From IMG/VR virus record IMGVR_UViG_3300031952_000033, positions 1 through 45,336 of that record: DNA of 45,336 nucleotides; one strand, given 5' to 3'. Origin of the DNA: a virus. Shown one piece after another: positions 1-45,336 of this stretch. Both the position numbers and the translations under genes were made by a program. Position 1 is the first letter of the stretch; each line of letters begins with the position of its first letter. The notes below the pieces were generated by a model. That model was given only the letters and a program-made list of their open reading frames with translations, made no database searches and had not been told where the DNA came from.

Positions 1-351
1 ACAATTCCCATACAGATAGATATACTAGTGCCCTCTTCCTCAGCCTCTCTCCTAGCTTCAAAAGAGTTGCACTAAAATACTAATAATAGATATATATACT
101 ATACTAGGATGTGTATGTCTGTACTACAAATCTATTCTGTATGGCTGTTCTACATGACTACAATATAACTGGACCCAGCCTTTCTGTCTGTCTGTCATAC
201 GCTCATACAGTATCTATAATTGTATGCTTGTACTACAGCCATACAACCGCTAAGAGTGTAACCGTTAATCTATTCTATTATTATTCTAAGAAAATGTCCC
301 GAATCAATGCTTCAAATGGTAATAGAAAATTATATTCTATATATCTATAAA
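1..351. other. Main non-coding region; candidate origin/regulatory region
   Basis: I see no credible gene here; the only plus-strand reading frame is low-complexity and unlike any family. The 5-mer CATAC or its complement GTATG occurs at 9-13, 113-117, 139-143, 196-200, 204-208, 222-226 and 240-244, far more often than chance predicts (about 0.5). An 11-bp perfect inverted repeat (TGTATGGCTGT) lies at 138-148 and 235-245. GTACTACA occurs at 121-128 and 230-237. A TA-rich stretch lies at 80-108 and a TCTG microsatellite around 183-195. This resembles an iteron-bearing replication origin or control region, but that function is inferred. Together with 45261-45336 it forms the longest gap in the genome if the map is circular. 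Confidence 0.5.
138..245. repeat. 11-bp inverted repeat pair
   Basis: TGTATGGCTGT at 138-148 is matched by its exact reverse complement ACAGCCATACA at 235-245, with 86 bases between the arms. Both arms contain the CATAC/GTATG motif that recurs through this gap. The spacing is too long for a terminator hairpin, so paired protein-binding sites are more likely than an RNA stem. Confidence 0.6.
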
Positions 352-552
352 CTAAACTATCTTATAGTTACTCTTTAGAGTATTTCTAAGTTTTCTTTGA
401 TTAATTCTACTACATTCTTTTTTGACTATAGGACCGCATCTAGTACAGTATTTATCTTGGGTATTAGAAATAAATCTACCACACCTTTTACAATTCTTAA
501 GTGTCCAAGTTTCTAGTTTACCATTAGAGAATATTCTAGTTATATTTTGCAT
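352..552 (-). CDS. Small treble-clef zinc-finger protein (HG-L-W paralogue family)
   Basis: This 66-residue basic protein has two CxxC pairs, CKRC and CTRC, about 15 residues apart, so it should bind one zinc. Its block FSNGKLETWTLKNC aligns with FSHGRLISWIQNRC in the gene at 25663-25845 and THGRLTSWIQLKC in the gene at 37468-37671, so the three are paralogues. The frame extends upstream to a TTG at 576, but the ATG at 552 gives the better start. It is the last gene of the rightward-to-leftward transcription direction. The function is unknown; nucleic-acid binding is likely from the basic C-terminus. Confidence 0.6.
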   Translation of the reverse strand: MQNITRIFSNGKLETWTLKNCKRCGRFISNTQDKYCTRCGPIVKKECSRINQRKLRNTLKSNYKIV

Positions 553-617
553 ATTAATCCTTACTACCTTTTTCAAGTACCCTTACTTAGAGGCTTCCTA
601 TAAGAAAGAAAGGTTGG

Positions 618-977
618 CTATTGTACTGGCAGCTTAAGGAACTTAGCCTTAATAGCATTCCATACCTTTACAATAGGTGTTCTACGTACTATCAGTTTTA
701 CCAGTTGATCTGTACCGGTAACTATTATAGTATTAAAGAAGTTTATTGTTACTATGTCTAAGTTGTATTCAGTCTTAACTACACCAAATGCTCCTAGACC
801 AGCACCAATAATAATAGTCTTTATAGCTTTAACCGGACTGAACTTAGTCCAGAAGGCCTTTGTAAAGACTATTGACCAGCTCTTAGGTAGATTCTCGTCC
901 TTTAGGTAGCCAAAGATTGCAGCTTGGAAACCGTAGAATGCTCCCAATGCAATATTCTTAAGTATTTCTATATTCAT
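618..977 (-). CDS. Small membrane-associated protein, possible lysis-related
   Basis: This 119-residue protein is rich in hydrophobic and Gly/Ala stretches, notably around residues 8-25 and 52-65 (TIIIGAGLGAFGVV), with a basic C-terminus. It has its own TATA-like promoter at 1009-1019, 35-40 bases upstream of the ATG. It lies directly after the tail hub gene, where tailed viruses often carry lysis or membrane genes, but there is no motif that proves a holin. I do not recognise the family. Confidence 0.5.
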   Translation of the reverse strand: MNIEILKNIALGAFYGFQAAIFGYLKDENLPKSWSIVFTKAFWTKFSPVKAIKTIIIGAGLGAFGVVKTEYNLDIVTINFFNTIIVTGTDQLVKLIVRRTPIVKVWNAIKAKFLKLPVQ

Positions 978-1008
978 ATTCTATTCCTTACTATTATATA
1001 GTTACCGT

Positions 1009-1019
1009 CCTATTTAAAC
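1009..1019 (-). promoter_or_regulatory. TATA-box promoter for the 618-977 gene
   Basis: Read on the minus strand the box is GTTTAAATAGG. It ends about 32 bases upstream of the ATG at 977, which fits an archaeal TATA box with a short leader. The same TTTAAATA core occurs upstream of the genes starting at 45260, 33663 and 32088. It lies in the 47-base gap after the tail hub gene. Confidence 0.55.
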
Positions 1020-1024
1020 TTTAT

Positions 1025-3610
1025 TTAACTAGGATAGTCTTTCGATATAGGGATTAAGTCTATATTGAATATGTCTCCACCAGACTTTAAGCTAGCATAG
1101 GTACGTGTTTGGTAATCTGGATTAATACACCGCATGGTTATACTGTACGGATCTACAGTATTTATTGGTATGCTGTTCTTTAAGTCGTCTATTAATGTCA
1201 GTTGAGTAAGAGCTCCAGTAATCAAGAATAGGTGTTTAACTTCTGTTATTCTAAATAACCTATCTATCATGTAAGAAGAACTGATTAATAGATTACCACT
1301 ACCATCACCACTAACATAAGGTCTATCAACATACATAGCAGTATCGTTAATTACTTTAGTTACGGTATAGTTATTAGAATCTGCACAATGCTGAACCATT
1401 CCTTCTTTAATAGTAGTAAACTTTGTATTTTCTCCAGTCATTAAGTTAGAATTATGTGTATAAACAATTGTACCACTTTGATCTACATCTGGTAAATCAA
1501 AATTCTCTCCATCCGGAATATAAGAACTACGTATCCATACTAATTGACCGGGTAGAATACCGGGTGTTAAAGGTATAGTAATCTGTCCACTAGTTCTAAC
1601 TAGTCTATTTCTTAGCAGTTCATATAATGCAGTTTGAGCTAGAGGACTAGTATCATCATCTGTATCTAAGTTATCTTGACTAGCTAAAGAGTCTCTAACA
1701 GTTAAGAATCTACAATTATATTGATCTATAGATGTACTGTCATAAGCTCCCCTAATAACTGATCCTAATATTCCAAATCCATCTACATAGAATTCTGTAG
1801 AAGTAAACAGTACAGTTTCACCTTTATGTATTCTAAACCCTATATAGTCTATCTGGTGCCAGTCTGGAGAACCTACCTCACCCCAAGTATCACTATCAGC
1901 CCAGTCTCCTAGTTTCTTAGTTATTAATGTAGACCATTCTTCATCACCGACTTCAGCAGTAATATCTATAAAGAAGTAATCATCAGTAAGATCACTATCA
2001 TTATAGGTTCCAGTACCTACTATTAACTGTACTGTACCTACTGAACTACGTCTACCAAAGAAGTCTACATGTGGAATATTCTTATTAGAACCTATAGCGT
2101 ATATATCTACGTTAGGATGCTCCTTTATTATAGTAGTCCATAATGGTGCTTGTACTGGTAGGCCTTCTGAATGTAAACTACTATTACCAACTTTATGATA
2201 AACAAAATCGTCATATAGTACACCAGAAAATATAGTCCATAGTTCCTTATGACCTTCTGTCCACTCTTCATTCATAGGAAGTACAAAGTTACCAGCTACT
2301 AAAACATAATTAGCTAAAGGTAGTTCTGTTTTAAACCCTTGTATAATCATATCCTCTCTAACTAATAGAGGTTCACCTTCTAAAGCATAGGTAGGCCACT
2401 TATCTTCTATATTGCAACTATCATTAATACCAGATACATCATGATTACCTATAGGAGCAAGAAGTAGGTTACCGTCTATATCTACTATCCAATGTAGTCC
2501 AGTCCAACCATCAGGATCAGCTACATAATGTAAACTTGATCCTATCCTTATAATATCTTGTAGTGCCATAAAAGCATCTTCATACGGAAAGTTAAGATAC
2601 GGAAATATACTTGGATCATTATAGATATAATCACTACCAAGAGTATAACCAGAATTAGCAGCCGTACCTAGTATCTTTTCTACATAAGCTGGTATTATTC
2701 CATAGGTACTATCAGTTAGTATTTCTCTAATAGTCTTAATATTAAATGCGTAACCTATACCTTGTACATACAGAACAGCAGCGTCTACTAGTACAGTTTC
2801 ATTTGTACTATCATTATCATATCCATATAAAACAAGCTTAAGCTTATATGAACTTAAGTAGCGTACATCTATAGCATCTGCTAAATCCCAAATATACCAA
2901 TCTAGACTAGTAATTTCTTTAGGCGGTAAATATATAGGTGAATGGACACCATCACTTAGAGTAGCAGTAAGATAGCACTGTTTACCGTTACTTACTCCAG
3001 CACGTATTTCTAACCACAGAGTATCAAAGTGCATATTCTGTCTCTGTTCTATTTCAGCAAATTCAAACCAACCGGCCATCTTACCAGTATTAGTATCATT
3101 TAGCACTAATTGTAGATTATCTTCTACCCCTTCATCTAAATAAGGAGTATTACCCATCTTATCCCATTCATCAAAGGTTCCATCAAAATCTCTTACATAT
3201 AGAGTATCGTTATAGTCTATATGGTTATCTATACCATTACGACTTTGTTCTCCGTATTCATTAGCTACTCTCATCTGTTTAAGGCCATGTCCTTTACCAA
3301 TAGCAGTTATCTGTACTACTTCACCATCTATAGCCATGTTAGGACTAAGTTCTATAATCTTACCTCTAAATACTGGCGGCAAAGCGTCCCAACCTGAACT
3401 ATTTAGTGGACCTAGACCATCCTCTTCATAAGCATATCTAACCTCTATATCATCGTATAGATTATAGACGGCTAGGTAGTTTTTACCTTCTTGATTGTTA
3501 GCACTAATGACACATTCAGCTAAACCATTCTCTGCTAGAATAACAGTCGTGGTTATACAGTCTGAAGTAATCTCCGGATCTTTATTTATTTTAGTTAGTT
3601 CTTTACTCAT
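1025..3610 (-). CDS. Tail hub/baseplate protein with carbohydrate-binding-like insertion
   Basis: At 861 residues this is the largest protein of the window. Residues about 80-115 contain a segment (FRGKIIELSPN, then GEVVQITAIGKG) typical of tail hub or late-control-type proteins that form the distal tail ring. Residues about 135-290 read as a jelly-roll, with alternating short strands and aromatic residues, and probably bind a glycan on the host surface. The C-terminal part (about 640-800) again has hub-like strands, including ITIPLTPGILPGQLVWI. It is preceded by the DUF2341 fibre gene with an 11-base gap. The hub role is inferred from motif and from its place at the end of the tail module. 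Confidence 0.6.
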   Translation of the reverse strand: MSKELTKINKDPEITSDCITTTVILAENGLAECVISANNQEGKNYLAVYNLYDDIEVRYAYEEDGLGPLNSSGWDALPPVFRGKIIELSPNMAIDGEVVQITAIGKGHGLKQMRVANEYGEQSRNGIDNHIDYNDTLYVRDFDGTFDEWDKMGNTPYLDEGVEDNLQLVLNDTNTGKMAGWFEFAEIEQRQNMHFDTLWLEIRAGVSNGKQCYLTATLSDGVHSPIYLPPKEITSLDWYIWDLADAIDVRYLSSYKLKLVLYGYDNDSTNETVLVDAAVLYVQGIGYAFNIKTIREILTDSTYGIIPAYVEKILGTAANSGYTLGSDYIYNDPSIFPYLNFPYEDAFMALQDIIRIGSSLHYVADPDGWTGLHWIVDIDGNLLLAPIGNHDVSGINDSCNIEDKWPTYALEGEPLLVREDMIIQGFKTELPLANYVLVAGNFVLPMNEEWTEGHKELWTIFSGVLYDDFVYHKVGNSSLHSEGLPVQAPLWTTIIKEHPNVDIYAIGSNKNIPHVDFFGRRSSVGTVQLIVGTGTYNDSDLTDDYFFIDITAEVGDEEWSTLITKKLGDWADSDTWGEVGSPDWHQIDYIGFRIHKGETVLFTSTEFYVDGFGILGSVIRGAYDSTSIDQYNCRFLTVRDSLASQDNLDTDDDTSPLAQTALYELLRNRLVRTSGQITIPLTPGILPGQLVWIRSSYIPDGENFDLPDVDQSGTIVYTHNSNLMTGENTKFTTIKEGMVQHCADSNNYTVTKVINDTAMYVDRPYVSGDGSGNLLISSSYMIDRLFRITEVKHLFLITGALTQLTLIDDLKNSIPINTVDPYSITMRCINPDYQTRTYASLKSGGDIFNIDLIPISKDYPS

Positions 3611-3621
3611 ATTTCAATCTC

Positions 3622-5199
3622 CTATACCGGTGTTAAGTTTACTCTTTGTTGTGGATGTTCTTTATTTCTATATTTGAAATGGCGTCTAAACCAATTCCAC
3701 AACCTACGTACTCTACCTTCCTTAAGGCCTATATATTCTATTATTTCTCTTACCCATTCTATAGCAGGCCTAATCCATTCAGCTATAGCAGTATCTGCAG
3801 CACCAATAAATTCAGTTATTATTCTAGTCAAATGATGACCTAGAAGATGTATTATACTATCTAAACTTCCTATCTTCTCAGTAATTAGTTTATGTAAAGT
3901 AGCCTTTCTAATTTTACTGTCTAGCCCGGCTATTTTCTCTGTAATACTTATATGTAAACTAGTTAATCTACTCTTAGTGTCTAGAGCTCCTATTTTCTCT
4001 GTTATACTATGGAATAGAGTAGCAAGTCTAGACTTAGAATCTAAGCTACCTATCTTATCGGTTATACTCTTATATAAAGTAGCAATTCTTGCTTTAGTAT
4101 CTAAAGCCCCAATCTTTTCTGTAATAGCCTGCTTCATTGTAGATATTCTACTTCTAGTATCTAGCCCACCAATATATTCAGTTATAGTTTCAAAATGTTC
4201 TACCGCTGCCGATTCTGGTTCTTCCTCTTCGCCCCATGTACTATGTGCTGGTTCTGGACTAACATACTTGCCAACCACTATCTGGTCGAATAATCCTTTA
4301 CTACCAAAACTACCATTATACCTTTCAATCCTAATCTTGGTTACTCCAGTAGTAACATTACCAGAATTAGTTGTTACTCCAAGAGTCTGTTGAACGTCAT
4401 TAATCCATACAGCATGGGTTGAAGCACTAAGCAAAGCTAACTTCAACTTATACCAAGTGCTAACTACTGCACCAGCAACTTTCTGCCAAGCTGGACCATT
4501 TCTTAAGTGGTCTATCTGTTGATTAGGATTCCAACCAGTTGAACTTGGTAAAGCTAAAGCACTAATATGTGTTGTACCTTGCATAATATACATATCGCAT
4601 GGATATTTAGCATCTGAAGCTGGAGTATTATCTGTAAGCATATATAACTCAACGAATAGTTTATAGCCATCTTCTATAGTTACTGCCCTATCAATTTCTT
4701 GGGCATCACCAGTTATTTGACATGCTTTAGTGCCTTCCTTCTTAACGGTAGTTTGAACATCTGCATTAGCATCACCAGACCAACCATTCTGACCATTTAA
4801 GTCCCCATCATTAAGAGCGTTAAAGTTTTCAAAGAATATAAAAGTATTAACACCACTACTTGTAGTAGTAGCACCAGCATTTCCATAGTACATATATATT
4901 GTTACAGCACTAGATTCTAAACTATCTGCTACTTTAATCCATATTACAGCACTATCATTATCAACTTGAGATTCTATCCAATAACTAAGTTCTGTATTAC
5001 CATCATTATCAGTAAATCTTATATCACCAAAATCTGTTTTACAATGATTACTACAGTATACATCAGTAGTATTATCATTACCAGCACCAGCATGAACTGT
5101 AATCTTAACTGGGTAATTAGTTCCTGCACCAGTAGCGGGATTAATAGCGTGAGTCTTTCTATAACTCCAATCTTCAAAGTCGTCTCCCCATGCTGTCAT
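3622..5199 (-). CDS. DUF2341 tail fibre-like protein with 20-residue repeats
   Basis: Residues about 11-110 match the DUF2341 domain (WSYRKTHAI, then FGDIRFTD, YWIES and YMYYGN), a domain common in archaeal surface proteins. Residues about 120-325 resemble a LamG/concanavalin-type lectin fold. From residue 339 a helical repeat of exactly 20 residues (consensus ITEKIGALDTKSRLATLHKS) runs five times and then decays over three more copies. The C-terminus is basic and Trp-rich. The start ATG overlaps the previous stop as TAATG. A trimeric fibre or stalk that displays lectin domains is the likely role; a tail length ruler is the alternative. Confidence 0.7.
   Translation of the reverse strand: MTAWGDDFEDWSYRKTHAINPATGAGTNYPVKITVHAGAGNDNTTDVYCSNHCKTDFGDIRFTDNDGNTELSYWIESQVDNDSAVIWIKVADSLESSAVTIYMYYGNAGATTTSSGVNTFIFFENFNALNDGDLNGQNGWSGDANADVQTTVKKEGTKACQITGDAQEIDRAVTIEDGYKLFVELYMLTDNTPASDAKYPCDMYIMQGTTHISALALPSSTGWNPNQQIDHLRNGPAWQKVAGAVVSTWYKLKLALLSASTHAVWINDVQQTLGVTTNSGNVTTGVTKIRIERYNGSFGSKGLFDQIVVGKYVSPEPAHSTWGEEEEPESAAVEHFETITEYIGGLDTRSRISTMKQAITEKIGALDTKARIATLYKSITDKIGSLDSKSRLATLFHSITEKIGALDTKSRLTSLHISITEKIAGLDSKIRKATLHKLITEKIGSLDSIIHLLGHHLTRIITEFIGAADTAIAEWIRPAIEWVREIIEYIGLKEGRVRRLWNWFRRHFKYRNKEHPQQRVNLTPV
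3820..4185 (-). repeat. In-frame 60-nt tandem repeats coding the 20-residue stalk
   Basis: Five consecutive 60-base units (3886-4185) and a sixth slightly longer one encode ITEKIG-LDTKSR-type units. DNA identity is imperfect, with synonymous and conservative changes, so the array is kept by selection on the protein rather than being a recent expansion. There are no unrelated spacers, so this is not a CRISPR array. Confidence 0.85.
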
Positions 5200-5732
5200 T
5201 AAGAAGCACCGCCTAAAGCTTTATTACCGTACATCATTGAGGCTGCAGCAGTTCCACCGGCCATAGCTAAGTATACCCAACCTACTGGACCCATACCGGC
5301 TTCAAAGGCAGCCATAGAATACTGTACCATCTTCATAGTCTGCATAAGCCTCATAGCACCACTAATAACAGCTTCTATTGATTTAACGGTCTGCTTCTGC
5401 TCCTTAGGTAAACCAAGCTTATCTAAAAGCATAGCGTAACCAAACATAGCACGCCTAGCTGCTCCGATCATACTAACAGTAGACATAGCATGATATCTAG
5501 TAGTAGCCATCTCATCTTCATCTGACATATCTTCTCCAGTAGGATGATACTTGTAATACTGAGTCTTAAGAATATCTGGCATTCCTTGGCCACCACCACC
5601 AACTCTACCAGCACGTGGACCAACTTCTCCCATCTGCTGCTTTATAGCTTCTACTTCTACTCTTAAAGCGTTAAGCTCATTAAGAATCTTAGTAATAAAA
5701 GGTGATTGTATAGAGCTTATCTTTCTTGGCAT
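5199..5732 (-). CDS. Short tape-measure-like or tail membrane protein
   Basis: This 177-residue protein has an N-terminal coiled-coil segment (residues about 12-36), a Gly-rich linker, a central helical region, and a Gly/Ala/Met-rich hydrophobic C-terminus (about 140-175, including MGPVGWVYLAMAGGTAAA). It sits between the tail tube-like gene and the fibre gene, where the tape measure protein is normally encoded, but it is several times shorter than usual. It may be a very short tape measure or a membrane-penetrating tail tip protein. The ATG is preceded by a clear AGGTGAT ribosome binding site. Confidence 0.45.
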   Translation of the reverse strand: MPRKISSIQSPFITKILNELNALRVEVEAIKQQMGEVGPRAGRVGGGGQGMPDILKTQYYKYHPTGEDMSDEDEMATTRYHAMSTVSMIGAARRAMFGYAMLLDKLGLPKEQKQTVKSIEAVISGAMRLMQTMKMVQYSMAAFEAGMGPVGWVYLAMAGGTAAASMMYGNKALGGAS

Positions 5733-5740
5733 TATATCAC

Positions 5741-6646
5741 CTATGGATAAGATACTCTATCTGCAGTAAACCTAACTATCCATACAGCTTCTGTACCTAG
5801 TTCTATACCGCCCGTACTAACAGTATTAACCTTAAACCCATCGAGTATTATCTGATATTCTGTACCTTCTTGATTTACTAAAGTAAATAGAATATACTCT
5901 ACCGAATACTTCCTACCATTACTAGGGTTAATAGCTGTATCACCGTTACTATTTATTTCAGTTTCAAATAGCGCTTCATATAGTGCCCCTAGATCATTAA
6001 CTACTATTTCCCCTTCTAGATGAGTGGGTTTTAGATGTTGGTGTAACATTAGACCAGCCGGTATTTCTATATGAACCCAAGGGTCCACATCTCCAAAGGT
6101 TAGTTTCTTAATACCGTACCATTCATAAGTATTATTTTCGTCTGAACCTATAATACATTTCTTAACCCTCACAAATATAGAAGGTATAGGCGGACTAGCC
6201 TTATAGATTAGAGAAACATCATCTACATAAATATAATAACTATTTATTCCAGTACAATTAAAGATTAATCTCTTAACAATTTTATTACTAGTTAATATTG
6301 CTAGTAAATCTATATAATGCCAAGTTTGATCATACCAGTTTCCATACCATACGTTAGCATTATAAGTACCATCAGTATAGTAAACCTTACAAAGACTACT
6401 CATAGGACTATTTTGAGCATTTCTAATCCACATACCAAAAGAGATTATCTTAGATACTTTAACTGGACTAGATAAAATATATTCTAGTTCGTTATTTCCA
6501 CCGCCCCTCATACGTAAACCATAAGTACCCGTACGATTACCAGATACACTTATAGTATCTTTACTACTAGATTGAGAAGCTGCAAAGTTCCAATTAGTTA
6601 AGGAACCAAATTCAAAATCACCGTTAATTATAGCTTCAGTATTCAT
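5741..6646 (-). CDS. Probable tail tube protein fused to a carbohydrate-binding domain
   Basis: The N-terminal half (residues about 5-155) is a CBM4/9-like jelly-roll. It begins with NGDFEFGSLTNWNF, the standard opening of that fold, and closes with IYVDDVSLIY, its typical last strand. The C-terminal half (about 160-301) has the alternating strands of a tail tube or major tail protein, including LEGEIVVNDLGALYE. The gene lies just downstream of a tail terminator-like gene, as expected for a tube. A display domain on the tube is plausible. A baseplate role is the alternative. Confidence 0.55.
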   Translation of the reverse strand: MNTEAIINGDFEFGSLTNWNFAASQSSSKDTISVSGNRTGTYGLRMRGGGNNELEYILSSPVKVSKIISFGMWIRNAQNSPMSSLCKVYYTDGTYNANVWYGNWYDQTWHYIDLLAILTSNKIVKRLIFNCTGINSYYIYVDDVSLIYKASPPIPSIFVRVKKCIIGSDENNTYEWYGIKKLTFGDVDPWVHIEIPAGLMLHQHLKPTHLEGEIVVNDLGALYEALFETEINSNGDTAINPSNGRKYSVEYILFTLVNQEGTEYQIILDGFKVNTVSTGGIELGTEAVWIVRFTADRVSYP

Positions 6647-6647
6647 T

Positions 6648-7121
6648 TTAATCTTCCTCTAATATTTGGTTATTATAATAGACAGTCTTAACCACTTGTT
6701 CAGCTTGCCATATTATAGGTTCTTTAGTACTCTTTATACCTCTACCTACCGCTATACTGTTTATATCGTCCCATCCGCCCGGAAGGTCTAGGTTAATAAT
6801 ACCTTCTATAGCGTATTTATTCTTAGCTAGTATATTACTAATCTCTTGCTTAAGATTAAACCATGTAGTTCTCATAGTTGCTACAGTAGTAGGTTCATAC
6901 CTAATAAGCTTAAGATATATTGTAATCTTTACTCTATGCTCTATTCTGTAAGTACCTTGACTTACCCATACACTACGCTCTGGATAGTTTTCTATAAGAA
7001 TCTGGATATTAGGGTTCTTAGGGTCAAACTCCATTTCTCTCCAAGCGACATTAGCAGAGTCAGGATTAGTTTCTGTCCACTTAGAAAGTAAGCACTGGTA
7101 GATAAGATCGGCAACATCCAT
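6648..7121 (-). CDS. Probable tail completion/terminator protein
   Basis: This 157-residue alpha/beta protein has size, composition and position consistent with neck or tail terminator proteins, which cap the tail tube and join it to the head. It has the typical pattern of an N-terminal helix followed by strands such as IEHRVKITIYLKLI, then a helix (RTTWFNLKQEI). It ends one base before the tail tube-like gene begins. The assignment rests on fold pattern and gene order only. Confidence 0.45.
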   Translation of the reverse strand: MDVADLIYQCLLSKWTETNPDSANVAWREMEFDPKNPNIQILIENYPERSVWVSQGTYRIEHRVKITIYLKLIRYEPTTVATMRTTWFNLKQEISNILAKNKYAIEGIINLDLPGGWDDINSIAVGRGIKSTKEPIIWQAEQVVKTVYYNNQILEED

Positions 7122-7135
7122 TAGTATTGCCCCTC

Positions 7136-7660
7136 TTAACTACCTTGCTTTATTTGACACTTGACAGTTACTTCTAGTGTGTCTCCAGCATCCCAATTAC
7201 AGTTATCTGCCGGTGAATATACTTGTCTAAGTAATAGTACACCGTTAGAAGTCGCATTGAGAATACCTATTTCTGTTATAGCATCGTTACCGCTTAGGCT
7301 GTCTGTACTAGAGAATGTCGCTACCCATTTGGCTGTATCATTTACTTGAGTAGTAGTATTCAATGATCCTACAGCAGCTTTACGTTTTACTTCAGATTCT
7401 AGAGTAGCATCATTAACTGTTGCTGCAGTTGTACCTTCACCAATACCAATATAGTCAAAGGCCGTGCCTCCAACGTCAGTCAGTATTAGTTTAGCTACTT
7501 CTTGCATTCCTAGTTTAGTTACTGAATTATGTTTCAGTCCTAGTCTGCATAGTAGCTTATTCAAGAATCCGCTGTTTATCATGTGCTTGCTTTTGATATT
7601 GCCGTCTTTGTCTTTTACACACACTTCGATACTGTCTACGATTTTAAACTTCTCTTTCAT
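7136..7660 (-). CDS. Tail fibre/baseplate protein with the common FDYIGIGEG motif
   Basis: This 174-residue protein contains the block FDYIGIGEGTTAATVNDATL, then ATLESEV and ITEIGILNA, which recurs in tail fibre and baseplate proteins of many bacterial and haloarchaeal tailed viruses. These proteins form beta-rich domains at the tail tip or fibre base. The start at 7660 has an AGGAG ribosome binding site about nine bases upstream. It is beta-rich, with no transmembrane segment. Confidence 0.6.
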   Translation of the reverse strand: MKEKFKIVDSIEVCVKDKDGNIKSKHMINSGFLNKLLCRLGLKHNSVTKLGMQEVAKLILTDVGGTAFDYIGIGEGTTAATVNDATLESEVKRKAAVGSLNTTTQVNDTAKWVATFSSTDSLSGNDAITEIGILNATSNGVLLLRQVYSPADNCNWDAGDTLEVTVKCQIKQGS

Positions 7661-7687
7661 TGTTTTTATTCTCCTATATTTTTATTA

Positions 7688-7981
7688 CTATAATACTCCA
7701 ATTACCTTTAGAATAGTTACTACAGCTAATACTATTCCTAGCCCAGCACTTAAACACTTAAAGAGCTGTAGACGTCCTATATACCTATTCTTTTCTCCTA
7801 GTTGTATAGCTTCTATCTTTTCTAGTCTAGTATTATACTTCTCATGCTCTTCATTTACATGCTTACAGAGGTCCTTAACTTGAGCTATAAAGTCCTTATG
7901 ATCTTTAGTATTAGCTTCTACTAGAGCTCTAACTCGTTCATCTATTCTAGCTAAGGTTACTATAGTCTTTTCTTTAGCCAT
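7688..7981 (-). CDS. Coiled-coil protein with C-terminal membrane anchor (XhlA-like)
   Basis: The 97-residue protein starts MAKEKTIVTL, has a long amphipathic coiled coil (about 8-65) and ends with one transmembrane helix (about 75-95, LSAGLGIVLAVVTILKV). This layout matches XhlA-type hemolysin/holin-associated proteins of phages. The frame extends upstream to 8023, but the ATG at 7981 is two bases from the previous stop and is preferred. It may act in lysis or membrane attachment. It sits oddly between head connector and tail genes. Confidence 0.55.
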   Translation of the reverse strand: MAKEKTIVTLARIDERVRALVEANTKDHKDFIAQVKDLCKHVNEEHEKYNTRLEKIEAIQLGEKNRYIGRLQLFKCLSAGLGIVLAVVTILKVIGVL

Positions 7982-7982
7982 A

Positions 7983-8648
7983 TTATTCATCCTCTGTCCA
8001 ATCTTGTTCTTCATATCCACCATTTTGATCGCTACCTATAAAGGCGAACTTCTTTTGTCTTTTAGTATGATATTCAGACACTGTATCATTCTTAGTAGAG
8101 ATTATAGTCTTAGTTTCTGTCGTAGTCCTTTCTAGTTCATCTATCTTCTTAGTTACTATATTAACCGGTTTACTAATAAAGTCCCTAGCTTCTTTACCGG
8201 TAATAAGGCCTTTCTCAAACAGTGCTAAGAATATATCTGGATTATGAGTAGTGTATACCGTTACATTATCTACAGTAGCTTCATTAACTGCTTCTTGAGC
8301 AAGTGTATAGTAGGACTTAATATATAGTTCTAACTTTCTTATAGCTTGGGCAAAATAACCAGAAGCATCTATTTCATTATTCATATCTGGCTGTAAAGCA
8401 CCTCTAATCTTCATTTCTTCTGGTATCATTCTACGTTTAAAGAGACTAGCACCAAAGTCTGCTGTAATAGCCGCTATCTGGTCATCTGCATCATTTAAAG
8501 GTACATCAATATAAGGTTTAAGAAACAGATCAACCATTCTACTAGCTTCATTTGCAGCTTCATTAAGAGCGTCATCATAACTAGTATCCGCTGGTAATAT
8601 AAGCATACGAGTTTTTATTTGTCCTATATCACAATACATGTCTGTCAT
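7983..8648 (-). CDS. Head-tail connector (adaptor) protein
   Basis: This 221-residue protein has a helical N-terminal half (YDDALNEAANEASRMVDLFL) typical of gp6/gp15-like connector proteins that form the ring under the portal. The C-terminal 70 residues are charged and probably disordered. It follows the portal gene directly, with one base between them, which is the usual order. The fold is inferred from position and helical pattern. Confidence 0.6.
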   Translation of the reverse strand: MTDMYCDIGQIKTRMLILPADTSYDDALNEAANEASRMVDLFLKPYIDVPLNDADDQIAAITADFGASLFKRRMIPEEMKIRGALQPDMNNEIDASGYFAQAIRKLELYIKSYYTLAQEAVNEATVDNVTVYTTHNPDIFLALFEKGLITGKEARDFISKPVNIVTKKIDELERTTTETKTIISTKNDTVSEYHTKRQKKFAFIGSDQNGGYEEQDWTEDE

Positions 8649-10319
8649 TTATATTCCTTCTCCTGCAAATACTAAATCTTCCGGTCCTTCACTACCTCTA
8701 GCCTTTATCTTAGGAAGTAGAGACTTATATTCTGCATCATAAGATTCCCATTTAATATTTAAACTAGCACATATAGTCTTTTCATATTGGGTAGCTAACC
8801 TATGAGCCTCTTCATAAGACTTACCTGCTCTAATCGCTTGATATTCAAAGGCCTCATGTGCAAGTAAAGGCTTATCCATCCATTCCGGTACCAGTACATC
8901 TTCATAGACTATACTAAAGTCCCTATTATACCCGGCTATTCCTTCTGGTAGTTCTACCTTCTTAACTATGCATTGCGGCGCTATTGGTATAGGTTCTGGT
9001 ATAGTAGTAGATTCTACATTAACCTTCTTAGCCGGTCCACCATCTTTACCTACTACTTTAGGTACTTTAGGTTTATTATCTACCGGTTTATCTCCACCTT
9101 CTATATCACCTTGTATATCCCATTTATGGTATGTAGATAATAGATGTCTTGCTTCATCCTTGAGTATAATACCGTCTTTAACGGCAGTGAATATATCTGC
9201 TATAGCATAATCTGGTGCTTCATCTGGACCAAAGTTTAGTTCTACTTTAGCTTCTACACCGTCATATCCTAGATTATCAAGTATCTGTTTGAATAGGTCC
9301 TCTAGATTCTGCTTAATAGTTCTACGCATAGTAGCTATTTTATAGGTATATATGTCAGAAGCAGTTACAGATGTAGCCTTAGTAAATCCTTGTTCTAGAC
9401 CTAACTTAAGGCTTGGATCTGCTAAGGACATCATAAACTCATCCCGCATCTGTTTAATAAACTCATCATAAGACTGAGTACGTTCTGGTACAGCTATTTC
9501 TATCTTACCTTTACTGTTAGTAGCTATTCTATTACCAGTACTAGACATTGTAGCTATACGTTCACCTATCTTTTGGCTTTCAAAGTCCTCATTAGACATC
9601 CCTTCAAACATCCAGAGCTCATTACCAAAGCTGAACTTCTTAAAGCCTTCATTTAAACTGCCTCTCATACTAAGCCTAATATCATATATACTAGGAGAGA
9701 CATTTCCGTTACTATCTGTAGGTTTAGCTAATAGGCCATACATTACACCTTGACCAAAGGGCGCATGATAGCCAGTTACTCCTACTCTAAAGTGAATGAA
9801 CTGACCCCAGTTAAGAACTACTCCACCATATACTGGTACTAGTTGTAGATTATACTTTACCTGTAAAGGTACATCCGGTGCTACTCTAACAGCATGCCAT
9901 ATTGCTTCTATAGGAACTTTAACAAATCCTTCATTAGTTATTCTCCATAGACTATTACCAAAGGCCTTAAGCTCTATACAAATCTCCATAAGCTTAATAT
10001 CTATATTATTCTTATCACACCATTCAGTAATAACTTCTAAGGCAGTCTTACCGCTAAGACTAAGAGTATAGTTAGGATTACTAGTTAAGAAGAAACCAGT
10101 AGCCATTACTTGTTCACTAAACATAGTAACAGCTTCTTTAAGTAGTGGATCATTCCATAAAGTAGTTACTTGTTCTCTAAAAGAAGGTAACTGATATATA
10201 CCATAATTCTGTTCTACTACTCCTAATACAGCAGTAGTAGTTTGTTTAATTTCAGTATCCTTCTTAGGAACCCCGAATATTGCTTCTTTTAAAGCTGTCT
10301 TTCTAGTTCGTTCATTCAT
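8649..10319 (-). CDS. Portal protein
   Basis: At 556 residues this has the length and pattern of phage portal proteins, the dodecameric ring at the capsid vertex through which DNA is packaged. Diagnostic parts are the N-terminal helix region (LWNDPLLKEAVTMFSEQV), the central FVKVPIEAIWH and VYGGVVLNWGQFIHFR strands, and the long stem helices around residues 270-360. A Pro-rich linker lies near residue 410-450, followed by a helical C-terminal tail that could bind scaffold or packaged DNA. The start overlaps the previous stop (ATGA-type junction). It lies between the scaffold and connector genes. Confidence 0.82.
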   Translation of the reverse strand: MNERTRKTALKEAIFGVPKKDTEIKQTTTAVLGVVEQNYGIYQLPSFREQVTTLWNDPLLKEAVTMFSEQVMATGFFLTSNPNYTLSLSGKTALEVITEWCDKNNIDIKLMEICIELKAFGNSLWRITNEGFVKVPIEAIWHAVRVAPDVPLQVKYNLQLVPVYGGVVLNWGQFIHFRVGVTGYHAPFGQGVMYGLLAKPTDSNGNVSPSIYDIRLSMRGSLNEGFKKFSFGNELWMFEGMSNEDFESQKIGERIATMSSTGNRIATNSKGKIEIAVPERTQSYDEFIKQMRDEFMMSLADPSLKLGLEQGFTKATSVTASDIYTYKIATMRRTIKQNLEDLFKQILDNLGYDGVEAKVELNFGPDEAPDYAIADIFTAVKDGIILKDEARHLLSTYHKWDIQGDIEGGDKPVDNKPKVPKVVGKDGGPAKKVNVESTTIPEPIPIAPQCIVKKVELPEGIAGYNRDFSIVYEDVLVPEWMDKPLLAHEAFEYQAIRAGKSYEEAHRLATQYEKTICASLNIKWESYDAEYKSLLPKIKARGSEGPEDLVFAGEGI

Positions 10320-10561
10320 GTTATACCAAACTCATTCCACAGTCCTTTCCAATAATAGTACATGACTAGCCAGCCATATACTTCTTCAATATCATTGAAG
10401 TTCTCTATTCCTTCCATATTATCTAAAATCCAAGTACAAAAGGGACAAAGGGTTAGAGTGTCATTGTTTACAGTTCTCTCACGTCTTTCTTTATAGATCA
10501 TGGACTTAAGGCACCATTCACAAGATATATTACTATAATCATCTTGCGCCATTCGCCTCAC
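10316..10561 (-). CDS. Small zinc-binding protein between scaffold and portal
   Basis: This 81-residue protein carries CEWC (about residues 14-17) and CPFC (about 39-42), a four-cysteine zinc site, and an aromatic C-terminal half (YGWLVMYYYWKGLW). It begins either at a GTG at 10561, which overlaps the scaffold stop as GTGA, or at the ATG at 10552. It is not a known portal accessory. Tight coupling to the portal gene suggests a role in assembly or a late regulatory role. Confidence 0.5.
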   Translation of the reverse strand: MRRMAQDDYSNISCEWCLKSMIYKERRERTVNNDTLTLCPFCTWILDNMEGIENFNDIEEVYGWLVMYYYWKGLWNEFGIT

Positions 10562-11862
10562 TTCTTTTCTTTATAGAGAACCCTTCTTAGGTCCTCAGCT
10601 AGTTTCTGTCCGCCCTTATTCATAGAACTAATAATATTACCCGGCGGTAATACACTCTCTACCTTCTTAAATATATCTTCTTTAGTCTTTTCTACAGCTT
10701 CCTTAATAGCTTTATCTTTCTCTATTCCTACAGTCTTACTTGCCTCTTGTAGTCTAGTTACAGAAGTCTCTAGTTCTACTATTCTAACGTCCTTAGCATC
10801 TAGTTTAGGTACAGTAGCTGCAGGGGGTGTAACTACTGGAGGTGTAGGTTCTACTATTACTGGTGTTGGAACTACTACAGGTGCCGGTACTATTACTGGT
10901 TCAGGTGTAGGGTTAGTAGCGGGTGTAGGTATAGGTTCTGGTTTAGGAACTACAGTATTATTAGTAGGATTAGCAGCAGTTGTATTATTAGCTGAAGTAG
11001 ACTCTATTTTATGTTTAAGTTTTTCTTCATCATTCATAATAGGTTCACCACCTTTAGAAGTATCATTATCTTCTAACTTAATCAAATTACTAGGGTTAGG
11101 TTGTGTTATAGGTGCCGGTGCTACAACATCTATAGTAGTAAGATTATTAGCCGGTATTTCTGGTACTTGAGCAGCTTCTTTCTTAGGTTCTGTTTTAGCC
11201 TTAATATAACCACAATAAGCCGCTGGATTACCTTTATCACTATTCTTACTTATACAGTCGTCCCAATCTTCATAATCAGCAAATGGTTCTCCTAGTGTCT
11301 TAGTAAACTCTATAGCTTCTACTTTTACTCTATTAATAAAAGCTTCTTGAGTCTCTACACCTTCTAATATGCCTTCCATAAGGCCACGTTTACCTTCAAC
11401 TAGCTTCATTCGTACTGAATCATCACCGGGAGTAAGGCCGCTCAATAGGTCTATTCTATTAAATACTAAGCCATAGAATTCTACTCCAGCTTCAGTACGC
11501 TTCTCTTCTCTCCATGTATACTCTACAGATACTTTATTTATTTCTCTGTTTCTAATCTTTTCTATAAAAGGACTAGGTACATAGAGTAAAGCTTCTATAC
11601 ATTCATTCTTTTCATTCCAATTAGCATCTACAGTAAAAGCACCCGGTATAATAGCTAAGTGGTTTATTCCTATATTCCTTTGTGCTAGACTTCTAGCTCC
11701 TTCATATAGTTCTTTTGTTATAAAGATTCTAACTGGATATTCCGGATCTTCTGGATGTACAGTAGATTTAGGAGTCTTAGCTATAACCATTACAAGGTTA
11801 GACCTATTCAGATTCTCTGGTATCTTAACCCATTCATAAGACTCGTATCTTTCCTTACCCAA
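10558..11862 (-). CDS. Prohead protease fused to scaffold
   Basis: The N-terminal 180 residues resemble serine prohead proteases: a His in NIGINHLAI, a probable nucleophile Ser in INKVSVEYTW, and the conserved closing block FNRIDLLSGLTPGDD. A segment with DDCISKNSDKGNPAAYC follows, a motif often seen at the end of such proteases. Then comes a Pro/Val-rich spacer (about 260-350), probably disordered, and a coiled-coil C-terminus that would act as scaffold. The protease should cut scaffold and capsid after assembly. GGTGA precedes a TTG at 11862, chosen as the start; a GTG at 11871 is possible. Confidence 0.65.
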   Translation of the reverse strand: MGKERYESYEWVKIPENLNRSNLVMVIAKTPKSTVHPEDPEYPVRIFITKELYEGARSLAQRNIGINHLAIIPGAFTVDANWNEKNECIEALLYVPSPFIEKIRNREINKVSVEYTWREEKRTEAGVEFYGLVFNRIDLLSGLTPGDDSVRMKLVEGKRGLMEGILEGVETQEAFINRVKVEAIEFTKTLGEPFADYEDWDDCISKNSDKGNPAAYCGYIKAKTEPKKEAAQVPEIPANNLTTIDVVAPAPITQPNPSNLIKLEDNDTSKGGEPIMNDEEKLKHKIESTSANNTTAANPTNNTVVPKPEPIPTPATNPTPEPVIVPAPVVVPTPVIVEPTPPVVTPPAATVPKLDAKDVRIVELETSVTRLQEASKTVGIEKDKAIKEAVEKTKEDIFKKVESVLPPGNIISSMNKGGQKLAEDLRRVLYKEKK

Positions 11863-11874
11863 AAGACTCACCTA

Positions 11875-12204
11875 TTAGATCGCTTTAGCAATCTTAGCCA
11901 AATAACCATTTGCACTAGCTATAGTAGTATATACACTTGCTATAGTTATTACACTAGCCGGTGAGGTATCATTATTTCCACCCTCAGCTACGTAGCATGT
12001 TATACTGTCTGAACCTACTCCACTAGGAGTATGTACATAAGTAGCTGACTGGTTCCCTGCACCAGTAAGGTTCACTCCACCTTTCTTCCATTGGTAGGTT
12101 AGATTACTAGCATTAGCATAGCCGGTTACTGTTGCTATAAAGCTTACTGCTTCACCAAATACTATGGTTGTACTTAACGGACTTATTGTTACGTCTAAAG
12201 CCAT
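11875..12204 (-). CDS. Ig-like domain protein, probable head decoration
   Basis: The 109 residues form one bacterial/viral Ig-like domain (about 5-90): TTIVFGEAVSFIATVTG, the core Trp in YQWKKGG, and the paired strand DSITCYVAEG. A short helix ends the protein. Ig domains on capsids often bind cell surfaces weakly. It is next to the repeat-domain protein and before the scaffold gene. An AAAGGTGAT ribosome binding site precedes the ATG at good spacing. Confidence 0.65.
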   Translation of the reverse strand: MALDVTISPLSTTIVFGEAVSFIATVTGYANASNLTYQWKKGGVNLTGAGNQSATYVHTPSGVGSDSITCYVAEGGNNDTSPASVITIASVYTTIASANGYLAKIAKAI

Positions 12205-12219
12205 TTCATATCACCTTTA

Positions 12220-13281
12220 TTAATCTGACGCCATTGTAGGCGTTACAGTAGTATTCTGCGTTATAATAGTAATTAAGGTATTGGCAGCTGCACTTACAGT
12301 GTTCGTTGGAGTCCAATGGTCTGTATGGAATCCACTTCCCGGAGTAACTACACAAGTAATTCCTGCTCCATATTCTACTCCAGTAACTGTCTGTCCAGTA
12401 GTCTTACCTGTTCCATTTATAGTCAATGTACAGTTTGTTAAAGTTCCTACAGTTACGGTATAGGTTAGTTTCTTCATTACACAGTAACATGTAATGTTAG
12501 CAGCCGGTATAACAACATGAGTATGAGCATTACCAGAATCCACTACTACACCAGCAACTACCCAATAGTCTACACCATATCCAGTAGCGGGTGTACAAGT
12601 TACAGTAACGTTATCTGCTTCATTTTGACTTCCAGTGGCTACATCTAAAGATCCACCAACAGCAGTAACTCCAGTAGTCAAAGTTCTCTGTATCTTACCA
12701 AAGGTTGGTGTCATAGTCTTATTACCATCCATAGTAACTGCATGTGTAGCATTTGCATCATCATCAGCCCACTTAGTAAATTCATAATGGGCCGATGGAG
12801 TAGCTACTAGAGTAACTACAACACCAACATCATGGTAGGATACTGTCTGATTACCAAAGTCTACAGTAACTCCGTCCTTTTTAACTGATCCACCACTAAA
12901 GGCGGCTATAGTCAATGCTTTATGAGCAGCATAGGTAGCAGTAACTGTAGTATTCTTTCTTATTATTAATCTAAGAACTGGACTAACTACAGTCTCTTGA
13001 GCAGCGCCCGCTCTATCTATATGCCAGTGTAAAAATTCTATATGACTAGTACTATTCTCATTAAATGTTAAAGTAACCGCCGTACCTTCAGGGAATTTAT
13101 CTCCAGTACTTGCTCCAGTAATAGTACCGTTATTAGCATGTACAGCAGTTATTGTTAGTGTATATTGATATTGTTTAAGCATAGAATTATTATATCCACA
13201 CGTCTTACATATCGCTAGTGTAGAATTAAAATTAGCTATTTCTCCACAACTAGGACATTGTTTTATATCAGTCATATTCAT
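12220..13281 (-). CDS. Surface protein with zinc ribbon and four bacterial-repeat domains
   Basis: The N-terminus holds a zinc ribbon (CPSC at 9-12 and CKTC at 25-28). Four beta repeats of about 76 residues follow, of the InlB B-repeat/'bacterial repeat' type, with marks such as GTAVTLTF, YEFTKWADD and MDGNKTMTPTF. Such repeats form elongated adhesive rods. The position between terminase and Ig protein suggests a head fibre or decoration. A cytoplasm-type zinc ribbon on an adhesin rod is unusual and may be the capsid-binding anchor. Confidence 0.65.
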   Translation of the reverse strand: MNMTDIKQCPSCGEIANFNSTLAICKTCGYNNSMLKQYQYTLTITAVHANNGTITGASTGDKFPEGTAVTLTFNENSTSHIEFLHWHIDRAGAAQETVVSPVLRLIIRKNTTVTATYAAHKALTIAAFSGGSVKKDGVTVDFGNQTVSYHDVGVVVTLVATPSAHYEFTKWADDDANATHAVTMDGNKTMTPTFGKIQRTLTTGVTAVGGSLDVATGSQNEADNVTVTCTPATGYGVDYWVVAGVVVDSGNAHTHVVIPAANITCYCVMKKLTYTVTVGTLTNCTLTINGTGKTTGQTVTGVEYGAGITCVVTPGSGFHTDHWTPTNTVSAAANTLITIITQNTTVTPTMASD

Positions 13282-13340
13282 TCCTACTAATAGTATAGCC
13301 TTCCTAACCTATTAAGTGTTACTCCAGTTTATAAAGCTTC

Positions 13341-14594
13341 CTATACTTCTTTAAAATATACTCTACCACCTGTATCACCAGTTAATGGTACTACTGGTTC
13401 ATATATAGATAAAGCTAAAGCATCTACAATATCAGACTTAGAGCTCTTAGCCTTTTCACCTTTAACGTACCTATATTGCTTTAAGGCTATTACCAATCTA
13501 GGATTCCCATTTGGTATTATAAGTCTATGCTCCCGGATCATTCTTTGTAATTGACCAAACATCTGCTCCTTATGACCTAAAGCAAAATCTATAAACTTTA
13601 CTCTAAACCTAGCAGTCCTATCAAACCATTGTTTATATTCTGGAGGCTTACTATCACCTTTACTTACAAACGGTTTATACCTAGCTATAATCTCTAAGAT
13701 TTCTGGTCCAATCATTTCAATAGGTTTACCTTTCCATTCTTTAACAAATAGTATCTTTCTTATAGTGGTACCTATTCTTTCTGTAACTACTAATACAGTA
13801 TCACCACCAAAATCTATTCCTATCTCTACTCTACTATTAGCCCCACCTTCCCTAATATCCTCTTCTGTTATACCTTCACACTTTTCTATATGCTTACTAG
13901 GGAAGAATGCCCTTTCAGACTCTTCCGGTGGCCTACCTAATACTTCTACTGCATATCTAGCTCTACTCATCTTCTTTTTCTTTTCATCTTCTATACTTTT
14001 ATTATGCCATGGTAGGCCTTCAGCAGACCATATATGAACTTTAAAAGTTCCTTTCTTTTCTGTTGCCCATTCTACAAAATAGCTAGTAGCAACGTGTGGT
14101 GTAGATAATACTATAAGTTTAGATATAGGACCAGTAATGTTACCCATAGCTGTTTCTACTGATTCATTCTTTACTTCACAACATTCATCTATAATAACTA
14201 TATCAGCTGGAATACCTCTTATCTGTTTATCTGTTACTCCTTTAACTATTACATTATTACCATTAGTAGCTTCAAATCCTTTAAGTGGTACAATACTATA
14301 TACACCCTCAGCTACTATATCTTTACTCATCTCTGGACGCTTCTTAAAGATTTCTCTAATATGATAATACAATATGTTATCTTGAGCACTTAATAGTAAA
14401 ACCTTTACATTCCTTCCAGATTCAAACACCCACCATAATATAACTACAGCTGTACAAAGCGTCTTACCAGACTGCCTTCCAGCCGATATAAGTAGTTTAT
14501 GTATGTCAAGGGCTATACCATCTAATAGAAAGGCCTTCTGGTCCTCTGTAGGTATTAAACCAGTAAGATGTGTAAAGTATTTTACTATATCCAT
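13341..14594 (-). CDS. terL: Terminase large subunit
   Basis: This is the packaging motor and nuclease, about 417 residues, a normal length. The ATPase has Walker A AGRQSGKT (about 38-45), Walker B IVIIDE (about 132-137) and a coupling motif IVLSTP. The nuclease half has RVEIGIDFGGDT with the first metal-binding Asp, and KSDIVDALALS with the last. The frame extends to a TTG at 14603, but the ATG at 14594 is preferred. It overlaps the GNAT gene by 10 bases. No small terminase subunit is recognisable nearby; the small ParB-like or unknown proteins could fill that role. Confidence 0.92.
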   Translation of the reverse strand: MDIVKYFTHLTGLIPTEDQKAFLLDGIALDIHKLLISAGRQSGKTLCTAVVILWWVFESGRNVKVLLLSAQDNILYYHIREIFKKRPEMSKDIVAEGVYSIVPLKGFEATNGNNVIVKGVTDKQIRGIPADIVIIDECCEVKNESVETAMGNITGPISKLIVLSTPHVATSYFVEWATEKKGTFKVHIWSAEGLPWHNKSIEDEKKKKMSRARYAVEVLGRPPEESERAFFPSKHIEKCEGITEEDIREGGANSRVEIGIDFGGDTVLVVTERIGTTIRKILFVKEWKGKPIEMIGPEILEIIARYKPFVSKGDSKPPEYKQWFDRTARFRVKFIDFALGHKEQMFGQLQRMIREHRLIIPNGNPRLVIALKQYRYVKGEKAKSSKSDIVDALALSIYEPVVPLTGDTGGRVYFKEV

Positions 14595-14917
14595 AGTACC
14601 CAACTCTCTCTTACTTTATCCCATTTAAATCCTAATCTCTGCCAGAACCCTTCTAATGAAGATCCGTCTATTAAGCTAACAGTATCTACTTTATATAGTC
14701 TAGCTAGTCCAAATATTATCCTAGCTAAGAAACTACCATAACCTTTACCTCTATACCTTTCTACTACCTTAAAATCTGAAATATACATATTATCATTCTT
14801 ACTATCTAAGGCCCACTCACTAGAAGCTATTAACCTATGATTCATAGTCTCTAAACTAATAAAGTTTCCTAGAAGGTCTATCTCTACCCTTACCTTATTA
14901 AAGTTTATTTCCTTCAT
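14585..14917 (-). CDS. GNAT-family acetyltransferase
   Basis: The protein of 110 residues transfers an acyl group from acyl-CoA; its target is unknown. It has the acetyl-CoA loop ERYRGKGYGSFLAR (about 54-67), the preceding strand MYISDFKVV, and a C-terminal WQRLGFKW, all typical of GNAT enzymes. The ATG at 14917 overlaps the stop of the ParB-like gene as TAATG, so the two should be co-translated. Modification of a capsid or host protein is possible. Confidence 0.75.
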   Translation of the reverse strand: MKEINFNKVRVEIDLLGNFISLETMNHRLIASSEWALDSKNDNMYISDFKVVERYRGKGYGSFLARIIFGLARLYKVDTVSLIDGSSLEGFWQRLGFKWDKVRESWVLWI

Positions 14918-15192
14918 TACTTCTTTCTCCAATTATAGCCTTCTGGAATCTTTACTACAGTACAAATAAATTCTTTAAACCCAAGACTCTTACCTATATA
15001 ATACCTATGATAACCATCTACCATTCGGTATTTACCGTTCCCTAAATCTTCTACATAGATAGGGTTCTTTATCCCGTTCTTCTTTATGTCTATAGCTAAT
15101 GGAGTATTCTCTATAGTTCTTATTTCTATAAATATTTGAGTTACTATGTTTTCTATAGGAACTTTAATAGTTTTAACTTTTACTAAGTCCAT
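14917..15192 (-). CDS. ParB/sulfiredoxin-fold domain protein
   Basis: This 91-residue protein consists almost entirely of a ParB N-terminal-like domain: VPIENIVTQ, DIKKNGIKNPIYVED, and the signature YRMVDGYHRYYIGKSLGF. ParB-fold proteins in viruses may bind or hydrolyse CTP or ATP, or nick DNA. The HTH domain of true ParB is absent, so it is not a full partition protein. It overlaps the Cas4-like gene upstream by 20 bases and is coupled to the GNAT gene. Confidence 0.75.
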   Translation of the reverse strand: MDLVKVKTIKVPIENIVTQIFIEIRTIENTPLAIDIKKNGIKNPIYVEDLGNGKYRMVDGYHRYYIGKSLGFKEFICTVVKIPEGYNWRKK

Positions 15193-15886
15193 AATACTCC
15201 CTCATAGCTAAATACCAATCACAGTTTTCTTTAACATTCTTAGGACAGAACTTACATATTTTTATATTAGGTGGACTTACCTTTTCTAGTCCTCTAAAAC
15301 ACCTTACTACATGTCGTATCCAATCTTCTATACCTTCATCATATTGTACCGGTATAGATTTCATTAGCCTTCCAGTTCTCTGACTATATATCTCTACATA
15401 AGACCTTATCCATAAAGGATAACCAAGGTATTCTAATTTCTCCTTTAGAACCCACATGTATAGTTGAAGTTGTTTTACAGCGGCCTTAATTTCTCTACCC
15501 CACATATATTTCTTAGAAGTTGTCTTAACCTCTATTAAAGCTGTAAATTTCTTATTAGTAGCTACATCCCTTATTATTCTAAGGTCATCATATAGTCCTA
15601 ATACTATAACATCATCCACTTGTTTATAGAATATCCTTCTTGTCTTGTATAATGAAGCTAAATTGTTAAGCTTAATTCTGAGTCTTAATCTATCAAATCC
15701 CTTATTAGGGAAGCTGTATAAGTAATGTAGTCTATTTCCTATGGCTATAGCACCAAAGCTACCGTTACCTATTTCTTTAGTTCTCTTAAAAAGTTCTAAC
15801 TTAGACCTTTTAGGACAGAATTCAAAGTGTGATAGTTTACTAATAGAAAAATAGAGAAGATAGGGTTGAGTGTTATTATTACTCAA
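15173..15886 (-). CDS. Cas4/RecB-like PD-(D/E)XK nuclease with Fe-S cysteines
   Basis: The 237-residue protein has all parts of a Cas4-type nuclease: Cys24 (FEFCPKR), a His at 54, metal-binding Asp in LGLYDDLR (100-101), the ExK pair IEVKTT (119-121), the Q-x3-Y motif QLQLY (139-143), and the C-terminal cysteines 211, 214 and 222 (CKFC, C). It should bind a 4Fe-4S cluster and act as a DNA exonuclease. No CRISPR array or other Cas genes are present. It starts at a TTG, 16 bases after the capsid gene. Roles in packaging-linked end processing or recombination are possible. Confidence 0.82.
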   Translation of the reverse strand: MSNNNTQPYLLYFSISKLSHFEFCPKRSKLELFKRTKEIGNGSFGAIAIGNRLHYLYSFPNKGFDRLRLRIKLNNLASLYKTRRIFYKQVDDVIVLGLYDDLRIIRDVATNKKFTALIEVKTTSKKYMWGREIKAAVKQLQLYMWVLKEKLEYLGYPLWIRSYVEIYSQRTGRLMKSIPVQYDEGIEDWIRHVVRCFRGLEKVSPPNIKICKFCPKNVKENCDWYLAMREYYGLSKS

Positions 15887-15901
15887 TTCAATTCCAACCT
15901 A

Positions 15902-17044
15902 TCACTTAGGTGTTGGTAAGACACCATCTGGAGCACCAATAGCGATAGCGCCCGGAAAGAGTATAACACAACCATACCGAACTGTTCCAATAAAGCCGTA
16001 TTCATTCCACACTGGGAAGAGAATAGGCTCAATCTTCAAAGATCGTCTGGTTACAAGGGCTATAGCTTTCTGACTATTAAGAGCAATCACTACACCTTTA
16101 GGCAATAGTGATTCCTTGATTATAGTGCAGCCAAGGGCTAGTTTGATCTTACCTGCGGTTATCGGATCTGTAGAACCTTCATACAAGACGTTTGTCATCT
16201 GTATGATATTCAACAGTTGCCAATAAACATCGGCAGCAACCAATACATAGTCTGCAGGTCCATAAGTCTTATAGTCTGTATAAGTGGAATTAGCCTCACC
16301 TGACACGGTTACAGCAATACCAATATCTACAGCAGCTATAATACTAAGGAACTGGGCCCAAGTAATTCCGCCGTTTGCAGCTGTACTTGTACTTATTACT
16401 GCAGCTCCAGCCAGCTTACCAAAGTAAGTACTTTGAGCTGTAGTATCTGCTAGGTCAAATCCCAACAGACATCTAAGTAGGTCTCTAGTCATTCTCATGG
16501 CGACGCCATGTCCTAGACCTTCAGCCATTTCTCCTTGTACTTCAAATGTTACATCTTCCAGAAGTGCTCTAGTCCAAGAAACTTTACCACCGCGTTCCGA
16601 TTCGGGACTCGAAAGGTCCACTGTGGCATAGTCTATTGTTTTCTCAACATGAGGAAGTTGAACATTAGTTGGTGTTGATATCGCTTCTTGATACTCAACC
16701 AGCGGGACTTTAAAGACTACACTATTGGTAACATATTTCTTAGCGAAACTGTCATCCATATAGCGAGTAAAGCCTCTAATTACTGAATTGAATATTTCTA
16801 GAGTAGCAGCAACCAACATTCCTGACTGGTCATTAACCATGTCGCTAATTGTTCTACCTCTCAAAGCACCTTCAGACGGTTCGGAACCTATACCAGTATC
16901 ATCAATGGCCTCAGCCAGATGCTTAGTATAGTTCTTAACAAACTTGTCTGTAAAAGGATGGAATTCCTTTCTACTACGCTCAATAAACTCTAAGACTTCC
17001 GGACTAGTCGCTTTTGCTTCCAAAAGGGTTTTTCTAGTATCCAT
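15902..17044 (-). CDS. HK97-like major capsid protein
   Basis: The 380-residue protein has the layout of HK97-fold capsid proteins: a charged helical N-terminal arm (about 1-60), then an E-loop and P-domain (FKVPLVEYQEAISTPTN, VSWTRALLEDVTFEV), an A-domain (YVLVAADVYWQLLN) and a C-terminal strand region ending GCVILFPGAIAIG. A CAGGAGAA ribosome binding site lies nine bases before the ATG at 17044. Codon use is distinct from its neighbours, with many ATC/ATT Ile and GCT Ala codons, as expected for a very highly expressed gene. A separate TATA box at 17143-17153 drives it. Confidence 0.8.
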   Translation of the reverse strand: MDTRKTLLEAKATSPEVLEFIERSRKEFHPFTDKFVKNYTKHLAEAIDDTGIGSEPSEGALRGRTISDMVNDQSGMLVAATLEIFNSVIRGFTRYMDDSFAKKYVTNSVVFKVPLVEYQEAISTPTNVQLPHVEKTIDYATVDLSSPESERGGKVSWTRALLEDVTFEVQGEMAEGLGHGVAMRMTRDLLRCLLGFDLADTTAQSTYFGKLAGAAVISTSTAANGGITWAQFLSIIAAVDIGIAVTVSGEANSTYTDYKTYGPADYVLVAADVYWQLLNIIQMTNVLYEGSTDPITAGKIKLALGCTIIKESLLPKGVVIALNSQKAIALVTRRSLKIEPILFPVWNEYGFIGTVRYGCVILFPGAIAIGAPDGVLPTPK

Positions 17045-17142
17045 ATTTTTATTCTCCTGTAATTTCAATCTACTACAAGCAGATCGCTTATAGATTCTAT
17101 CCTACTAATACTAATGTACACCAATGGATATAAGTATTACCC

Positions 17143-17153
17143 TATTATATAAA
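17143..17153 (-). promoter_or_regulatory. TATA-box promoter for the capsid gene
   Basis: On the minus strand the box reads TTTATATAATA. The predicted start of transcription is about 17120, leaving a leader of roughly 75 bases before the ATG at 17044. This 94-base gap after the fusion glycosyltransferase gene holds no reading frame. A dedicated promoter and long leader fit a strongly expressed late gene. Confidence 0.5.
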
Positions 17154-17162
17154 CCTTTAGAT

Positions 17163-18413
17163 TTAGATTCTATGTATTATAGCTACTTCCATTAAGCTTC
17201 TAGGGTCCACTGCTCCTATAGGCCTAGCATCATAGTTCCATATCTTATCTATTTCCTTAGAAGGTATCCCATAGTAGTATATCATAGCATTCAATAGTAG
17301 TTGGTCAGCTCCAAAGTTGCTATTATATTCTAAGTTCTTAGCTATATGTTCTTGTATAGTGAATATTAGCTTTGACGGTCCAACATATACTCCGGCATTA
17401 ATAATAAGCTTATTCTTAATCTCATCCCATACTACACCAACATCTGGTGGACCGGTATATTTTACCCAAGTACCATTCACTCTATTCTCAGTTACATAGC
17501 ATACCTTTTCAGTAGCTAGATCAAATAGTGGTTGTATAGGCTTACAGAATTCTATATCATTACCGTCTATTATTAGAATAGTCTCATACCACTGGTACAT
17601 ATACTTAAGAGCTTCCCAAAATGCCCTATGTCTATCACTAGCTAAACATTCATATACCGGTTTAGACTTAATTACTCTAACATTTGGCTTTTTACTTAAG
17701 ACATCTAAAGCATGCTGACTAAGATCATAGTCTATTACTAATATATCTCCATTATACTCACCTTTTCCTTCTAAGCTAGGTAAAAAGGTTCTTAATAGCT
17801 GACTATCCTTAGCTGTAGTAACTACTAGAGTCTTAGACTGTGTAAATGGTATTTTAGATATAAGCCATAGACCAAACTTAGTACCTAGTTTATTTAGTCT
17901 CCATTCAGTATTCTTATCTAGAAACTCTAATACTGCTTTAGAACTGCCAGCATCAGAACTAGACTCTACATCATGTATGAATATATTATCGGTTAGCTTA
18001 CTGTATATTCCTAGTTCTCTATGAACATGGTCGTAGCAGTGTACTGTATCTAAGAATATAAAATCATACTTTTGCTTAGTAACTGATTCCGGTGGATTTA
18101 GACAGTTACAATTTAGAAATTCTACATTACTAAACTTCATCTTCTCAAATCTTTCTAAGGCTAACTTAGTACTTCCATCTGGTACACTACCATTAAAAGA
18201 TATCGTCCACATACCATTATCCATAGTTATTAGCCTACCTTTATGGTTAAGCCTCATAGCAGTTAGAATACATACCGCTGCCCTTCCAGCAAATGTACCA
18301 GTCTCTAGTACTAATTCTGGTTTAGTTTCTAGAGTATAATCAAAGAGCTTCTGAATATACTCCCAGTCATCTATAACGGCTTCATACTGACTATTCATAA
18401 ACTTACTAAACAT
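17163..18413 (-). CDS. Bifunctional methyltransferase-GT8-like glycosyltransferase fusion
   Basis: Residues about 1-190 are a class I SAM methyltransferase of the CmcI/Methyltransf_24 kind: LVLETGTFAGRAAV (SAM loop, 35-48), LITMDNG, and FIFLDTVHCYDHV. Residues about 195-416 are a GT-A glycosyltransferase close to GT8: IIDGNDIEF as the metal-binding DxD-like site (283-286), NAGVYVG (339-345), DQLLLNA (370-376) and a C-terminal His414. The reading frame is open to 18515, but the first 34 codons overlap a cysteine-rich gene, so the ATG at 18413 is chosen. It may build a methylated glycan on capsid, fibre or DNA. Confidence 0.78.
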   Translation of the reverse strand: MFSKFMNSQYEAVIDDWEYIQKLFDYTLETKPELVLETGTFAGRAAVCILTAMRLNHKGRLITMDNGMWTISFNGSVPDGSTKLALERFEKMKFSNVEFLNCNCLNPPESVTKQKYDFIFLDTVHCYDHVHRELGIYSKLTDNIFIHDVESSSDAGSSKAVLEFLDKNTEWRLNKLGTKFGLWLISKIPFTQSKTLVVTTAKDSQLLRTFLPSLEGKGEYNGDILVIDYDLSQHALDVLSKKPNVRVIKSKPVYECLASDRHRAFWEALKYMYQWYETILIIDGNDIEFCKPIQPLFDLATEKVCYVTENRVNGTWVKYTGPPDVGVVWDEIKNKLIINAGVYVGPSKLIFTIQEHIAKNLEYNSNFGADQLLLNAMIYYYGIPSKEIDKIWNYDARPIGAVDPRSLMEVAIIHRI

Positions 18414-18417
18414 TTTC

Positions 18418-18546
18418 TTAACATCTATCTTCACGACTATCAGCCACCTTTTCACAATATTCTTTATAGTTACAATAACTCTCACATAGGCCATGAAACT
18501 TACCATAGTTACCAAAACATGGCGGTTTCTTATTAGGTGTCATCAT
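18418..18546 (-). CDS. Cysteine-rich miniprotein
   Basis: This 42-residue gene is not in long-ORF lists. It begins MMTPNKKPPC and has five further cysteines, including CESYCNYKEYC, a spacing suited to a zinc or Fe-S site. It ends 4 bases before the ATG of the fusion glycosyltransferase. Similar short 'PPCFG'-type cysteine segments are seen in uncharacterised archaeal and phage proteins. The function is unknown. Confidence 0.5.
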   Translation of the reverse strand: MMTPNKKPPCFGNYGKFHGLCESYCNYKEYCEKVADSREDRC

Positions 18547-18574
18547 TATATTCTTTTCTTAGTTCCTTAGTAAA

Positions 18575-19318
18575 TCAATACCTAAAGTCTACATATTCTT
18601 TATTCTTTTTCTTAGTCCAAGGCTTTTCATCGCGTGTAGTCCTAATGTAATCATGTAATAGTTTAGCAGTATTGTCTAATATTATTCTATATCCTAACTT
18701 CCTAGCCTTTAGGCAGTAACCATAATCTTCACTAGCCACCATATCTCCTATAGGATAAAAGTCTAAGTTTCTATCTTGAATAACCTTTCTACTTAAGCAT
18801 AGACAGCCACCACTTGTTATGGCTGGCATATCTACCGGTTTTATTACTTCATTCTGTTTCTTAAGTAAGTATTTATGTCTATCAGTTAGTATTCCCCATT
18901 TACTAGCTACGAATATACCTTCTGGATATATCCTAGTATAAGTCCCACCTACTATATTCTCACCATGACCAGTAAGTTTACTTATCATATCTGTGTCTAT
19001 AGGATAGACGTCATCATCTAGGAATATAGCATAATCCGGATCATACTGTCTTGCAGCTGTTAATAATAGCTGTCTCACATGGGCTATAGTATCATATACT
19101 GTAGTACCTACCTTAACGGCATCTTCCCTAAAGAACACTCTAATAATCTTGTACGGTAATTTATAGTTCCTAATGATATATCCTAAAGTATCATCTTTAC
19201 TGTTGTTTTCTAAAAAGAAGGTCATATCCGGCTTAGGATTCAAAAGGTGTATGTGGTAAAATAGTTTACCTAAGAACTTAGTACTATTATAAACCGGTAT
19301 TAGTAAGCATACATTCAT
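18575..19318 (-). CDS. Family 2-like glycosyltransferase
   Basis: The 247-residue GT-A enzyme has the nucleotide-binding start VCLLIPVYNS (3-12), the second block LENNSKDDT, the metal-binding FLDDDVYP (99-106), and the acceptor-side block VASEDYGYCLKARKLGY. It is full length. It lies between the ClpP-like gene and the fusion enzyme and is probably part of one glycan-building set. Whether the acceptor is a virion protein, a host surface polymer or modified DNA is not shown by the sequence. Confidence 0.82.
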   Translation of the reverse strand: MNVCLLIPVYNSTKFLGKLFYHIHLLNPKPDMTFFLENNSKDDTLGYIIRNYKLPYKIIRVFFREDAVKVGTTVYDTIAHVRQLLLTAARQYDPDYAIFLDDDVYPIDTDMISKLTGHGENIVGGTYTRIYPEGIFVASKWGILTDRHKYLLKKQNEVIKPVDMPAITSGGCLCLSRKVIQDRNLDFYPIGDMVASEDYGYCLKARKLGYRIILDNTAKLLHDYIRTTRDEKPWTKKKNKEYVDFRY

Positions 19319-19362
19319 AGTATTTCACTTATTTACTGTAGTTATCCATAACAGGGCATATA

Positions 19363-19956
19363 CTAAACAATTTCTTCTATTAAGCCATATTCTAGAGCTT
19401 CTTCTGCTGAAAACCACCAGTCATGCTTCTTAGTCTTTCTTCCTAGTTTCTTCATAGTTAATTTGCTTCTACTAGATACAATCTCATCTAGCATTTTATT
19501 AAGCCTATCTAGTTCTTCACTTTCTTCTTTTATTTCAGAAGCTTTACCATGAGATATACTGCTTATCTCATGCAGTAAGAACCTAGAATATTTAGAAGCG
19601 GTCCTTTTAGTACCGGCTACCAGAATAATAACTCCCATACTAGCACATAAGCCTCTAGTCTCTACGTTTATCTTCATACCTTTCTTTTTCAAAGCTTCTA
19701 TAGTATTGAATATTAATAGGCCACTAAATACTTCTCCACCTACAGAGTTTAGTATGATAGTTACTTCCTTCACATTTCTATAGAACAAGAATAGAAGCTC
19801 CTTAGATATTTCATTACAGTAGTCTTCAGTAAGCTCACCATGTAGCATTACAATTCTATTCTTTAGTAATACAAGTTCTATTACTTCATTAAGAGACCAA
19901 TTATTTCTCTTATTTAGTAACTCTAATATTTCTTCTTCTCCAAATTCTGGTTCCAT
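19363..19956 (-). CDS. ClpP-like serine protease (S14), possible head maturation protease
   Basis: This 197-residue protein has the ClpP fold: RIVMLHGELTE, the oxyanion strand ILNSVGGEVFSGL (about 69-81), nucleophile Ser106 in CASMGVIILVAG, His129 in RFLLHEIS, and the closing EEALEYGLIEEIV. Such proteases serve as prohead proteases in many phages. Here a second candidate protease-scaffold lies next to the portal, so this one may have another target. The ATG at 19956 has a GGTGAT site four bases away; a GTG further upstream lies inside that site. Confidence 0.82.
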   Translation of the reverse strand: MEPEFGEEEILELLNKRNNWSLNEVIELVLLKNRIVMLHGELTEDYCNEISKELLFLFYRNVKEVTIILNSVGGEVFSGLLIFNTIEALKKKGMKINVETRGLCASMGVIILVAGTKRTASKYSRFLLHEISSISHGKASEIKEESEELDRLNKMLDEIVSSRSKLTMKKLGRKTKKHDWWFSAEEALEYGLIEEIV

Positions 19957-19987
19957 GTCTATCACCTAATAACTACTAGTTTTACTA

Positions 19988-19998
19988 CTATTTAAGCA
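19988..19998 (-). promoter_or_regulatory. TATA-box promoter for the ClpP-like gene
   Basis: GCTTAAATAG on the minus strand lies 31-41 bases before the ATG at 19956. The 49-base gap between 19957 and 20005 holds this box and an AGGTGAT ribosome binding site, and no gene. It may open the late head module. Confidence 0.5.
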
Positions 19999-20005
19999 TT
20001 ACTAT

Positions 20006-20290
20006 TTAGCCAAACAGCACATGTCTAATTCTAAGTTCTAATTCCATAAGAACTTTATCGCCTTTATTAGTAATAAATAACTTAGAATACTTTTTAAGTG
20101 TACTTACATTTGACCTTATTTCAATTAAACCATTATTAAGTAAATAGTCAAACATTGTATAGGAAGTATCAGCACATAGATCAATATATTCTTTACTTAT
20201 CTTTCTTATTATCCAATATCTAGTAGAATCCGGATGCTTCTTTATTATCTTAAGATGTAAGTATTTTTCTAATGTAAGCTTATCCTTCAT
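20006..20290 (-). CDS. Winged-helix regulator
   Basis: The 94-residue protein has the recognition helix and wing typical of archaeal winged-helix regulators: YTMFDYLLNNGLIEIRS, then YSKLFITNKGDKVL. Its ATG at 20290 overlaps the stop of a second winged-helix gene as TAATG, so the pair is co-translated. It may control late genes, since the ClpP-like and capsid genes follow. No ligand-binding domain is present. Confidence 0.6.
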   Translation of the reverse strand: MKDKLTLEKYLHLKIIKKHPDSTRYWIIRKISKEYIDLCADTSYTMFDYLLNNGLIEIRSNVSTLKKYSKLFITNKGDKVLMELELRIRHVLFG

Positions 20291-20640
20291 TACGGTTCTT
20301 CTCCATTTATAGTACATGTTAAAGCTATATTGATTCTAAACCCTAAAGTAAACATTTCCTTAACCCCATCACTTGTAAGAGAATATATAGAAGTTTCTTT
20401 AGTCCTAGAATACCACCATCCATTACCAGACTTACCATGCTTACTTATTTGTTTTACCGCCGCCCTACTCTTAATGAAGTCTATTAGCTTCTCCTTTTTC
20501 ATAACCTTAATTAAATCATAGAATCTAGATATAGCCATTGGATGTCCCAACTTAATCATCTTCTTTCTAACTTCATATACAGTGGTACTATTTCTACTTA
20601 GTAGTTTTAGAATAATATACCTTTCTAGTAGATTCCTCAC
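20290..20640 (-). CDS. PadR-like winged-helix regulator
   Basis: This 116-residue DNA-binding protein has the PadR-type pattern: ERYIILKLLSRNSTTVYEV (helices 1-2), AISRFYDLIKVMKKEKLI (recognition helix), and the wing ending YSLTSDGVKEM. It begins at a GTG that overlaps the previous stop as GTGA. It is followed by the other winged-helix gene, and the two may act together in a switch between replication and virion genes. Confidence 0.65.
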   Translation of the reverse strand: MRNLLERYIILKLLSRNSTTVYEVRKKMIKLGHPMAISRFYDLIKVMKKEKLIDFIKSRAAVKQISKHGKSGNGWWYSRTKETSIYSLTSDGVKEMFTLGFRINIALTCTINGEEP

Positions 20641-20918
20641 CGGACGTCTCCATTCTCTATTATTTTCCTATCTTCATAAGGATGAAGGAACCGTCTTTTA
20701 AATTCATCAATAGCAGAAGCACATACTTTATTAGCATCCATTTTATCATACCATTTACCATGTTCATAGTATGTACGAATAAGCCTAAAGATTACATATG
20801 TTAAGCATCCAGCTAGTTCTTCTTTAGTCATATAAGTAAGCATTCCATTCAGCCTTTTAATTAGCGGGTCTAGCTTATCGTCTATTGGTTCTCTAAGTTT
20901 CTTATTTATGTAGGGCAT
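20637..20918 (-). CDS. DUF6899-like phage protein
   Basis: The 93-residue protein ends with the block FKRRFLHPYEDRKIIENGDV, and has LDPLIKRL and LTYVIFRLI, the marks of a small family very common in tailed viruses next to nucleotide metabolism genes. Its function is unknown. Here too it sits beside a dGTP/dATP diphosphohydrolase-like domain. Start is the ATG at 20918. Confidence 0.6.
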   Translation of the reverse strand: MPYINKKLREPIDDKLDPLIKRLNGMLTYMTKEELAGCLTYVIFRLIRTYYEHGKWYDKMDANKVCASAIDEFKRRFLHPYEDRKIIENGDVR

Positions 20919-21130
20919 AGTTTAAGCCTCTTTAATATAATACTTATTACCCGGTAGATTATTGGCGCCATAGATAAGACTACAGTATATTCCATAAGTA
21001 ACCAGAATATATACTGCTTTAAAGTTAGTTGCTGCACTAAAATACAATAAGGTGTAAGGAATATAGTCCAAACTGTACTACCTACTATACCTTCAATAAT
21101 ATAGTCCCTAATTCTTTTTAGTTTCTTCAT
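20906..21130 (-). CDS. Two-helix membrane protein
   Basis: This 74-residue protein starts MKKLKRIRDY and has two transmembrane helices (about 17-35 and 42-62) with basic ends, so both termini should face the cytoplasm. The ATG at 21130 overlaps the previous stop as ATGA. It resembles DUF2061-type or other short two-helix proteins found in archaeal viruses. The role is unknown. Confidence 0.5.
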   Translation of the reverse strand: MKKLKRIRDYIIEGIVGSTVWTIFLTPYCILVQQLTLKQYIFWLLMEYTVVLSMAPIIYRVISIILKRLKLCPT

Positions 21131-21429
21131 TCTGTATACGCCCAATGATTAGTAAACTTATGATTCTCAAACCAATATATGAACATTGCATTAACCGCTA
21201 TATGAGACATGTGAGATAAACCAGACTCCTTATCTATTAGTTCTCCCTTATGAGCTGCTAATAGATGTCTATACAAAGCTGCTAATAACCTTTCCGGATC
21301 TAAACCCTTCCAGTTATCAGGTGAATACTTCTCAGCACCCATAGTAAGAACCTTAGCCATTTCCTCTATAAACTCTGGTTCTAATAGATTACACATTGGC
21401 TTTTCTTTATCAAACTTTACTGGTTTCAT
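21127..21429 (-). CDS. dATP/dGTP diphosphohydrolase N-terminal-like domain
   Basis: The 100-residue protein matches the dGTP_diPhyd_N domain: KFDKEKPMCNLLEPEFIEEM, VLTMGAEKYSPDNW, LLAALYRHLLAAHKGE, and SGLSHMSHIAVNAMF. The family is widespread in phages and is thought to act on purine deoxynucleotides. It overlaps the deoxyribosyltransferase-like gene by 20 bases. It may alter the dNTP pool to favour viral DNA. Confidence 0.75.
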   Translation of the reverse strand: MKPVKFDKEKPMCNLLEPEFIEEMAKVLTMGAEKYSPDNWKGLDPERLLAALYRHLLAAHKGELIDKESGLSHMSHIAVNAMFIYWFENHKFTNHWAYTE

Positions 21430-21886
21430 TCTTCCTCTTCCACCTTCTTAATTTAGCGAATAATGCCTTTTCAGTAAGAACAACAGCACCATTAGATACA
21501 TTAGCTAGATGTATTAACCAAGGATGCTTAATATACTTTTCACTAGTAAGTATAAAGACTGGCTTCTTACACCACTTAGCACAGTAAAATATTTCCATTG
21601 AACATCCTATACTAGCTTCTTGAATATAGGCCACTAGTGCATCACACTTTCTAATCTTTTTTAAGTCCATATTAACTATATTCTCAGATAGGCCTGCACT
21701 ACTAATACCGTACTCTTTCATTTTACCAGCATCTATAAGAGCTACTTCTGGTCTATCCTTTCTAATACTACCATCCATATTATAGAATGGATTTAAGGTT
21801 TCTATTCCTAATGCTTGCAGCTTAGGACAGAAGTCATCTCGTATATGGTGCCTCATGTGTAGAAAGTGCGCTATGTATACCATCAT
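21410..21886 (-). CDS. Nucleoside 2-deoxyribosyltransferase-like protein
   Basis: The 158-residue protein has the Rossmann-like start MVYIAHFLHMR and the nucleotide-site end IGCSMEIFYCAKW, KPVFILT of the deoxyribosyltransferase family; the Glu in SMEI is the usual nucleophile. Members swap bases on deoxyribose or hydrolyse deoxynucleoside monophosphates. The ATG pair at 21886 overlaps the polymerase stop as ATGA. With the next gene it may recycle host nucleotides into viral DNA synthesis. Confidence 0.7.
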   Translation of the reverse strand: MMVYIAHFLHMRHHIRDDFCPKLQALGIETLNPFYNMDGSIRKDRPEVALIDAGKMKEYGISSAGLSENIVNMDLKKIRKCDALVAYIQEASIGCSMEIFYCAKWCKKPVFILTSEKYIKHPWLIHLANVSNGAVVLTEKALFAKLRRWKRKNETSKV

Positions 21887-24411
21887 TTTTTAATCAACCC
21901 TACTATTTTCTTTATCTTCTCTTCTAACCGTTCATAGATATGGTCCCAATTAATCTTATCTATAAACCATTTAGGTATTTCCATATCCTCTGTTATAGAT
22001 ATACCGGTAAGATGCATAGGATAATCTCTCCACTTCCATTCAGTAGGAAATATACTATCGTCAACAAATAATGTCTTTTGCTCTTTGTGTATTTTACCCT
22101 TAACTATAATAGGTAATCTTCTAGGCTTATCTCCTAACATAAATTCAGTATTAAGGTATGTATTAGAGTAAATAGCCGACTTGATATGTGAAGGCATTGT
22201 CTTTCTACCGTTCTTATCCAACTTAGGATAATCGGTTAGTTTACCTCTAATCTGTAATGGATACGCTACCTCTAATGGACTATATTCTTTAAGCTTAATC
22301 CGCTGTAATACTTCACTAGATATTAGACCTACCCGGGCGTATTCTTTATTCAGTACAGCTTTTACTATTCCTTCTACAGATACCTTCTCTATATCACTAC
22401 TATCAGACCTAATAGATTCTAAACCTTTAAAATCGTAGTCATCCTTATAGCCTTTCTTTTCATCCCAAAAGGACTTACCAGCGTAATTCTTCTTAGCTAT
22501 TAGTAAGAATGAATAATATATCTTCTTTAGTCCTAAACCAGAAGGAGCAGAAGGTAAACCATAGGTCTCTTTAAAGAACTTAGCTAGTTCTACATTAAGA
22601 TACTCCTGTAGTTCTTTACCCTCTTTGACAGCTGCTTCTTTATCTCTAGCCTTAAGTGGTACAAAGCTCGAATCTGTATCTCCATATACTAACTGATAAC
22701 CACAACCTTCTAGAATCTTAGCTATTTGCTCAATTCCTATCCTACCTAGAATAGCTGTAGCACCAGTACATTCTTGTCTATATAACCTGAATGATGGATA
22801 ATCCATTACTCCATAAATAGCATTAGTCATTTTCTTAATGTTAAATATCCTTCTATACCAAGCCTTAATCTTTATTTCATTTTTACTAGCAATAGCCGCC
22901 TTATAGTAAACTTCATACTCATCTCTTTTCTTAAAGAAAAAGTCTATAAGCTGAACCATTAGTCCTATAGGCCTCTTAACAAACTTGAATACCTTATCCT
23001 TATATGTAATAGTAAAGCATGGTCCCTTATAGTCCGGTTCTCTATATGTTTCTGGTGAAATATTAAAGGCCTTAATCAGTGATGGATATTCCCTATTAAA
23101 GTCAAACTGAGCTATATATTCATATTCACCCGGCTTAGGTTCTATTACTACCGCACCTAGTAAAGATTCTGTATTCTTAGCTGCTTTAAAGCTAGTCCTA
23201 AGAACTACCTTACCGTTTATGAATCTCATTAAGGCTGTATCTAATACCCTATAGTTAAGTAGTACCTCATGGAATAGAGCTCCAAACTCTTTCCTTAAGT
23301 CGTCAAACATTTCTACTAGTTCATATTTATCATCTAAAGCTTTTATAATTAGAACGTCATTAACATTCCTACTGAATAGTATTCCCGGTTCATTATCCCA
23401 TATCCATTGAGTAGGTTTCTTAAGTGGTATTTTCTCTATATTTAGACCTTCCTCTTCAGCTACTGCTCCTAGACTATATGATCTAAGCTCTGCATCTGTA
23501 AATCTCTTAAAGGCCTTAAGTAAGTCGAATAGTATTCTACCTTTAATCTTATACGGTAGTCTCTTCCAACTAAAACTAAAGAAAGGACTTAAGCCTTTAG
23601 GATCAAGATTATTAGCTTGCATCCTTTGGGTCCACTTTATTATATCGTACCGGTCTAGGTTCCAAGCAGTAAACAGATCCGGATCAAAGTCCTTTACCAT
23701 TGTTAATAGGGCATCTAGTAATAGTCCTTCTGTCTTACAAGCTAGAATAACATGGTTAGGTATAACCTTCTTAAACTCCGGTGGCTTTCTCCACTTACTA
23801 TTAATCACATACAAAGTATAAAGTGTATCTAAGTAGTTATCATAGAAGCTTACTATAGGTATAGATTCTTCTTTCTTAGGTCCAGATCCACACTGTTTAG
23901 TAGATAGGGCCTCAAAGTCTATAAACCACTTTCTAAGTTTAATATCCATATCTATCGGAATAAGTTTACCAGACTTTGTTATCTCTACTCCAGATTTTAT
24001 TTTCTTATCTATTAAGAACCGTATTGGTAACATTGTAGGAGTAGACAAGTCTCCTTCAAAGGTAAATACCGGTTCTCCAGCAGCAACTTTATTATACTTA
24101 TTCAAAAAGTGTATTAGACCAGTAACATACTTACTGTCTTTAAGGGTAATCTTAGTTAAAGCCTTCTTAGTTAACGTTCTAGCCTTAACACCTTCTACAT
24201 CTTTTAGGTACTTAGTAAGTGAATACTCATCTAAGTCCTTAATGAACTTGTAATCTTCTTCGGTAATATAAATATAAGGATAGTATCTATTTCTCCATAT
24301 CTTCTTATTTCCATCTGCATCCCGGCCAATAAGGACTACAGCTGGTATTTCTTGGCCTTTCTTATCTTTAGCCATTAATGTTTCGGCTGTTATTATTCCT
24401 ATCTTGGTCAT
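21883..24411 (-). CDS. polB: Family B DNA polymerase with proofreading exonuclease
   Basis: The 842-residue replicative polymerase is full length. Exo I is WFIDFEALS (Asp165, Glu167), Exo II NLDRYD (251-256), and Exo III NVND352. Polymerase motif A is DFNREYPSLI (437-446), motif B KKMTNAIYG (526-534), motif C VYGDTDSS (575-582), and the KKxY motif KKNY (640-643). Motif A has Arg where SLYPS enzymes have Ser, and the Exo III Tyr is replaced by Arg348, so proofreading efficiency may differ. No protein-primed (TPR) insertions are evident, so it should be RNA- or DNA-primed. Confidence 0.95.
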   Translation of the reverse strand: MTKIGIITAETLMAKDKKGQEIPAVVLIGRDADGNKKIWRNRYYPYIYITEEDYKFIKDLDEYSLTKYLKDVEGVKARTLTKKALTKITLKDSKYVTGLIHFLNKYNKVAAGEPVFTFEGDLSTPTMLPIRFLIDKKIKSGVEITKSGKLIPIDMDIKLRKWFIDFEALSTKQCGSGPKKEESIPIVSFYDNYLDTLYTLYVINSKWRKPPEFKKVIPNHVILACKTEGLLLDALLTMVKDFDPDLFTAWNLDRYDIIKWTQRMQANNLDPKGLSPFFSFSWKRLPYKIKGRILFDLLKAFKRFTDAELRSYSLGAVAEEEGLNIEKIPLKKPTQWIWDNEPGILFSRNVNDVLIIKALDDKYELVEMFDDLRKEFGALFHEVLLNYRVLDTALMRFINGKVVLRTSFKAAKNTESLLGAVVIEPKPGEYEYIAQFDFNREYPSLIKAFNISPETYREPDYKGPCFTITYKDKVFKFVKRPIGLMVQLIDFFFKKRDEYEVYYKAAIASKNEIKIKAWYRRIFNIKKMTNAIYGVMDYPSFRLYRQECTGATAILGRIGIEQIAKILEGCGYQLVYGDTDSSFVPLKARDKEAAVKEGKELQEYLNVELAKFFKETYGLPSAPSGLGLKKIYYSFLLIAKKNYAGKSFWDEKKGYKDDYDFKGLESIRSDSSDIEKVSVEGIVKAVLNKEYARVGLISSEVLQRIKLKEYSPLEVAYPLQIRGKLTDYPKLDKNGRKTMPSHIKSAIYSNTYLNTEFMLGDKPRRLPIIVKGKIHKEQKTLFVDDSIFPTEWKWRDYPMHLTGISITEDMEIPKWFIDKINWDHIYERLEEKIKKIVGLIKK

Positions 24412-24427
24412 ATATCAGTAACCCTTT

Positions 24428-24441
24428 CTATTTATATACTT
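24428..24441 (-). promoter_or_regulatory. TATA-box promoter for DNA polymerase
   Basis: AAGTATATAAATAG on the minus strand centres about 25 bases before the ATG at 24411. Archaeal transcription starts about 25 bases after the TATA centre, so the transcript would be leaderless or nearly so. The 65-base gap has no ribosome binding site, in agreement with this. Confidence 0.55.
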
Positions 24442-24476
24442 TACATATACAAAAATAAAGATTAGAAGCTGGATTA

Positions 24477-25634
24477 TTAGTCCATCCAGCCGTCTATTGG
24501 TGTATCTTCTTTAATGCCTTCGTATCCTTGACCTTCTCTTGGTGTCGGTACGACCGCAAAGATTCCAGTTGCTTGTATATTAACGCCGCCATCCTCTAGT
24601 TCTTTCTCATCATTGTAGAACTTAGCTCTCTTAGTCTTACCAAAGACATAGACTTCACTAAGTTCACCAAAGTCTATCGCTATCTGCTCCGGTATTTCTA
24701 CTATTACTAGTTCATCTTCGTTATCTGGATTCATTAAGCCCATCTTAATGGTTCCATAGGCTGTAGGTCTATCAATTCCTAGCCAAGCTACTACACCCTT
24801 AACAAAGATTCTCCGGTCCCATGCATCTTTAAACTTCTCATGGTGGTCCTCTACTCCACTAATAGGAGTCCATTTGCCTTCCAAAGTAGCATCTATTACG
24901 GCTTTAATGTCTACATCTTCTTTGACTGCTTTGAATACGCTTAGAGTATCTTCAGCTGAACTGGAACCAAGCTTAATGTCGTCATCAACTTCTTCTTTGA
25001 TTATAGCAGATACTTGGCATGGTACGTAGTTCTTTACTTTGTCCCATCCTCTAGCTAGTCTGTTGTCGCTTGTCTGAATAGAACCGTACTTATAAGTTGC
25101 TTCTCCATTGTGTCTAAAGAAGCCATAAAGGGTACGTTCTAGTACGTGTAGTTTAGGATCAAGCACTTGTAGGTACTTAGGATTATCCCGGCCGTAAATC
25201 TTCTGTCTCTGGTCTAGGATACTACCATCACCATCTATAATTTGAGCTTCTATTGCCGCTTGTACACCGTTCTTATTCATGAACTTCTTTGCTGCCCTAC
25301 GGACCTGTTCTGCTTTGTCCCATATGCCAGCATCACCGCTAATGAATCCATAGATTATGGTTGTTTCTTTCTTCTTTTTCAATGGTGCATTCTGCATTAC
25401 CTTCTTTCTACGGTAGATGTTCATTACAGCATTCACTGCTACACGCTCTAGACTAACCTTGACACCTTGCTTCTCTAAGGATACTTTCTCCTCTTCGAAC
25501 TGCCCAACTATAGTATCTATAGGAACTTTGTTAGCTTTAGCCAAGACTATAAGACGGTCATATTCAACAGCATTCATTGTTGGAAGCACTTTTGGTGGTA
25601 AATCAGCTTTAACTACTTTATTTTTCTTAACCAT
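24477..25634 (-). CDS. Probable RPA-like single-stranded DNA-binding protein
   Basis: The 385-residue protein is soluble with long beta-rich stretches compatible with OB folds (about 90-200 and 275-360) and an acidic, Trp-containing C-terminus ending DTPIDGWMD, like the tails of SSB proteins. It lies just upstream of the polymerase gene. Its codon use (ATC/ATT, GTC, GAC) differs from neighbours and resembles the capsid gene, as expected for an abundant protein. It has a strong GAGGTGAT site before the ATG. I recognise no certain zinc motif of RPA, so the call is tentative. Confidence 0.5.
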   Translation of the reverse strand: MVKKNKVVKADLPPKVLPTMNAVEYDRLIVLAKANKVPIDTIVGQFEEEKVSLEKQGVKVSLERVAVNAVMNIYRRKKVMQNAPLKKKKETTIIYGFISGDAGIWDKAEQVRRAAKKFMNKNGVQAAIEAQIIDGDGSILDQRQKIYGRDNPKYLQVLDPKLHVLERTLYGFFRHNGEATYKYGSIQTSDNRLARGWDKVKNYVPCQVSAIIKEEVDDDIKLGSSSAEDTLSVFKAVKEDVDIKAVIDATLEGKWTPISGVEDHHEKFKDAWDRRIFVKGVVAWLGIDRPTAYGTIKMGLMNPDNEDELVIVEIPEQIAIDFGELSEVYVFGKTKRAKFYNDEKELEDGGVNIQATGIFAVVPTPREGQGYEGIKEDTPIDGWMD

Positions 25635-25639
25635 TTATA

Positions 25640-25670
25640 TCACCTCTATTAGTGTAACCTTATTATATAG
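25640..25670 (-). promoter_or_regulatory. TATA box and strong Shine-Dalgarno before the SSB-like gene
   Basis: CTATATAATA (25661-25670, minus strand) is 27-36 bases before the ATG at 25634, inside the end of the preceding gene. AGAGGTGAT at 25639-25647 is the best ribosome binding site in the window. Both together support high expression of the SSB-like protein. Confidence 0.5.
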
Positions 25671-25845
25671 TTACCTTAATTCTCTTTCTATATCTACGCA
25701 TCCTACTTATAGTATCCATTTTTTGAATCTCAATATAGTGAGTTTCACAATATATTCTTTCTTTTCCACCTAAGAATCTTTCACATACTACACATCTATT
25801 CTGAATCCATGATATTAATCTACCATGAGAAAATAACTTTACCAT
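25663..25845 (-). CDS. Small zinc-finger protein (HG-L-W paralogue family)
   Basis: The 60-residue protein starts MVKLFSHGRLISWIQNRC and has CVVC and a second Cys-His pair (YCETH), followed by a basic tail (RMRRYRKRIK). It is a paralogue of the genes at 37468-37671 and 352-552. The ATG at 25845 overlaps the stop of the preceding gene as TAATG. Probably a nucleic-acid-binding protein; the function is unknown. Confidence 0.6.
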   Translation of the reverse strand: MVKLFSHGRLISWIQNRCVVCERFLGGKERIYCETHYIEIQKMDTISRMRRYRKRIKVTI

Positions 25846-26138
25846 TAAATACACACCTTGAATAACTCCCATTCTGCATCCGGATTATATTCCCACCGGG
25901 ACTTTCCTTCAGTTACTTTAACTAAGCCGGCTACTATCATCTGGTTCATATAACCTTTCACTACTACGGATCTTAGGCCTTCTTGTATTGCAAACTTAGC
26001 CATTATCTTCTCTAGTTTACCTTTATTACCGTTCTTGCCTTCCTTAAGCATACCGGCAAGTTCTAACATCCTAGTTCTCTTGCCTCTAATATTTAAGTTG
26101 TCTATTCCAATACTCAATCTATACCACTCTCTATGCAT
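25845..26138 (-). CDS. Putative winged-helix protein
   Basis: The 97-residue basic protein has the pattern of a winged helix: KLEKIMAKFAIQEGL, a likely recognition helix SVVVKGYMNQMIVAGLV, and a wing strand SRWEYNP. A 27-base leader of CA and TA dinucleotides separates it from the XPF-type gene. It may regulate the downstream polymerase region. The family is not recognised. Confidence 0.5.
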   Translation of the reverse strand: MHREWYRLSIGIDNLNIRGKRTRMLELAGMLKEGKNGNKGKLEKIMAKFAIQEGLRSVVVKGYMNQMIVAGLVKVTEGKSRWEYNPDAEWELFKVCI

Positions 26139-26165
26139 GTGTATATATATATATGTGTGTGTATT
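26139..26165 (-). repeat. CA/TA dinucleotide leader
   Basis: On the minus strand the gap is alternating ACACACAC then TATATATATATA then CAC, directly before an ATG. It can act as a TATA element or easily melted DNA; its distance to the ATG is too short for a normal leader. It may also be prone to length changes. Confidence 0.5.
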
Positions 26166-26783
26166 CTAGTCATCTTCCTTCACCTTAATTAGCATTTCTA
26201 AAGCTTCCTTCTTAAGTCCTTTTACTTCTAACAAATGTGTTTTTATATTAAAGAAGGACGCCTTAAATAAGTCTGGTATCTTATCCATTATCTTAGTAGC
26301 AGTTACCGGACCTATACCTCTAATACATTGAAGCATTGCTACTCTAATCTCTCTAGGAGTATCTGCTCTTATTACAGCAGCCGGTGGCAATCTACCACTT
26401 TTACCTACACCATACTTAGTGAATAGTGAAGCTATCCAACTGGCGGTATCCTCATGACTTCCACTAAATATAGTTTGGTACTTCCAGAATAGAATAATAG
26501 TTGTTAGTATTCCAGCTGTTAATCGGTCCCTATGTTCTATATCTCCTTCTATTAATAGTATTGGAGTAGTATAAGTCCTTCTCATAGTATCTAACTGGTC
26601 CCATAGATGTCTACTACCAGAACAGACTGAATTCACTAAGTCTGTAATAGTCTTTCTTTCTATAGCTACATCACCAAAGACATAATCTCCAGAACCTATA
26701 TGCTTAACTTCTACAGCTAGATTAAGCTTATTTAGAAGCTTTACTATTTCATTAGGTTCGCTCTCTGAGATAAAGATAGGCAT
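26166..26783 (-). CDS. XPF/ERCC4-type structure-specific nuclease
   Basis: The 205-residue protein has the ERCC4 nuclease core: GSGDYVFGDVAIERKTITD, with Glu42, Arg43, Lys44 and Asp48 forming the ERKx3D active site. A tandem helix-hairpin-helix follows at the C-terminus (RGIGPVTATKIM, then VKGLKKEALEML). It lacks the helicase domain of Hef, so it matches stand-alone XPF nucleases. It cuts branched DNA, such as forks, flaps and recombination intermediates, and probably works with RadA encoded two genes upstream. Start ATG overlaps the previous stop as TAATG. Confidence 0.88.
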   Translation of the reverse strand: MPIFISESEPNEIVKLLNKLNLAVEVKHIGSGDYVFGDVAIERKTITDLVNSVCSGSRHLWDQLDTMRRTYTTPILLIEGDIEHRDRLTAGILTTIILFWKYQTIFSGSHEDTASWIASLFTKYGVGKSGRLPPAAVIRADTPREIRVAMLQCIRGIGPVTATKIMDKIPDLFKASFFNIKTHLLEVKGLKKEALEMLIKVKEDD

Positions 26784-26935
26784 TACTTAACCTCTGGATT
26801 ATTAAACTTAGGACAGTTCATCTTATTACAAGTTCTACCTTCTATTTTTATACTACAGAAACACTTTCTCTCTTCTGTAGCATTATGGAACTTACAAGTT
26901 TTCTCATATTGAGTAAAGCTAACTTTAGTATTCAT
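26783..26935 (-). CDS. Cysteine-rich miniprotein
   Basis: The 50-residue protein (start MNTKVSFTQYEK) has six cysteines: one in TCKFH, CFC, TCNKMNC. The spacing suits a zinc or Fe-S site. It overlaps the upstream membrane protein by 11 bases and the downstream nuclease ATG by one base (TAATG). Continuous overlaps on both sides support a real gene. No function can be assigned. Confidence 0.6.
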   Translation of the reverse strand: MNTKVSFTQYEKTCKFHNATEERKCFCSIKIEGRTCNKMNCPKFNNPEVK

Positions 26936-27320
26936 TTTGGTTTATCCTTCTAATAGTTTCTATTATACTATATATTGAAACAGCTAAACAAATTCCAGCT
27001 ATAATAGTAAGAATATAGGGAAGTTCTATTGGAAACAAATGAATCTGTTTATAACTTGTACAAAGGTAATTACAGCCTTCCGCAATATATCTACCAGCAT
27101 ATCTACCTTCCACTTCAGAACCAAAATGCATATTACCAATATAAGGTACTAGTGCTTTAGTCGAACAGTAGGATGGACTATCAACCTTTAACCAGTTATA
27201 ACTATATATAACAAATCCACTCATAAAGTAAGAAACTGTAAAGAGTATTGGGAATAGTATTGTAGCTAATATACCCTTAATACTTATCTTATCTATAAAT
27301 TTACTTAACAATTTATTCAT
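26925..27320 (-). CDS. Two-helix membrane protein with cysteine-rich external loop
   Basis: The 131-residue protein has transmembrane helices at about 12-38 and 100-122, separated by a 60-residue polar loop with three cysteines (SYCST, GCNYLC). Basic residues at the N-terminus and in the C-terminal tail place both ends in the cytoplasm, so the loop is outside and may be disulfide bonded. It may change the host envelope or exclude other viruses. It starts at an ATG three bases after the zinc-ribbon gene's stop. Confidence 0.6.
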   Translation of the reverse strand: MNKLLSKFIDKISIKGILATILFPILFTVSYFMSGFVIYSYNWLKVDSPSYCSTKALVPYIGNMHFGSEVEGRYAGRYIAEGCNYLCTSYKQIHLFPIELPYILTIIAGICLAVSIYSIIETIRRINQNEY

Positions 27321-27323
27321 ACC

Positions 27324-27497
27324 TTATTTACACCTCGGACATGGTATAGAAATATAGAAGTTTAATACTGGTGCCCTCTTATTCTGGTGTATTATGGTTA
27401 CTATTTTACTATTAAGACAGACCGGACATATACTGAATCCAGCCACTTCTATCTTCTCTGGTTTTGTTATTTCTGTTATCTTTGTTATTTTACCCAC
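27324..27497 (-). CDS. Small zinc-ribbon protein coupled to RadA
   Basis: The 57-residue protein has CPVC (24-27) and CPRC (53-56), a classic zinc ribbon. It starts at a GTG whose first base is the last base of the radA stop (TAGTG), so translation is coupled. The C-terminus is the second zinc knuckle itself. It may assist RadA or act as a regulator. Confidence 0.6.
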   Translation of the reverse strand: MGKITKITEITKPEKIEVAGFSICPVCLNSKIVTIIHQNKRAPVLNFYISIPCPRCK

Positions 27498-28642
27498 TAT
27501 CTAACACCGTCTATAAGGCCTTTAGCAGTAATACAGAATTCAGCAGTTGCTCTAGGTAAATAACTACTATCGTATAATGTGGCCTTCCAGAGCTCTACTT
27601 TTATTTGGCTTAATGCTATCCATGTATTTATACTATGTAAAACCAAATCGCCCCCGACTGGGTAAAACTGGTCTCCAAACTTCATCATGTTACCCAATCC
27701 TTGATCTGGTCTAGGTGCTGCTATAGTCTGACATGTAAGCACCCAAGCAGTATTATATCTAGCTTCTAGGTATTCTATTAACTGGAAGTGTTCTGCAAAT
27801 TCTCTAGTCCTTACTGGTAGCATTTCAGTTCTACTGTATCCAGCTCTAAACTTAGCATTGAAGCTGTCTACCACTATTAAGCGGATCTTCTCTCCGGCTT
27901 CTAGTTTCTTCTGTACTACCTTATATTGTAGAAACTGGGCTTTAGCTGTTGGTATTTGTTCTGCACCGCATATATATAAATCTTCCCAGTTACAAGTAAG
28001 TCCCTTTAGCCTAGCTATTTCTTTTAGTCTATCCAAATGGAAGCTGTCTGGTTCTGTTTCTATATATACGGCCTTTTCCTTTAGCCTACCTAAACAGTCC
28101 ACTATAATCTCATTACATATTTGAGTCTTACCTGTAGCAAACCTACCACTTAAGCCGGTACTAGACATGCTTGCTATTCCGCCACCTAGAAGGTTATTAA
28201 GAGCATTAGAACCAGTCTTTAAGAATATTTGTTTAGCTTTCTTATTTTTGTCTTGCTCTATAGCATTAATCATAACCATCTTAGCTAATACTCTTTCTTG
28301 TGCATATGTTACCCATGCTTTAGCTTGTGGATAGCCTACCTTCATTTCCGCTCCTATTTCATCTGCTCTACCAGTAGCTATACTAATAAGAGTAGAGTAT
28401 CCAAGTTCCTTAAGTCGTTCAGCTGTCTTAGGTCCAATACCCGGTATAGATTCTAGTCCTCTACCTTCTTCATCACTAACTTCAGCATCATGGTTAGCCG
28501 GTGTCTTACTATCTGTAGACTTCTCTTTCTTAAGGTCCTCTATTTTAGTTTCTACTTGAGTAGGTTCTGTAACTATTCCACCTTCAGTACCAGACTGTCC
28601 CTTAATATCTTCTTTATTCTTTGAACCTTTTGGACGACCCAT
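27497..28642 (-). CDS. radA: RadA/Rad51-family recombinase with N-terminal AT-hook
   Basis: The 381-residue protein mediates strand exchange. It has a helix-hairpin-helix DNA-binding domain (about 62-115, with SIPGIGPKTAERLKELGY), Walker A GRFATGKT (166-173), the RadA catalytic Glu region YIETEPDSF (193-201) and Walker B LIVVDS (255-260). The first ten residues, MGRPKGSKNK, form an AT-hook, absent from standard RadA; an acidic Pro/Thr-rich linker follows. It may recruit the protein to AT-rich viral DNA. Its neighbours are an HNH nuclease and an XPF-type nuclease, so this is a recombination-replication set. Confidence 0.9.
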   Translation of the reverse strand: MGRPKGSKNKEDIKGQSGTEGGIVTEPTQVETKIEDLKKEKSTDSKTPANHDAEVSDEEGRGLESIPGIGPKTAERLKELGYSTLISIATGRADEIGAEMKVGYPQAKAWVTYAQERVLAKMVMINAIEQDKNKKAKQIFLKTGSNALNNLLGGGIASMSSTGLSGRFATGKTQICNEIIVDCLGRLKEKAVYIETEPDSFHLDRLKEIARLKGLTCNWEDLYICGAEQIPTAKAQFLQYKVVQKKLEAGEKIRLIVVDSFNAKFRAGYSRTEMLPVRTREFAEHFQLIEYLEARYNTAWVLTCQTIAAPRPDQGLGNMMKFGDQFYPVGGDLVLHSINTWIALSQIKVELWKATLYDSSYLPRATAEFCITAKGLIDGVR

Positions 28643-29197
28643 TCATTTAACCTTCTTACAATCTTTACAAAGCTTCTTAAGTTTATCATTATCACAAGAA
28701 CAGTCTACATTATCTACAATATGTATCTCTTCTCTCTTTATTAACCCGGCCTTAAACCCATTATAGTATTCTTCTAGTTTAGCTTCCATTAGTAATTGAT
28801 AGTCCCTCATTCTAGACTCTATTGGTGCTTCTATAGCCGGATCATCATATATCTGTCCTTGTAAACTTAGTTTAAGCTTAATAGCATCTACTAGCCTTTC
28901 TATCGTGGCGCCAGCCAGTCCACCTTCAACACCCTTCTTAATTAGGGCATCTAGGTCGGTTACTATAGCTTGCTTCTGTAATTGTAAAGTTTCATATTGT
29001 TTAGCACCATGACAAGCTTTACATAGTAGTTGACAGTTCTCTTTACTGTTATTAGCATTATTACCGTCTTTATGGTGTCCATGGTAGCCATACATAAGAG
29101 ACTTACCACATTTACCACACATACCACCCTGTTCACCAAATACTTCCTCTAGTACCTTAATACTAAAGTTCTTTCTAGTATCTTCTTTATTTACCAT
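28643..29197 (-). CDS. HNH endonuclease
   Basis: The 184-residue protein has zinc knuckles CGKC (27-30) and CKAC (59-62) around a beta-beta-alpha metal site: YHGHHKDGNNANNSKENC, with His41/His42 and Asn49/50, then CH63. Residues 70-150 are helical. A further Cys cluster (CSCDNDKLKKLCKDC) lies at the C-terminus. It might cut or nick DNA for recombination, packaging or host DNA breakdown. It is not next to TerL as packaging HNH genes are. Confidence 0.8.
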   Translation of the reverse strand: MVNKEDTRKNFSIKVLEEVFGEQGGMCGKCGKSLMYGYHGHHKDGNNANNSKENCQLLCKACHGAKQYETLQLQKQAIVTDLDALIKKGVEGGLAGATIERLVDAIKLKLSLQGQIYDDPAIEAPIESRMRDYQLLMEAKLEEYYNGFKAGLIKREEIHIVDNVDCSCDNDKLKKLCKDCKKVK

Positions 29198-29434
29198 TTA
29201 TGACACCGTACCCCAAGTTCTAATATTACCACACTTTTTACATTTAAGGATAAGATTATATCGTATTTTTCTAATCATTAGATGCATAATACTTCTATGA
29301 CAATTAGGACAATAAGCAAGCATAGTATATTCCCAATTCTTATGAAACTTAATCTTCCCATGAAGCTTACTTCTTATCCAATTAATAATAGATATTATGT
29401 TGAACATACTTTTACTTCTCTTAAGTATCGGCAT
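29198..29434 (-). CDS. Zinc-ribbon protein
   Basis: The 78-residue basic protein (start MPILKRSKSM) has CPNCH and CKKCG, a zinc ribbon, in its C-terminal half and an amphipathic N-terminal helix. The frame is open to 29464; the ATG at 29434 is preferred because it reduces the overlap with the preceding gene. Nucleic-acid binding is likely. Unknown function. Confidence 0.5.
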   Translation of the reverse strand: MPILKRSKSMFNIISIINWIRSKLHGKIKFHKNWEYTMLAYCPNCHRSIMHLMIRKIRYNLILKCKKCGNIRTWGTVS

Positions 29435-29618
29435 ATATTTCACACCATCTACACATTTTACCATTAACTATATTCATACAGAATACAAAGAACTGTCCAC
29501 ATGTTTGTAAGGCGTTAGTGTACTTAAGCTTTCCACTACACTTAGGACAGTTTCTAGGTATGTTATTCTTAGGCTTTTCGTCTGCTTCTACCCATCCATC
29601 TATTTCTATCTTAGACAT
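29421..29618 (-). CDS. Small multi-cysteine zinc-binding protein
   Basis: The 65-residue protein has seven cysteines: CPKC at about 24-27, then single cysteines at TCGQ and FCMN, and CRWC near the end. It resembles short topoisomerase-type or ribbon zinc fingers. It begins one base after the metallophosphoesterase stop codon region. Unknown function. Confidence 0.5.
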   Translation of the reverse strand: MSKIEIDGWVEADEKPKNNIPRNCPKCSGKLKYTNALQTCGQFFVFCMNIVNGKMCRWCEIYADT

Positions 29619-29619
29619 A

Positions 29620-30420
29620 TTAACGGACTTCTGAATATTCTATCTTAAAGTTAACAGTGTACTTACCCATAACCGGAATAATCTTTAACACTGGACTACC
29701 TAATGTCGTTGGTTGGTAGGTTTTTTCTTCTACATAAGCCATTGGTCCTAAAGTATATCCTCTTAAGAAGCTTCCACCATATAGAAAGTGAGAGATTTTA
29801 TCATGTATCATTCCACCATCTATATATAGGCTAGTCTTTTTCTCTATTAGTCCTAAAGCATGCATATGGCCCATTATATACAAATCAAGCATAGGGAATA
29901 TCGCATACAGATCAAATACTCTATTTACTCTAGCTCCAGCAGTTCTTGCTCCACTCCAACCATGGTGTGTATAGATATTAAAGTTGCCCTTTTCACCCCT
30001 AAATTCATTGAAGTGTAATCTAACATATGCATCCATAGTTAAGTATTCTGTACCCAAGTTTCTAGATAGTTGCTGAACAAAGTTATAATTGTGTCTCTTC
30101 CAAAGATTATAGTCATGATTACCGTCTATTAATCCTAAGCATTTATTAGATATAGGTCTAAACATTTCTTCTATTGCATTAAATTGATCCTGTGGTGTCT
30201 TAAATTCCGGATCTTGACTATCATAGTTAAATCTAGGATCACTATTAGTAATACATTCTCCATAGTCTCCACCACCTAACCAGTAACAATTAGTTTTTTG
30301 AATATAGTCAATAACATTCTTCAGCATTGACTTATCACAGTTAATGTTTCCTAAGTGTATATCTGAAATATTTACTAATACTAGTTCTTTAGCCTTTACT
30401 TCAATCTTTGAGTATTTCAT
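29620..30420 (-). CDS. Calcineurin-like metallophosphoesterase
   Basis: The 266-residue enzyme has all metal-binding motifs: SDIHLGN (Asp20, His22), GGGDYGE (about 49-55), DGNHDYN (GNHD), THHG, and GHMH. Domains of this type include Mre11-like nucleases and phosphatases. It lacks the Mre11 capping domain and there is no Rad50-like ATPase in the window, so its substrate (DNA ends or a phosphoprotein/nucleotide) is open. Its ATG overlaps the stop of the SANT-like gene as ATGA. Confidence 0.85.
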   Translation of the reverse strand: MKYSKIEVKAKELVLVNISDIHLGNINCDKSMLKNVIDYIQKTNCYWLGGGDYGECITNSDPRFNYDSQDPEFKTPQDQFNAIEEMFRPISNKCLGLIDGNHDYNLWKRHNYNFVQQLSRNLGTEYLTMDAYVRLHFNEFRGEKGNFNIYTHHGWSGARTAGARVNRVFDLYAIFPMLDLYIMGHMHALGLIEKKTSLYIDGGMIHDKISHFLYGGSFLRGYTLGPMAYVEEKTYQPTTLGSPVLKIIPVMGKYTVNFKIEYSEVR

Positions 30421-30929
30421 TCTATCACCCTAACTTTGTTATCAAATACTGGAATACTATCATAGTCATGTAAATTAAACTTATTAAGCTTACTTGAATT
30501 TCTATAAGATTTACTCCAACTCTTTTTACAAGTACCACATTGATACATAATACCATGACTTATTACATGTATTGATTTACAATATGGGCATGGATTATTA
30601 GGTCGTTTTGCTTGTAAAGTTCTCATACAAAAAACCATTTTCAAAATATTTAGTTCCATGGCTTTATTTTTAATTGACTCGTAAGAATGAGTGAGTATTT
30701 CCTTAGTCAATACTTCTTTTGTAGCAGTTGGATATAATACTCGTAGCTTTATTATTTCTTCATTACTCCAAACATTATGTTTTGGCCCTCTATAAACACC
30801 TAAATCAACAGCAGTTTTTCTTATTGAAGCCCAACTATGTTTAGATAACTTAGATTCTAATTCTTTTCTAGTAGCTGTAGAATAAAGTTTCTTTAGTAAT
30901 TCTATTTCTTCAATAGTCCATCTATTCAT
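30417..30929 (-). CDS. Tandem SANT/Myb-like HTH plus zinc-ribbon regulator
   Basis: The 170-residue protein has two tandem Trp-anchored helical units, WTIEEIELLKKLYSTATRK (about 4-22) and WSNEEIIKLRVLYPTATK (about 54-71), each followed by a SWASIRKTA or SYESIKNKA helix, as in SANT/Myb domains. A zinc ribbon (CPYC and CGTC) completes it. It is probably a sequence-specific DNA-binding protein or transcription factor. The two units arose by duplication. Confidence 0.7.
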   Translation of the reverse strand: MNRWTIEEIELLKKLYSTATRKELESKLSKHSWASIRKTAVDLGVYRGPKHNVWSNEEIIKLRVLYPTATKEVLTKEILTHSYESIKNKAMELNILKMVFCMRTLQAKRPNNPCPYCKSIHVISHGIMYQCGTCKKSWSKSYRNSSKLNKFNLHDYDSIPVFDNKVRVIE

Positions 30930-31129
30930 ATTTTCATATCCAAATCAAGTTTATCTTCTATTTTAGACCAATTTGGAACTATATAGTCTAATACAGCTTT
31001 TATAATCTTAACCATTTCGGTCCTATCACTAAATGAACCAATAGAAGTATATTTTTCTAAATCCCTACATACTTCTATAAGTTTCCAAATCTTATCTAGT
31101 TTATCAAGTTCTAATCTTATATCATTCAT
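30926..31129 (-). CDS. Small helical protein
   Basis: This 67-residue protein is acidic and helical, with a heptad-like Leu pattern (LELDKLDKIWKLIEV). It overlaps both neighbours by four bases (ATGA). It may be a dimeric partner of the DNA methyltransferase or the SANT-like protein. Unknown function. Confidence 0.5.
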   Translation of the reverse strand: MNDIRLELDKLDKIWKLIEVCRDLEKYTSIGSFSDRTEMVKIIKAVLDYIVPNWSKIEDKLDLDMKI

Positions 31130-32088
31130 TCTAGTACATCCCTAATATGCTTTAGTAGATATGTAGCGAACCTTATATCTACTCCACTTGCTATCATACG
31201 GCTTTTCTCTTGTACATTCTTATCCGGAAATCTATAGCTTAGTGGGAATCCCATTATAAGCTGTAGTTCCGGTGTAGAGAAAAAGCGTTCTCCTTTCTCC
31301 CTCTGGTATATTTGGTTATGAGTAGAAAACTTAACTAAGGTAAAAGATATACTCTTACCGGTTAAAGTTCTTTTAGCTTTTCTTTCTGGTGTAGCCAATA
31401 GACTAAAGGGACCGGCTCTAGGTTTACCGTCTGTTCTAAGTAGGCTCATAAGCATTCTAGTATCTGGTTTATAGTTATCTACATCATACTTTCTAGAGAC
31501 TTCCTCAGGTACTACATCACTAATACTTAGTGCCGGTTGCATATTTAAGGTACATAGTGGTGATTCTATATTACCTAAATCCCTTCTCCTACCAAATACA
31601 TATAGCCTATTCCTATGCTGTGCCGAACCATATTCTGCTGCATCCATTACAGCATAGTCATAGTTATAATCTGGTCTAAGAATATCACAATACTCTTGGA
31701 ATAGTGGCTTACCTTTAGTAAGTATTTCTGGTACCATTTCCATTAAAAAGTGTTTAGGACTAACTTCTATAGCTACAGCCTCAGCAAAATTAAGAGTATG
31801 TTTATTACAAGGATGATCTAACCTACTAATAGGGCTAGCCTTACTAAAACCTATACACGGTGGACTACCAACCATAAGGTCTATATCATTACTAGCTGCT
31901 ATAGGCTTACTAATCATTACATTAGGAAAGTTCATCATTAGAAGCGTACGTGATACTTTGTCTTGCTCCATCCTAAGACAAGGGTCCAAAGTAACATCTG
32001 GTTGGTAATGGCTTAGTACCGGAATACCGGCGTTCAGTAAAGCTTGGGTCCAATGACCGTAGGTTGCATAAAAGACTATAGCTCTCAA
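31126..32088 (-). CDS. C5-cytosine DNA methyltransferase
   Basis: The 320-residue enzyme transfers methyl from SAM to C5 of cytosine. Motif IV is GSPPCIGFSKA with the catalytic Cys, motif VI LMEMVPEIL, motif VIII QHRNRLYVFGRR, and the C-terminal motif X ASGVDIRFATYLL. Motif I is unusual: FYATYGHW in place of the FxGxG loop. Residues about 180-260 form a short target-recognition region. It starts at a TTG under its own TATA box. No partner restriction enzyme is adjacent, so it is an orphan methyltransferase for self-protection or regulation. Confidence 0.85.
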   Translation of the reverse strand: MRAIVFYATYGHWTQALLNAGIPVLSHYQPDVTLDPCLRMEQDKVSRTLLMMNFPNVMISKPIAASNDIDLMVGSPPCIGFSKASPISRLDHPCNKHTLNFAEAVAIEVSPKHFLMEMVPEILTKGKPLFQEYCDILRPDYNYDYAVMDAAEYGSAQHRNRLYVFGRRRDLGNIESPLCTLNMQPALSISDVVPEEVSRKYDVDNYKPDTRMLMSLLRTDGKPRAGPFSLLATPERKAKRTLTGKSISFTLVKFSTHNQIYQREKGERFFSTPELQLIMGFPLSYRFPDKNVQEKSRMIASGVDIRFATYLLKHIRDVLE

Positions 32089-32102
32089 AAGAGTCCCTAC
32101 TA

Positions 32103-32279
32103 TTATAGTGTATCCGTCTTATTTAAAGGTTTCTTAGTAAAGGTCTCTGGATTCTTATTCTTTATATGGGTCATCATATTCCTACATTGTTGACATACTG
32201 CGCCTTTCTCTTCATCTTTATTCTTTTCTTTAAACCACTTTAGCCTTTTACATACTGCACATATTTTACGTATCTTCAT
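32103..32279 (-). CDS. Small zinc-finger protein
   Basis: The 58-residue basic protein starts MKIRKICAVCKRL and has CAVC (7-10) and CQQC (29-32). The ATG overlaps the stop of the membrane protein gene as ATGA. It resembles small archaeal viral zinc fingers that act as regulators. The methyltransferase promoter lies within the end of this gene. Confidence 0.6.
   Translation of the reverse strand: MKIRKICAVCKRLKWFKEKNKDEEKGAVCQQCRNMMTHIKNKNPETFTKKPLNKTDTL
32118..32129 (-). promoter_or_regulatory. TATA-box promoter for the DNA methyltransferase
   Basis: CCTTTAAATAAG on the minus strand lies 30-41 bases before the TTG at 32088. It matches the TTTAAATA core of other promoters in the window. Confidence 0.55.
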
Positions 32280-32443
32280 TTATTTATCTCCTTGATTAAT
32301 ATATACAAGAATCCTATACTGCTACAAACAAAGAATAGTAGTATAGCCATTATGAACATTGGAAAGAATACCATAAAGAAGATATTGAATACTAGGTATT
32401 CTAGCCATAAGAATAAAGCCATTAGTACCTTAATAATACTCAA
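32276..32443 (-). CDS. Small two-helix membrane protein
   Basis: This 55-residue gene starts at a TTG overlapping the preceding stop as TTGA and ends overlapping the next ATG as ATGA. Nearly the whole protein is hydrophobic, giving two closely spaced transmembrane helices (about 5-28 and 30-50, with FMVFFPMFIMAILLFFV), then KEINK. It may act as a holin or envelope modifier; evidence is only composition. Confidence 0.5.
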   Translation of the reverse strand: MSIIKVLMALFLWLEYLVFNIFFMVFFPMFIMAILLFFVCSSIGFLYILIKEINK

Positions 32444-33060
32444 AACATTACCTTCCAGTCAAAATCCTTTACACTAATAAATACTAGTTTACCGGTTACA
32501 AAGCTCATTGCTCTAGCATCCTTCATACACTTATTAAGGAACTGAAGCTTCTCCCTATCTCCTTTAAAGGCTGTTTTATAAGTAGAATAAGCTCTAGCTA
32601 TTATAGTATTTGCTATCATTTCTGTAGCTACTATTTCACCATTATTAATAAGAGCAAAGATTACCGGATTCTTATACATCTTACTTTCTTGAAGGCCTAT
32701 ACCAAGCGGCTTATTAGGTAGTTCTTGTATTTGGTTAAAGTTCCTATTATGTACTTCTTCATTACCAAATAGTACCATGGTCCTTTCTTTCCACTTCTTT
32801 AACCATAAGCTAATCCAAACGTCTACTTCTTCTTTAGCATCACTATACTTATTTACCCACCAGATAAAAGCTTCTTTAATATCATCACTAGTTACTTCTA
32901 CATCAGAATGAATATTCCATTTAACCTTAAGATAATTATAAAAGTCCTCTATAGCTATATGGTACAGTTTAGAATCTAGACCATTAGGACTAAATTCTGG
33001 TAGTAAGTCCTTTAATCTAGTCATGATCATTGTACTTATTATATAGCTATCACTTAACAT
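32440..33060 (-). CDS. Hypothetical protein
   Basis: The 206-residue soluble protein has a Trp-rich helical N-terminal half (AFIWWVNKY, VDVWISLWLKKWKER) and a mixed C-terminal half with FALINNGEIVATEM. I do not recognise a family. It begins a short block that ends in the C5 methyltransferase. The start ATG at 33060 is preceded by an 87-base gap (33061-33147) in which I see no gene or clear promoter. Confidence 0.55.
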   Translation of the reverse strand: MLSDSYIISTMIMTRLKDLLPEFSPNGLDSKLYHIAIEDFYNYLKVKWNIHSDVEVTSDDIKEAFIWWVNKYSDAKEEVDVWISLWLKKWKERTMVLFGNEEVHNRNFNQIQELPNKPLGIGLQESKMYKNPVIFALINNGEIVATEMIANTIIARAYSTYKTAFKGDREKLQFLNKCMKDARAMSFVTGKLVFISVKDFDWKVMF

Positions 33061-33147
33061 AGTTATTACCTTTTATTATTGTCCATAAATAGTGAAGTTA
33101 GTCTTTGATAATGGTTCCCTGTAGAATCCTCTACAACATTATGAAAA

Positions 33148-33663
33148 CTAACTAATCATTTCTACTGGACTAATATTACTAGGATTATTATATAAATATC
33201 TTAGACATAATAGGGCTTTCTTTCTGGCCCATCTAATTCTTAACCGTTCCCTACATTTCTTTTTATATTTTTCTGCAAAAATTAGATCATTCTGACATCG
33301 CCTTTTTATATAATTCAATGAATATAAATTCATTTTCTTTCTAAAAGTATCATCAGTTAATCTCCTATTTCTAATATAAGTATAGTGCTTCCATTCTGGA
33401 TCTGTCTTTAACTTCTTAGTTTGCCATTTACTAGTACTTACACTAATTTTCTTTTTCTGTTCAAATGTTAATTCTGAATATGGTTTATGCCTACCAATAG
33501 CATGAGGAATAATTCCCTTCTTAGTTTTTCTGCATTCTGAACAGATACACATATGGCTTTTCATTAATCTTATAAACCATCTTCCACATAACTTACAACG
33601 TGGTTCGGGAATCTTATTATGAGATCGATTCTTTAATGTTGGACTAAACTTTCTTTCTTTCAC
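33148..33663 (-). CDS. Basic zinc-finger protein, possible homing-endonuclease-related
   Basis: The 171-residue, very basic protein has CKLC (about 23-26) and CSEC (about 37-40), then a NUMOD3-like helix region (HKPYSELTFEQKKKISVS), and an Arg/Lys-rich C-terminus. This looks like a DNA-binding part of an HNH or GIY-YIG homing nuclease without a recognisable catalytic domain. It starts at GTG. It has its own TATA box. Confidence 0.5.
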   Translation of the reverse strand: MKERKFSPTLKNRSHNKIPEPRCKLCGRWFIRLMKSHMCICSECRKTKKGIIPHAIGRHKPYSELTFEQKKKISVSTSKWQTKKLKTDPEWKHYTYIRNRRLTDDTFRKKMNLYSLNYIKRRCQNDLIFAEKYKKKCRERLRIRWARKKALLCLRYLYNNPSNISPVEMIS

Positions 33664-33698
33664 GTTTTATTCTTTCCTAATCTATATAGGTAGCTTAC

Positions 33699-33710
33699 TT
33701 TATTTAAACC
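33699..33710 (-). promoter_or_regulatory. TATA-box promoter for the 33148-33663 gene
   Basis: GGTTTAAATAAA on the minus strand lies 36-47 bases before the GTG at 33663. The 80-base gap 33664-33743 holds no gene. A purine stretch (AAAGG) just upstream fits a BRE. Confidence 0.55.
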
Positions 33711-33743
33711 TTTCCTTTAATCTGTAGAACATGTATACACTTC

Positions 33744-34022
33744 CTAAACTCTATCAAATTCTATTAGCGGTTGGTAACTATTCCAACCACATATATTATC
33801 TAAAGCTGTAGAAGTTATTTCATCTAGAATATCTAATAATACTAAATGTACTACCTCATGACTAAGTATCTCACCCATTAGTTCCTGTGTTAACCTTCTC
33901 CAATTCTTAGTCCCGAAGCTGAACCTTTCCTTAAGTATTATTTCTCTACTAGTTAGACTAACCATTGTACCCTTTACACATGCTTCTGATTTCTGTTTAG
34001 CCAATCTAACAGTGTACTTCAT
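33744..34022 (-). CDS. Small HEXXH zincin-like protein
   Basis: The 92-residue protein has a helix with SHEVVHLVLLDI (HEVVH at about residues 52-56), the zinc-binding and catalytic motif of zincin metalloproteases. It is shorter than most families. The third ligand is not certain; Asp60, Glu63 or Asp71 downstream are candidates. It overlaps the DUF2061-like membrane gene as ATGA. It may be a minimal peptidase acting on host or capsid proteins, or a derived zinc-binding protein. Confidence 0.55.
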   Translation of the reverse strand: MKYTVRLAKQKSEACVKGTMVSLTSREIILKERFSFGTKNWRRLTQELMGEILSHEVVHLVLLDILDEITSTALDNICGWNSYQPLIEFDRV

Positions 34023-34192
34023 TTTATAATCCTCTCTAAGCTATAATGTAATAGTGTATGAACTATAATACAAATAGGAGTAGTGAATATAGGAATAACA
34101 AAGGAACCGGTAGCTGCATAGACTATAGCATATTCAGAAAATACTGACAGTATCCTATAGATTATTACCCTCTTAAGTTTATTGCTTATCAA
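34019..34192 (-). CDS. DUF2061-like two-helix membrane protein
   Basis: From the TTG at 34192 the protein is 57 residues and closely follows the DUF2061 pattern: RVIIYRILSVFSEYAIVY, an ATGSF turn, then PICIIVHTLLHYSLERI. A GGTAGG sequence lies upstream of the TTG. The frame is open to 34258, but that would overlap the preceding gene by 80 bases. The function of the family is unknown. Confidence 0.5.
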   Translation of the reverse strand: MISNKLKRVIIYRILSVFSEYAIVYAATGSFVIPIFTTPICIIVHTLLHYSLERIIK

Positions 34193-34613
34193 AGCCAGTC
34201 CTACCCATCGCTGTAGAGCTCTTCCTTTCATTATAAGCCGTACCCACTTCACCATCAACCTTAAAGAACATCATCTGAAATATATCCTTATAGTTAAAGG
34301 TCTCATTCAAATGATATACTATAAAGGTAAGTTTACCACTGAACCCCGGATCTACTAATGGACTAAAAGAAGCATATACTTCATCTTGTATTACTGCTCT
34401 AGACCTTAAGCCTACTATACCAGCTACATTTCTAGGTAAAATGAAATGCTCCATAGATACTAACCTAGCTATATCATGCTTCCAGTCTTGTATAGTAGTT
34501 TCTATATCGTAGCTTACTGGTCCTAGATTCTTTCTTTGGAAGGGACATATTAAAGGCCTACCGGCTATAGCAAGTTCTCTAGCTAACTTCTCTATTTCAA
34601 TATCACTTAACAT
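34179..34613 (-). CDS. dcd: dCTP deaminase/dUTPase-superfamily protein
   Basis: The 144-residue trimer-fold protein has PVSYDIET, GLRSRAVIQ (uses the RSS/RSR motif, 69-72) and VDPGFSGKLTFIVY. Asp88 is the catalytic Asp shared by dUTPases. At the position of the deaminase Glu (E. coli Glu138) there is Ile98, so true dCTP deamination is doubtful; a dUTPase or dCTP pyrophosphatase is more likely. Start ATG at 34613 gives an 11-base overlap with the previous gene. It belongs with the ThyA-like and kinase genes. Confidence 0.75.
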   Translation of the reverse strand: MLSDIEIEKLARELAIAGRPLICPFQRKNLGPVSYDIETTIQDWKHDIARLVSMEHFILPRNVAGIVGLRSRAVIQDEVYASFSPLVDPGFSGKLTFIVYHLNETFNYKDIFQMMFFKVDGEVGTAYNERKSSTAMGRTGFDKQ

Positions 34614-35052
34614 TCCTTTTATTCTCCAGAAAACTACTATTATCAGTAACCGATACAACAGCTTTAGTTAGTAAGAACTTCTCAAATTCCGGTGTAATCC
34701 ATTTAAATTCACAATTACAACATTCAAAATACTCCACATCTGGTTTAAATGGATTCTTAGAATCAAATAGATCATTTCTATAAGTTTCAGAATGGGCAGT
34801 ACATCTACATCTAGGACAAGGGTTCGGATCTGGTTTCTGGTGATCTACACAATACTGACATCTATAATGCCAAATACCATGACTATCTTCATGTCCTTCT
34901 AAAGTATTTTGATCACATGCATAACATCTTCCACCAGAAGAACTTAACCTAGACCGCTTTGGAATCTTTATATTATTAGGCATAGGTTCATGTAATTTCC
35001 TAGCCTTCTCTATACCCATAGCCTTTGTATATAATCTACTTTCGTCAGTCAT
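34603..35052 (-). CDS. Multi-zinc-ribbon protein
   Basis: The 149-residue protein has CYAC, CQYC, CPRCRC and CCNC clusters, at least two zinc ribbons of the rubredoxin or transposase type, and conserved His residues between them. The ATG at 35052 overlaps the ThyA-like stop as ATGA, which ties it to the nucleotide metabolism set. No enzymatic motif is visible; it may bind nucleic acid or partner enzymes. Confidence 0.55.
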   Translation of the reverse strand: MTDESRLYTKAMGIEKARKLHEPMPNNIKIPKRSRLSSSGGRCYACDQNTLEGHEDSHGIWHYRCQYCVDHQKPDPNPCPRCRCTAHSETYRNDLFDSKNPFKPDVEYFECCNCEFKWITPEFEKFLLTKAVVSVTDNSSFLENKRNVK

Positions 35053-36038
35053 GGTCTCCACCGCTGTTCATATATCCTTCCTAAGTCAGTTATATTACTT
35101 CGTACATATTCATAAGAAGCTTCTTTACTTAGTACATTCTTTTTAAGCCTTAAGTTGTAAGCCATTATCATAGTCATTAGATTCTCATAGAAGTAGTTAT
35201 AAGCGTAATGTTTACCTTCTGGTATTCTAAAAGCTACAGATTCAAAGTTTCTCTTTCTACAGTTAGCCTCCCATAATGCTAAAGTATCTAGTGTACAGTC
35301 AAATTGCCACTTAGGCATTCTAGCATCATATATTATAGTAGCATCATAAATATTATGGTTATAGTCCTCTTCCACTACCTTTCTAGCCTTATCCCAATCC
35401 CTTTCGTAAAGATGTAAACTACCGTCTATATGAATATATCTTCCTAACTGCACACCTAACCAACCGGCCATTATTTCTTGGAACCATTGGAATTCTCCAG
35501 TATCATATATTAAGCCTAACCAAGCATCTTGACTTCTCATGGTTACTATCATGTCTAATAGATTATTCCTTAGTAAGAATTGGAAGCTTAAAGTACATGG
35601 ATAGTCTTTAGTTGGTAAAGTATGAAGTAAAGGATTATTAATAATTACTATAGCTTGTCTAGTATCTGGATCATGAATAAGCCTATCATAACATTGTTCT
35701 AACTGCTTACCTATAGCCGGTCCATAAGCTCCATCTAGTACACCGGTCTTTTCATTAACAAAGTTAGCCATTCCCGGTACATAATGTACTAGTCTAGCCG
35801 GTGCTGCTTCTCCCTTTAGTATCCACATGCCTTCTATGTAAGTAAATATCGGTACTTCTTTACGGTTAGGATGTCCAAATAGTCTTTGTCTAGGATCAAT
35901 AGACTCTATACATACCGGACTAAGTTCTCTAGTCTTTAAGCCCCTTGGACCAACTTCTTTACCTTCATCTAGAATCTTCTTTAGTATCTGTGTATATAGG
36001 TTTGGTATAGTACCATTCTCAAAGGTGATCAAGTTCAA
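35049..36038 (-). CDS. thyA: ThyA-family enzyme, probable dCMP hydroxymethylase (N-to-D)
   Basis: The 329-residue enzyme has the ThyA fold: EGMWILKGE, DTRQAIVI with the phosphate Arg127, catalytic Cys148 in KDYPCTLSFQF, RSQDAWLGLIYD (168-179) and LHLYERD (208-214). Asn177 of E. coli ThyA, which recognises uracil, corresponds here to Asp179. In T4 dCMP hydroxymethylase and in the N177D mutant, Asp at this place selects cytosine. So the product may be 5-hydroxymethyl-dCMP or 5-methyl-dCMP rather than dTMP. It overlaps the dNMP kinase and starts at a TTG (approximate). Confidence 0.82.
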   Translation of the reverse strand: MNLITFENGTIPNLYTQILKKILDEGKEVGPRGLKTRELSPVCIESIDPRQRLFGHPNRKEVPIFTYIEGMWILKGEAAPARLVHYVPGMANFVNEKTGVLDGAYGPAIGKQLEQCYDRLIHDPDTRQAIVIINNPLLHTLPTKDYPCTLSFQFLLRNNLLDMIVTMRSQDAWLGLIYDTGEFQWFQEIMAGWLGVQLGRYIHIDGSLHLYERDWDKARKVVEEDYNHNIYDATIIYDARMPKWQFDCTLDTLALWEANCRKRNFESVAFRIPEGKHYAYNYFYENLMTMIMAYNLRLKKNVLSKEASYEYVRSNITDLGRIYEQRWRP

Positions 36039-36612
36039 AATCTCCTATAGCGTTCAATATTTCTGAACATATATATTCTGGTGTATTCTTACTCATGTCA
36101 GTATGATAGACTAGGACTTCTAACTTTGTTTTAGTATAAGCCACTAAATATCTTGCTACTATAGCAATATATTCTCCTAGTCCTTTTAGATATTCCCCAA
36201 CTCTATTAGCAGTCCTATTGTAAGCTTCTTTAGGTTCTACAACAGTTAGTATAACTAATAGGACGTTTTCTCTACCTATCTCAGATATTAGCCTATCTTC
36301 TATAGTAAAGATTTCTTCAGCTAACCATATTGGATAGTCTCTTTTAACTATTCCATAAGCATATTCTCCTAGATGGAACCGGTCGCATATTATAATAGCT
36401 CTAGGATTCTTAGTTAGTATTTCCTTGAATATCTTTATACTAGCCTCATACTGGCCATAAGCTTCAGCTGCCTTCTGGAACATATCCAGTCCATGAGTAG
36501 GATATGAATAGTTTATTATGTGGGCCCGGTCTCCAAAATACTGCTTAAGTTTCTCTATTAAGGTAGTCTTTCCACTTCCATCAATACCCTCAATAATAAT
36601 TAATTTACCCAT
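36019..36612 (-). CDS. tmk: Thymidylate/deoxynucleoside monophosphate kinase
   Basis: The 197-residue kinase has the P-loop EGIDGSGKTT (8-17), the DRF motif CDRFHLGEYAYG, and a lid with NRTANRVGEY. It phosphorylates dTMP or a related dNMP with ATP. Given the overlapping ThyA-like gene with the dCMP-type active site, it may act on modified dCMP, as T4 gene 1 kinase does. The sequence cannot distinguish these substrates. Confidence 0.8.
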   Translation of the reverse strand: MGKLIIIEGIDGSGKTTLIEKLKQYFGDRAHIINYSYPTHGLDMFQKAAEAYGQYEASIKIFKEILTKNPRAIIICDRFHLGEYAYGIVKRDYPIWLAEEIFTIEDRLISEIGRENVLLVILTVVEPKEAYNRTANRVGEYLKGLGEYIAIVARYLVAYTKTKLEVLVYHTDMSKNTPEYICSEILNAIGDFELDHL

Positions 36613-36660
36613 TCTGTTTTTCTCTCCAATACTTTTCTATAGGTATAAGTTTATTCATAT

Positions 36661-36801
36661 CTACCACATTCTTATTTCATAATCCTCTAGAATCTTAGCT
36701 AGTAAAACTATTACATCTTCCGGTGTCAGATTACCTACATGACTCATAGAGACCTTCATCCTCTTTAGTATTTCTTCCGCATTCTTATCCAACATATTCA
36801 T
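36661..36801 (-). CDS. Small helical protein
   Basis: The 46-residue gene starts within the end of the uracil-DNA glycosylase gene and reads MNMLDKNAEEILKRM, then LTPEDVIVLLAKILEDY, two amphipathic helices. It ends in a 48-base gap before the kinase gene. Overlap with the upstream gene and helical periodicity support translation, but the function is unknown. Confidence 0.45.
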   Translation of the reverse strand: MNMLDKNAEEILKRMKVSMSHVGNLTPEDVIVLLAKILEDYEIRMW

Positions 36802-37363
36802 CTATCCTCTTTTTCATTAGTCTAAAGAAGGCTAAGTATTGAAGGGTTGCTTGGAACCCAAAACGTAGAACGTATGCGGGATGGTATAATACCTTAACCA
36901 AGCACCCTTCCCACTTATAATCTATATACACCGCCCTATTTAAAGGTTCTGTTATTCCAAACCAATTAGCTGCCGTCCTACCTAGACATACTATTACTTT
37001 AGGATTAACTAAGTTAATTTCTTCTCTTAGAAACTGCTTACAAGCAAGTATTTCACTATCTTCTGGCTTTCTATTATCTGGTGGATTACATTTAACAGTA
37101 TTAGTAATATATACATCATCATATCCATTAGGCCAGTTAGTGTATACACATTCTAAGAGTAAATCACTGGACCTATTACCTACAAAGGGTAGGCCTCTTA
37201 GTTCTGGATTCTCTACCTTTCCCGGTGCTTCACCTATGAACATTACCTTAGCATTTAGATTACCTAAACCCGGACACCGGTGTTGGCCTAAACCACAAAG
37301 TTTGCATCTTTTGCACTTACTTACTCTATCAATATAGTCTATAAACTTAGTATCTTTATTCAT
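36785..37363 (-). CDS. udg: Family 4 uracil-DNA glycosylase (Fe-S)
   Basis: The 192-residue enzyme removes uracil from DNA. Cysteines 17, 20, 92 and 108 match the four cluster ligands of UDGa. The active site has GEAPGKVEN (44-52), the NTVKCNPPDNRKP block (88-100) and HPAYVLR with His161. Family members in phages may also act in polymerase fusion or repair. It lies upstream of the kinase and ThyA-like genes, so uracil removal is integrated with pool control. Confidence 0.88.
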   Translation of the reverse strand: MNKDTKFIDYIDRVSKCKRCKLCGLGQHRCPGLGNLNAKVMFIGEAPGKVENPELRGLPFVGNRSSDLLLECVYTNWPNGYDDVYITNTVKCNPPDNRKPEDSEILACKQFLREEINLVNPKVIVCLGRTAANWFGITEPLNRAVYIDYKWEGCLVKVLYHPAYVLRFGFQATLQYLAFFRLMKKRIDEYVG

Positions 37364-37471
37364 CTAAGCACCCAAGATTAACTTATAGAATACTACCACC
37401 CATATACAGAATACTATGGACATAACTATTATAGTAATGGTTGGTGGTATTTTATTGTATGAAATAATCAT
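37364..37471 (-). CDS. Single-helix membrane miniprotein
   Basis: This 35-residue gene starts at an ATG overlapping the preceding stop as ATGA and has one transmembrane helix (ITIIVMSIVFCIWVVVFY). It ends right before the glycosylase ATG. The overlap chain supports a real small gene. Unknown function. Confidence 0.5.
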   Translation of the reverse strand: MIISYNKIPPTITIIVMSIVFCIWVVVFYKLILGA

Positions 37472-37671
37472 TCTCTCCTTTTATTATATCTTTTAGAAAC
37501 TCCCCACTTATGCCTATATTCCCTTTTTAAATCCATTAGGACTTTATGCCAACACTTACGGCACCATCTCTTTCTATACTTAGATAGAAACTTTCCACAT
37601 TTTTCACATTTAAGTTGTATCCAAGAGGTTAGCCTACCATGTGTATATAATCTAGTTCTATTATAGCTTAT
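37468..37671 (-). CDS. Small zinc-finger protein with probable ATA start (HG-L-W family)
   Basis: The 67-residue protein has THGRLTSWIQLKCEKC and CRKC, followed by a long basic tail. It is the third member of the paralogue family (also at 25663 and 352). No ATG, GTG or TTG lies between the upstream in-frame stop and the conserved core. An ATA at 37671 overlaps the previous stop (ATAA), and GGAAGGTGG lies four bases before it, so a rare ATA start is likely. Long-ORF searches miss it. Confidence 0.6.
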   Translation of the reverse strand: MSYNRTRLYTHGRLTSWIQLKCEKCGKFLSKYRKRWCRKCWHKVLMDLKREYRHKWGVSKRYNKRRE

Positions 37672-37910
37672 GGTTCCACCTTCCTTTTTCTTACTTCTAG
37701 TCTAAAGTGCGGATCTTCCTTCATATACTGTTCATAGTGGACATTATTAGTAGAATAGTACCAGTCATCATAAGCCTTAGAACAGTCATTACATTCAGCG
37801 GCATGCCATAGCATACTTAAGACTTCCTTTGTACTATGTTTACCACTAGGACTTCCTTTCATTCCCTTTAGCCAATCTAGAAACTTAGTGCATTTTACTT
37901 TTCTTTCCAT
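37668..37910 (-). CDS. Small protein with HxxxCxxC zinc motif
   Basis: The 80-residue protein has WHAAECNDCSKAY, the HxxxCxxC pattern found in anti-sigma zinc domains and some regulators, with further cysteine at position 7. It is charged and soluble. It overlaps the preceding gene by 16 bases. It could be a regulator binding the transcription machinery; this is inferred only from the motif. Confidence 0.5.
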   Translation of the reverse strand: MERKVKCTKFLDWLKGMKGSPSGKHSTKEVLSMLWHAAECNDCSKAYDDWYYSTNNVHYEQYMKEDPHFRLEVRKRKVEP

Positions 37911-38248
37911 TTATCTTCTACTCCTTCTAGATAAGTACAATGCTGACACTTTTTACCTTTAAGTACAGAATATACCCCAGTATTTTGTTTATCACATTCT
38001 TCTATACTAGAATGTGGACAACCTATAGATTCAGAATGCAATAAGCATCTTACTACAAATGTACTTTCCCAATCATCACCTTGCATATGTGCAAATAGTT
38101 CTCTAAATCTATAATCATCTTTTCCATACTTAGCTTCAAAATACTTTAAAGCATAACTAGCAGCTTCTAAATAAAGACTCTGTTCTACTGAACCATATTC
38201 ATAGACTTCAACAATTGCATAAGCTTCATTTATAGACTTGAATTTCAT
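37895..38248 (-). CDS. Hypothetical His/Cys-containing protein
   Basis: The 117-residue protein has a helical N-terminus (LYLEAASYALKYFEAKYGK) and a C-terminal cluster of His and Cys (CLLHSE, CPHSS, CQHC) suitable for zinc. I do not recognise it. Its ATG overlaps the methyltransferase stop as ATGA. Confidence 0.5.
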   Translation of the reverse strand: MKFKSINEAYAIVEVYEYGSVEQSLYLEAASYALKYFEAKYGKDDYRFRELFAHMQGDDWESTFVVRCLLHSESIGCPHSSIEECDKQNTGVYSVLKGKKCQHCTYLEGVEDKWKEK

Positions 38249-39033
38249 CTTTTACACACCCATAGTATATTTCTACTTTGATAGGGATGTTGTGAAGCAA
38301 AGACTACACTTAGAACCTCTGGAGCAAACCATGGTTTAAGGTTATCATATACTTCCCTTTCTGCCTCTGTTAATACTGGTTCTATATCCTTCTGGCTAGC
38401 AAATGTACCTATCATCTTCTCTATAATAAAGAACTTTTTAAGGTAAAGTTCTAATTCTATATCAGTATATTCATGTATATGGTTCTTAGCACTTCCAACT
38501 TTAGAATCATAGTTAGGTGTAGATAAGAATAATAGGCCACCCGGTTTAAGTACCCTTCTTATCTGGTTTAGTACATGGCTAATATACTTCTCTTCAAAGT
38601 GTTCTACTACTTCTAAGCAGACAGCAATATCATATTGAGGATACGCGGCAATACAAGGAATATCTTTATTCGGATCTTGAAGAATAGTTAACATACGAAT
38701 GGACGGTAAAGTATCAACTCTAATATCGCATTGATGTCCTATTACAGTAAAGTTAGTTTTAAACTCCATCATCTGTTCTATCATATTCTTCCTTATGTCT
38801 ACTCCTACATATAGGTTAGGCTTAAGCTTATTAGAATATAGGGACTTTAGTAAAGGAAAAGAACCACAGCCTACATCTATAATAGACATTCCTATCTTTA
38901 TATGTCTTAGTACATATTGCCATCTTAGACAGTGGGCAATATAATCCCTGTGTATCTGGTTTCTAGCCCAGCCTTGATAGGCTACCTTAGCAGCACATTC
39001 AGTAGTATTTATTGGTCCTAACCCTTTATCCAT
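38245..39033 (-). CDS. SAM-dependent class I methyltransferase
   Basis: The 262-residue enzyme has motif I IIDVGCGSFPLL (about 54-65), motif II VGVDIRKNM, motif IV LEVVEHFEEK, and the post-motif RVLKPGGLLFLSTPNYD, typical of Methyltransf_11/23. Such enzymes methylate small molecules, sugars or proteins; no DNA-methylase motif (such as DPPY) is present. It might modify a glycan or an unusual base. Neighbours do not decide. Confidence 0.8.
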   Translation of the reverse strand: MDKGLGPINTTECAAKVAYQGWARNQIHRDYIAHCLRWQYVLRHIKIGMSIIDVGCGSFPLLKSLYSNKLKPNLYVGVDIRKNMIEQMMEFKTNFTVIGHQCDIRVDTLPSIRMLTILQDPNKDIPCIAAYPQYDIAVCLEVVEHFEEKYISHVLNQIRRVLKPGGLLFLSTPNYDSKVGSAKNHIHEYTDIELELYLKKFFIIEKMIGTFASQKDIEPVLTEAEREVYDNLKPWFAPEVLSVVFASQHPYQSRNILWVCKR

Positions 39034-39281
39034 ATGTTTGGCACTTCACTGCCCTTTTTAATAGGTCTATCTTCTCTAGCCGGTATATTTCGTATTCTCG
39101 TAATTTCAATATGTCTTTCTTCTTCAGTAAGCTTAATCTTCTTACCATTAAAGTAGACAGCTTCTGCATCATGCTTCTCTCTAGCCTTAGCACTAAAGTC
39201 ATACTCCATTAGTAGCCTACTCTTTAAGGCGGCTTCTAATGCTTCTTTACTTATGAAATTATGGTCTCCTATTCTTATCAT
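39018..39281 (-). CDS. Small hypothetical protein
   Basis: The 87-residue charged protein starts MIRIGDHNFI and has two helices (EALEAALKSRLLMEY and TEEERHIEITRI). It has no recognised motif. Its start overlaps the previous stop as ATGA, and it overlaps the methyltransferase by 16 bases. Confidence 0.5.
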   Translation of the reverse strand: MIRIGDHNFISKEALEAALKSRLLMEYDFSAKAREKHDAEAVYFNGKKIKLTEEERHIEITRIRNIPAREDRPIKKGSEVPNIWIKG

Positions 39282-39523
39282 CTTACATATACATCCGTTT
39301 GTTTTTGTTTAGTTACCTCTTTTTTATTAAAGTTAGCTAGTTCTTCTTCATTCTGAAATATCTTAATCTGACCACTTAACCACAGTTCTATAGCATGTTC
39401 TTTCTTCTCATGTTCACCTAGACTATATTCATTAAGAGATACAATTAATGAATAGCTTATGGTAAGCCTTAAAGCTACCATTTCTACATGCTTAGTAGTT
39501 CCATCCATAGTCCTAAAGTGCAT
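39278..39523 (-). CDS. Small hypothetical protein
   Basis: The 81-residue protein has a beta-rich N-terminus (VEMVALRLTISYSLIVSL) and a charged C-terminus. I do not recognise it. It lies directly after the small helical gene, with coupled ends. Unknown function. Confidence 0.45.
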   Translation of the reverse strand: MHFRTMDGTTKHVEMVALRLTISYSLIVSLNEYSLGEHEKKEHAIELWLSGQIKIFQNEEELANFNKKEVTKQKQTDVYVR

Positions 39524-39673
39524 TTACTTATGCTCCTTCATTTCTATTTCCTTTTCTTCTAGGGCCCACTCAATAAGAGTAGTTAGGTCTATTAAAGATT
39601 CCGGTGTAATGCAGTGTTTAAGGAAGTATTCATGTACATTAGCCTTTAGTTCTTTAGACCATTTATTAGTCAT
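39524..39673 (-). CDS. Small helical protein after the topoisomerase-like gene
   Basis: The 49-residue protein reads MTNKWSKELKANVHEYFL and ends in a charged amphipathic helix (LIEWALEEKEIEMKEHK). It overlaps the end of the topoisomerase-like gene by eight bases. It is a short ORF in an otherwise open 142-base gap. It may be a small cofactor. Confidence 0.5.
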   Translation of the reverse strand: MTNKWSKELKANVHEYFLKHCITPESLIDLTTLIEWALEEKEIEMKEHK

Positions 39674-41288
39674 CTAGGCCCTCCCTTAGTCTCGGATCTT
39701 CTCTAAACCTTTCTAGTAAAGCTTCTCTAATCTTCTGGATGTCCTTTTCTTTAGCACCTATCCGCTTCTCTATAAGGTCATATCCATTAGGATTATAGTT
39801 CTCTTCATTATGGATAGGTTCAAACTTAGTATCTAGGATAGGTTCTGGTCCTTCATAGCCTTCCTTAGCACTAACTAAAGCCTCTTCAAACTCATCTAGG
39901 TTCCAGTTGGTTTCTATTTCAAACTGCTTCTTTATCTTATGTGCTATTGCTGCTAAGTCGTAACTAGCCCTCTTAGGGTCCTCTTCAAACTGCTTCCATA
40001 TATGGTACTTTATTTCTTTAGCACCAATCTCATCTAGAGCTCTTTCATAGGCCGGTAGCATATCCTCATAGATGTCCTTCTTAAGCTGCTCCTTTAGTTC
40101 TGTAAGCCAATGGTAGTAATCCCAAAAGAACTTAGGATAGGCTATTTTCTCATCTATCTCTCTCTTTAGTTCTTCCCTAGCAGCTTCATCAAATTCTGCC
40201 TTAAGCTTCTTATCATCCGGCATTGGCGGCTTAACCGGTATTCCAAATAGTCTCATATATTCTACTAGATAAATACCTAAGCCTATAGGTTCACCTTTAT
40301 TATTCTCAAACCCGGCTGATAGGCTTTCTAGTTCATAAGTCTTATCTCTACCCCAAGCATCATAGTCCAATTGGTTTAGTAAGCCATGGCTCATTAGAAA
40401 GTTTATTCTTTGCTGTACAAAGGGATTCTGTAGTGGCCTCTTTTGTTCTACATCATTAGCTAGTCCTAAGTTCTCTCCAATACTAGGATAGAATCCAGCT
40501 AGATATATCTTAGGATATTTCTTTGGTGGGAACTTATAAGCTAGGTGTCTACTTGCTTCCGTTCCAGCTTGAATAGTCCTTAGCATGTCTACTCCATAGG
40601 CATCTGCATCTGCTAGGAAGATCATATTTTTCTGGTCCTTAAACCTACTAGCCAGTTCCCATATTGCTCTGCTAAAGTTACCTCCCACAGTAACTATTAT
40701 GCTATTAGTAAATTCTGATAGGCCAAGCTCTACAATTCTGTTAGCCGCTGCATTCTTCTCTACTACTATGATGTTCTCACAAGCTCCACATTGCCATTCT
40801 TCCTCTTTCTCCGGCTTCATAATAGTTCTAGCTACTACTTCAGTAAAGGCTATTTTTCTTTCCTTATGTCCAAATACCGGTGAATGGAAGTAATATAAGA
40901 ATCCTTTACTTAAGTTCCCTATAGTGAAGGTATCCCGGTTAATATCACATAGTATTTCTAGGTCATTAATCGCTCCTAGTACATTAGGATAGATGTTATC
41001 TGGATTAGCTGTATTAAAAGGCTTAACTAGTTCTGGTGTAGTCCTTACTGTGTAGTAAAATTCTCTAAGTTCTCTTGGTGCCTTACCGCTTAGTATAGCC
41101 GCTGATATAGCCCTCTGAACCATTAAGGCCTCATACTTGATCTTAGCTTCTTTTTCTAGTAGAACAAAGCCAGTATCATCACTATAGAATTCTACATCTT
41201 TACCATTTACCTTTTGAGTCTCAGCTAGTTTTTTACTAATGAATTCTTTTCTTTTATCAGTATTCTTTATTTCAAATATCTTTACCAT
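39666..41288 (-). CDS. Topo VI-A/Spo11-like protein ('Mini-A') with long C-terminal extension
   Basis: The 540-residue protein has the winged-helix catalytic motif RELREFYYTVR with Tyr78/Tyr79, and a Toprim domain: IVVEKNAA with Glu177 and FLADADAYGVDM with Asp227 and Asp229, then GENLGL as in Topo VI-A. Canonical A subunits have 350-390 residues; here a charged, Trp- and Glu-rich extension of about 200 residues follows. A CGAC (167-170) precedes Toprim. No B subunit (GHKL ATPase) is in the window, so this fits the Mini-A group, which may cut DNA without ATP-driven strand passage. Replication initiation, recombination or host DNA breakage are possible. Confidence 0.82.
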   Translation of the reverse strand: MVKIFEIKNTDKRKEFISKKLAETQKVNGKDVEFYSDDTGFVLLEKEAKIKYEALMVQRAISAAILSGKAPRELREFYYTVRTTPELVKPFNTANPDNIYPNVLGAINDLEILCDINRDTFTIGNLSKGFLYYFHSPVFGHKERKIAFTEVVARTIMKPEKEEEWQCGACENIIVVEKNAAANRIVELGLSEFTNSIIVTVGGNFSRAIWELASRFKDQKNMIFLADADAYGVDMLRTIQAGTEASRHLAYKFPPKKYPKIYLAGFYPSIGENLGLANDVEQKRPLQNPFVQQRINFLMSHGLLNQLDYDAWGRDKTYELESLSAGFENNKGEPIGLGIYLVEYMRLFGIPVKPPMPDDKKLKAEFDEAAREELKREIDEKIAYPKFFWDYYHWLTELKEQLKKDIYEDMLPAYERALDEIGAKEIKYHIWKQFEEDPKRASYDLAAIAHKIKKQFEIETNWNLDEFEEALVSAKEGYEGPEPILDTKFEPIHNEENYNPNGYDLIEKRIGAKEKDIQKIREALLERFREDPRLREGLDD

Positions 41289-41478
41289 ATTTATTCCTTC
41301 TTATTTCTTTCCATATCTTAGATAACGATAAACCTATTAGAACCTCTAAGCTTTCTAACCCAACTGTAATACCTACCATTTCATAGATACTAAGTGAAGG
41401 TAAGCCTAAAGCAGTTAAGCTCACCATAGTACCAACTGATGTTTGAGAGACTATAATCCCTACTATTAGTCTATTCAT
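41272..41478 (-). CDS. Small two-helix membrane protein
   Basis: From the ATG at 41478 (MNRLIVGIIV) the protein is 68 residues with two transmembrane helices (about 3-22 and 30-50) and a basic tail (KIWKEIRRNKYGK). GGGAAG lies at the right distance upstream; an ATG at 41493 is also open. Resembles DUF2061-like small membrane proteins. It overlaps the topoisomerase-like gene by 17 bases. Confidence 0.5.
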   Translation of the reverse strand: MNRLIVGIIVSQTSVGTMVSLTALGLPSLSIYEMVGITVGLESLEVLIGLSLSKIWKEIRRNKYGKDI

Positions 41479-41575
41479 GTTTATTCTTCCCATGACTAAA
41501 TTCTATATTATGGTGCCTCATTACCGGAATACTACTATATTCTTTCCTAAGCCTTCTTAGGTTTAGTTTACCCAT
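41471..41575 (-). CDS. Very short basic protein
   Basis: This 34-residue frame starts MGKLNLRRLRKEY and overlaps both neighbours. It is basic with four His residues near the C-terminus. Overlap chain and basic composition are the only support. Confidence 0.3.
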   Translation of the reverse strand: MGKLNLRRLRKEYSSIPVMRHHNIEFSHGKNKHE

Positions 41576-41825
41576 TCTTCTTATCTCCTAGCCTAAGATT
41601 CTTAGGTACATCTGGAAAACCAAAGTTAGATACTAGGTCAGTCTGCTTTATCTTTCTTTGTGTATCCTTATGGCAGTCCTTACAGACTATTCTAGTATTA
41701 TGGACCTTATCCTTATACACATATACTGGCTTAATCCCTACTACTAAGCAAACTTCACACCGTTCTCTAAATCCAGTATCTTCTTTTACTTCATGATTAA
41801 AGAACCAATCTTTAGGTACTTTCAT
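41568..41825 (-). CDS. Small zinc-knuckle protein
   Basis: The 85-residue protein has CEVC (about 23-26) and CKDCH (about 48-52), separated by a beta hairpin, as in HNH-type zinc knuckles; the catalytic His-Asn core is not evident. Charged tail. Likely a zinc-binding nucleic-acid protein. The ATG lies at 41825, directly before the next upstream gene's end. Confidence 0.5.
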   Translation of the reverse strand: MKVPKDWFFNHEVKEDTGFRERCEVCLVVGIKPVYVYKDKVHNTRIVCKDCHKDTQRKIKQTDLVSNFGFPDVPKNLRLGDKKNG

Positions 41826-42080
41826 TTAGTTCTCCTCTAGCATTCCATTCATTATATCACATAGTAACTGGTCCGGCTTAAGTCTATCTTTGTACTCCTT
41901 TATTCCTAGTATAAAGCTTCTAACTTCTATTAGCTTCAAGTATATGTCAGTCCGGCTTTCTCTTATACTATAGTCGGCCGCTTCATTAAGTAACTCATGG
42001 AGCTCTACTACTTCAGCTACATCACAGCCAGCACACGCTTCTCTAGCTTTACCTATTAACCTATATAGTTCAGTATTCAA
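41826..42080 (-). CDS. Small helical protein
   Basis: The protein of about 84 residues is helical throughout (LIGKAREACAGC, then VVELHELLNEAADYSI). A GGAAGGTG sequence lies six bases before a TTG at 42080, which is preferred over a GTG at 42089. Unknown function; could be a helical dimer. Confidence 0.45.
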   Translation of the reverse strand: MNTELYRLIGKAREACAGCDVAEVVELHELLNEAADYSIRESRTDIYLKLIEVRSFILGIKEYKDRLKPDQLLCDIMNGMLEEN

Positions 42081-42081
42081 C

Positions 42082-42312
42082 TTAAGCACCTTCCAATGGT
42101 AATGGATTATGGCATCTAGGACAGCTTATAGGCTTTCCAATAGTTATGAAGGTAAGGCCACAGCCCTTATAGAATACTTCCTTCTGACCGGTTGGACCTT
42201 CTTCATTCATTACTATTTCTATTTCTGAATGGTCTAAGCAACTAAACAGTTTTTGTTTTAGGCCATCAAATCCTTTAGTTCTTAACTGTACAAATTTTTG
42301 TTCTTTATTCAT
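42082..42312 (-). CDS. Zinc-ribbon protein
   Basis: The 76-residue protein (start MNKEQKFVQL) has a C-terminal zinc site with GCGL and CPRC. It starts at the ATG at 42312, three bases after the previous stop; a GTG at 42321 is also open. Unknown function. Confidence 0.5.
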   Translation of the reverse strand: MNKEQKFVQLRTKGFDGLKQKLFSCLDHSEIEIVMNEEGPTGQKEVFYKGCGLTFITIGKPISCPRCHNPLPLEGA

Positions 42313-42314
42313 TC

Positions 42315-42479
42315 TCAACACTTCCTTAGTAGTTCTCTTATTATTGGCTTTACTATACCCACTTCTAGCTTATTAGGCTTTCCATTTTTAAAGAACTTAA
42401 AGTTTACTTTTATTTCAGCTGCTCCAAATACTTCCTTAAGTTCTTGGGCTAAAGTCTTTAATCTAGGTTCTTCTTTCAT
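42315..42479 (-). CDS. Small alpha/beta protein
   Basis: The 54-residue gene starts MKEEPRLKTLAQELKEVF; an amphipathic helix is followed by a hairpin (IKVNFKFFKNGKP) and a second helix. Its ATG overlaps the stop of the upstream gene as ATGA. The gene fills what would be an empty gap. Unknown function. Confidence 0.55.
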   Translation of the reverse strand: MKEEPRLKTLAQELKEVFGAAEIKVNFKFFKNGKPNKLEVGIVKPIIRELLRKC

Positions 42480-42718
42480 TTCATCTTCACCATCAGTTTT
42501 ACCCTTTCTATTATTAGCTTAACAAGACTAGAAACTTTGGTATTTCGGTCTAATCTAGTTCTAACTACTAGGTATGTCTTTAAGCTTAGGTATCCTTTAG
42601 TAAACATCCGGTCTATCCCTCTAAGGTATTCTTTCTTCATCCACATAGTAGCATATTGTCTATTAACTTCTACATAAGCTTCTCTTAGGTCCTCTAGGTC
42701 ATAGTAATAGTGGGCCAT
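42476..42718 (-). CDS. Small helical protein
   Basis: The 80-residue basic protein starts MAHYYYDLEDLREAY and is mostly helical, with a basic C-terminal half (VVRTRLDRNTKVSSLVKL). No recognised motif. Nucleic-acid or protein binding is possible. Confidence 0.45.
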   Translation of the reverse strand: MAHYYYDLEDLREAYVEVNRQYATMWMKKEYLRGIDRMFTKGYLSLKTYLVVRTRLDRNTKVSSLVKLIIERVKLMVKMK

Positions 42719-42720
42719 TC

Positions 42721-42840
42721 TTATTCTCTCCAGTCCTTCTTAGGTTTGTAGCTAACCGGTGCTTTGAAGGCATTATCAAGTAAGGCATCTACTATAGTCT
42801 GGAAGTCCTTTGAATTTAGTCTATCCCTAGTCTTTTTCAT
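42721..42840 (-). CDS. Short basic protein
   Basis: The 39-residue gene starts MKKTRDRLNSKDFQTI and ends PKKDWRE. It lies in the gap between the phosphatase-like gene and the helical gene with only two bases on one side. Weak evidence beyond position and codon pattern. Confidence 0.4.
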   Translation of the reverse strand: MKKTRDRLNSKDFQTIVDALLDNAFKAPVSYKPKKDWRE

Positions 42841-42847
42841 TTCTTAT

Positions 42848-43582
42848 TCACCTACTACTATTAATCCAGTTCTGCCTATAAAGGTTTCTATTTATCTGTT
42901 CTACATCTATACAGCGCCATGGTACAACTGTATGTATACCAAGCACCATTTCCTTTATAGCTTCTTGGCAAGTGATAGCTAAGGTCTCATCCATCCAAGC
43001 TCTATCAACCTTACTTTTAACTAGCTTCTGATAGTACCGGTACTTTTCTTCAATACTTTCTTTTCCTTTATCTAGGTAAGTTAAGGCCGATGTTGCTATT
43101 GAATTACTCCGGTTTATTCCAGCAGCACACTTCACACAGACTTTAGCTCCCTTTTCTAGTAAGTAAACTACTTCTTCAATCTTGTCTCTGACCGGCTGTA
43201 TAAAGATTTCATTATCTTCAATGCCTTGCCATACTTCCACTACTTCCCATCCGGCATCAACCTTATCATGCCAACCACCTGTGGCTAAGTTACTAGTAAT
43301 CTTATTCATTCCATATTTGAAGAACTTTACCTTAGTACCGGCTATTGGCATCCAGAAGCCGGTTTCTTTAGTATTACCTATAGAATCCATATAAGCTAGT
43401 ACATCCAATTCTATATGTGGATAAGCTTTATAGAGTGGCCTAAGATCATATACTTCAGTCTTTCCTTCTGCTAGGTTAGGAAGATATTTCTTAAAGTTTA
43501 TTTTCTTTATCATTCTAGCTTCCTTCTCTTTAGCCTTCTTAAGTGCTTTAAGTAGGCGCTTATTCTTAGTTCTGGTTTTCAT
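42848..43582 (-). CDS. Dual-specificity/tyrosine phosphatase-like protein
   Basis: The 244-residue protein has the phosphatase signature CVKCAAGINRSNSIA, with Cys152, Arg158 and Ser159 in the CX5RS form. Asp123, in GIEDNEIF, lies 29 residues upstream, the usual distance of the general acid. The N-terminal 30 residues are a basic coiled coil. It should remove phosphate from proteins or RNA 5' ends. Two kinase-like genes lie 200-950 bases upstream, so a phosphorylation switch is plausible. Confidence 0.78.
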   Translation of the reverse strand: MKTRTKNKRLLKALKKAKEKEARMIKKINFKKYLPNLAEGKTEVYDLRPLYKAYPHIELDVLAYMDSIGNTKETGFWMPIAGTKVKFFKYGMNKITSNLATGGWHDKVDAGWEVVEVWQGIEDNEIFIQPVRDKIEEVVYLLEKGAKVCVKCAAGINRSNSIATSALTYLDKGKESIEEKYRYYQKLVKSKVDRAWMDETLAITCQEAIKEMVLGIHTVVPWRCIDVEQINRNLYRQNWINSSR

Positions 43583-43583
43583 C

Positions 43584-43781
43584 TTATTCTACCTTCACTT
43601 TTCTGTTTATCATAAATTCAGTACATTCTACACATAGGCTTAGTTTCTTTAAGCCTTCTGGAACATCCTTCCAATCTTTACTCCACCAGCCAATATAAAT
43701 AGTATTACATAGATCACATATTGGCGGTAATAAATAACCTTCCTTAGTAAGAAGGCCTTTATACTTTTCTAAGTTTTCCAT
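43584..43781 (-). CDS. Small zinc-finger protein
   Basis: The 65-residue protein has CDLC (about 22-25) and CVEC (about 51-54) with an intervening Trp-rich hairpin (IGWWSKDW). It sits directly between the phosphatase-like gene and the kinase-like gene. It may help recognise a target. Unknown function. Confidence 0.5.
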   Translation of the reverse strand: MENLEKYKGLLTKEGYLLPPICDLCNTIYIGWWSKDWKDVPEGLKKLSLCVECTEFMINRKVKVE

Positions 43782-43782
43782 T

Positions 43783-44283
43783 CTACTTCACCAATATCCA
43801 TTCTTTTGAATTACCATATCCATAGTCTCTTATTACCATCCTTTCTCCATACATTCCAACATTACTATGACCAAAATCTTTATAGTAGATATTGTTTCTC
43901 ATTAGTTTGCCTTCAAAGCCAGCATAGTCATCCCATGCTACATCTGGACAATAAGGCATTACTAGCCAAGAATAATCTTCAGCATAAGCTAGTATAGGAA
44001 GTAAATACTTCTTAGCTTTAGAAGGACAACTTAGCCAGTTTTCTACTTCTTGCTGATTCTGGTTAAAGTCGTTATCTTCTTCATTTACTTCTAATTTCAC
44101 TACTATAGACTTATTTTTAGAAGCAAAGACATGCCTAGATAGGCCCATATCAATAAAGTCAAATCCATTAGCTTCTAGAATCTTAGCTAATTCTTCAGCC
44201 TTATCTACCCTACTTTTACAGCTATGAATTTCTGTAGTATTCTGGTTTAGTAGGCCTACTATATTCTTTACTTCCTTATTCAT
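43783..44283 (-). CDS. Diverged protein kinase-like protein
   Basis: The 166-residue protein has a small-lobe strand with Lys63 (SIVVKLEV), helix-C-type Glu79 (QQEVENW), a hinge (SWLVMPYC), a catalytic-loop-like DFGHSNVGMYG (Asp136, Asn141) and a metal-site RDYGYG (Asp153, DYG in place of DFG). It is shorter than normal kinases and lacks the substrate-binding lower helices. It is homologous to the gene at 44517-45260. Phosphate transfer is likely but unproven; a pseudokinase is possible. Confidence 0.6.
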   Translation of the reverse strand: MNKEVKNIVGLLNQNTTEIHSCKSRVDKAEELAKILEANGFDFIDMGLSRHVFASKNKSIVVKLEVNEEDNDFNQNQQEVENWLSCPSKAKKYLLPILAYAEDYSWLVMPYCPDVAWDDYAGFEGKLMRNNIYYKDFGHSNVGMYGERMVIRDYGYGNSKEWILVK

Positions 44284-44289
44284 CTTGAT

Positions 44290-44394
44290 CTAGACTCCTA
44301 AAGCTTCAGCTATTTCTATTTCAGTATATCCTTGATTCTTCATTAGGATAACTAAGAAATACTTAGCTTGACTTAAATCTTCTAAGTTCTCCAT
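44290..44394 (-). CDS. Mini HTH-like peptide
   Basis: The 34-residue gene starts MENLEDLSQAK and ends with LMKNQGYTEIEIAEALGV, a typical helix-turn-helix sequence. It stops 7 bases before the kinase-like ATG. It could be a minimal DNA-binding peptide or a remnant of a larger regulator. Confidence 0.45.
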   Translation of the reverse strand: MENLEDLSQAKYFLVILMKNQGYTEIEIAEALGV

Positions 44395-44398
44395 TTTA

Positions 44399-44494
44399 TT
44401 AGTCTCCTAGACTCCTTACATTCTCATAAGCTAGGTCCAACCAAGCTTGGATTTCTCCTAAGATTCTATAGGCTACTTCTTTTATAGTTTTCAT
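44399..44494 (-). CDS. Short helical peptide
   Basis: The 31-residue frame starts MKTIKEVAYRIL and is amphipathic throughout (GEIQAWLDLAYENV). It ends 4 bases before the HTH-like peptide, and two short genes fill the gap between the kinase-like genes. Evidence is limited to position and helix pattern. Confidence 0.35.
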   Translation of the reverse strand: MKTIKEVAYRILGEIQAWLDLAYENVRSLGD

Positions 44495-44516
44495 TTTCTT
44501 TCCACCTCTTAGTTTA

Positions 44517-45260
44517 TTAATCTTCTTCCTTATTGAAGTATATTGGGTAGCCGTAATCTATAACGACATCCCTTCCTTTATACATTCCCACATTAGCAGA
44601 ATAAAGGTCAGCCATATTTATTCCTAATTCAGCAAACTTAGTTCTTAGCCTATCTACTACTTCACTACAGTTTATTCCATCATTACTTGTCTCTGCTTTA
44701 GGCATTACTATCCAAAGATAGTCAGTTTTATCATAAGCTAGTATAGGTAAGAAACATTCTCTTATAGATTCTGACTGCTTCTGGATTACTTTAAAATGCT
44801 TTACTTCTTTACTATTCTGACCTCTATCCATTTCTCCATCACTCTGATTCCTTCCAGACTTATCTATCTTTATAACATAGTTTCCAGCTATCTCAAAAAC
44901 CATTCTATCTAGTCCATTATCTAAGTGCTTAGCAGCTAAGAAGCTTAGTTCAGCTTCTATTTCATTCTCAACATGCCAAAGCTTTCCTTCTTCCCTAGAA
45001 GCCAACTTAGTTAGTATTCTATTAATCTTCTTAGAATCTTCTGGACCTATAGGCGACTTCTTCTTTTCCTTAAGCTTTCTTCTATAGGCCTTATAGCAAG
45101 TCTTACATCCTTCCCAATAAGGCTTAACTTCTCCTTCCTTAATGAAGTATTCTGATCTTGGTAGGTTAGAATGGCATAATGGACATTGGATATTTTCCTT
45201 AGCTTCTACTACTATCCTTAAAGAATCTTCTAAACCAAAGAGTTCTTTTAGGCTAAGCAT
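44517..45260 (-). CDS. Diverged protein kinase-like protein with N-terminal zinc finger
   Basis: The 247-residue protein has a zinc knuckle (CPLC 26-29 and CKTC 52-55), then a kinase-like domain: YVIKID with Lys131, Glu152 in SKEVKHF, hinge LWIVMPKA (182-189), ADLYSANVGMY with Asp218 and Asn223, and IDYGY with Asp235. It is a paralogue of the 43783-44283 gene with an added zinc finger. It is the first gene after the main promoter at the right end, so it is probably expressed early and could phosphorylate a host or viral protein. Confidence 0.62.
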   Translation of the reverse strand: MLSLKELFGLEDSLRIVVEAKENIQCPLCHSNLPRSEYFIKEGEVKPYWEGCKTCYKAYRRKLKEKKKSPIGPEDSKKINRILTKLASREEGKLWHVENEIEAELSFLAAKHLDNGLDRMVFEIAGNYVIKIDKSGRNQSDGEMDRGQNSKEVKHFKVIQKQSESIRECFLPILAYDKTDYLWIVMPKAETSNDGINCSEVVDRLRTKFAELGINMADLYSANVGMYKGRDVVIDYGYPIYFNKEED

Positions 45261-45336
45261 CTTAAATCACAGTACATCTACCATCACTATTCTATTTAAG
45301 CCTTCCTTTTAACTTGTACTACTAGAATACAATTCC
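45261..45336 (-). promoter_or_regulatory. Leading promoter of the early gene block
   Basis: Minus-strand reading gives a purine BRE-like stretch (AAAAGGAAGGC, 45300-45310), a TATA box (CTTAAATAGA, 45291-45300) about 33-40 bases before the ATG at 45260, and no gene. This is the cleanest BRE-TATA pair in the window. The gap continues across the window ends into 1-351 if the map is circular. Confidence 0.6.
45313..45336. repeat. Terminal direct-repeat elements
   Basis: The last eight bases (45329-45336, ACAATTCC) are identical to bases 1-8. CTTGTACTAC at 45313-45322 is identical to 227-236. Both suggest that the two ends of the window belong to one continuous non-coding region. An eight-base match alone could be chance or an assembly overlap. 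Confidence 0.45.

Follow-up and report, generated by a model that had tools for sequence, protein, structure and literature searches.

A predicted deoxycytidylate 5-hydroxymethylase in a putative archaeal tailed virus and its linkage to a class-I methyltransferase family

Here, we report a ThyA-family gene that probably encodes a deoxycytidylate 5-hydroxymethylase and that, together with a neighbouring kinase and a class-I methyltransferase, would make a modified, perhaps hypermodified, cytosine in viral DNA. The gene lies in the IMG/VR virus record IMGVR_UViG_3300031952_000033, the whole of which was analysed (45,336 bases, hereafter the window) and whose longer open reading frames are almost all on the minus strand (Table 1). 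Homology, active-site residues, gene linkage and an archaeal-virus context all bear on this reading.

Table 1 Position and supporting evidence of features in the window.
Feature	Position	Strand	Evidence or remark
Methyltransferase with long C-terminal part, glycosyltransferase-like by eye	17163-18515	-	among head genes
GT2 glycosyltransferase	18575-19318	-	among head genes
dATP/dGTP diphosphohydrolase N-domain protein	21127-21429	-	PF18909; overlaps the next feature
Nucleoside deoxyribosyltransferase-like protein	21410-21886	-	
C5-cytosine DNA methyltransferase	31126-32088	-	PF00145 2.2e-25; SPPC, EMV, QHRNR motifs
Small hydrophobic protein adjoining DCD-like gene	34019-34258	-	synteny, about 11 relatives
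DCD/dUTPase-family protein, predicted dUTPase	34179-34658	-	PF22769 4.7e-7; TIGR02274 1.2e-8, under its cut-off
Predicted dCMP 5-hydroxymethylase	35049-36038	-	ThyA fold, 329 aa; C148, D145, T149, S169, D179
Thymidylate-kinase-like (Tmk-like) kinase, predicted hydroxymethyl-dCMP kinase	36019-36612	-	PF02223 1.8e-8; phrog_761 3.5e-19
Family-4 uracil-DNA glycosylase (UDG4)	36785-37363	-	NF040953 6.6e-40; TIGR00758 above its cut-off
Class-I SAM methyltransferase, HRDYxxHxxRW ... PxQSRNxLW family	38245-39033	-	predicted to act on hydroxymethylated cytosine; gene linkage
Dual-specificity-phosphatase-like protein	42848-43582	-	
Protein with kinase-like stretch	43783-44283	-	related to the next feature
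Protein with kinase-like stretch	44517-45260	-	

The gene product matched PF00303 (1e-18), and in a sequence search of the PDB its best match was the CMP 5-hydroxymethylase MilA (2e-28), with thymidylate synthases at about 1e-10. A profile built from the product and seven relatives matched MilA at 1e-38 and the best thymidylate synthase at 2e-17. Residues were compared in a multiple alignment of the product with 13 close (51-69% identical) and three distant relatives from IMG/VR, phage proteins from AXL3, PW916, two Manatee Spring phages, phage G (gp319), DSL-LC01 and Phendrix, and four references (SPO1 gp29, T4 gp42, E. coli ThyA and MilA). In E. coli numbering, the product carries E58, Y94, R126, D143, C146, T147, R166, S167, D177, H207 and Y209, among them the catalytic Cys, Glu58 and His207/Tyr209 that go with the ThyA fold. 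A preliminary description of this DNA had put Asp179 at the E. coli Asn177 site and noted that Cys148 is kept; the alignment, in which the RSxD..(L/W)G motif fixes the position-177 column, bears this out, with D179 and C148 exactly at E. coli sites 177 and 146. Asp occupies position 177 in the product, in 13 of 13 close relatives, in T4 gp42, in MilA and in the other aligned phage proteins, whereas Asn stands there in E. coli ThyA and in the dUMP enzyme SPO1 gp29. The Asp group has Thr at position 147, where SPO1 gp29 carries Asn and E. coli ThyA His, and every relative combines Thr or Ser at 147 with Asp at 177. At position 143, three residues before the Cys, all aligned hydroxymethylases including SPO1 gp29 have Asp (D145 of the product) and E. 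coli ThyA has Leu. Overall, the active site equals that of T4 gp42 at D177, T147, D143, S167 and R126, the positions of specificity and chemistry.

Structures and mutants of the T4 enzyme and MilA assign cytosine recognition to the Asp at 177 and water activation to the Asp or Glu at -3 from the Cys (PMC5175136, PMC6400193), and in the MetaGPA metagenome association study positions 177 and 147 were the top two discriminators of modified-cytosine contigs (PMC8670742). The CMP preference of MilA is set by Ala176 and Lys133 (PMC5175136); at the corresponding positions 167 and 126, MilA has Ala and Lys and our product has Ser and Arg. From these residues, the product is predicted to be cytosine-specific (Asp177 and Thr147), hydroxymethylating rather than methylating (the -3 Asp) and of the deoxyribose type (Ser167 and Arg126). 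The cytosine specificity proposed in the preliminary description is thus upheld at the level of prediction, and of the two products it had named, 5-hydroxymethyl- and 5-methyl-dCMP, the former is favoured. Two residues count against this assignment. The first is T4 Ser94, which is named in the hydroxymethylase signature (Ser or Thr at the second position ahead of the active Tyr) and is Gly103 in the product. Since SPO1 gp29, an accepted hydroxymethylase, and the phage relatives also lack it, we regard Ser94 as peculiar to the T4 group and not as defining the wider hydroxymethylase family. SPO1 gp29, 34% identical to our product, shares with it the -3 Asp and differs in its uracil-type Asn at both 177 and 147. 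The second residue is at the E. coli R127 site, where SPO1 gp29, most phage relatives and the product all have Gln.

The fold points the same way. An AlphaFold2 model made from an eight-row alignment (pLDDT 75, pTM 0.80, weak at 137-147 and 172-176 near the active site) was compared with the PDB by Foldseek, and the top seven matches were all MilA, aligned at a TM of 0.72-0.78 over about 344 columns that take in the C-terminal helices, while thymidylate synthases reached about 0.5 (single values 0.77 for MilA and 0.53 for thymidylate synthase). In a tree, the product groups with its 13 close relatives in a single clade (100/100), although long deep branches leave its placement among the T4, MilA, SPO1 and ThyA lineages unsettled.

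We noticed that the preliminary description had missed the most telling partner of the gene, the class-I methyltransferase. In bacterial phages and archaeal viruses alike, relatives of this methyltransferase occur almost only next to hydroxymethylases of the Asp type. It matched five of 50,697 phage records, which represent four genomes (MW202510, MW202621, PW916 and AXL3), and in all four a single stretch holds the methyltransferase together with an Asp-type hydroxymethylase, a dCMP deaminase and an NTP-pyrophosphohydrolase. In IMG/VR, where the profile was built from hydroxymethylase-linked members and the figures therefore describe this family and not methyltransferases at large, we analysed the best 80 of 243 loci from the profile scan, of which 70 have a same-strand ThyA-family gene no more than 5 kb away; at the other ten, one or both ends of the sequence lie less than 5 kb from the methyltransferase. 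The linked genes encode Asp at position 177 in all 69 readable cases and Asn in none, which excludes chance. Clustering at 70% identity sorts the best 80 methyltransferases into 29 clusters, none of which lacks a linked hydroxymethylase, and the linked hydroxymethylases fall into 15 clusters at 50% identity, the linkage holding across groups. The negative side of this association is independent of the bias in building the profile, as ThyA-family matches (E<0.01) were found in 2,526 phage records, including SPO1-type Asn phages, and the methyltransferase in only five.

We tentatively suggest that archaeal viruses and some bacterial phages may share an undescribed two-step cytosine hypermodification, in which a dCMP hydroxymethylase acts first and a dedicated class-I methyltransferase then methylates either the hydroxymethyl group or the base so modified, to yield an uncatalogued DNA base. 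It is rather unlikely, though deserving of weight, that the hydroxymethylase is real and the linkage reflects a shared replication cassette, with the methyltransferase serving, for instance, tRNA, cap or protein methylation. The methyltransferase model (AlphaFold2, pLDDT 88.9) has a generic fold, with cap and small-molecule methyltransferases among its structure matches, and most members match a PHROG that bears the name tRNA methyltransferase; both points would suit such a cassette. However, the methyltransferase stays with Asp-type hydroxymethylases of differing groups, as at loci L039, L041 and L043, where the same methyltransferase family accompanies a distant hydroxymethylase (compare L035), and the linkage is alike in bacterial and archaeal viruses. 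At L039 and L041 the hydroxymethylase is of the Asp type with the sequence RDYVPC, suggesting that one enzyme was swapped and its partner retained. No phage methyltransferase for hydroxymethylcytosine was found in the literature searched, with most subscription papers and preprints outside its coverage.

A dCMP methylase as in Xanthomonas phage XP12, whose product 5-methyl-dCMP would lead to 5-methylcytosine DNA as in the haloarchaeal phage PhiN, is improbable here. A thymidylate synthase with an Asn-to-Asp change makes 5-methyl-dCMP by the account cited in PMC8670742, and one archaeal virus is known whose cytosine is fully methylated (PMC4284463). Against this, the product has at -3 an Asp where thymidylate synthases have Leu (the contrast drawn here being with thymidylate synthases), and this Asp is required for hydroxylation in T4 (PMC6400193); moreover, the fold fits MilA over its whole length, and the C-terminal closing tail of thymidylate synthase is not recognisable in the product. 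The XP12 dCMP methylase is absent among the matches listed for AXL3 gp28.

The neighbouring genes bear on a further alternative. The usual gene order in relatives covering this stretch is class-I methyltransferase, family-4 UDG, Tmk-like kinase, hydroxymethylase, DCD-like protein and small hydrophobic protein. The kinase overlaps the start of the hydroxymethylase gene, as the preliminary description had it, and adjoins the hydroxymethylase in these relatives as well as in the bacterial phages DSL-LC01, Phendrix, MW202510 and AXL3. The DCD-like protein, present in nine of ten related records, had been called dUTPase/dCTPase-like, and the first half of that label is the one favoured: by its sequence it looks like a dUTPase, and a dCTP deaminase identity was rejected because the catalytic Glu of those enzymes is missing in all seven aligned DCD-like proteins. 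Its nearest solved relatives (PDB 8y1w and 9ln0) have Met at the deaminase Glu site; both are labelled dCTP deaminase in the PDB, yet lack that Glu. The family-4 UDG is found in most archaeal-type relatives covering the stretch. Uracil control for archaeal family-B polymerase (PolB) is established knowledge, and the dUTPase-like protein together with UDG4 fits such a role, although UDG4 may serve either this control or the removal of deaminated modified bases.

Ordinary thymidylate supply, in which a dUMP-using synthase, a dUTPase and a UDG keep uracil out of viral DNA, would accordingly find a coherent uracil-control set for archaeal PolB in the dUTPase-like protein, the Tmk-like kinase and UDG4. 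We nevertheless consider it very improbable, given that every relative has Asp177 with Thr/Ser147, that MilA is closer than any ThyA and that the methyltransferase is linked exclusively to Asp-type genes. Thymidylate synthase identity is rejected on residues, profile score and fold, and TIGR03283 (thy_syn_methano) gave 57 bits, below its curated cut-off of 174.55. Scarcely credible is a MilA-like hydroxymethylase with a ribonucleotide or small molecule as its substrate and no role in DNA: MilA/BcmA, which serves antibiotic synthesis, is the closest solved structure, nearest by sequence and full-length fold and with the same Cys, Glu, Asp177, -3 Asp and Thr147, but we reject this identity on the deoxyribose-type Ser and Arg found here in place of the ribose-type Ala176 and Lys133 of MilA (PMC5175136), and the gene sits in a viral replication module that includes a kinase. 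The ThyA-fold flavin enzyme in PDB 9iqc, solved with dCMP, points to another possible chemistry, but its match is far weaker than that of MilA.

Elsewhere in the window, the PF18909 protein and the deoxyribosyltransferase-like protein lie upstream of PolB in map order, and the PF18909 protein, considered in the search for a dCTPase, was not found in ten related records. Two related proteins near one end of the window have a common kinase-like stretch (LPILAY...WIVMP/WLVMP), with the dual-specificity-phosphatase-like protein nearby.

Returning to the predicted hydroxymethylase, the extent of cytosine replacement is constrained by a C5-cytosine DNA methyltransferase present in the window and in six of ten related records. 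Such enzymes require a free C5, and hence unmodified cytosine, which conflicts with complete C5 replacement; the conflict implies either partial replacement, or host DNA as the target, or different chemistry. Phage G likewise combines the Asp-type enzyme gp319 with gp301, a C5-methyltransferase homologue. The C5-methyltransferase of the window has a degenerate motif I and Ser at the HhaI Asn304 site, where CmoX is recognised by Arg (PMC12783734), and CmoX-type C5-carboxymethylation was rejected on this residue. Since only one of ten related records has the GT2 gene, it is probably for virion or surface decoration, and glycosylated hydroxymethylcytosine was rejected because the gene is not conserved. 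The preliminary description had envisaged a complete T4-like replacement route. This is not supported: no dCTPase gene was identified, the DCD-family protein resembling a dUTPase, conservation of glucosyltransferases is lacking and a C5-methyltransferase occurs alongside. The viral module resembles T4 gp42 and its pathway in its specificity and water-activating residues and in having a predicted kinase partner, and, apart from the differences above, departs from it in its C-terminal region and in the Tmk family of its kinase.

A comparable module is found in Stenotrophomonas phage AXL3 and Pseudoxanthomonas phage PW916, which have the methyltransferase and the Asp-type hydroxymethylase, with a kinase in AXL3, but infect bacterial hosts and carry NTP-pyrophosphohydrolase and dCMP deaminase in place of dUTPase and UDG4. 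Of 37 restriction enzymes, only two, whose sites contain nothing but A and T, cut the DNA of AXL3, a culturable phage, and all tested enzymes with G or C in their site fail (PMC7504290). Because AXL3 has a ThyX-like protein (gp50) besides gp28 (Asp177), gp28 is unlikely to be the thymidylate synthase of that phage. The modified-cytosine contigs of MetaGPA likewise combine an Asp-type ThyA-family enzyme with a decorating enzyme, but there the decoration is carbamoyl transfer by 5-hydroxymethylcytosine carbamoyltransferase (PMC8670742); a term search of the main text of that paper returned no methyltransferase.

The assignment of the window to an archaeal tailed virus (the preliminary description had spoken of archaeal viruses) is supported by RadA, the family-B polymerase and other genes. 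RadA matches among the 50,697 phage records were to haloviruses only, RadA is present in all seven searched related records above 23 kb, and the PolB matches with the widest cover were to haloviruses HGTV-1 and HRTV-27. Genes for an ERCC4 nuclease, a Spo11/TopoVI-A Toprim protein, a terminase and a head protease are also present. Two scans of 84,980 bacterial and archaeal species genomes with the patterns used gave no cellular or proviral relatives, positions 29000-41300 had no near-identical match in the phage collection, and the ThyA family was absent from the four haloviruses checked.

Hydroxymethylcytosine pathways are known in bacterial phages. Among archaeal viruses, PhiN also has genome-wide modified cytosine, but as 5-methylcytosine in a fully cytosine-methylated genome, and a review leaves undecided whether a host or viral methylase is responsible (PMC4284463). 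The earlier suggestion that a T4-like cytosine-replacement route would be new or rare for archaeal viruses therefore does not extend to modified cytosine as such. For hydroxymethylation in these viruses, the literature searched, whose coverage leaves out most subscription papers and preprints, gave no report; the predicted enzyme would be a new dCMP hydroxymethylase from an archaeal virus, in a module that varies on the cytosine modification of phages.

The enzymatic activity, the substrates of the kinase and methyltransferase, the identity of the base, the extent of replacement and the function are what we infer in the following scheme. Cys148 would attack C6 of dCMP, and a one-carbon unit would pass to C5 from methylene-folate or an archaeal analogue, after which water rather than hydride, with the help of Asp145, would complete the reaction to 5-hydroxymethyl-dCMP. 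The overlapping Tmk-like kinase would then form the diphosphate and a host nucleoside-diphosphate kinase the triphosphate, which the viral PolB would insert. The class-I methyltransferase probably methylates the hydroxymethyl group or its base, either as nucleotide or in DNA, and the outcome would be a viral genome that carries modified cytosines and evades host nucleases. If correct, our reading would take hydroxymethylcytosine-type DNA beyond bacterial phages into archaeal viruses and would point to a methyltransferase as a decorating enzyme beside cytosine-type hydroxymethylases.

Follow-up and report, generated by a model that had tools for sequence, protein, structure and literature searches.

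Spo11 is thought to have been derived from Top6A through loss of strand passage, and Topo VIII, a type IIB enzyme found on mobile elements, carries a GHKL (B) part. Topo VI, Topo VIII and the Mini-A proteins, the last defined by Takahashi in 2020, are said to be separated by a C-terminal motif. According to reviews, Mini-A is small and its function is not known (PMC8084294, PMC7614492), and it is a truncated Top6A homologue (PMC7614492); Topo VIII has also been reviewed (PMC7614492, PMC8185306). In the Top6A of M. mazei, DNA is cut by Y106, the metal site consists of E202, D254 and D256, and cleavage is restrained by a salt-bridge clasp, R102-E342 (PMC13040014); the roles of the catalytic-motif residues are also treated in PMC11922746. 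Topo VI-B binds the winged-helix surface of the A subunit (PMC13040014), and mouse SPO11 cleaves DNA without a partner in vitro (PMC11922746).

The window, i.e., the whole stretch of DNA analysed here, is a viral record 45,336 bases long. A tailed archaeal virus is indicated by its genes for a large terminase, a family B DNA polymerase (PolB), RadA bearing an HhH at its N-terminus, an ERCC4 nuclease of Hef/XPF type and a C5 methylase, and by its thymidylate genes. Bases 1–8 and 45329–45336 are identical (ACAATTCC), which is too short to be taken as a sign of circularity, and five tandem 60-base repeats (3851–4150) lie within the gene of a DUF2341 protein.

Positions 39666–41288 hold one intact gene on the minus strand, an uninterrupted ORF of 540 aa with an ATG start. 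The original prediction of a Topo VI-A/Spo11-type gene at this locus was borne out by the intact ORF and by a match to the Top6A/Spo11 Toprim family of Pfam (PF21180, E = 8e-10, over the family cut-off), with the strand corrected to minus. A plus-strand reading was ruled out, as the frame there is full of stops, and so was a chance ORF, since both the core and the C-terminal extension are conserved across viruses and nonsynonymous change is far below synonymous. The core (residues 1–352; 40233–41288, minus strand) comprises a predicted winged-helix region (5Y-CAP-like) and the Toprim region, as delimited by hhalign and VIA-align 2, and the extension covers residues 353–540 (39669–40232, minus strand).

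The NCBIfam model for Topo VI subunit A matched with E = 4.5e-13, far below the curated cut-off of this equivalog, so that the viral protein is a relative of Topo VI-A rather than an orthologue. A profile of the viral family matched solved Topo VI-A structures in the PDB (E 9e-7), and hhalign aligned residues 71–283 with Topo VI-A (E = 8e-8); before residue 71, no similarity to the Top6A N-terminus was detectable. With VIA-align 2, the six best chains were all Topo VI-A (Z 6.6–7.8, the next rows scoring about 5–6), covering model residues of about 126–350 and placing the end of the Top6A-like core near residue 350. Judged by these comparisons, residues 1–352 are the A-subunit core of a type IIB topoisomerase (Topo VI-A/Spo11). 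The full-length AF2 model (pLDDT 60) is weak over residues 20–164, with pLDDT below 50 over 20–152, around the catalytic tyrosine, and the winged helix at Tyr79 is predicted from sequence. A BFVD structure search returned nothing usable.

The catalytic tyrosine, Y79, is invariant and lies in an LRxxYY motif of the winged-helix type. The residues R75-E-F-Y78-Y79 (41052–41066, minus strand) are invariant in the viral family, Y79 corresponding to Y106 and R75 to R102 of M. mazei. The Toprim metal-binding glutamate E177 (40758–40760, minus strand) matches E202 and is conserved in the homologues covering the site, while the acidic pair D227-x-D229 (40602–40610, minus strand) matches D254/D256 and is invariant. 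Tyr79, E177, D227, D229 and Arg75 are kept in every homologue covering them, close and distant, down to 38% identity, and the claim that the YY motif (FYY; Y78, Y79) and the Toprim acidic residues are intact is therefore upheld. For the clasp residue E342, the best candidate is E319 in KTYELESLS (40332–40334, minus strand). It is invariant and matches WELDAL in Mini-A, making it the most likely counterpart, but the assignment is tentative because a MAFFT alignment of the core puts the E342 counterpart elsewhere.

The viral protein was originally read as a large Mini-A protein, and this assignment did not hold. In hhalign profile comparisons, Topo VI-A is the closer match (8e-8, as above, against 1e-5 for Mini-A), and Mini-A against Topo VI-A gives 6e-3. 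The NCBIfam Topo VI-A model recognises the viral protein but not the Mini-A of Pseudomonas phage NP1. A quick maximum-likelihood tree separates the viral family, Mini-A and Topo VI-A into three groups (SH-aLRT 98–99); being unrooted, with long branches and without bootstrap, it indicates separateness and not order of descent. Ten sampled Mini-A proteins are 295–343 aa long (NP1, 300 aa), in contrast to the 540 aa of the viral protein, and Mini-A is without the stretch between winged helix and Toprim. Mini-A was also supposed to be confined to a few mobile elements, but 77 phage records match NP1 Mini-A, so that it is less rare than had been thought. There are shared traits, for the Mini-A proteins of NP1 (gp49) and HCIV-1 (gp35) are likewise viral and without a B subunit, most Mini-A share the catalytic motif, and their xELDAL C-terminal motif is similar, the YELESL of the viral protein resembling the WELDAL of Mini-A. 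The NP1 Mini-A gene adjoins a Sak4/RecA gene.

Topo VI-A (PDB 2q2e, 9o0g, 1d3y, 2zbk) shares with the viral protein the LRExYY motif, the Toprim Glu and DxD, an uninterrupted Toprim layout and a core of about 350 residues. The viral protein differs in being virus-encoded without a B subunit gene, in its first 70 residues, which are not recognisably similar, and in its extra C-terminal domain of 190 residues. Spo11, likened here by description and not by sequence comparison, is also a Top6A-type cutter without need for strand passage, but it is eukaryotic, and to our knowledge no Spo11 has a C-terminal extension of the viral kind. Unlike Topo VIII, the viral protein has no fused or linked GHKL part.

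The approximately 200 additional residues of the original prediction are real, amounting to about 190, since the Top6A-like core ends near residue 350. No homologue with a complete C-terminus is without them. They evolve faster than the core, with identities of 0.51–0.77 where the core shows 0.60–0.87 (the most distant relative left out), yet are still constrained, pN being well below pS. Structure prediction of this part, suggested along with the original prediction, gave only helices (AF2 on the extension region alone; mean pLDDT 75.7, pTM 0.37) and no strands fitting a GHKL fold. The extension had no match in Pfam, in PDB sequences or, by Foldseek, in PDB structures. Its best Pfam hits were scattered (E 0.01–1) and differed between members, and a known domain was rejected. 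The best profile alignment with Topo VI-B lay in the stalk, but at E = 0.24 it scored no higher than column-shuffled controls, and a stalk mimic was rejected as well. The idea that the extension replaces the B subunit thus finds no support, given the all-helical prediction, the lack of a GHKL match and the shuffled controls; the extension is no ATPase. Its acidity (48 D/E against 33 K/R) argues against a plain DNA-binding domain and so against an obvious binder of the viral origin, as had also been proposed. A third proposal, a link to the replisome, would be compatible with an acidic helical interaction domain, and an interaction domain would be the simplest reading.

The predicted absence of a GHKL partner was confirmed in the window, where Pfam searches with working positive controls found no HATPase_c, HATPase_c_3 or Topo-VIb_trans, excluding a GHKL domain either fused or separate. 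The same three families, with positive controls, revealed no GHKL/Topo VI-B gene in six related viral contigs of 42–69 kb, with HATPase_c_3 the sole B-type family searched in the contig of L013 (G007). In three of these relatives, G001, G003 and G007, the first 32, 127 and 71 bases, respectively, recur at the end, and the sequence of a near relative (G002) continues through the G001 junction, overlapping by 32 bases. IMG/VR classes these related records as linear, but their repeated ends and the read-through make G001, G003 and G007 look like complete circles, and since they are apparently complete, the absence of a B subunit there is meaningful. Neither of the two findings named beforehand as refuting the original prediction, a B subunit in a longer assembly or a catalytic Tyr that varies among close homologues, was thus made.

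Three genes are common to all seven records compared, namely the Topo VI-A-like gene, PolB (21883–24411, minus strand, as are all genes given in this paragraph) and a dCTP deaminase-like gene (34179–34658). The RadA/Rad51 recombinase with its N-terminal HhH (27497–28642) and the ERCC4 nuclease with HhH, of Hef/XPF type without helicase (26166–26783), are present in six of the seven; no match to either was found in the most divergent relative (G005). In most records, the Topo VI-A-like gene is followed by genes for a SAM methyltransferase (38245–39033; the downstream neighbour in 5/7), a uracil-DNA glycosylase superfamily protein (36785–37363; E 2.2e-30, and synteny), a thymidylate kinase-like protein (36019–36612), a ThyA-like thymidylate synthase (35049–36038) and the dCTP deaminase. 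The structural module of the window (1025–19318) differs from those of G001–G007, with terminase and capsid-region genes mostly not shared, and the terminase, capsid and tail region appears to have been swapped and moved, while the early set has been kept. Together with the constant presence of PolB and dCTP deaminase and the conserved downstream order, this places the gene in the replication and nucleotide module and not in an accessory region. No MCM helicase scored over the cut-off.

Other genes of this region deserve mention. The glycosylase, deaminase-like, thymidylate kinase and ThyA genes (34179–37363) suggest active control of uracil and thymine in viral DNA. Beside PolB in 6/7 records is a gene for a 385-aa protein (24477–25634) for which Pfam and PHROG gave no match and NCBIfam no convincing one, a candidate for an unknown replication factor. 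An HNH endonuclease gene (28643–29197, minus strand) adjoins RadA, and close by is a gene for an Mre11/SbcD- or DP1-like phosphoesterase (29620–30420, minus strand; PHROG 7339, 'DNA repair exonuclease', E 8.9e-31; NCBIfam DP1 weak), which, if active, could remove covalent protein from 5′ ends. BLAST found no relative of it in the other records. When all seven records were searched with Metallophos for an Mre11-like partner, nothing was found and even this weak phosphoesterase of the window was missed, so the search says little about the relatives.

The family is small, comprising about a dozen viral loci and two Guaymas MAG contigs. The protein had no tblastn match among INPHARED phages and PLSDB plasmids and none in PHROGs, and rescanning IMG/VR with the extension and with the region after the Toprim yielded just one further partial relative. 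A search of 389 genomes from the phylum to which the Thermoplasmata MAG belongs found no cellular copies beyond that MAG itself, where the gene is frameshifted. Relatives (L010, L011, L083 and L085) are in contigs binned to Thermoplasmata and Kazan MAGs from the same Guaymas site, and these bins probably hold viral contigs. Upstream of the gene of a distant relative (L009) are two DRAT-type ADP-ribosyltransferase-like genes (6124–7641 and 7967–9094).

We infer that a lineage of tailed archaeal viruses may have acquired the cutting subunit of a type IIB topoisomerase and added a helical domain at its C-terminus. The reading we prefer, although it falls a little short of probable, is a homodimeric and reversible DNA-cleaving enzyme that works without a viral B subunit and supplies breaks or nicks for recombination-coupled replication. 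By analogy with Top6A and Spo11, two copies would dimerise, each Tyr79 would attack one DNA strand while E177, D227 and D229 of the partner's Toprim hold the metal, and cleavage would leave the protein attached to the 5′ ends. Retention of Arg75, for which E319 is the candidate partner, suggests that the break would be restrained and reversible. As the virus encodes no B subunit and hence no ATPase to drive strand passage, a controlled breaking or nicking enzyme is likeliest. Its breaks or nicks may feed the viral RadA, Hef/XPF-type nuclease and PolB in early replication, and the acidic extension may dock the enzyme to a partner.

The main rival is a hybrid topoisomerase, somewhat unlikely in our estimate, in which the viral A subunit would combine with host Topo VI-B for ATP-driven relaxation or decatenation and the extension would retarget the complex to viral DNA. 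Archaea generally encode Topo VI (PMC8185306), and a search of 12 archaeal genomes found Topo VI-B in each. The R75 position and the rest of the active site have been retained, as would be expected if the enzyme were a reversible gate, and decatenation would profit circular viral genomes. Against such pairing, the dissimilarity of the first 70 residues to the Top6A N-terminus is weak evidence, as it does not cover the winged-helix surface for Topo VI-B. The preferred reading is favoured by the homology, the conserved active site, the lack of a B gene, the co-occurrence with PolB, dCTP deaminase, RadA and ERCC4, the lack of an MCM helicase over the cut-off, the Sak4/RecA neighbour of NP1 Mini-A, the partner-free cleavage by mouse SPO11 and purifying selection on core and extension. 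Against it, the B subunit could come from the Topo VI-B of the host, RadA lies 11 kb away, outside the cluster of the Topo VI-A-like gene, co-occurrence with recombination genes is equally expected of any replication gene, G005 gave no RadA or ERCC4 match, and the AF2 model is weak where the winged helix is predicted. A further reading, which we regard as unlikely, is a B-independent, Spo11-like viral break maker that starts recombination-dependent replication with the virus's own RadA and Hef/XPF nuclease, and is controlled by the helical domain instead of B.

A weapon directed at the host, cutting or titrating its DNA or poisoning its Topo VI through mixed A dimers, is quite improbable. Exchange of A-subunit dimer partners is conceivable and would not need a B subunit, and Top6A-like Toprim dimers also act as nucleases in defence systems (PMC13040014), but the presence of the gene with PolB in 7/7 divergent records, inside a nucleotide and replication set, would be unusual for an accessory anti-host gene. 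Very improbable is an enzyme of Rep or resolvase type that processes an origin or ends site-specifically, its extension choosing the site. The repeated contig ends of some relatives suggest circular DNA, and none of the annotated genes could be recognised as a known initiator, helicase or primase, but the extension is acidic and helical, and Top6A-type enzymes cut with little sequence specificity. The original reading, a genuine Mini-A protein that has gained a domain, was already disfavoured and is extremely improbable; viral encoding, the missing B subunit and an xEL[DE][AS]L motif near the core end are common to both, but the profile distances, the separate clades (SH-aLRT 98 each) and the failure of the Topo VI-A model to detect NP1 Mini-A all speak against it.

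The virus and its relatives thus encode a relative of the enzyme that starts meiotic recombination, and in this protein the cutting site is intact, a tail of 190 residues has been added and a partner gene is lacking. The combination of an intact Top6A-type cutting site, the lack of a B subunit in the records seen and a family-specific added domain makes these viruses an independent natural experiment in a Spo11-like step, and their protein is a good test of whether a Top6A-type cutter works alone outside eukaryotes. If a host B subunit is borrowed, the result would be a hybrid topoisomerase of viral A and host B, of which we know no example. If cutting is independent of B, the family would make break control accessible in a small and tractable system and reveal a new viral way to prime recombination, and if the protein is indeed a break maker, it would represent, in minimal and non-eukaryotic form, a counterpart to the machinery initiating meiotic recombination.

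Follow-up and report, generated by a model that had tools for sequence, protein, structure and literature searches.

The window, that is, the whole 45,336-base virus record analyzed here, encodes a tandem pair of proteins, KinA and KinB, whose kinase-like fold is confirmed at the level of sequence profiles and structure models and whose chains end shortly past the DYG motif. Both proteins belong to phrog_4301, which PHROGs lists as function unknown, and the more interesting result is this family itself: unnamed, widespread kinase-fold proteins that consist of little beyond the ATP-binding half. What is added here to phrog_4301 is its kinase fold, its truncated chain, the pair in archaeal viruses and a branch on haloarchaeal chromosomes. 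From sequence, models and analogy with characterized kinases, we favor, with a probability of roughly 0.45, the reading that KinA and KinB are nucleotide-binding minimal kinases that are completed by a partner and serve host takeover.

The original prediction placed two kinase-like genes and a phosphatase gene at the promoter-proximal end of an archaeal virus, and this arrangement stands. All three ORFs are present on the minus strand, as are almost all genes of the window, and KinB (positions 44,517–45,260, minus strand) is gene number one of the genome. The region upstream of it (45,261–45,336, minus strand) contains a candidate archaeal TATA-like box, TTAAATA, near position 45,299 and about 39 nt ahead of the KinB start, a match to the consensus only. 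KinB (247 aa) is composed of an N-terminal zinc-ribbon-like module and a kinase-fold domain devoid of a C-lobe (about residues 106–247), while KinA (43,783–44,283, minus strand, 166 aa) is a C-lobe-less kinase-fold protein. The two genes are separated by a gap of 233 nt (44,284–44,516, minus strand) with two very short ORFs of 31 and 34 aa, the second of which reads, by eye, like the start of a helix-turn-helix. KinA is followed after 1 nt by a small 65-aa protein with two CxxC pairs (43,584–43,781, minus strand) and the latter, again after 1 nt, by a dual-specificity-phosphatase-like (DSP-like) protein (42,848–43,582, minus strand, 244 aa). Given this spacing, the three genes from KinA to the phosphatase are probably expressed together.

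The best-covering matches of the window PolB come from the haloarchaeal tailed viruses HGTV-1 and HRTV-27, which, together with a Rad51/RadA gene, backs the assignment to an archaeal virus. An archaeal host also fits the presence of an ERCC4 nuclease gene and of a 540-aa topoisomerase VI-A/Spo11-type toprim protein (39,666–41,288, minus strand; PF21180, E = 8e-10), which may be related to the stand-alone TOP6A-like proteins of mobile elements. The window further encodes a C-5 cytosine DNA methylase (31,126–32,088, minus strand; PF00145, E = 2e-25) that possibly protects the viral DNA. The 8 bases at its start recur as its final 8 (ACAATTCC), an identity that may reflect a circular or permuted genome or be due to chance.

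Aligned over 131 columns, KinA and KinB are 33% identical (E = 3e-11), indicating that they are paralogs, as initially proposed, and both match the phrog_4301 HMM (E = 7e-14 and 1e-13), as do all 35 members scanned. The Lys, Glu, D-x4-N and DYG elements claimed for the pair are all present and in kinase order: KinA carries G47, R50, K63, N76, E79, D136-x4-N141 and D153-Y-G, and KinB carries G116, R119, K131, N149, E152, D218-x4-N223 and D235-Y-G. Among the 163 ORFs of the window, KinA and KinB alone fit a loose K/E/D-x4-N/D[FYL]G pattern. Of 20,000 proteins obtained by shuffling, 62 fit it as well, and none fits a stricter pattern of the family. The glycine-rich loop of the family has the form G-x-x-R, with the Arg at the position expected for the last Gly of GxGxxG, and reads GSGxxR in the proteins of the haloarchaeal virus HATV-2 and xxGxxR in KinA and KinB. 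YrbL (PF10707), a candidate identity because of its Arg-bearing glycine-rich loop, was rejected: 8 records searched gave nothing at E ≤ 1, whereas the positive control in Escherichia coli matched.

The profile search proposed with the original prediction leads to protein kinases. When compared with the PDB, the family profile best matches TTK (E = 4e-4 with 5 sequences and 5e-5 with 20 sequences), with the segment from the glycine-rich loop to the DFG in register; the profile built from 5 sequences also gives SteC at E = 0.02 and aminoglycoside phosphotransferases at E = 0.3–0.7. An AF2 model of KinA based on a 35-sequence alignment (pLDDT 84.3, pTM 0.79) has 85 Foldseek matches in the PDB below 1e-3, the best at E = 2e-5, and among the matches listed nearly all are protein kinases. 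The model is superimposed on TTK with a Z-score of 8.4, on PRPK/Bud32, a small archaeal-type kinase, with 8.2 and on HopBF1 with 7.2 over 122 residues, the last being level with many kinases; values near 8 are modest taken alone, and it is the agreement of sequence profile, Foldseek and motif register that argues for a kinase fold. VIA matches are kinases, and those in BFVD are viral kinases, the top ones being apparently the two HATV-2 proteins themselves as judged by length only. The NCBIfam model arch_bud32 gives E = 0.046 and 13.2 bits, far below its 125-bit cut-off, the Pfam kinase family (Pkinase, PF00069) is reached neither by KinA and KinB, which stay under its curated cut-off, nor by the individual members, except for the longer 121Q_308, which reaches it weakly, and in scans of the members no Pfam, NCBIfam or PADLOC model covers them (weak PADLOC matches, best LmuB at E = 0.0026 for KinB). 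The occurrence of the same unnamed family in archaeal and bacterial viruses and in salt-loving archaea argues that the kinase resemblance is real.

The two-lobed kinase structure that had been anticipated is found only in part: the N-lobe and the catalytic loop are modeled, whereas a complete C-lobe is missing. The chain ends 11 residues past the DYG in KinA and 10 in KinB, and a median of 1 residue past it in the phage members, so that the activation segment, the APE motif and helices αF to αI are absent. TTK/Mps1 and other eukaryotic protein kinases match the family from the glycine-rich loop to the DFG, while their part from the activation segment onward has no counterpart. In combining a kinase N-lobe with a depleted C-lobe, the pair may resemble the minimal effector kinases OspG, SteC and HopBF1, a structural likeness and not a demonstrated sequence relationship. 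The Salmonella effector SteC, however, keeps αF and αG, and its activity requires this region; the SteC fragments 210–375 and 200–377, which end 11–13 residues past D364, do not phosphorylate the substrate (PMC13395416). Since these fragments are cut at about the same place as KinA and KinB, stand-alone kinase activity of the window proteins is doubtful, and the inactivity of the fragments is, by analogy, the strongest argument against autonomous activity. On the other hand, the minimal kinase OspG is switched on by a bound partner (PMC13395416). The missing C-terminal half, taken together with the SteC and OspG data, leads us to prefer either a partner-completed enzyme or a pseudokinase.

As pseudokinases, KinA and KinB would keep the kinase fold, with or without bound nucleotide, and bind host proteins as a decoy, scaffold or inhibitor, with no phosphotransfer. 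Such a role, which we regard as a serious possibility though not the one we would expect, is consistent with the absence of the activation segment and of the substrate lobe, with the inactive SteC fragments and with the loss of the catalytic Asp or Asn in several relatives. The catalytic Asp is replaced by Glu or absent in many relatives, and the catalytic site is clearly lost in gp246 of Aeromonas phage PS1 and in several haloarchaeal genes. The remainder of the active site argues in the opposite direction. Among 78 non-redundant members, the β3 Lys, the αC Glu and the DYG Asp are each present in 77 and the Arg of the glycine-rich loop in all 78, the conservation of Lys and DYG in the IMG/VR set being partly built in by the search patterns; the haloarchaeal genes, freer of this bias because most were found by profile, keep the Lys in 26 and the DYG Asp in 27 of 27. 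Of the Lys and Asp residues to which the original prediction was tied, the Lys and the DYG Asp are therefore retained, but the catalytic-loop Asp often is not. Near invariance of Lys, Glu and DYG Asp among very divergent members goes beyond the need of a pure scaffold, and the full residue set, D-x4-N included, is kept in all four archaeal-virus proteins (KinA, KinB and both HATV-2 proteins). Moreover, the two catalytic-loop positions switch jointly in the phages, with 15 D/N loops, 25 E/S loops, none mixed and 3 with a shifted loop (raw counts, kinship ignored). Such a concerted change of D and N to E and S argues that selection has acted on the whole active site at once and suggests that the site exists in two functional forms, as opposed to decaying.

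KinA and KinB are phrog_4301 minimal kinase-fold proteins reduced to the N-lobe, αE, the catalytic loop and the DYG. In the partner-completed reading that we favor, their kinase cleft would hold ATP and a metal ion, and a partner would provide the substrate lobe that they lack; this could be a host target, the other protein of the pair or a second copy in a dimer. Once completed, they would modify a host protein, in a manner resembling the partner activation of OspG. We put the odds that KinA and KinB perform some transfer reaction at about even. KinB could, in addition, be steered to a target bound to nucleic acid by its zinc module, which has two CxxC pairs (C26, C29, C52 and C55) and resembles the zinc ribbons found in HNH/endonuclease VII proteins of phages (E about 1e-3). 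Of the zinc finger put forward as a targeting module, the zinc-ribbon-like cysteine pairs are thus confirmed, whereas targeting, and a direction toward nucleic acid, is only a hint drawn from this resemblance.

Supply of the missing part by a sister protein is compatible with the recurrence of pairs. At least two copies are found in the window virus, in HATV-2, in phage PS1 (a tandem pair and a third copy) and in 121Q (two, unlinked). In a tree with long branches, KinA joins KinB (97/88) and gp073 of HATV-2 joins gp074 (97/60); grouping within each virus makes separate duplications likelier than one ancestral pair, and tandem duplication probably occurred more than once. In the tandem pair gp246/gp245 of PS1, the catalytic loop of gp246 is degenerate and the other is intact, so a pseudokinase-kinase pair is possible there. 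These recurrent pairs are compatible with heteromers.

The nearest named relative of the window pair is the tandem pair gp074 and gp073 of HATV-2, the two viruses having in common only PolB and the kinase-like pair (blastp, E 1e-3). The HATV-2 pair is followed by a small Zn-ribbon gene similar in size to that of the 65-aa CxxC protein, with no sequence match between the two products. A second branch occurs in bacteriophages, with proteins of mostly 110–125 residues (75 records and 54 IMG/VR loci), and a third on haloarchaeal plasmids and chromosomes, in 29 of 391 genomes. The haloarchaeal chromosomal members ('FDELKPENVG...VDYG') adjoin, at 10 loci, a gene that by eye is universal-stress-protein-like. 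Single-protein queries with KinA, KinB and the terminase against viral contigs retrieved no relatives, nor did KinA match phages by tblastn. In the phages, conserved neighbors of the family genes are limited to shadow ORFs of the gene itself, and the neighborhoods contain no conserved gene that is metabolic or names a target. Literature searches on viral minimal kinases turned up no description of a phrog_4301-type family, and none of a virus-encoded protein kinase in archaeal viruses. Extending the partner-completed reading to the family, half-kinases of 110–250 residues would transfer phosphoryl or nucleotidyl groups once completed and would be used against hosts by archaeal and bacterial viruses alike, a generalization that we consider tentative and, on balance, unlikely.

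The original prediction went further and proposed that the kinase-like pair and the phosphatase together act as a phosphorylation switch on transcription, replication or defense of the host; such a reversible system is a special case of the partner-completed kinase and needs a kinase activity that is itself only putative. The 1-nt spacing that runs from KinA through the small CxxC protein to the phosphatase is in keeping with such a switch, as is the phosphatase P-loop (C152-AAGIN-R158-S), of the C-x5-R-S type common to dual-specificity phosphatases. The position and P-loop of the phosphatase-like protein are therefore as announced, but its domain is matched only partially: comparison with Pfam DSPc (PF00782) gives E = 3.4e-5 and 24.1 bits, below the 33.5-bit cut-off, over 52 aligned profile positions, less than half of the domain, and the single-sequence structure model, with a pLDDT of 41, is too low to use. 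DSPs are on record for the haloarchaeal virus HGTV-1 and for the genus Mincapvirus (PMC8651126). However, a tblastn search of phages and a pattern search of genome contigs both leave the phosphatase without relatives, and a DSP-like domain is found in just 3 of the 18 viruses that carry the family and is absent from the second pair-bearing archaeal virus, HATV-2, which leaves a conserved kinase-phosphatase module unsupported. Despite the tight cluster, we thus judge the switch improbable; a local partnership is possible in the window virus, in which the clustered phosphatase might undo the action of KinA and KinB. A different nucleotidyl or phosphoryl transfer in the same cleft, for instance of AMP or onto a small molecule as in aminoglycoside phosphotransferases, would account for the unusual glycine-rich loop with its invariant Arg, for the Glu/Ser catalytic loop of many relatives and for the weak aminoglycoside phosphotransferase matches, but is very unlikely, as the best profile and structure matches are protein kinases and the phages show no conserved metabolic neighbors.

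If KinA and KinB are active, phrog_4301 would reveal how small a part of the kinase fold suffices for catalysis, and archaeal viruses would gain a phosphorylation route to rewire host proteins; should partner-completed transfer hold, the shortest proteins of the family would rank with the smallest known kinases. If they are inactive, the family would represent a large unnamed group of viral pseudokinases, and the proteins that these target would indicate which host processes are worth blocking. In both cases, phrog_4301 acquires a testable function, and in cultured systems, such as HATV-2 and Escherichia phage JS10.
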